IMG/VR virus record: IMGVR_UViG_3300021368_001024
Location: 1 to 23,814 of that record
Origin: a virus
Length of the DNA stretch: 23,814 nucleotides
Reading direction: 5' to 3' (one strand)
Below, piece by piece: positions 1 to 23,814 of this stretch. The translations under genes were made by a program, and so were the position numbers. The stretch's first letter is position 1. Every line of letters starts with the position of its first letter. The notes beneath the pieces were generated by a model. The model was not told the origin of the DNA and ran no database searches. It saw only the letters and a list, made by a program, of their open reading frames with translations.

Positions 1-15
1 GAGGAGATCGCCTGA
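1..15 (+). CDS. Possible 3' end of an upstream gene
   Basis: Frame 1 reads four sense codons (E-E-I-A) and then TGA at 13-15, directly before a GC-rich hairpin. This fits the tail of a gene lying outside the window, but too little is visible to be sure that it is coding or what it encodes. Confidence 0.25.
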   Translation, partial: EEIA

Positions 16-29
16 GGGGTCGCCCCCTC
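14..29 (+). terminator. GC-rich hairpin, possible terminator
   Basis: GAGGGG (14-19) and CCCCTC (24-29) form a perfect 6-bp stem around a TCGC loop. It lies between a possible upstream stop codon (13-15) and the promoter-like box at 32-40. No T-run follows, so it is not a textbook intrinsic terminator. It could instead be a transcript-end or processing structure. Confidence 0.3.
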
Positions 30-31
30 TA

Positions 32-40
32 TGGTACAAT
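32..40 (+). promoter_or_regulatory. Extended -10 promoter upstream of the first small gene
   Basis: TGGTACAAT contains an extended -10 (TG-N) followed by TACAAT, one mismatch from TATAAT, ending 21 bases before the ATG at 62. No clear -35 is visible at the right distance; the upstream bases are occupied by the GC-rich hairpin. A nearly identical TGGTATAAT occurs at 5396-5404. This fits recognition by the host sigma70-type RNA polymerase. Confidence 0.5.
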
Positions 41-61
41 AGCCACATCAATCAAACGGAC

Positions 62-253
62 ATGAACGCTTCCACTCAAAACCTGCTCGACATCACCGCC
101 GCTCTGACCGCTTCGGGTGTGACCCCTAAGATCAAGGTGCTCAAGACCCGCCACCCTCGCAAGGGTGAGCTGGTGATGACCATGACCAAGGGACGCCGCA
201 CCAAGACCAACCGCCGAGGTGATGCCCTTTCGGTTGCCGCCAACGTGCTCTGA
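62..253 (+). CDS. Small basic hypothetical protein, GC-rich gene
   Basis: A 63-residue reading frame that I do not recognise. It is basic: residues about 22-53 hold many Lys and Arg, including a TRHPRKGE stretch and TKGRRTKTNRRGD. There is no signal peptide or membrane segment. The frame stays open upstream to the window edge, but the promoter-like box at 32-40 favours the ATG at 62. There is no clear Shine-Dalgarno sequence. Codons end mostly in C or G (ATC, ACC, CGC, CTC), unlike the AT-rich structural genes downstream. Together with the next gene it forms a compositionally distinct pair. The basic character would suit nucleic-acid binding, but this is only an inference. Confidence 0.55.
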   Translation: MNASTQNLLDITAALTASGVTPKIKVLKTRHPRKGELVMTMTKGRRTKTNRRGDALSVAANVL

Positions 254-289
254 CCCATACGCCACCGACCATCCTACCACATTTCTGCT

Positions 290-526
290 ATGACCATCCG
301 CTACGTTTCCGATCTCGACTGCTACGCCGTCACCCGCTGGGGCACTGACGAACCCTTCGCCTGGGCAGAGACCACCACCGATGCCATGGCCATTCAGGAG
401 ATGGAAGCAGAACGGGCAGGTGCTGACCTGCTTCCGAACAAGCCAGTGGACCTCGGTCCAGACTACCCCGATGCTGTGGAGGACATCGCCGACGTGCTCT
501 TCGGGGAGTTGCCAGAGAGGTTCTAA
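290..526 (+). CDS. Small acidic hypothetical protein, GC-rich gene
   Basis: A 78-residue frame, unrecognised, starting 36 bases after the preceding stop with no clear Shine-Dalgarno sequence. The product is acidic, with Asp and Glu concentrated in its second half (for example PDAVEDIADVLFGELPERF at the C-terminus), and looks soluble. Codon choice is GC-ending like the gene before it. An overlapping frame at 381-614 is open but reads as low-quality out-of-phase sequence, so I take it as a shadow. The pairing of a basic and an acidic small protein is noted, but there is no evidence that they interact. Confidence 0.55.
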   Translation: MTIRYVSDLDCYAVTRWGTDEPFAWAETTTDAMAIQEMEAERAGADLLPNKPVDLGPDYPDAVEDIADVLFGELPERF

Positions 527-732
527 CGGGAGGGGCCAGGGGCCAGTTCCCTTCGGGGGGCGCCCCGTTACCCCCGTACCCCGTACAAAAACCTCTAACT
601 ACCCTAATCTATAACGGACCAAATTCGCGAGAGAGATATTCCGAGAATCAAAAAATTTTTCGCCATAAAAAACCCCCGAGGCCCCCTCCGAGATATTCCG
701 AGACATATATAAGAGAAAGCAACAATGTATAC
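527..732. other. Structured spacer marking the GC-rich to AT-rich transition
   Basis: No gene is supported in this 206-base gap. Its first part is GC-rich and self-complementary, with tandem GGGGCCA units at 535-548 and the palindrome GGGGCGCCCC at 557-566. The second part holds a 14-base direct repeat (633-646 and 690-703), an A/T run at 651-660, a C-rich stretch (673-689) and a TATATA box near 705-710 ahead of the next gene. The composition change falls inside this gap at about 580-600. Confidence 0.6.
633..703 (+). repeat. Pair of 14-base direct repeats
   Basis: GAGATATTCCGAGA occurs at 633-646 and again at 690-703, exactly matching, 57 bases apart from start to start. The second copy runs straight into the TATATA box upstream of the AbrB-like gene. 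Such a pair could be a binding site for the AbrB-like protein or a trace of recombination. It is too short to decide which. Confidence 0.6.
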
Positions 733-915
733 ATGTCAAATTTTGAAACATCCACCGAAGTACTTTTTGATGAAGTAGACGAAGAGTATATGGTCACAAT
801 TCCAGAAGCGATCCTTGAGGAACTCGACTGGAGGGAGGGCGATGTACTGGAATGGGAGTATCATGATTATAATGGACTTCCAGGCCTTCGCCTACATAAG
901 GTAGGAGAAGACTGA
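733..915 (+). CDS. AbrB/MazE-like small DNA-binding protein
   Basis: A 60-residue acidic protein with the layout of a SpoVT/AbrB swapped-hairpin domain. A beta strand ending in MVTIPEAILEEL (about 20-31) matches the family's V-x-IP-x-x-I/L-x-x-x-L pattern. WREGDVLEWEY (about 33-43) matches its L-x-x-GD-x-L/V-x-x turn and strand, and a last strand LRLHK lies at 53-57. Family members bind DNA as dimers, either as transition-state regulators or as antitoxins. No toxin gene sits beside it, so a stand-alone regulator is the simpler reading. The ATG at 733 is chosen; an ATG at 725 is in another frame and stops soon. Two direct repeats lie just upstream and an inverted repeat overlaps the stop codon, possibly binding sites. 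Confidence 0.6.
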   Translation: MSNFETSTEVLFDEVDEEYMVTIPEAILEELDWREGDVLEWEYHDYNGLPGLRLHKVGED

Positions 916-931
916 GGTTAATTTCTCAGTC
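910..931 (+). repeat. Inverted repeat across the stop codon of the AbrB-like gene
   Basis: GACTGAG (910-916) and CTCAGTC (925-931) form a perfect 7-bp stem with an 8-base AT-rich loop, overlapping the TGA at 913-915. No T-run follows on the + strand, so intrinsic termination is doubtful. It could be an RNA 3'-end structure or a protein-binding palindrome. Confidence 0.45.
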
Positions 932-991
932 CACTTAAAAAATCTCTCAGTATTTCTTAGGTGTTGGGCACCGTAGCGTTTTTCAGATAGT

Positions 992-3900
992 ATGACAAGT
1001 CCGAACTCAGGGTTAACATGTAATCCGTCTTTTCAGGAAGTAAAGAAGACGGTGACATTCACATGTTCGAGTACAGTACCAGATAGCAGGACTGGTGGGT
1101 ATTCAACTCGATATAATGATGAGGAATATGAGTATGTTGATACTGTATACAATGAGCATGTTCCTACATTAACGAATGGTACATTAAGGGAGGCGTGGGA
1201 TAATAGTAATGATCCTAGGTATCAACAGTACAATGTAGATACTGGGCAACCGATTTTCGAGAATTATTGTAGGACTGATGCTGGTAGTGATGAAGGATAT
1301 TTCCAACACTTATGGGAATTTCCTACAACGCATACATCATCTAGGGATGTTTTAGTTAAGTACGAACCAGTATATGAAGAAACAACGACTGGCAGACCAA
1401 CTACAGATAGAACAGTAGCAACACCAGAATCTCTTGCAGCACAAGAAGGTGGATGTGTTCGCAAAGTTACAGTTACCAATAATTTTACACTTGGCAAGGT
1501 ATCTACTAATCTAAGTGGGTTACCAAGTGGAGATGATGCTTCATTCATCCAGTTAGTGGGTACAGACGACGTTGCAATCATCTTTACCTATACAAGTGAC
1601 ACACGAACTGTATTGCAGGTTGGAGACGTTGTTAACGGTCATACAGTGACCGATGTGGTTAACTTTGCAGATACAAAGGCAGATCGTAAGATTGTTCACC
1701 GTGTATTAGGTGATAATAAACTGAAATTGAATAATATCAAAGGTATTCAAGTTGGTGATAATGTTACTGGATATGGTAATACCAAAATTCCTGCAGGCAC
1801 TACAATTAAATCAATTAATACCAGTGAAAAAACTGTTAAATTAAATTTTAGTGGGGATATTGATGGTCTTAATCGTACCAATCGTAATAAGATCAGAACT
1901 ATTCTAGTACAGGATGCAGCACAAAATCAAATTCCAGATACAAACTATTGTTGGGCGAAGTTAGGATCTAGCACTTCTGTAGGTGTTAAGAACATTTCCT
2001 TCAAAGTTGAAGGTCCAGGCATTCATTATATGGACTTTGTAAGCACTACAACATCAGCTGGTGCATGGACAAATGAGAAAATTTTCAATGAAGGTGGTAA
2101 TGCTATCTTCAAAAGTGGTAGTACTAAGTCAAAAACTGTAGATTTTGATGGCGGATCTCTTGTTATCAAGGCAGAACCTGTCAATGATGGTGGTGAATGG
2201 GATTCAAGATGGTATATTGAGTCATTTACTGGTACTTTACCTAAAGTTGGTACTGCATTCCAGACAAAATTTGATGGTGGTAAGGATAAAGTAACAATTC
2301 ATTTTAAAGTTACTGGTACTGCACCTACTGTAACTGCAGCATCAGGACCTTTTGCTAAAGAAGCAGCCTATACTGGGTCTATAAGTGGTGCTCAAATTAG
2401 AGTAAAAGCAGGTTATGGGATTATTGACCGTGCAGCTGCAGTTGGTATTTTCATCAGTAAGAGAAAGGACGTACTGTATACACCTATTTTTAAGAAACAA
2501 ACCGATCTGATTCCACAAGAAGTTAAGGAATTGTCTGTTAAATTCCCTGGTTTAGGTACTTTAGAGGAATTTAGAGAGGTTGGTATTGAAAATCCTGTAG
2601 TTGATACTAACTGCGACCCATTCTTGAATCCTCAAGTCACCATTCCTAGTGGAACTGGTACTCAAAATAACAACATTCAACTCACCTCATCAAATAATTC
2701 CGTAGTTTTACAAGCAATTGAGGACAAAATTGATCAAATTTCGTCAACTAGTGATGTTGATGAGATGGTAGAGGAGATTGAGAAGATTTTTAAGGAACAA
2801 AATCCCGATCCTACCGTAGATCAGAGTGTTTTAGACAATCTTAGTAGCAATTTAAGGAAAATCAACAAGGCAGAAGACAAAGTTGCTAAGTCAGAAAAGA
2901 AATTTAAGAAGAAATTTGGGGATGCCGATAGATCCGTATCTCAAGATACCGCATCCAACAAGTTAATCAACGATATTCTCAACAAAATTGGTGAAATTCC
3001 CGATGATTTGGGTGTTTTGCTTCCAGCTGATGTTCCACAGACAATCGATACCGTAGATGGGGAGAATGAATCCGATTTTAACCTCGTAAAAAACGCATAT
3101 CGCGACCTTCCCGCGACTCAGGACCGCATTCAGTTCATTGTTGAAGATCTTTCAATCAATGATGACGAATCTTACCTCGATTATGGTAAAAGTTCACTCC
3201 GAACTACGATTACCTTTGATGTTATTCCGCGTTGGTTACTCGGAACACCTACAATTGGTGATGAAATCTCCGATGAAGCGGAATTGGTGATTTCTGGTAC
3301 GGCATTAGGTGGTGCTTCACCCGCAAATGACCTTTATTTGTTGGTCAGGGACGTAAATAACTCTGGTGCAATCCAAACTTTTGAAACTTTTGGTGGTTCT
3401 GTACCGCAAATGAAGTATACCAATCAATCTGGTACTTCTACTGCGGTTGGAACAAGAGCATCTTTCAATATTACTTCCGCAGGTGGTAATTACACCGCAA
3501 CAATCAATACAAATACAACTGGTTATTCCGTAAATGATATTATCATCATCAAAGGTGGTGTATTAGGTGGTTCCAATGATACTAATGACTGTCTTATCCA
3601 AATTACGAGTCTAACAGGTGGTGGGGAGATTAATCAATTCAGTGTAACAGGTACATCGACTGGTAGTGCTACTTTTAACAATAGAAGTCATGTAATTGAA
3701 GAAGCAGCATTTGACGTTAACGTTGAATGGAGTAATACAGATGCAACTACTGATGATATTTACGTTCCAGTGATCAATGATGACAATGCTGGTTCTGGTT
3801 ATCGCGTAAATGACACAATTTCTATTTCTGGTGCGAATTTGGGTGGTGGAACAAATAATGATTGTCTTATCACTGTAACTGAAGTCGATCCTGAGGGTGG

Positions 3901-5008
3901 TTTGATTGATTATACCACATCAACAGCGGAAAGACCACAAACTTTATATGCTAACATCTCCGCAAGCTATGCAACCAACACTGGTAGTTCAGTTGGCACT
4001 GGTGCAACGTTTAATGTACTTAAAGGTGAAAATGCTGCGGGATCACCAACATATTTTGTTTCTCTAAACAATGCAGGAACTAATTATAACAAAATTGTAG
4101 TTCCTACTGGAATAACAGTTGATGTTGTTGATAGAAAAGAAGGTATTTTGCAGATCAATAACGGAGATCTTAATGCATATCCGTCAAACTTTACGGTAAC
4201 TTTTGGTGTTTCCGCACCTTCACCGTTAGTAGTTGGTACTAGTTACAAAGCATCTAAGATATCCGACACTAAGTTCTTTGTATATACAGAACAAAACTTT
4301 GGCACTACAAATAAAGCTGGTACAAGAATTCCTCCCCTTATTACAAGGATCAGATTGTCTGAATCACTTACAGGTATTAGTGGTGTTGCCTTTGGTACGT
4401 TTGGTGTTGCACAGACAGTAAATTACTTGACTGATGGTGGAACTCAGTATGTTGATACCATTGATGTTGCGGCAACTGGTGAAGTTTACCCTGATAGAGT
4501 ATGGAGAGGTCTTGGTTATGAATATCAAGGTGAATGGATTAAGGAATATGAGTTTAATTTGGTCACTACATCTGAAAATATTGCTAAATCTTCGTTCAAT
4601 GAAGGAAATCCAATTCAGTCCAAACCTACAACCGCAAAACTAACTAAAAAATTAAAACCAAAAGCAGATAAGATTGAAGTTGATGATACATCATTGTTCT
4701 TGTCATCTGGTTATCTAATGATTCCTAAGTGGATTCGTAAAACTGAAAATTATCTTGAACTTGGTGTGGAGGGTGTGAATAAAATTGTAAATGATAGAAA
4801 TCACTATTACTACGATGGTGAAGAGATTATCTATTATTCTTCAAAGACAGCAACATCTTTTGAAGGTATTGAAAGATCTCAGTTTAATACCAGTTATTTG
4901 TTTGAAACATCACCAGAACCTTTCGCCAAAAACGGTGGAGTGGTAAATAGTTATCAAAAGGGCTATTCTGTTCAACAGTACTGGCCTTATCAACCGAAGG
5001 AGGAATAA
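992..5008 (+). CDS. Large modular virion structural protein, baseplate-associated
   Basis: A 1338-residue protein rich in Gly, Asn, Thr, Ser and Asp, typical of beta-rich phage surface proteins; I cannot assign a T4 number. Visible modules: a segment at about 236-292 of the form VGDxVxGxG...IPAGTxIxxI, also present in the gp7-like protein; a charged, probably coiled-coil part at about 571-650 (AIEDKIDQI, VEEIEKIF, KKFKKKF); glycine-rich repeats at about 769-797, 834-880 and 923-972 sharing GYxVNDxIxIxG..LGG..NDCLIxVT; and a C-terminal unit at about 1226-1300 (VDDTSLF...EEIIYYSSKT...GIERS) matching units in the gp7-like protein. The start ATG lacks a clear Shine-Dalgarno sequence. It sits directly before the PAAR-like gene, two bases away, which suggests a hub, spike or baseplate-periphery role. 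It does not resemble T4 gp5 or lysozyme. Confidence 0.7.
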   Translation: MTSPNSGLTCNPSFQEVKKTVTFTCSSTVPDSRTGGYSTRYNDEEYEYVDTVYNEHVPTLTNGTLREAWDNSNDPRYQQYNVDTGQPIFENYCRTDAGSDEGYFQHLWEFPTTHTSSRDVLVKYEPVYEETTTGRPTTDRTVATPESLAAQEGGCVRKVTVTNNFTLGKVSTNLSGLPSGDDASFIQLVGTDDVAIIFTYTSDTRTVLQVGDVVNGHTVTDVVNFADTKADRKIVHRVLGDNKLKLNNIKGIQVGDNVTGYGNTKIPAGTTIKSINTSEKTVKLNFSGDIDGLNRTNRNKIRTILVQDAAQNQIPDTNYCWAKLGSSTSVGVKNISFKVEGPGIHYMDFVSTTTSAGAWTNEKIFNEGGNAIFKSGSTKSKTVDFDGGSLVIKAEPVNDGGEWDSRWYIESFTGTLPKVGTAFQTKFDGGKDKVTIHFKVTGTAPTVTAASGPFAKEAAYTGSISGAQIRVKAGYGIIDRAAAVGIFISKRKDVLYTPIFKKQTDLIPQEVKELSVKFPGLGTLEEFREVGIENPVVDTNCDPFLNPQVTIPSGTGTQNNNIQLTSSNNSVVLQAIEDKIDQISSTSDVDEMVEEIEKIFKEQNPDPTVDQSVLDNLSSNLRKINKAEDKVAKSEKKFKKKFGDADRSVSQDTASNKLINDILNKIGEIPDDLGVLLPADVPQTIDTVDGENESDFNLVKNAYRDLPATQDRIQFIVEDLSINDDESYLDYGKSSLRTTITFDVIPRWLLGTPTIGDEISDEAELVISGTALGGASPANDLYLLVRDVNNSGAIQTFETFGGSVPQMKYTNQSGTSTAVGTRASFNITSAGGNYTATINTNTTGYSVNDIIIIKGGVLGGSNDTNDCLIQITSLTGGGEINQFSVTGTSTGSATFNNRSHVIEEAAFDVNVEWSNTDATTDDIYVPVINDDNAGSGYRVNDTISISGANLGGGTNNDCLITVTEVDPEGGLIDYTTSTAERPQTLYANISASYATNTGSSVGTGATFNVLKGENAAGSPTYFVSLNNAGTNYNKIVVPTGITVDVVDRKEGILQINNGDLNAYPSNFTVTFGVSAPSPLVVGTSYKASKISDTKFFVYTEQNFGTTNKAGTRIPPLITRIRLSESLTGISGVAFGTFGVAQTVNYLTDGGTQYVDTIDVAATGEVYPDRVWRGLGYEYQGEWIKEYEFNLVTTSENIAKSSFNEGNPIQSKPTTAKLTKKLKPKADKIEVDDTSLFLSSGYLMIPKWIRKTENYLELGVEGVNKIVNDRNHYYYDGEEIIYYSSKTATSFEGIERSQFNTSYLFETSPEPFAKNGGVVNSYQKGYSVQQYWPYQPKEE
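4997..5003 (+). promoter_or_regulatory. Strong ribosome binding site for the PAAR-like gene
   Basis: AAGGAGG lies inside the last codons of the preceding gene, six bases before the ATG at 5010. It is the best Shine-Dalgarno match noted in the window and fixes the start of the PAAR-like protein. Confidence 0.8.
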
Positions 5009-5009
5009 T

Positions 5010-5339
5010 ATGGTAAGACCAGTACAAGCTATCGGTGGTGCAGACGGACCATCAGTTCTTGGGTGTTGTAAGTGTTTTCCTTTTGTAGTTACTCCAGTTG
5101 TCCAAAAAGAACTTCTATGTGGACTCCCTGAGAACACCACAGGACAGATTCTAGTACCTGCTCCTGGTATTAACTGTTGTGGTAAAGGTTGTAGTCCTTG
5201 TGTGTGTCCTAGAGTCTCTCTGGGGGTTAGTAAGGTGTTTATTTGTGGTCGTATGTCATCACATATTGGAGATCCGAACCCGCCATCAGTTCCGAGACTT
5301 AATGTAGCAACTCCTACTCCTAAAGTTCTATATGCTTAA
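5010..5339 (+). CDS. Cysteine-rich PAAR-like spike-tip protein
   Basis: A 109-residue protein. The segment PRVSLGVSKVFICGRMSSHIGDP (about 67-89) follows the PAAR repeat pattern, in which a strand such as G-S-x-x-V-x-x-x-G is followed by R-x-x-x-x-GD. The N-terminal RPVQAIGGADGP is also PAAR-like. PAAR proteins form a sharp cone on the central spike of contractile tails (T4 gp5.4, VgrG tips in type VI secretion) and usually bind one metal ion. Here ten cysteines (19, 20, 22, 37, 56, 57, 61, 64, 66, 79) and a single His (85) stand out, with CCxC, CC and CxxCxC clusters. The gene is two bases after a large structural gene and near gp25 and gp6, which fits a baseplate hub role. Alternative: another small cysteine-rich metal-binding virion protein. 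Confidence 0.65.
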   Translation: MVRPVQAIGGADGPSVLGCCKCFPFVVTPVVQKELLCGLPENTTGQILVPAPGINCCGKGCSPCVCPRVSLGVSKVFICGRMSSHIGDPNPPSVPRLNVATPTPKVLYA

Positions 5340-5350
5340 TCTTTTGAATC

Positions 5351-5390
5351 TTGGCAGAGTTATTATAGAGACTTTTTGACACTCTGTCAA
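5351..5390. promoter_or_regulatory. Overlapping inverted repeats, possible operator
   Basis: TTGGCAGAGT (5351-5360) is complementary to ACTCTGTCAA (5381-5390) with only one G-T wobble. TTGACA (5376-5381) also forms a perfect 6-bp palindrome with TGTCAA (5385-5390) around CTC. The inner palindrome contains the -35 box of the promoter at 5376-5404, so a bound protein would block polymerase. As RNA, the outer pair could form a 10-bp stem with a 20-base loop after the PAAR-like gene. No T-run follows the stem. Confidence 0.45.
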
Positions 5391-5404
5391 GCCTGTGGTA
5401 TAAT
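5376..5404 (+). promoter_or_regulatory. Near-perfect sigma70 promoter for the small-gene block
   Basis: TTGACA at 5376-5381 and TATAAT at 5399-5404 are both perfect consensus hexamers with a 17-base spacer, and TGG directly before TATAAT adds an extended -10. The first gene of the block starts 23 bases downstream. T4-like phages use such host-type promoters for early transcription, so this block can probably be expressed before the late structural genes around it. Confidence 0.85.
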
Positions 5405-5427
5405 TAAGAGGTAGTTGACTGATTATT

Positions 5428-5571
5428 ATGGCACGATCCAAAAACCTTAGTGGTGGTTCTTTTGTAGAAGCCAAACCCAAAAAGACCCGCCAAGGCAGTG
5501 GTCAGCATACCAAGTATGCATCTACCTCTCGAAACAATGCTAAAAAACGTTATCGAGGTCAAGGTAAGTAA
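5428..5571 (+). CDS. Small highly basic conserved-type protein, 47 aa
   Basis: Reads MARSKNLSGGSFVEAKP, then a Lys/Arg-rich stretch (KKTRQGSGQHTKY, NNAKKRYRGQGK) and TAA. There are almost no acidic residues, so binding to nucleic acid or to an acidic protein is plausible. I recall similar small basic proteins in T4-like cyanophages but cannot verify this here. It is the first gene after the sigma70 promoter. Its stop TAA shares its last base with the next gene's ATG (TAATG), which suggests translational coupling. A leader AAGAGG (5406-5411) lies rather far upstream to act as a Shine-Dalgarno sequence. Confidence 0.75.
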   Translation: MARSKNLSGGSFVEAKPKKTRQGSGQHTKYASTSRNNAKKRYRGQGK

Positions 5572-5768
5572 TGAAAATACAACTGTGGTACTCTCAGGGA
5601 ATGAGTCAGTGGAGATGGTCTCTCACCGACGATAAAAACAACAATATCCAAGAGTCAGGACAAAGACCTGATCTCAGAGACGCAATGAATGATATTGCTA
5701 CCACAGTTGAATATATACTAGACACGAATTATTGTGATGAAAAAGGAAAAACTCAAAGCACAAGTTAA
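5571..5768 (+). CDS. Small hypothetical protein, 65 aa
   Basis: Starts MKIQLWYSQGMSQWRWSLTDD, with three Trp in the first 16 residues, followed by a likely helix (LRDAMNDIATTVEYILDTN, about 35-53). It looks like a small soluble alpha/beta protein of unknown role. It overlaps the previous stop by one base and the next gene by 32 bases, so it is probably translated in a coupled series. I do not know its function. The N-terminal pattern resembles a family of short proteins that I recall from marine T4-like phages. Confidence 0.7.
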   Translation: MKIQLWYSQGMSQWRWSLTDDKNNNIQESGQRPDLRDAMNDIATTVEYILDTNYCDEKGKTQSTS

Positions 5769-5910
5769 GTCCAGATTCTATTACTATTTCTGGGGTCTAG
5801 CTACCCTCTCTGTGGTCCTAGGACAGATTTATGTTGGTGCTGGGTATCGTTACATGGCTGAGAGTGTAAACACCCTTACATACAGTCTTTCAAGAGCATT
5901 ACGTCGTTAA
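5737..5910 (+). CDS. Small single-pass membrane protein, 57 aa
   Basis: The frame starts at an ATG inside the end of the previous gene and reads MKKEKLKAQVKSRF, then an aromatic and hydrophobic stretch YYYFWGLATLSVVLGQIYVG (about 15-34) that looks like one membrane helix, then an amphipathic tail ending SLSRALRR. The positively charged N-terminus suggests that the N-terminus is inside. It ends immediately before the next ATG (5911) with no gap, which supports it being a real gene in the block. Possible roles include host membrane modification or a holin-like accessory, but nothing in the sequence decides between them. Confidence 0.75.
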   Translation: MKKEKLKAQVKSRFYYYFWGLATLSVVLGQIYVGAGYRYMAESVNTLTYSLSRALRR

Positions 5911-6096
5911 ATGAATGAAAAAAGAGTGAAAACAACACCACAAAATGTTCAAGAATCAAATGAAGCACTTTTTCGTGCTTCAATGAACCTTCCAAAAGCT
6001 GCAGAACACTGTGGCATGACTCAAAAAGAGATGAAACTTACTTTTTGGGAATTTTTGAAATATAATGAACCAGATTATGAACTACCCAGTCCATAA
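5911..6096 (+). CDS. Small hypothetical protein, helix-turn-helix-like, 61 aa
   Basis: It begins on the base after the preceding stop codon. The middle part LPKAAEHCGMTQKEMKLTFWEFL (about 28-50) has the alternation of a short helix, a turn with CGMT, and a second helix, reminiscent of small helix-turn-helix proteins. The match is weak. The end KYNEPDYELPSP is acidic and aromatic. A role in transcription control is possible but unproved. It overlaps the SET-domain gene by 32 bases in another frame. Confidence 0.65.
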   Translation: MNEKRVKTTPQNVQESNEALFRASMNLPKAAEHCGMTQKEMKLTFWEFLKYNEPDYELPSP

Positions 6097-6469
6097 ATTA
6101 TATTCTACAATTTTATACACTTATCTTGCTCCTAGTAAAGTCTGTGAGGGGATAGGTGTTTTTTCTTTAGTGAATATTCCGAAAGATACATGTATATTCA
6201 CTCCATCAAAGCAAGAATATGTTTTGTGGAATGATGTTGACCCTCGTTTGAAATCTCAAATAGAAAAACTGACTTATTGCGACGAAGATGGGTTTTGGAT
6301 TGATAGTGATTTGGACAAATTAGGTCCTCAGTACTATATCAACCACTCACATACACCAAATGTTGCATATAATAAAGACACTGGTAAACTTTATGCTATT
6401 AACGACATTCCAGCCGGCGTAGAACTTACTGATTACTATTTTCCAGGAGAAAGAGATTGGCTTACTTAA
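6065..6469 (+). CDS. SET-domain protein, putative lysine methyltransferase
   Basis: A 134-residue protein that fits a compact SET domain. Visible motifs are GIGVF (29-33) after a small N-terminal strand, matching the G-x-G cofactor loop; NIPKDTCIF; the hallmark YINHSHTPNV (91-100), matching N-H-S-x-x-P-N, which forms the pseudoknot and binds S-adenosylmethionine; GKLYAINDIPAGVELTDYY (107-125), matching the A-x-x-D-I-x-x-G-x-E-L-x-x-D-Y end with a likely catalytic Tyr at 124 or 125. SET enzymes transfer a methyl group to a protein lysine. The target is unknown; a host or virion protein are both possible. The gene overlaps its neighbours on both sides (32 and 13 bases), so it is part of the small-gene block. 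An internal ATG at 6077 could also be the start. Confidence 0.8.
   Translation: MNQIMNYPVHKLYSTILYTYLAPSKVCEGIGVFSLVNIPKDTCIFTPSKQEYVLWNDVDPRLKSQIEKLTYCDEDGFWIDSDLDKLGPQYYINHSHTPNVAYNKDTGKLYAINDIPAGVELTDYYFPGERDWLT
6445..6450 (+). promoter_or_regulatory. Shine-Dalgarno site deciding a TTG start
   Basis: AGGAGA lies six bases before the TTG at 6457, inside the end of the SET-domain gene. The spacing is ideal, and no ATG is placed to use it, so it supports the TTG as the real start of the 221-residue protein. Confidence 0.65.
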
Positions 6470-7122
6470 ATCACAGCTTACCTGATTGGTCTTGTTACAT
6501 TCGTAATGAATTCTTGTACAATCACAAAAAAGGACATGGTGAAGTCACCAAGGCTGACGTTCATAGTGTTGCTAGTATAGAGAAACGTGTCCCACTATTT
6601 GAAGCATTCCTTGAAAATGGTGTTAACTGGACCAGAAGACCTCTACATGCGTTCTGTTGGGACCCAGAAGCGGAGATAGAACCATTAGAGGACATTATGT
6701 ACTGGGATTGTTTTAGTCCTTATATTGACGTACAGAGACGACACAGACTCGCTGGTCTACAAGCACAATTAATTCGACCTGACGGTAAAAAGGTACTGGG
6801 TGACTATATGTTCACTCTAGATTGGTCTTGGGAAAATAAAGGTGTTCCTGACTTGAACTATTCAGAAACTCCTGAACATAAGTGTGCTCACTTGTTTAAG
6901 GTAGAGACTGGTAATTATTATGCTTATCCTAATAATAGGATTATCTGGTATGATAATGCTTGGACATTCAATCGTATCGAAAAAAATCCTGGATTTGAGA
7001 TTGACACTACTGTTTATAGCGTAGAGAATAAAAGAAAGATTGAAACATCAGATCATTACATGTATGAAATTAAAGACTTAGATAAAGGGGATGGTAATAT
7101 TACTGTCTATGAAAATAAATAA
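6457..7122 (+). CDS. Conserved-type hypothetical protein, 221 aa, TTG start
   Basis: Reads (M)AYLNHSLPDWSCYIRNEF and is rich in Trp, Tyr, Asp and His throughout (WTRRPLHAFCWDPE near 58-71, MYWDCFSPYIDVQRRHRL near 81-98). There are no membrane segments or signal peptide. The fold and function are not recognised. I recall a protein of this type as a recurrent member of T4-like cyanophage structural regions but cannot check it here. The start is TTG with a good Shine-Dalgarno site six bases upstream, and the gene overlaps the SET gene by 13 bases. The aromatic-rich composition could suit a structural or sugar-binding role; this is inference. Confidence 0.75.
   Translation: MAYLNHSLPDWSCYIRNEFLYNHKKGHGEVTKADVHSVASIEKRVPLFEAFLENGVNWTRRPLHAFCWDPEAEIEPLEDIMYWDCFSPYIDVQRRHRLAGLQAQLIRPDGKKVLGDYMFTLDWSWENKGVPDLNYSETPEHKCAHLFKVETGNYYAYPNNRIIWYDNAWTFNRIEKNPGFEIDTTVYSVENKRKIETSDHYMYEIKDLDKGDGNITVYENK
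7114..7121 (+). promoter_or_regulatory. Candidate late promoter box AATAAATA
   Basis: AATAAATA differs by one base from the T4 late consensus TATAAATA and lies 20 bases before the ATG at 7141, upstream of gp25. It overlaps the last codons of the preceding gene, so chance is a real possibility in AT-rich sequence. Confidence 0.3.
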
Positions 7123-7140
7123 CTAAAATGGAGATCACTT

Positions 7141-7326
7141 ATGGGAATTTCACCTACAGACAAAAGTGAAGAATTTATAAAGTCTGGAATGACTCTAATT
7201 ACTGAAGTATCGGCTGATAAGTACCTTAACAGAGTAAAAACAAATATTCCACCAAAAAATAGACTTTCTAGACCTTGTGGTGGAAAAGGCGGATTTGACG
7301 ATTATGTCGAACGTTGGCACGAGTAA
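7141..7326 (+). CDS. Small hypothetical protein, 61 aa
   Basis: Starts MGISPTDKSEEFIKSGMTLI and ends with a Gly- and Arg-containing segment SRPCGGKGGFDDYVERWHE. It is soluble, of mixed charge, and unrecognised. GGAG at 7130-7133 gives a reasonable Shine-Dalgarno site seven bases before the ATG. It is the last small gene before gp25, and its expression may be late if the AATAAATA box upstream is real. Confidence 0.6.
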   Translation: MGISPTDKSEEFIKSGMTLITEVSADKYLNRVKTNIPPKNRLSRPCGGKGGFDDYVERWHE

Positions 7327-7363
7327 AGTAGCATATATAGTATGATAGATACTGATTAAAGCC

Positions 7364-7813
7364 TTGTCTTTCAGCGTTTCACGATCAACAGCTCCAACAC
7401 AAATAGTTGACAGTGCTCTAGGTAAAACATCCAGAGCTTTTAAGGACATCAGTTTGACGTTCTCTAAAAACCCTGTCACTAAGGACCTTGTTGTACTTAA
7501 AAATGAAGAAGCAATCAAACAAGCAGTAAAGAACTTAGTTCTTACTCAAGTTGGTGAAAGATTCTTTAATCCTTATTTGGGAACCAATACTACATCATAC
7601 TTATTTGAATTATCTACTAGTTTTGCTGAAAATGCTCTAATTCAGGAAATTGAGAGCGTTCTGCAAACAAATGAACCTAGAATCAGTCTGTCCAACATCA
7701 CAGTAGATGCGGATGAAGATATGAATTCTTTTGAATGCTTTATTGAATATTTTATTGTTGGAATTCCCGAAGCATTGCAAACCGTAGATTTTATCCTCGT
7801 AAGAGAAAGTTAA
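7364..7813 (+). CDS. gp25: Baseplate wedge protein gp25
   Basis: A 149-residue match to the gp25/GpW-lysozyme-like wedge family: an N-terminal extension, then LTFSKNPVTKDLVVLKNEEA (about 30-50), LTQVGERFFNPYLGTNTTSYLFE (about 59-82, the R-x-F-x-P-x-x-G core), and a C-terminal beta half (EPRISLSNITVDADED). gp25 joins the gp6-gp7-gp53 wedge and helps start sheath assembly around the tube. T4 gp25 is 132 residues. No ATG fits: the frame begins after TAG at 7346-7348, and the candidate starts are TTG 7364 or ATT 7355 (giving IKALSFSV...). No good Shine-Dalgarno sequence is visible. gp6 starts on the base after its stop codon. Confidence 0.9.
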   Translation: MSFSVSRSTAPTQIVDSALGKTSRAFKDISLTFSKNPVTKDLVVLKNEEAIKQAVKNLVLTQVGERFFNPYLGTNTTSYLFELSTSFAENALIQEIESVLQTNEPRISLSNITVDADEDMNSFECFIEYFIVGIPEALQTVDFILVRES

Positions 7814-9808
7814 ATGGAATTACCAACAGTTGCCGCTTTAGAATTTGAGCAATTAAGAGCGTCGATTAAAAACTATATCAAAACAAAGTCTACCTTCACG
7901 GACTATGATTTTGAAGGTTCCAACCTTTCAATGTTGGTTGATATCCTCGCGTACAATACTTTGTACACGACGTACAACCTTAACATGGCGTCTAACGAGT
8001 TGAATCTCGATACGGCGGTACTTCGTGATAATATTGTATCGCACGCCAAGAGACTAGGATATAATCCAAATTCTTATACCTCATCCAAGGTACAGGCGGA
8101 CATTACTGTAACTGGACTAGCAGCGTTACAGGTTGGTAGGATTGGTCTTAAGTCTGGTCCAGTTTTATCTACAACATTCCAAGGAAAAAATTATACTTTT
8201 GTAGCAAGAGACGCTCTTAATCTTACTGTCACTGGTAATACAGCAGTTTTTAGAGATGTAGAACTATATGAAGGTACTACTTTTAGTATTAGATATACAG
8301 TAGACACTTCAAATGAAAATCAAAGATTTATTATTCCAAATACCTATATTGATTCTGATAGTGTAAAGGTATCAGTCAAAGCTGATTCTACATCTACAAC
8401 TTCCACTAACTATGCTAGAAAAAATACGATTGTTGGTGTAAGTCCATCGGATACTGTTTTCTTTGTAGAAGAAATTCAAGATCAGCAGTACGAAATTGTA
8501 TTTGGTGATGATGTAATTGGTAGAAAATTACAGAATGGTGAAATTGTCACTATCCAGTACATTATTACAGCTGGCGGTGAACTTAATAACGTAAAACAGG
8601 ATTCTCTAAAATTTATTGGTACAGTTGAATATGTTGACTCGAATAATGTTACTGGAAGGGTAGCTCTAAGTGATATTTCTTTTAGTCTTAACACTGAATC
8701 TTCTTTTGGTGGTTCTAACTTTGAAGATATTGCATCTATTAAATTTAGAGCACCTAGATATTTTGCAGCACAAGAAAGAGCGGTGACAATCAGTGATTAT
8801 GAATCGTTGATTATGCAAATTTACGGTAATTCTGATTTAGTCAAGGTTGTTGGTGGAGAACAGTTAAGTCCACCTGAATACGGAAAAGTTTTTATTACTA
8901 TTAAACCAAAAGTTGGTAGTGTAGTTAGTGATACTGAAAAAGATAGAATTGTAAGGGATCTTAGAAGTTTTATTGTTGGATCTGTTACTCCTGTAATTAG
9001 AGATCCTAAAAAATATAGTATTAAAGTTCGTCCACAACTTACTTACAATAAAAATAAAACTAGAAAGAGTCCAGCTACACTTAAAAAACTTGTTAGAGAT
9101 ATTGTCGTAAAATACGAGGCCACTGATCTATTCAAGAATTTTGGTGGTAAGTATTCAAATTCTTCTATTATTGCCGATATTCAAAATATTGATAACTCGA
9201 TTATTTCCTCTAATGTTAAATTAAGAGTATGTGTTGAAATTGATATAGATGTCAATAATAGAATCGAAACAAAATATGAAGGTTCTTTCTTTACATCTGT
9301 AAAATCTAAGTTAGAAAGTAAATATGCTATTGTAAGTGATTTCTTCTGTTATCCAGGATACAAAGATCCAGTTTTCATTGGTACACCTTCTTTTGGTGAG
9401 AATAATTGTGAAGTTGATGGTAATTTGTATCTGATTGATATTAATGGAAACATTTTAGGTGTTGTTGGTTCTATCAATTATGAGACTGGAGAGTTCAGTT
9501 TCTCCGTGGCATCTTGTTCCGAAGAACCAATAAATATTTGTGCGATACCTGATGATCCTAACATTGATCTTGATGATGAGACATATCCTACTATTGAGAT
9601 TGTCGATGTAGAAATTGGTGATCCTGATGATGGTGACGATCAAGATCTATCTCCAGAAGATGAATTACCAGTACCTGATGTTGGTGATGCAACAGGAGAT
9701 CCTGATGCTGGTGACGGCGATACAACAGATCCAGTCACTGATGATCCAAATAATATTATTACAATTAACGACTTTACGCCAGAATCTGATCCTAATAAGT
9801 GCTCATGA
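7814..9808 (+). CDS. gp6: Baseplate wedge protein gp6
   Basis: 664 residues, almost the length of T4 gp6 (660). The N-terminal part (about 34-83: FEGSNLSMLVDILAYNTLYT..., NLNMASNELNLDTAVLRDNI, AKRLGYNP) is the typical gp6/baseplate-J-like start. The middle (APRYFAAQERAVTISDYESL, about 312-331) is the family's conserved core. gp6 dimers form the inner ring that holds the six wedges together. Residues from about 577 onward form an unusually acidic tail (repeated DPD, DDGDD, GDGD, TDDP). Codon use near the start (7900-8050) is richer in C and G than the rest. It abuts gp25 and overlaps the next gene by the four bases ATGA. Confidence 0.93.
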   Translation: MELPTVAALEFEQLRASIKNYIKTKSTFTDYDFEGSNLSMLVDILAYNTLYTTYNLNMASNELNLDTAVLRDNIVSHAKRLGYNPNSYTSSKVQADITVTGLAALQVGRIGLKSGPVLSTTFQGKNYTFVARDALNLTVTGNTAVFRDVELYEGTTFSIRYTVDTSNENQRFIIPNTYIDSDSVKVSVKADSTSTTSTNYARKNTIVGVSPSDTVFFVEEIQDQQYEIVFGDDVIGRKLQNGEIVTIQYIITAGGELNNVKQDSLKFIGTVEYVDSNNVTGRVALSDISFSLNTESSFGGSNFEDIASIKFRAPRYFAAQERAVTISDYESLIMQIYGNSDLVKVVGGEQLSPPEYGKVFITIKPKVGSVVSDTEKDRIVRDLRSFIVGSVTPVIRDPKKYSIKVRPQLTYNKNKTRKSPATLKKLVRDIVVKYEATDLFKNFGGKYSNSSIIADIQNIDNSIISSNVKLRVCVEIDIDVNNRIETKYEGSFFTSVKSKLESKYAIVSDFFCYPGYKDPVFIGTPSFGENNCEVDGNLYLIDINGNILGVVGSINYETGEFSFSVASCSEEPINICAIPDDPNIDLDDETYPTIEIVDVEIGDPDDGDDQDLSPEDELPVPDVGDATGDPDAGDGDTTDPVTDDPNNIITINDFTPESDPNKCS

Positions 9809-12800
9809 AAAATCTAAGGGATAAAACTGTAGATCTATCGGTTTTAATCGAGAATCAATTCCCTCAATTTGTGAGGGAAGATGCTTCAACGTTCATAGAA
9901 TTTATTAAGTCTTATTATCAGTCTCTGGAGTTAAAAAACCAGCCTCTTGACATTGCCAAGAATCTAATTGATTATTATAATGTTTCTCATTTCAGGAAAC
10001 ATGAACTGGTAGAGAAAACTCAACTATCAAGTGATGTAAATCTCACTGACACGACTATTAGTGTAGATGATACTACAGGTTTCCCAGAAAAGGGATATCT
10101 GAAAATTAATGATGAAATCATTTATTATGGATCTAAAACTGATACTACATTTAATAGTTGTATCAGAGGAACTTCTGCACTTGTTTTAACTAGCATTCCT
10201 CTGTCTGAAATTTTACTTGAAAATAGTATTGCTGATACTCACTTTATTGATGATGATGTAGCTAATATTGCTTTTGATTATACCAATGAATTTCTGCGTA
10301 GAATTAAATCTGAAATTGCGATTGGTATTCCTGAAAATCTTGTAGATGAACTAGACATTTCTAGCTTCTTGTCTAAAGTCAAGTCTTTTTACGGGTCTAA
10401 GGGTAGTTTAAATTCTAACAAAATTCTTTTTAGAATTCTGTTTAATGATAAGAAATTTAGATTCAAATTAGCAGATAGAGGAACTGGTGCAACTATTAAG
10501 ATCATCAACTTTGATGGTTCTATTGGTAATGCTCAGATTACTGATACTGGAACTGGTTATGATAACAGAGTAGATGGAAATAATAATCTCAAACATCCAC
10601 CAATTATTGAAATTTTTGGTAGTGGTCAGGGTCAACAAATTGCTAACAAAACTGCTGTTGTTGATGTAACTTCTATTAATGCAAGTGGTGGTATTCCACT
10701 TGGTTCTACAATTGACCCTGCTTATAATGGTATTACTATTACTGATGCTGGTTCAAATTATGTCGGACCAATTAGAGGTGTAATTAGAGAAAGAGATTAC
10801 GGCGAAGAAGAACTGGTAATTTCCACTAATGGAAGTGGAGTTGTTGAAAGTTGGGATTTTAACACTGGAGAACTAACTTTAACGAATACGATTGGATTTT
10901 TCACCAACAACGAAGAACTGACATCCCAGTCAGGTGAGAAAGCAAATGGATCTATCAAATCTTTTGAGATTATTCCTCAGGATCCTGAAATTGAATTTCC
11001 TAAAGATTATCTCTTTAGACCATCTGAATCTAATTTCAGAGGTAAGAAATTAGCACGACTAGAGATTACAGAAGGATCTTTAGAAGAAGATATTAATGGT
11101 GTAATTAATCCACCACAACTTTTGTCCATCGTGCAAGATGATGACACTGTTTTTGGTGTAAAATCTGTACAGATTGAATCTGGCGAAATCCTGAAAGTAG
11201 ACAATATTGGATTACCAACATATGAAGTTGATATTGAAATCAATGAAGATTTCAATAGAATTTACTTACCAGCATCTACACAGTTAACTCATCCATACAC
11301 TAATACTGATACTGTAGTTACAGTTGATGATGCTACTGGATTCCCAGTAACTAATGGTCAGATTTATATTGATGGTCTTATCATTGAGTATAAAGAAAGA
11401 ACCGTTAATCAATTTCTTGGATGTACTCCATTACCATCTGGCAGTAAGATTGTAAATACTGAAGTTATCTCGTATGGTAGATATAGAACCAGAAGAGAAT
11501 ATGAACAGAGTGAATATGTAGAGATCGGTCAAGAAAGATACTACGGTGATAATCTTTATAGATGTAATACAGAAGGTGAAACTGCAGCTACTGGTTTTCC
11601 AACACATACATTCGGTATTAAAAAGATTGGTAAGATTCAATGGGAATACATTGGTGCTAGTAAAGTAGATTATTTTGTTGATTGTATTGTTGGTGATCCA
11701 GAAATTACTGCAACTGGTGAACAAGGTGAGCTTGAAATTGTTGTTGACAGTGCCAAAAAGTTGAGTATTGGTCAACTTGCAGTTGGAACTGGTATTGCTG
11801 ATGGTGCAAAAATCAGAACTATTGTAGGTAAAACTGTTACTCTTTCTCTTCCAAATACATCTTTGGTTGATGGTGCAGTCAATTTCTCTAGAGCTAGAGG
11901 TAGAATTGTTGGATTGGTCGGTGAAGTAGAAATTGAATCTGCGGGTGCTCTGTTTAGTAAACAGAAGTATGAACTTGACGATAAGACTTATAATGATTAC
12001 GAAGGAATTGAGTATTCTTCTTGGAATGTAAACAGTGATCACACTTTAGATGCTGATAAAGATTATGTTGGTGTTGGTGGTAGATATGCATTCAGAAACA
12101 ATGTACTAAATCATGTTTATGCAGCGTCTTCTGGTATTCCAGGATATCAGTTTGATGGAAGTACAAATGCTAAAAATAGAGTTCTATCAAATACTTTTGA
12201 TGGATATACAAATGCATTTACTCTTAATGGTCTTGGTTCTTCATTAAATGAAGACGATCTTTATGTGTTCAGGAATGCAGTTCTTCAAGATTCTGCTACT
12301 GACTATGATATTGTCAACAATGTCATCAGTTTTACTAATGTACCTCTGACTCAAGAAACGATCTATCTGAGATATTTTAGTACTGCAAGTCAGGCTACAA
12401 AACTTCAGTTTACTCTTTCTTCGACTGATACTATTGTTTTAACCACATCATCTACAATTGATCTTTCAACAGATCATTTGTTTGTATTCTTGAATGGTGT
12501 TTTACAGATTGATGGGTATACTTATAACGATACTACAAAGAGTTTTACTTTCACTGGACAAACTATTACGGCTACAGATGACATTATGGTCTTCTGGGTG
12601 CAACAAGCACAACAACTTGACCCTATTACATCTACGTCTTCTCTAACTTACACCTTACAGGATGGTGGTAGTAATTATGCTTCTGCAACCACCGAAAGTG
12701 TGTTTGTAGCAATTAATGGTGTTGTACAACAACCAACAGTATCTTATACTATTTCTGGATCTACACTAACATTCAGTGAAGTAAATTCTGGAAAAACTAT

Positions 12801-15800
12801 TACAGTTATTGACTGTGGTAATGCATTACTTTCTGGTACTATTTCTACTCTTGCTGGTATTAATCAAGATAGAAATAATTACAAACTTCAGAAATTACTT
12901 AAGAGAATTCCATATCCTGCAAGTATTCTGAATAAGAATATTCTTAGAACCTCTAAGTCTCTTTCTCCTGTAAAAACGGATAAAGCAATTGGTATTACTG
13001 TAGATGGTATTCAATATCAAACTGTCAGTGGTAATACTGTACCTTATGGTGCCGTAAATACCCTCACCATTTCTAATGGTGGTGTATATCAAATTCCATA
13101 TACATCAACATACGCTTTTGATAAGACTGGATATCCAAAAGCCATTCTGAAAAAGAATGGTTCTGAAACTGCCGATATTAATGTAACTGAGACTGTATTT
13201 GAAATTGCAGGTGGTATTGAAAAGGTAGACATTAATAATTTTGTACCTGCAAATCTAACAAACCTTCAAGGTTTTTCTACAAAACCAAAAATTCAGGTTA
13301 TTAACAATAATCCAGTAGTAAATACGGTTCAGAAAAATCCAGACGGATTTAAGGAAGCTGTAATTGATGTAGAATTCAAAAATGGTAATATTACCAGTTT
13401 TGTTGTTGTAGAGAAGGGTTATGGATATACTGAATCACCAACTATTAGAGTTATTGGTGGTGGTAAACTGACTTCTTATGATATCCCATTTGTTAACACT
13501 TCTAATGGTGATATCATTGTTACAATGTCTGGTCCTCTGATTTCTTCTAAGAGTGCATCTTCTGCTATCACTCTTGCAACTCAATTAGGTGCTAGTTTTG
13601 CTTACGATCCTTCTGTAGAAATTAATTCTGGATCTGGTGCTGAATTACAAGCTGTAGTTGCGAACGGTAGTGTTGTAGCAGTTCAAATTCTGAATGGTGG
13701 TCAAAATTATTTCAATGAACCAAATATTGTTCTAAGTGGTATGGGTAAAGATGCCGTACTAAGAGCAGTTGTTTCTGGTGGTCAAATTACTAGTGTGACT
13801 ATTGTTAATGCTGGTTCTGGTTATGTAATTCCTCCAGTTGTTCAGGTTACAGTTGGTGATTCCAATGCACTAGTCGAATCTACTATTAACAGATGGACTT
13901 TTAACATTGCTAATAGATTTATCACTGGTATTGATGAGTTTGGTGGATATGTATTTGATGAACAAGTAGGATATAATAAAAAAGTTACCTCCTTTACTAG
14001 TAACACTTTAACACTAGAGAATGTTACTAGTCTTGTCGTTGGTATGGAGGCAATTCATCCAGAACTCCCTGTTGGGACGTTTGTTGCTGGAATTAACAGT
14101 GGAACTAAAGTTGTATCTCTTTCTAATGGTGGATTGACTACAGTTGCTAATAATGCTCTAAACAATGCTTTAGTTACTTTTGTTCAGGGTGATGACAGAG
14201 TGAGAGGTGCATTGAAAGTTGCTGAAGTTGTACCTTCTAACTTCCCTAAATCTAGATTAAAATATCAATATCTTCAGATGACAAATACGTCTAAGTTTGA
14301 GACGTATTATGGTATTACTAGTTCTACCCACTCCAAAGTTGTTGGTTGGTCTTATGACGGACATCCAATCTACTGTAAGTATGGTTATACGACAGCATTA
14401 GATAAAACATCTGGTATTAGTGAACAAACATCTTCCTGGAGATTATCTGGTAGTAGGTTAAATGGACCATCAGTTAGTGATTATCCTCTCGGATCATTTA
14501 TTGAAGACTATGAATATGTAAAGGGTCTTGGTACTCTTGATGAGTTTAATGGCAGATTCTGTGTAACTCCAGAGTTTCCTGATGGTGCTTATTGTTATTT
14601 CATGGTGGATGTATTCCCTCATGTTATCGGTGTTAAATACTTCTCTGATCCAGATGTCTATAATACTTGTCCAAATAGAGATAATGATTTAGTTCCAGCA
14701 GCATTTGCTAGAGTTAATGATGCAGATAACGCTCAATATCCAGAAGAAGTTAAGAATGTTTATAAAACCATTCTAACCACAGACTCTGCATCTGTTGGTG
14801 AAGTTGAAACGGTAATTATCGAAAAGCCTGGTGATAATTATAAAGTTGGTGATAGTTTAGTATTCAACAATGACGATACCGCTGGTTCTGGTGCTATTGC
14901 ATATGTAAGTTCTCTTGACACTCCACCAGTATTAAATTACACAGTCGATACTACAAAGAAAGAAATTGAATTTACATTTACTGGTAATCATCTACTTTCT
15001 AACTCAGATATTATTGAGATTGAATATAGAAAAAATTTAGTACCAACTGAAATTAATCTGAGTGCTATTGGAACTGTTCCGACAGTTGTTAATAATAAAC
15101 AGGTATTCCCAGTAACTTTAGAAAGTCATAAGGTTTACAAGTTAAAGTTTGCTGGTGCCACAGATTTCAATCTCTCATTTGATATTTTAAACTTCAATCC
15201 ATTCTTCCAAAGAGACTCGGTTGTTACCAATAGTTCTGTTGAGATTGATCCTTCCAAGATTCCTAGTATTGTCTATATCCATACACCAACATCAATTTAT
15301 GAGTTAAAAGTAGAACAAGCTGAAATTATTGGTAGATACGAAGTTCTTGAGTCTCAAGGTACTCAATTCAAGATTAAAACAGAAGCAACTGTAGTTGATA
15401 TTCCACAAATTGATTTCTCTATTAGATCTAGGGGTGCTACTGGACCAATTAAAACAGTCAATGTTGTGAGAGGTGGTGAGGGATACCAAATCCTACCAGA
15501 AATTACTGATGTAACTAGTGATTCTGGTACTGGCGCTGTTTTACTTGCCAACTCCAAATCTATTGGTAAACTGAACAGAATTAAATATATCACTTTTGGT
15601 GATCAGTTCTATGGTTCTAGAACTGTAAGAAATTATCTGAATCTTCCAATCACAGTTAGAGTAAAAGCAAACTTTGAGATTGCATCCACTAAGATTACAA
15701 ATAGTGGTCAGGGATATGATCTAAATCCAGTTATCAGAACAAATGGATCTGAAACAATTGCAAAATATAAAGCAAGATATAGTTCTGGTGAAATTGTTGA

Positions 15801-18800
15801 TTTACAAGTCATAGACGGTGGTAGTGGATTTGATACTGCTCCTACGATTACTGTAGTAAGTCAAGACGGTGGTAGTGGTGCTGTAATCGTTCCTACGATG
15901 CGTAGAAGAACTTTAGATCTTCAAGACACAGTAACACTTAAGAATAAGTCTGCCGGTGCAAAAATTCTATCCTGTGATGCAAAATCTTCAACGATCGAAC
16001 TTTTAGTCACATCTGGTAAGTTTGAAGTTAACGATATCATTGTTTCCTCTGATGGAAGAGATTATGGAACTATCGTTGAAGTTAATAGTGCTCGTGCATA
16101 TTCCAAGTCAAATTCTTTCGGTAATATTCCTGAATCATTCCTTGGAACTGTTGGATTTATCAGCGATGACTTCCAGAAAGTAGAAGATAGTATTTACTAT
16201 CAAGATTTCTCTTATTCTTTAACTAACGAGAGAAACACCCGCGAGTGGAGATCTGAGGTCAACGAAAATACTCACCCTGCAGGTTTTAAACTGTTTGGTA
16301 AACATAGAATTCACAGTAGAAAGTCTCTGATTGGTAGATCTCAGAATTTGGTTAGAAGTGCTGTTAGTTTCAAAACCAGCATTCAGAGTCTGTTGGACTT
16401 GAGTGTAGAAACTCCAAAGTGTAACAAACAATATATTTGGTTTGATAATTTACCATCTCCAAATCCATATCAAATCAACGATTTAGTATTCGGTTCTCAG
16501 ACGGAACACATCGGTAGAGTTATTGAAGCCGGTGAAGGTTATATTGTTGTACTTCTATTTGACGATGAAATTGTCATCAATGAATATGTAATTAACTTGA
16601 TTAGAAACATTCGTACTTCTTATGTTTCTACTACTAGTAAAACTATCCTGTCTGTAAATGGTATCATTCAGTCTCCTGGTGTTTCATATACGGTTTCTGC
16701 TGATAATATTCTGCCATTATTCCCAATTTACCCAGGAGATGAGTTAACATCTCTCTTCCTGACAAATAACTTTGAAACCTTACAAGGATCTGGTGTCAAT
16801 AACAACAACCAGATTAATCTAAGTAAAGGTGGTATTCAGTATACAGCATCTAATGCAAATAATCTTTTAGTATCACTAAACGGTGTTATTCAGAATCATG
16901 CTGACTATGAGTTGATTAATAGTGGTGCAACTCTTAGATTCCCTGGTACAACTGTACAGGGAGACACTACATTTGTTATTGATCATCCATCATTACAACC
17001 ACTTTCAATTACAGGATCTGCTGGTACAACCTTTGATATTGGTGTAACACCATCTTCAAATTGTCAGTTATTGATCTTCTTTGTTGGTGTCAATCAAACT
17101 CATCTGACAACCGACTACACAATCAGTGGTTCTACAATTACATTCCCTACATCTGTTGATCCTTCTGAAATCTTTGGTTGGTATATTAATGAAACCGTAG
17201 AGTGTGAAAAACCTACAATTACTGGTCTGAATCAACACCTTGCTAGAGCAAAAACTCTAGTTTGTAATCAAGAGAAGAATGTAACACTGAAAATTGAGTC
17301 CAATACGGTTAAGAAACCAAACGGATTCTTTGAACTGGATAAGGAAACCATTGATGGCACCTTGTTTGTCGATGGTACGACAGCACATGGTTTCGGTACT
17401 AAGTTTAAGTATTCCAATCCAGAGTTCTCTTCCAGTCATGTAGAGGTTATCAATGACATCAGTTCTCAGTTTGATGGTTCTACCACAACCTTCAATCTAA
17501 AGATTAACCAAGACGATGACTACACTCCATGGGATGGTGAAAACTCTCTCCTAGTGGAGACTTCTGGTACATATATGACAAAGAGTCAATATGGTGTTTC
17601 GGGAACTCAAATTACATTTGTAACTGCACCTGCTTCTGGTACTCAAATGTCTATCAGAGATTTCAAGAGTGCATATGTTGCAAATGATAGTGTTAAGAAG
17701 GGCGCCGAACTAGATCAGTTCAATGTATTCAATGGTTCTAGAGCAACATTTAACACATCTGATGATGGTGTTCCTTCTACATCGTCAAATAATACTGATG
17801 TATTCCATGTCAAGAATGGTGTTCTTGTAAGACCAGACATTCATTTGAATGCTGATGATTCTAGAACTAACGTTCAACTACAGACAGTATCTAACAATAA
17901 GATTACATTTACAACTCCTCCAGTTCTCGCTGACAGTATTAATATGTTGTCTTTCAATAGACAACTTGTTCCAAACAATCATAGAAACTGGGTATATGAT
18001 AGAAATGAATTCTTTGATGGTGTTAGAAGAGGGTTTACACTACTCCACGACAACACCAGCACTGGTGGTTTAAAGTGCGAAGAACTTAGAGGTGAGGAAC
18101 CAAGTGAAGAATCTTTAGTTGTAGTTAGAAATGGTGTATATCAGTATCCTTCTATTGACTATGATCTAGTCATAGTAAATGATGTTAATGGTATTAATCA
18201 ACTAACAAATACTACTCATAGAATCGTATTTACAACTCCAACTCCACCTACGGCGACGGAAGATGTATTCATCCTCTTTAATAAGAATACTGCAAACTTC
18301 GTTGATAGAACTGATGAATTAACACAAACTTCTTCTACAGTTCTTTCATACACGACTGCAATTGCTAGTCATGCAACTAAAGTGCCTTTTGTATATGTTG
18401 ATGGTGTTTATCAGGATCAAAATTCCTACACTTGGGACGGTGCTGCAAATACACTGACTTTCTCTGGTACAAATCTACCAACAATTGCAACTGATAAAGT
18501 AGAATTCCATGCTAAGACTGCTGAATTACGTCCAGCGCATGTATTTGGAGACATCATCAATGCATGGTTACTTGTACTACAAAGAGGTGGTACAACCGTT
18601 AAGATTAGCACAGTAAACAACACATTTACTGTTGATCAAAGATCTGGTTCTACCACAATCACTGGTACTAATGTAGTTAATATTCCACAGAGATCTGGTA
18701 CTCTTACAATCGCATCTCAGTTCTATCTGATTACGCTTCTCAATCTAAATGCTAGTGTAATGCATGACGATCCAGCAAATACTTTTGTTGCATTTGGTGG

Positions 18801-20862
18801 TGTGATTCAAGAACCTGGAGTTGCATATGATCATGCTGGAACTGCAACTGCTGCAAGTTCTGGTATCGGTAATGGTAACACTTACAACAATATGTCCATC
18901 CCAATGGGTGTTGGATATCTTGCCGCAATTGATATCGTTCAGTTTGCTCCTGGCGGTGATACCAGACAGTATATCACTAATGAGATCAATCAAGTCTATG
19001 ATGGCTCTAGAACTAGATTCAGAGTCACTTTAGATGGTGTTAAAGATAATACTTATACTGGTCATGAGGATCTGATTGTATCCAAGAACAATGTTGTTCT
19101 GGAACCAGATGTGGATTATCATTTAACTGCTGTTGGTGGACATGCATCTGATACTACAAAGGGATGTATTGACTTCACCGTAGCACCTGTCGCTAATGAT
19201 GAAATTTTCACTATCATGATGCATGAGAATGAAAAGATTACTCTCACATCTAACGGTGGTTCTAATCAGGTTTATAATTTGAATAGAACTCTGACTGCTG
19301 CTGAACAGGAAGGTCTAATTCTCATACAGAATAATCAAGTTAAACTTGCTCTTGGTAGAGGATTTATCTTCAACAGTGGTTCTCAGATTCAATTCAACTC
19401 TGCAACAACAACTGGCACTCCATTTGGTATTCTGACTCAATCTGGTACAGTTCTTGATTATATCAACACTCCTTACAATAGTACCAGAACTGAGTTTAAT
19501 ATGTTCTTGGATGAAGAAAACTTTGTCCCCGCAGAACAGTATGGTGGCACTTTACCACATCCAGAAAATATCGTTGTTTACAAGAACGGAAGTATTTTGA
19601 CTCCTGTTGTTGATTACACTTTAGACGGTACTATTAAGTCCAGAATTAACTTTACTACTGCTCCTGCAACAAACGATATTATCTTCATCTCTACTCATGG
19701 TGTGATGAGAACTTTGGATAGTATCACTGCAACTTCTGCAGTTACATATGACTTGACTCTTTCTTCTAATGCATACTACGCAGATGCTCTGATTGGTAGA
19801 CCAAGAGAACTTGAGAATCAACTCTTTATTACATCTAATGGTTCTATCTTAGATCCAAGAACAGATTACTTTATCCTTGCTAATAAACTATATTTCACTG
19901 CAGGTGTCTTGACTTCTGGTCATGTTCTCAGAATTCGTGACTTCTACGGTGCAAATTCTGATGTTGATGTAGATTCCTATAGTTCTCAGGTTTCTGTTGG
20001 TGAAACAATTCAAATTCCTGGTGAATCTACTACAAGACAAGTTACAGCGGTTCGTTCTCCATCTACTATGGAAGTATCGAGTCCTGCTGGGTTGACTGGT
20101 CCTTCTGGATTTGTTGGTACTGCAAATGTCACCGATGGTTCTGTCACTGGTCTTACAATCACTAGTGGTGGACTTGGATATCCAAGAAGCACCAAGTTCA
20201 GAACTTATGGTGTTGGTACTAGTGCTTCTGCAAATGTTTTGATTGATCCAATTAGAGGTGATGTAATTACTTCCACCACAATGGATCAAGAGGGATGGAA
20301 TATTGCAGAGGAGACAAATCCACTACCAAATGGTTTAGTCCTTGTTCCTACATATGAAGCAGCTATTGTTAGAACTACTATCTTAGATTCTAATGAAGTT
20401 ACATTCGGTAGTAAATTGACTGGTAATATCACAACAACTGCAGAAACAATAGGTGTTGCAGGAACTGGTATGGCATTAGAGAGTGATATTACGGTCACAG
20501 TTTCCTCTAGTAGTGGTTCTAATGCTGTATTGCAACCATTTGTGGTTGATGGTGAAATTACTAAGGTTGTAATTGAGAATGGTGGTTCTGGATATAATGA
20601 TCTTGATTTTGTTCTGAATGTGAATAATGGTGGTGGGACGGGTGCCACACTGGAAGGTGTATTAGATGGTTCTGGTACTATCACTAGTATCAGTGTTATC
20701 AATCCTGGTGTTGGGTACGATTCCTATAGGGCATTCATTGGAAATGAGTGTATTGAATACACAAATCACACAACAACTGATTTGAAAGGTGTGACCAGAG
20801 GTGTTGTCGGGACTACCGCACAAACTGCATCTACCGATGATAAAGTATATTTCGCTAATTGA
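9805..20862 (+). CDS. gp7: Giant gp7-like baseplate wedge protein with repeats and a YHYH domain
   Basis: 3685 residues from the ATG that overlaps the gp6 stop (ATGA); a GTG at 9799 would add two residues. Residues 1-240 (LIENQFPQFVRED..., SFLSKVKSFYGSKGSLNSN, ILFRILFND) resemble the C-terminal half of T4 gp7. EW...HPAGF (about 2147-2161) matches T4 gp7's W...HPVGF. Between and after these lie extra modules: VDDTTGFP...DEIIYYGSKT units (about 76-118 and 496-540), a carbohydrate-binding-like unit (about 570-618), a VGxxVxGxGI unit (about 642-700), NGV-type beta repeats (about 799-1010 and 2273-3384), GG-GY repeats, a YHYH domain (about 1490-1602) and a C-terminal ECIEYTN...GVTRG unit. T4 gp7 is 1032 residues. 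Position between gp6 and gp8 supports gp7. It may combine wedge and receptor-contact roles. Confidence 0.75.
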   Translation: MKNLRDKTVDLSVLIENQFPQFVREDASTFIEFIKSYYQSLELKNQPLDIAKNLIDYYNVSHFRKHELVEKTQLSSDVNLTDTTISVDDTTGFPEKGYLKINDEIIYYGSKTDTTFNSCIRGTSALVLTSIPLSEILLENSIADTHFIDDDVANIAFDYTNEFLRRIKSEIAIGIPENLVDELDISSFLSKVKSFYGSKGSLNSNKILFRILFNDKKFRFKLADRGTGATIKIINFDGSIGNAQITDTGTGYDNRVDGNNNLKHPPIIEIFGSGQGQQIANKTAVVDVTSINASGGIPLGSTIDPAYNGITITDAGSNYVGPIRGVIRERDYGEEELVISTNGSGVVESWDFNTGELTLTNTIGFFTNNEELTSQSGEKANGSIKSFEIIPQDPEIEFPKDYLFRPSESNFRGKKLARLEITEGSLEEDINGVINPPQLLSIVQDDDTVFGVKSVQIESGEILKVDNIGLPTYEVDIEINEDFNRIYLPASTQLTHPYTNTDTVVTVDDATGFPVTNGQIYIDGLIIEYKERTVNQFLGCTPLPSGSKIVNTEVISYGRYRTRREYEQSEYVEIGQERYYGDNLYRCNTEGETAATGFPTHTFGIKKIGKIQWEYIGASKVDYFVDCIVGDPEITATGEQGELEIVVDSAKKLSIGQLAVGTGIADGAKIRTIVGKTVTLSLPNTSLVDGAVNFSRARGRIVGLVGEVEIESAGALFSKQKYELDDKTYNDYEGIEYSSWNVNSDHTLDADKDYVGVGGRYAFRNNVLNHVYAASSGIPGYQFDGSTNAKNRVLSNTFDGYTNAFTLNGLGSSLNEDDLYVFRNAVLQDSATDYDIVNNVISFTNVPLTQETIYLRYFSTASQATKLQFTLSSTDTIVLTTSSTIDLSTDHLFVFLNGVLQIDGYTYNDTTKSFTFTGQTITATDDIMVFWVQQAQQLDPITSTSSLTYTLQDGGSNYASATTESVFVAINGVVQQPTVSYTISGSTLTFSEVNSGKTITVIDCGNALLSGTISTLAGINQDRNNYKLQKLLKRIPYPASILNKNILRTSKSLSPVKTDKAIGITVDGIQYQTVSGNTVPYGAVNTLTISNGGVYQIPYTSTYAFDKTGYPKAILKKNGSETADINVTETVFEIAGGIEKVDINNFVPANLTNLQGFSTKPKIQVINNNPVVNTVQKNPDGFKEAVIDVEFKNGNITSFVVVEKGYGYTESPTIRVIGGGKLTSYDIPFVNTSNGDIIVTMSGPLISSKSASSAITLATQLGASFAYDPSVEINSGSGAELQAVVANGSVVAVQILNGGQNYFNEPNIVLSGMGKDAVLRAVVSGGQITSVTIVNAGSGYVIPPVVQVTVGDSNALVESTINRWTFNIANRFITGIDEFGGYVFDEQVGYNKKVTSFTSNTLTLENVTSLVVGMEAIHPELPVGTFVAGINSGTKVVSLSNGGLTTVANNALNNALVTFVQGDDRVRGALKVAEVVPSNFPKSRLKYQYLQMTNTSKFETYYGITSSTHSKVVGWSYDGHPIYCKYGYTTALDKTSGISEQTSSWRLSGSRLNGPSVSDYPLGSFIEDYEYVKGLGTLDEFNGRFCVTPEFPDGAYCYFMVDVFPHVIGVKYFSDPDVYNTCPNRDNDLVPAAFARVNDADNAQYPEEVKNVYKTILTTDSASVGEVETVIIEKPGDNYKVGDSLVFNNDDTAGSGAIAYVSSLDTPPVLNYTVDTTKKEIEFTFTGNHLLSNSDIIEIEYRKNLVPTEINLSAIGTVPTVVNNKQVFPVTLESHKVYKLKFAGATDFNLSFDILNFNPFFQRDSVVTNSSVEIDPSKIPSIVYIHTPTSIYELKVEQAEIIGRYEVLESQGTQFKIKTEATVVDIPQIDFSIRSRGATGPIKTVNVVRGGEGYQILPEITDVTSDSGTGAVLLANSKSIGKLNRIKYITFGDQFYGSRTVRNYLNLPITVRVKANFEIASTKITNSGQGYDLNPVIRTNGSETIAKYKARYSSGEIVDLQVIDGGSGFDTAPTITVVSQDGGSGAVIVPTMRRRTLDLQDTVTLKNKSAGAKILSCDAKSSTIELLVTSGKFEVNDIIVSSDGRDYGTIVEVNSARAYSKSNSFGNIPESFLGTVGFISDDFQKVEDSIYYQDFSYSLTNERNTREWRSEVNENTHPAGFKLFGKHRIHSRKSLIGRSQNLVRSAVSFKTSIQSLLDLSVETPKCNKQYIWFDNLPSPNPYQINDLVFGSQTEHIGRVIEAGEGYIVVLLFDDEIVINEYVINLIRNIRTSYVSTTSKTILSVNGIIQSPGVSYTVSADNILPLFPIYPGDELTSLFLTNNFETLQGSGVNNNNQINLSKGGIQYTASNANNLLVSLNGVIQNHADYELINSGATLRFPGTTVQGDTTFVIDHPSLQPLSITGSAGTTFDIGVTPSSNCQLLIFFVGVNQTHLTTDYTISGSTITFPTSVDPSEIFGWYINETVECEKPTITGLNQHLARAKTLVCNQEKNVTLKIESNTVKKPNGFFELDKETIDGTLFVDGTTAHGFGTKFKYSNPEFSSSHVEVINDISSQFDGSTTTFNLKINQDDDYTPWDGENSLLVETSGTYMTKSQYGVSGTQITFVTAPASGTQMSIRDFKSAYVANDSVKKGAELDQFNVFNGSRATFNTSDDGVPSTSSNNTDVFHVKNGVLVRPDIHLNADDSRTNVQLQTVSNNKITFTTPPVLADSINMLSFNRQLVPNNHRNWVYDRNEFFDGVRRGFTLLHDNTSTGGLKCEELRGEEPSEESLVVVRNGVYQYPSIDYDLVIVNDVNGINQLTNTTHRIVFTTPTPPTATEDVFILFNKNTANFVDRTDELTQTSSTVLSYTTAIASHATKVPFVYVDGVYQDQNSYTWDGAANTLTFSGTNLPTIATDKVEFHAKTAELRPAHVFGDIINAWLLVLQRGGTTVKISTVNNTFTVDQRSGSTTITGTNVVNIPQRSGTLTIASQFYLITLLNLNASVMHDDPANTFVAFGGVIQEPGVAYDHAGTATAASSGIGNGNTYNNMSIPMGVGYLAAIDIVQFAPGGDTRQYITNEINQVYDGSRTRFRVTLDGVKDNTYTGHEDLIVSKNNVVLEPDVDYHLTAVGGHASDTTKGCIDFTVAPVANDEIFTIMMHENEKITLTSNGGSNQVYNLNRTLTAAEQEGLILIQNNQVKLALGRGFIFNSGSQIQFNSATTTGTPFGILTQSGTVLDYINTPYNSTRTEFNMFLDEENFVPAEQYGGTLPHPENIVVYKNGSILTPVVDYTLDGTIKSRINFTTAPATNDIIFISTHGVMRTLDSITATSAVTYDLTLSSNAYYADALIGRPRELENQLFITSNGSILDPRTDYFILANKLYFTAGVLTSGHVLRIRDFYGANSDVDVDSYSSQVSVGETIQIPGESTTRQVTAVRSPSTMEVSSPAGLTGPSGFVGTANVTDGSVTGLTITSGGLGYPRSTKFRTYGVGTSASANVLIDPIRGDVITSTTMDQEGWNIAEETNPLPNGLVLVPTYEAAIVRTTILDSNEVTFGSKLTGNITTTAETIGVAGTGMALESDITVTVSSSSGSNAVLQPFVVDGEITKVVIENGGSGYNDLDFVLNVNNGGGTGATLEGVLDGSGTITSISVINPGVGYDSYRAFIGNECIEYTNHTTTDLKGVTRGVVGTTAQTASTDDKVYFAN
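12195..12835 (+). repeat. Coding repeats, NGVLQ-type beta units, block A (3 copies)
   Basis: Three divergent units encode a strand, then a turn of the type F-x-N-G/A-V-L/V-Q, then a Y-x-I/Y segment, then S-F-T-F/L-T-F and a final hydrophobic strand (VFRNAVLQDSATDYDIV; VFLNGVLQIDGYTY; VAINGVVQQPTVSYTI). The DNA copies have diverged too far to be exact nucleotide repeats. Confidence 0.65.
14270..14615 (+). other. YHYH-domain segment inside the gp7-like gene
   Basis: The encoded segment reads VVGWSYDGHPIYCKYGY (about residues 1513-1529), then LDEFNGRFCVTPEFPDGAYCYFM (about 1578-1600). The pattern G-x-x-x-DG-x-PIY...GY...LDE-x-NGRF-x-VTPE-x-PDG-x-Y-x-YF is that of the YHYH family. The usual Y-H-Y near the end is here Y-C-Y, so one histidine is replaced. 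Confidence 0.7.
16620..19955 (+). repeat. Coding repeats, NGV-type beta units, block B (about 12 copies)
   Basis: About twelve divergent units follow the HPAGF segment, each with a short F/Y-D-G-S-R-T-x-F entry, a V-x-x-N-G-V-x-x-x-P turn, D-Y-x-x and an I-x-F-T-T-A-P-x-x-x-D-x-I exit. Examples are SVNGIIQSPGVSY, SLNGVIQNHADY, VRNGVYQYPSIDY, YVDGVYQDQNSY, SKNNVVLEPDVDY, YKNGSILTPVVDY and TSNGSILDPRTDY. Together with block A this gives about 15 units. Confidence 0.7.
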
Positions 20863-20867
20863 TACAG

Positions 20868-20875
20868 TATAAATA
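20868..20875 (+). promoter_or_regulatory. T4-type late promoter upstream of gp8
   Basis: TATAAATA matches the T4 late promoter box exactly, in the 43-base gap between the gp7-like stop and the gp8 ATG, 30 bases before the start codon. Late promoters of this form are read by host polymerase carrying the phage sigma factor gp55. Confidence 0.75.
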
Positions 20876-20905
20876 ACATTAAACAACAAGTTATCGGGGC
20901 GTATA

Positions 20906-22471
20906 ATGGCATCATTAGTTGCTGACAATTTTAGAGTATTTGCTGCAGAGCAGTTCATGGAATCCCTTGAGGAACCTCTTGATGCTGCTGGTAATGCTCT
21001 TGCCGATTCTTCTACGGAAGCACTTAGAGATCGAAGTAAAATCTATGTGTTCATCGGTCGTTCACAAACGTGGAATTCTGAAAGATATTCTGGACAAGGT
21101 TTCAATGATATCGATCAGATCCCCGCTCCCACCGATTCGTTTGACGAATTGAGTGAGATCTATGATGACATGATCGCTATGAAGCGAGTTACCCGTGGTG
21201 ATGTAAACCAAGTAATCAGAAAAAGAACTTGGACTGTAAACACTCGTTATGACATGTATAAGCACAACTATTCTGTTGCTTATCAGTCTGCAACTGGTGC
21301 AAATAAACTGTATGATGCACAGTTTTACGTCATGAACAGCAACTATGACGTTTATAAGTGTATCTACAATGGTGAGACCCCCGCAGATCCTAATGGTGTA
21401 ATTTCTACGGTAGAACCAACAGGTCAATCAACTTCTATCTTCACTACTGCTGATTCTTACAGATGGAAGTATATGTACACACTCGGGATCAATGATTTCG
21501 TTAAGTTTGTGTCTAGTGACTTCATGCCAGTCAAAACAAACACAACTGTACAGACTGCTGCAACCTCTGGTGCTGTTGATCAAGCACTTGTTAGAAATGT
21601 AGGTTCTGGTATTACTGCTGGTACATATTTCGTTCCTGTTATTGGTGATGGTACTGGTGCTGTTGTTACCTTTACTGTTTCTTCTACCGCTCCTACTTCT
21701 GGACAGATTGATCCTTCGACTGTTGCAATGACTGTAGTTGGAAGTGGTTACACATATGGAACTATTGATCTTTCCGAATCTTATTCTACTCTTGCTGCAG
21801 CACAAGCAAGAACAGCAACTCCACTAGACTTGACCAGTGGTTCTCCTGCTATTGACGCAATTATCTCTCCTCCCGATGGACATGGATCTAACATTGTTAG
21901 GGAGATGGGTGCTTATAGAGTTATGATCAACAAAGCAGTTGAATTCCTTGATGGTGGTGGTGACGTTCCTGTCAACATGGAATTCAGAAGATTTGGTTTG
22001 ATTTCCGATCCAAAAGCTCCTGGTGGTCAAGACTTAACTGCTAGTACTGCTGCTGTTTGTAAGGCAATTAAATTCCCAACTGCAACCAATGTAAACTATA
22101 GTATTGGTGAGACAATCACTCAAGCGACTACTGGTGCTAAGGGTGTTGTTGTTCACTGGGACTCTGTTAACAAAATTCTGAGATATTATCAGAATGAATA
22201 TGTTGCTGCTACACAATTGGGTAACCAAAAATACCAACTTGTAGCATTCAGTGGTGCAAATGCAATTACTGGTGCATCATCCAATACAACTTTGTCTCCA
22301 GATACTGCTGCAACAGGAACTGTAACTATTGCTGGTATTAGTTTCACGACTGGTTACGCTGCATCTGAAGTACAAAAGTTCAGTGGTTCGATTCTTTATA
22401 TCGAAAACAGAAAGACCATTATTAGATCCGACGACCAAACAGAAGATATTAAACTCGTTATCGAGTTCTGA
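20906..22471 (+). CDS. gp8: Baseplate wedge protein gp8
   Basis: 521 residues against 334 in T4 gp8. The family ends are clear: IYVFIGRSQTWN (about 46-57) corresponds to the F-x-GR-S-x-x-W motif, Y-x-V-Y-K-C (about 148-153) and DSYRWKYMYTL (about 182-192) to the Y-x-W-x-Y-x-x segment, and the C-terminus YIENRKTIIRSDDQTEDIKL matches T4 gp8's ENR-x-x-I...DQTE-x-I. The extra length is in the middle: glycine-rich GSGI/GSGY units (about 232-290), like those in the gp7-like protein, and a GETITQATTGAKGVVVHW unit (about 402-421). gp8 dimers sit at the outer part of each wedge and bind gp7 and gp10. Only a weak Shine-Dalgarno match (GGGGC) precedes the ATG. Confidence 0.9.
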   Translation: MASLVADNFRVFAAEQFMESLEEPLDAAGNALADSSTEALRDRSKIYVFIGRSQTWNSERYSGQGFNDIDQIPAPTDSFDELSEIYDDMIAMKRVTRGDVNQVIRKRTWTVNTRYDMYKHNYSVAYQSATGANKLYDAQFYVMNSNYDVYKCIYNGETPADPNGVISTVEPTGQSTSIFTTADSYRWKYMYTLGINDFVKFVSSDFMPVKTNTTVQTAATSGAVDQALVRNVGSGITAGTYFVPVIGDGTGAVVTFTVSSTAPTSGQIDPSTVAMTVVGSGYTYGTIDLSESYSTLAAAQARTATPLDLTSGSPAIDAIISPPDGHGSNIVREMGAYRVMINKAVEFLDGGGDVPVNMEFRRFGLISDPKAPGGQDLTASTAAVCKAIKFPTATNVNYSIGETITQATTGAKGVVVHWDSVNKILRYYQNEYVAATQLGNQKYQLVAFSGANAITGASSNTTLSPDTAATGTVTIAGISFTTGYAASEVQKFSGSILYIENRKTIIRSDDQTEDIKLVIEF

Positions 22472-22477
22472 TACACC

Positions 22478-22485
22478 CATAAATA
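22478..22485 (+). promoter_or_regulatory. Late promoter-like box upstream of the DUF4815 gene
   Basis: CATAAATA differs only in its first base from TATAAATA and lies in the 39-base gap after gp8, 25 bases before the next ATG. The matching placement to the gp8 promoter strengthens the call. Confidence 0.6.
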
Positions 22486-22490
22486 AAAAG

Positions 22491-22505
22491 AAAAGGACTC
22501 CTTTT
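22491..22505 (+). repeat. Hairpin in the leader of the DUF4815 gene
   Basis: AAAAGGA (22491-22497) and TCCTTTT (22499-22505) are perfectly complementary around a single C. The element lies between the late promoter-like box and the ATG at 22511. The AAGGA in its left arm is the only Shine-Dalgarno-like stretch, about 13 bases from the start. The hairpin may limit or time translation, or act as weak read-through termination (T-run in the right arm). Confidence 0.45.
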
Positions 22506-22510
22506 AGGCA

Positions 22511-23814
22511 ATGCAAAAGACCAACCTTAAACTTGCCCCATATTTTGATGATTTTGATAGTTCAAAGAATTATCAGAAGATTCTATTTAAGCCTGGGCGA
22601 CCTGTACAAGCTAGAGAATTAACTCAACTGCAAACGCAGTTGCAGAATCAAATTGAGAAGTTTGCTAATCATACTTTTAAAGACGGATCGGTTGTAATCC
22701 CTGGACAAGTCGGTTTTGACTTGGAATATCATGCTGTACTTGTACAGAATCTTGTAAATGGTTTAGAAGTTGAATCCTACAGAGAGTCTTTGGTTGGCAC
22801 TACTCTGAAAGGACAAAATTCTGAAGTTGAAGCTGTTGTTGTAAATACTATTTCTGTAGCAACTTCTGGTAAGAATGCTCTTACTTTATACGTTAAGTAT
22901 ACTAAGTCTGGTGTAAACTCTGATGGGTCCCAGAGAACTAGATTTGCTAATAATGAAACTCTTTTGAACGCATCAACTAATGTAGCTGTTGCAGTAACTT
23001 ATCTACAAAATGCAACTGAATATACTGGTAGTGTTGCTTATATTACAAATGGTATCTACTATATTCGTGGATACTTTGTCGAAGTTCTGGATCAAACTCT
23101 GATTCTTGATCAATATTCAAATAAACCATCTTACAAAGTTGGTTTGTCTATTGCCGAATCTAAAGTTTCTAGTGATGAAGATTCAACATTGTTTGACAAT
23201 GCTAACGGATCTACTAACTTTGCAGCTCCTGGTGCAGATAGACTAAAAATTGTACCTACTCTAAGTAAAGAACTCACGTCGTTCTCTGATAACGGTGACT
23301 TTATTGAGTTACTTAGATTAGATGATGGTAATCTTGAGGAACTTGTAGATCGTTCTTTCTACAACGAACTAGAAAAAAATCTTGCTAGAAGAACTTTTGA
23401 TGAATCTGGTGATTACACAATCAAAGATTTCACGATTAGAGTTAGAGAAACTCTAAATGATGGAACTAATAAAGGTGTATACGATCCTGGTGAGGTAATT
23501 GAAGACGGTAGAACTATTCTTGCAAGAGATCCTATTTCAACCGACCCTGAAAATTCTATTAATGGTAATAATTTCTATACAGTAGAAGTTGGTCCTGGTA
23601 AAGCATATGTTAGAGGTTTTGAAATCTCTACTATTTCCAAAAAGTATATTTTAGTAGAGAAACCAAGATCATCTTTTGCTGTAAATAATAAAGCAACTAA
23701 TATTGATTTTGGTCAGTATCTTACTACTACTGCCACTACTGGTAGTGTCACCACTGGCGAAACTCTTTCTTTGAGAAATAGTTCTAATGTAAATATTGGT
23801 CAAGCAAGAGCAAT
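22511..23814 (+). CDS. DUF4815-type virion structural protein, 3' end outside the window
   Basis: The frame stays open from the ATG to the window end (434 full codons). The N-terminus reads APYFDDFDSSKNYQKILFKP (9-28) and then GRPVQARELTQLQTQLQNQI (29-48), then FANHTFKDGSVVIPG. The YFDDFD...NY-x-x-x-L-F-x-PG-x-x-VQARELTQLQ pattern is the signature I know from DUF4815 proteins of phage baseplates and tail fibres. Later parts (AYITNGIYYIRGYFVEV, about 176-192; VGPGKAYVRGFEI, about 359-371) show the repeated Y-x-RGY/F-x-V strand. Its place after gp8 corresponds to the gp9/gp10 position in T4, the site that anchors long fibres, but it is not visibly similar to T4 gp9 or gp10. A fibre-connector or peripheral baseplate role is inferred. 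Confidence 0.85.
   Translation, partial: MQKTNLKLAPYFDDFDSSKNYQKILFKPGRPVQARELTQLQTQLQNQIEKFANHTFKDGSVVIPGQVGFDLEYHAVLVQNLVNGLEVESYRESLVGTTLKGQNSEVEAVVVNTISVATSGKNALTLYVKYTKSGVNSDGSQRTRFANNETLLNASTNVAVAVTYLQNATEYTGSVAYITNGIYYIRGYFVEVLDQTLILDQYSNKPSYKVGLSIAESKVSSDEDSTLFDNANGSTNFAAPGADRLKIVPTLSKELTSFSDNGDFIELLRLDDGNLEELVDRSFYNELEKNLARRTFDESGDYTIKDFTIRVRETLNDGTNKGVYDPGEVIEDGRTILARDPISTDPENSINGNNFYTVEVGPGKAYVRGFEISTISKKYILVEKPRSSFAVNNKATNIDFGQYLTTTATTGSVTTGETLSLRNSSNVNIGQARA

Follow-up and report, generated by a model that had tools for sequence, protein, structure and literature searches.

A minimal SET-domain protein, probably an early lysine methyltransferase, as accessory cargo in T4-like cyanophages

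What does a SET enzyme do in a cyanophage, whose host to our knowledge has no histones? As a class, SET proteins methylate lysines, and they have been studied almost wholly as chromatin modifiers; here the fold and the chemistry are known, and the host and the genomic setting are unusual. The window (the whole stretch of DNA analysed, a 23,814-base virus record) represents part of the genome of a marine Kyanoviridae phage (a T4-like cyanophage), and around the ORF at issue it holds gp25, gp6, a giant 3,687-aa ORF and gp8 of the T4-like cyanophage kind. The ORF at issue is, taken as a whole, best explained as an accessory, early-type SET protein lysine methyltransferase, a reading to which we assign a probability of about 0.75. 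The locus contains:

5376-5404, plus strand: sigma-70-type promoter, TTGACA-17-TATAAT with TG extension (12/12 match, extended -10), heading the run from phrog_516 to phrog_3704
5428-5571, plus strand: phrog_516, a 47-aa Lys/Arg-rich protein and candidate substrate (PHROG E 1.9e-24; 444 phage records)
5571-5768, plus strand: small ORF, phrog_2818 (PHROG match)
5734-5910, plus strand: small ORF, phrog_2000 (PHROG match)
5911-6096, plus strand: small ORF, phrog_1920 (PHROG match), whose 3' end overlaps the SET start
6065-6469, plus strand: SET-domain protein, family A (Pfam PF00856, E 1.1e-10; AF2 model matches SET structures)
6149-6157, plus strand: GxG loop, residues 29-31, predicted S-adenosylmethionine-binding motif (invariant in 69/69 aligned)
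6341-6361, plus strand: NHSHTPN pseudoknot motif, residues 93-99 (N93, H94 and N99 invariant in 72/72)
6422-6439, plus strand: ELTDYY, residues 120-125, with putative catalytic Tyr Y125 (E120, L121 and Y125 invariant in 72/72)
6457-7122, plus strand: phrog_3704, called "PurM" or "ferredoxin" in records (PHROG E 3.7e-53; TTG start; 13-nt overlap with SET)
7115-7121, plus strand: ATAAATA, a late-promoter motif ahead of the gp25 unit (motif match)
7364-7813, plus strand: gp25, baseplate wedge subunit (Pfam GPW_gp25, E 1.7e-10)
7814-9808, plus strand: gp6, baseplate wedge subunit (Pfam E 7.2e-17; phrog_219 E 3.4e-151)

The preliminary description had read 6065-6469 as a SET-domain methyltransferase, an identity confirmed by profile, motifs and predicted fold alike. 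The ORF encodes 134 aa, a minimal single SET domain; its start is uncertain (ATG 6065 or ATG 6077), because homology begins near residue 12. A search against SET profiles, proposed at the outset as a check, matched PF00856 at 42.3 bits, nearly twice the cut-off of 22.4, over residues 29-125 and profile positions 1-104 of 105, and divergent relatives likewise match Pfam SET; PHROGs and NCBIfam profile searches with the window protein gave no SET match, Pfam alone doing so. A profile built from 20 relatives retrieved KMT2-type SET domains among PDB sequences (E 3.6e-5). A structure prediction for the protein bears out the fold: the moderately confident AF2 model (pLDDT 69.6, pTM 0.57) matches the MLL, vSET and SMYD3 SET structures in Foldseek (best E 1.6e-5), and VIA-align superposes 69 of its residues on vSET (3kma) at 1.8 A with Z 10.5. 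The match in sequence and fold is well beyond chance.

Chlorovirus vSET (PBCV-1; 3kma chain of 105 residues, the Z 10.5 match above) is likewise a virus-encoded, stand-alone minimal SET domain; it comes from a virus of a eukaryotic alga, methylates histone H3 Lys27 and is packaged in the virion (PMC7019647). The SET domains of KMT2/MLL, SUV420H and SMYD, its best sequence and fold matches, belong to eukaryotic multi-domain proteins; the window ORF stops a few residues past the SET core and, unlike them, has no cysteine-rich post-SET segment.

Two of the three motifs first proposed are present as described: the G-x-G loop reads EGIG (residues 28-31) and NHSxxPN reads NHSHTPN. The third, given as E-L-x-x-D-Y, was misread; the window has E-L-T-D-Y-Y. 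Relatives carry ELLNTY, ELLYRY, ELTMYY or ELLDYY at this site, and because all these variants keep the Tyr at +5 from the Glu, Y125 occupies the catalytic Tyr position; Y124 is kept in 62 of the 72 aligned sequences. S95 and P98 of NHSxxPN are retained in 63/72; this S and P are mostly missing from the divergent members (44-53% identity), which keep the N, H and N of the motif as well as the E, L and Tyr of the third one. The loss of both residues in about one-eighth of family-A members would suit a catalytically dead relic or a protein that only binds, an alternative that we regard as very unlikely, given that the cofactor loop, N-H, E-L and catalytic Tyr are invariant, that the SET domain is kept in two families, and that the median dN/dS of the gene is 0.25 over 1092 pairs, indicating purifying selection. 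Purifying selection together with invariant active-site residues argues instead for a predicted active enzyme. We set aside a conserved Trp close to the C-terminal end as evidence of a cofactor lid, since its codon overlaps the phrog_3704 start and is common to two frames.

The gene order is promoter, phrog_516, three small ORFs, SET, phrog_3704, ATAAATA, a small ORF, gp25 and gp6. Two claims about this setting hold in part: the adjoining gp25, gp6 and gp8 do form a structural cluster, but the SET gene immediately precedes this cluster, occupying an accessory slot, rather than standing in its middle; and the sigma-70-type promoter is a full sequence match, but sits about 660 nt 5' of SET, at the head of a six-gene run. 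Such a promoter, apart from the late ATAAATA motif, fits early expression; the late promoter of S-PM2 has been reported as NATAAATA (PMC2984593). A considerable share of the SET-A relatives have a match of at least 11/12 at a comparable place (about -50 to -75), ahead of phrog_516; other relatives lack such a match. At 5376-5390 the -35 box forms one half of a perfect palindrome, TTGACACTCTGTCAA, through which the minus strand gains a 12/12 promoter match of its own at 5390-5362; an operator or a divergent promoter is possible there. Upstream of the slot, 992-5008 is a 1,338-aa ORF with a partial phrog_26996 match and otherwise without clear family; 9799-20862 is the single 3,687-aa ORF between gp6 and gp8, at the place annotated as baseplate wedge initiator in relatives.

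The SET gene is not the isolated phage oddity that it first appeared to be, as SET recurs in cyanophages beside phrog_516 and gp25, and it does so in two families. The second, phrog_28741 (family B; Pfam E 5e-10 to 2e-11), is like family A a phage SET occupying the slot between phrog_516 and the baseplate gene gp25 in most of its loci, but is about 100 aa long, with a shorter middle region and without a phrog_3704 partner. Among deduplicated loci with both flanks, most of them retrieved via SET or phrog_3704 and the census biased to that extent, 78 carry SET-A with phrog_3704, 61 carry SET-B and 20 phrog_3704 alone; the rest hold ferredoxin (Fer2, 4.4e-24) with phrog_3704 (5 loci), ferredoxin with SET-B (2), an ATE_C-like protein (PF04377, 1.1e-7) with phrog_3704 (2), a 2OG-Fe(II) oxygenase (1), or other content or none (3). 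Isolates outside the SET group have an empty slot or ORFs of no assigned function. Examples of the alternative cargo are:

L109:3714-4001: 2Fe-2S ferredoxin in the slot before phrog_3704/gp25
L136:3515-4000: ATE_C-like (arginyl-tRNA-protein transferase) in the slot before phrog_3704/gp25
L066:4144-4773: 2OG-Fe(II) oxygenase in the slot of S-H9-1

The site before gp25 therefore takes interchangeable accessory genes; several of these resemble protein-modifying enzymes, and the SET gene is one piece of this cargo. That it is accessory follows also from phages with phrog_3704 up to 98% identical and no SET, in which phrog_516 and phrog_3704 lie close together. In the mechanism that we propose, the SET gene would have been inserted between phrog_516 and phrog_3704/gp25, would be transcribed with phrog_516 from the sigma-70-type promoter ahead of the late baseplate unit, would be translationally coupled to phrog_3704, and would most likely methylate lysines of an early-infection protein using S-adenosylmethionine.

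Position alone cannot name the substrate, because the slot likewise takes ferredoxin. A host protein, for instance of the transcription, translation or photosynthesis machinery, is a serious possibility at somewhat less than even odds, the position then being a convenient slot for early cargo. The unrelated cargo (ferredoxin, ATE_C-like, 2OG-Fe(II) oxygenase) and the sigma-70 promoter are in keeping with such a takeover factor, as is the methylation of host histone H3 by chlorovirus vSET (PMC7019647), although the promoter is not detected in every relative and late genes often lie directly 3' of family B. The early methylation of a host protein initially suggested thus fits the operon promoter in its timing, while nothing points to the ribosomal or RNA polymerase targets mentioned with it.

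The best single named candidate, weakly supported and on balance doubtful, is the neighbouring Lys-rich, tail-like phrog_516, a short basic protein that lies near SET in most loci and has two lysines invariant with or without SET. We had considered it a sure substrate by adjacency, a claim weakened by the ferredoxin, ATE_C-like and 2OG-Fe(II) oxygenase genes in the same slot. Most of its 444 phage records have no detected SET, so phrog_516 does not need methylation, and among the lysines of phrog_516 and of phrog_3704 none covaries with the presence of SET in a diagnostic way.

As a guess, phrog_3704 or a baseplate protein would rank after these two. For a virion protein, the other target first put forward, no link was shown. 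That gp25, gp6 or the giant initiator, as a protein of the virion or of its assembly, is modified by SET in late assembly would accord with the position of both families just before gp25 in most loci and with the packaging of vSET by PBCV-1 (PMC7019647); yet the window SET has its own sigma-70 promoter, the late-promoter motif falls between SET and gp25, and most phrog_516-bearing Kyanoviridae records have no detected SET, which makes this alternative improbable.

Of 71 distinct family-A sequences, 69 have a SET gene that ends exactly 13 nt into phrog_3704; one of the remaining two has a 4-nt overlap and the other none. When SET is present, phrog_3704 starts at TTG, or at an ATG inside SET codons; in SET-less loci it starts at ATG (24/24). 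The overlap and the slot may have been inherited from one insertion. Records name phrog_3704 "PurM", "phosphoribosylaminoimidazole synthetase" or "ferredoxin"; for the window, S-SSM5 and SynMITS9220M01 copies, no Pfam or NCBIfam PurM/AIRS match and no ferredoxin profile match was obtained. This naming may lie behind counts of cyanophage purM.

That phrog_3704 acts as a Tudor-like reader is speculation and only a lead. The top ten PDB matches of its AF2 model (pLDDT 70.4) in Foldseek are Tudor domains of SETDB1 and Spindlin, with PHF19, PHF1, 53BP1 and UHRF1 Tudors recurring lower; E values exceed 1e-3 throughout (8.5e-3, weak, to SETDB1). VIA gives Z 5.1 against the SETDB1 Tudor (59 residues, 1.8 A) and Z 4.2 against that of PHF19 (51/52 residues, 1.5 A, 20% identity). 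These matches and the fixed overlap would allow a pair in which SET marks a lysine of phrog_516 or a host protein and a Tudor-like barrel of phrog_3704 binds the mark. We think such a pair distinctly improbable: E >1e-3 and Z <6 are in the range of unrelated small barrels, non-Tudor propellers score an equal or better Z, the phrog_3704 copy of the window has no evident complete aromatic cage (as judged from strands and conservation), and phrog_3704 is common without SET and was not found in family-B slots. The fuller analogue of a histone-tail code, with SET writer, Tudor-like phrog_3704 reader and Lys-rich, tail-like phrog_516 substrate side by side, is a long shot.

The phage SET family is real, well conserved and apparently unstudied; a literature search covering few subscription journals found no relevant paper on cyanophage or phage SET proteins or on family-A homologues. 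In IMG/VR, family A was found at 59 loci by single-sequence search and 79 by alignment search, with further divergent loci reached through phrog_3704, and it occurs in 7 phage records; related records are Kyanoviridae or unclassified Synechococcus phages. Homologues with the same neighbours as in the window occur in Sf-CH1b (SfCH1b_81), RN05-S (XYR95748.1), S-B05 (QCW22836.1) and SynMITS9220M01; records of family-A homologues read "SET domain-containing protein-lysine N-methyltransferase", "methyltransferase" or hypothetical. Family B is in more contigs than A (251 stretches with the P-RSM6 query and 21 loci with AG-345-P14, partly overlapping), and its members include P-RSM6 CPXG_00131, P-SSM7 PSSM7_204, AG-345-P14 and Pelagibacter phage Kolga gp27. 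With near-duplicates included, 62 of 101 loci have it between phrog_516 and gp25; in a further 15 it precedes gp25, in 5 it adjoins nrdB, and the remaining loci have it elsewhere. Two minimal phage SET families beside a tiny Lys-rich protein would open protein lysine methylation in phage infection to direct testing in cultured Synechococcus and Prochlorococcus phages.

PF00856 matches were found in 10 of 300 sampled Cyanobiaceae genomes and in 32 of 291 from the cyanobacterial phylum; a scan of genome contigs with strict phage patterns found no relative. Family A forms one clade apart from 27 sampled cyanobacterial SET proteins (99/98), with no sampled host SET inside it, in a tree whose sampling of possible donors was confined to cyanobacteria. 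On this sampling, the separate position of family A gives no indication that the gene was recently acquired from the usual host. The tree separates families A and B and does not reject a single phage clade (p-AU 0.23), so that the shared slot reflects either two arrivals or one old insertion. Away from the gp25 slot, a different phage context holds a family-B-like SET with the motif EITVSY, at four near-identical loci (L371:4001-4297). A protein with SET-like stretches (L246:1426-2073) from a picocyanobacterial genome of 1.3 Mb (G221) falls with family B in the grouping; the 13-kb contig that carries it may be a phage contig.
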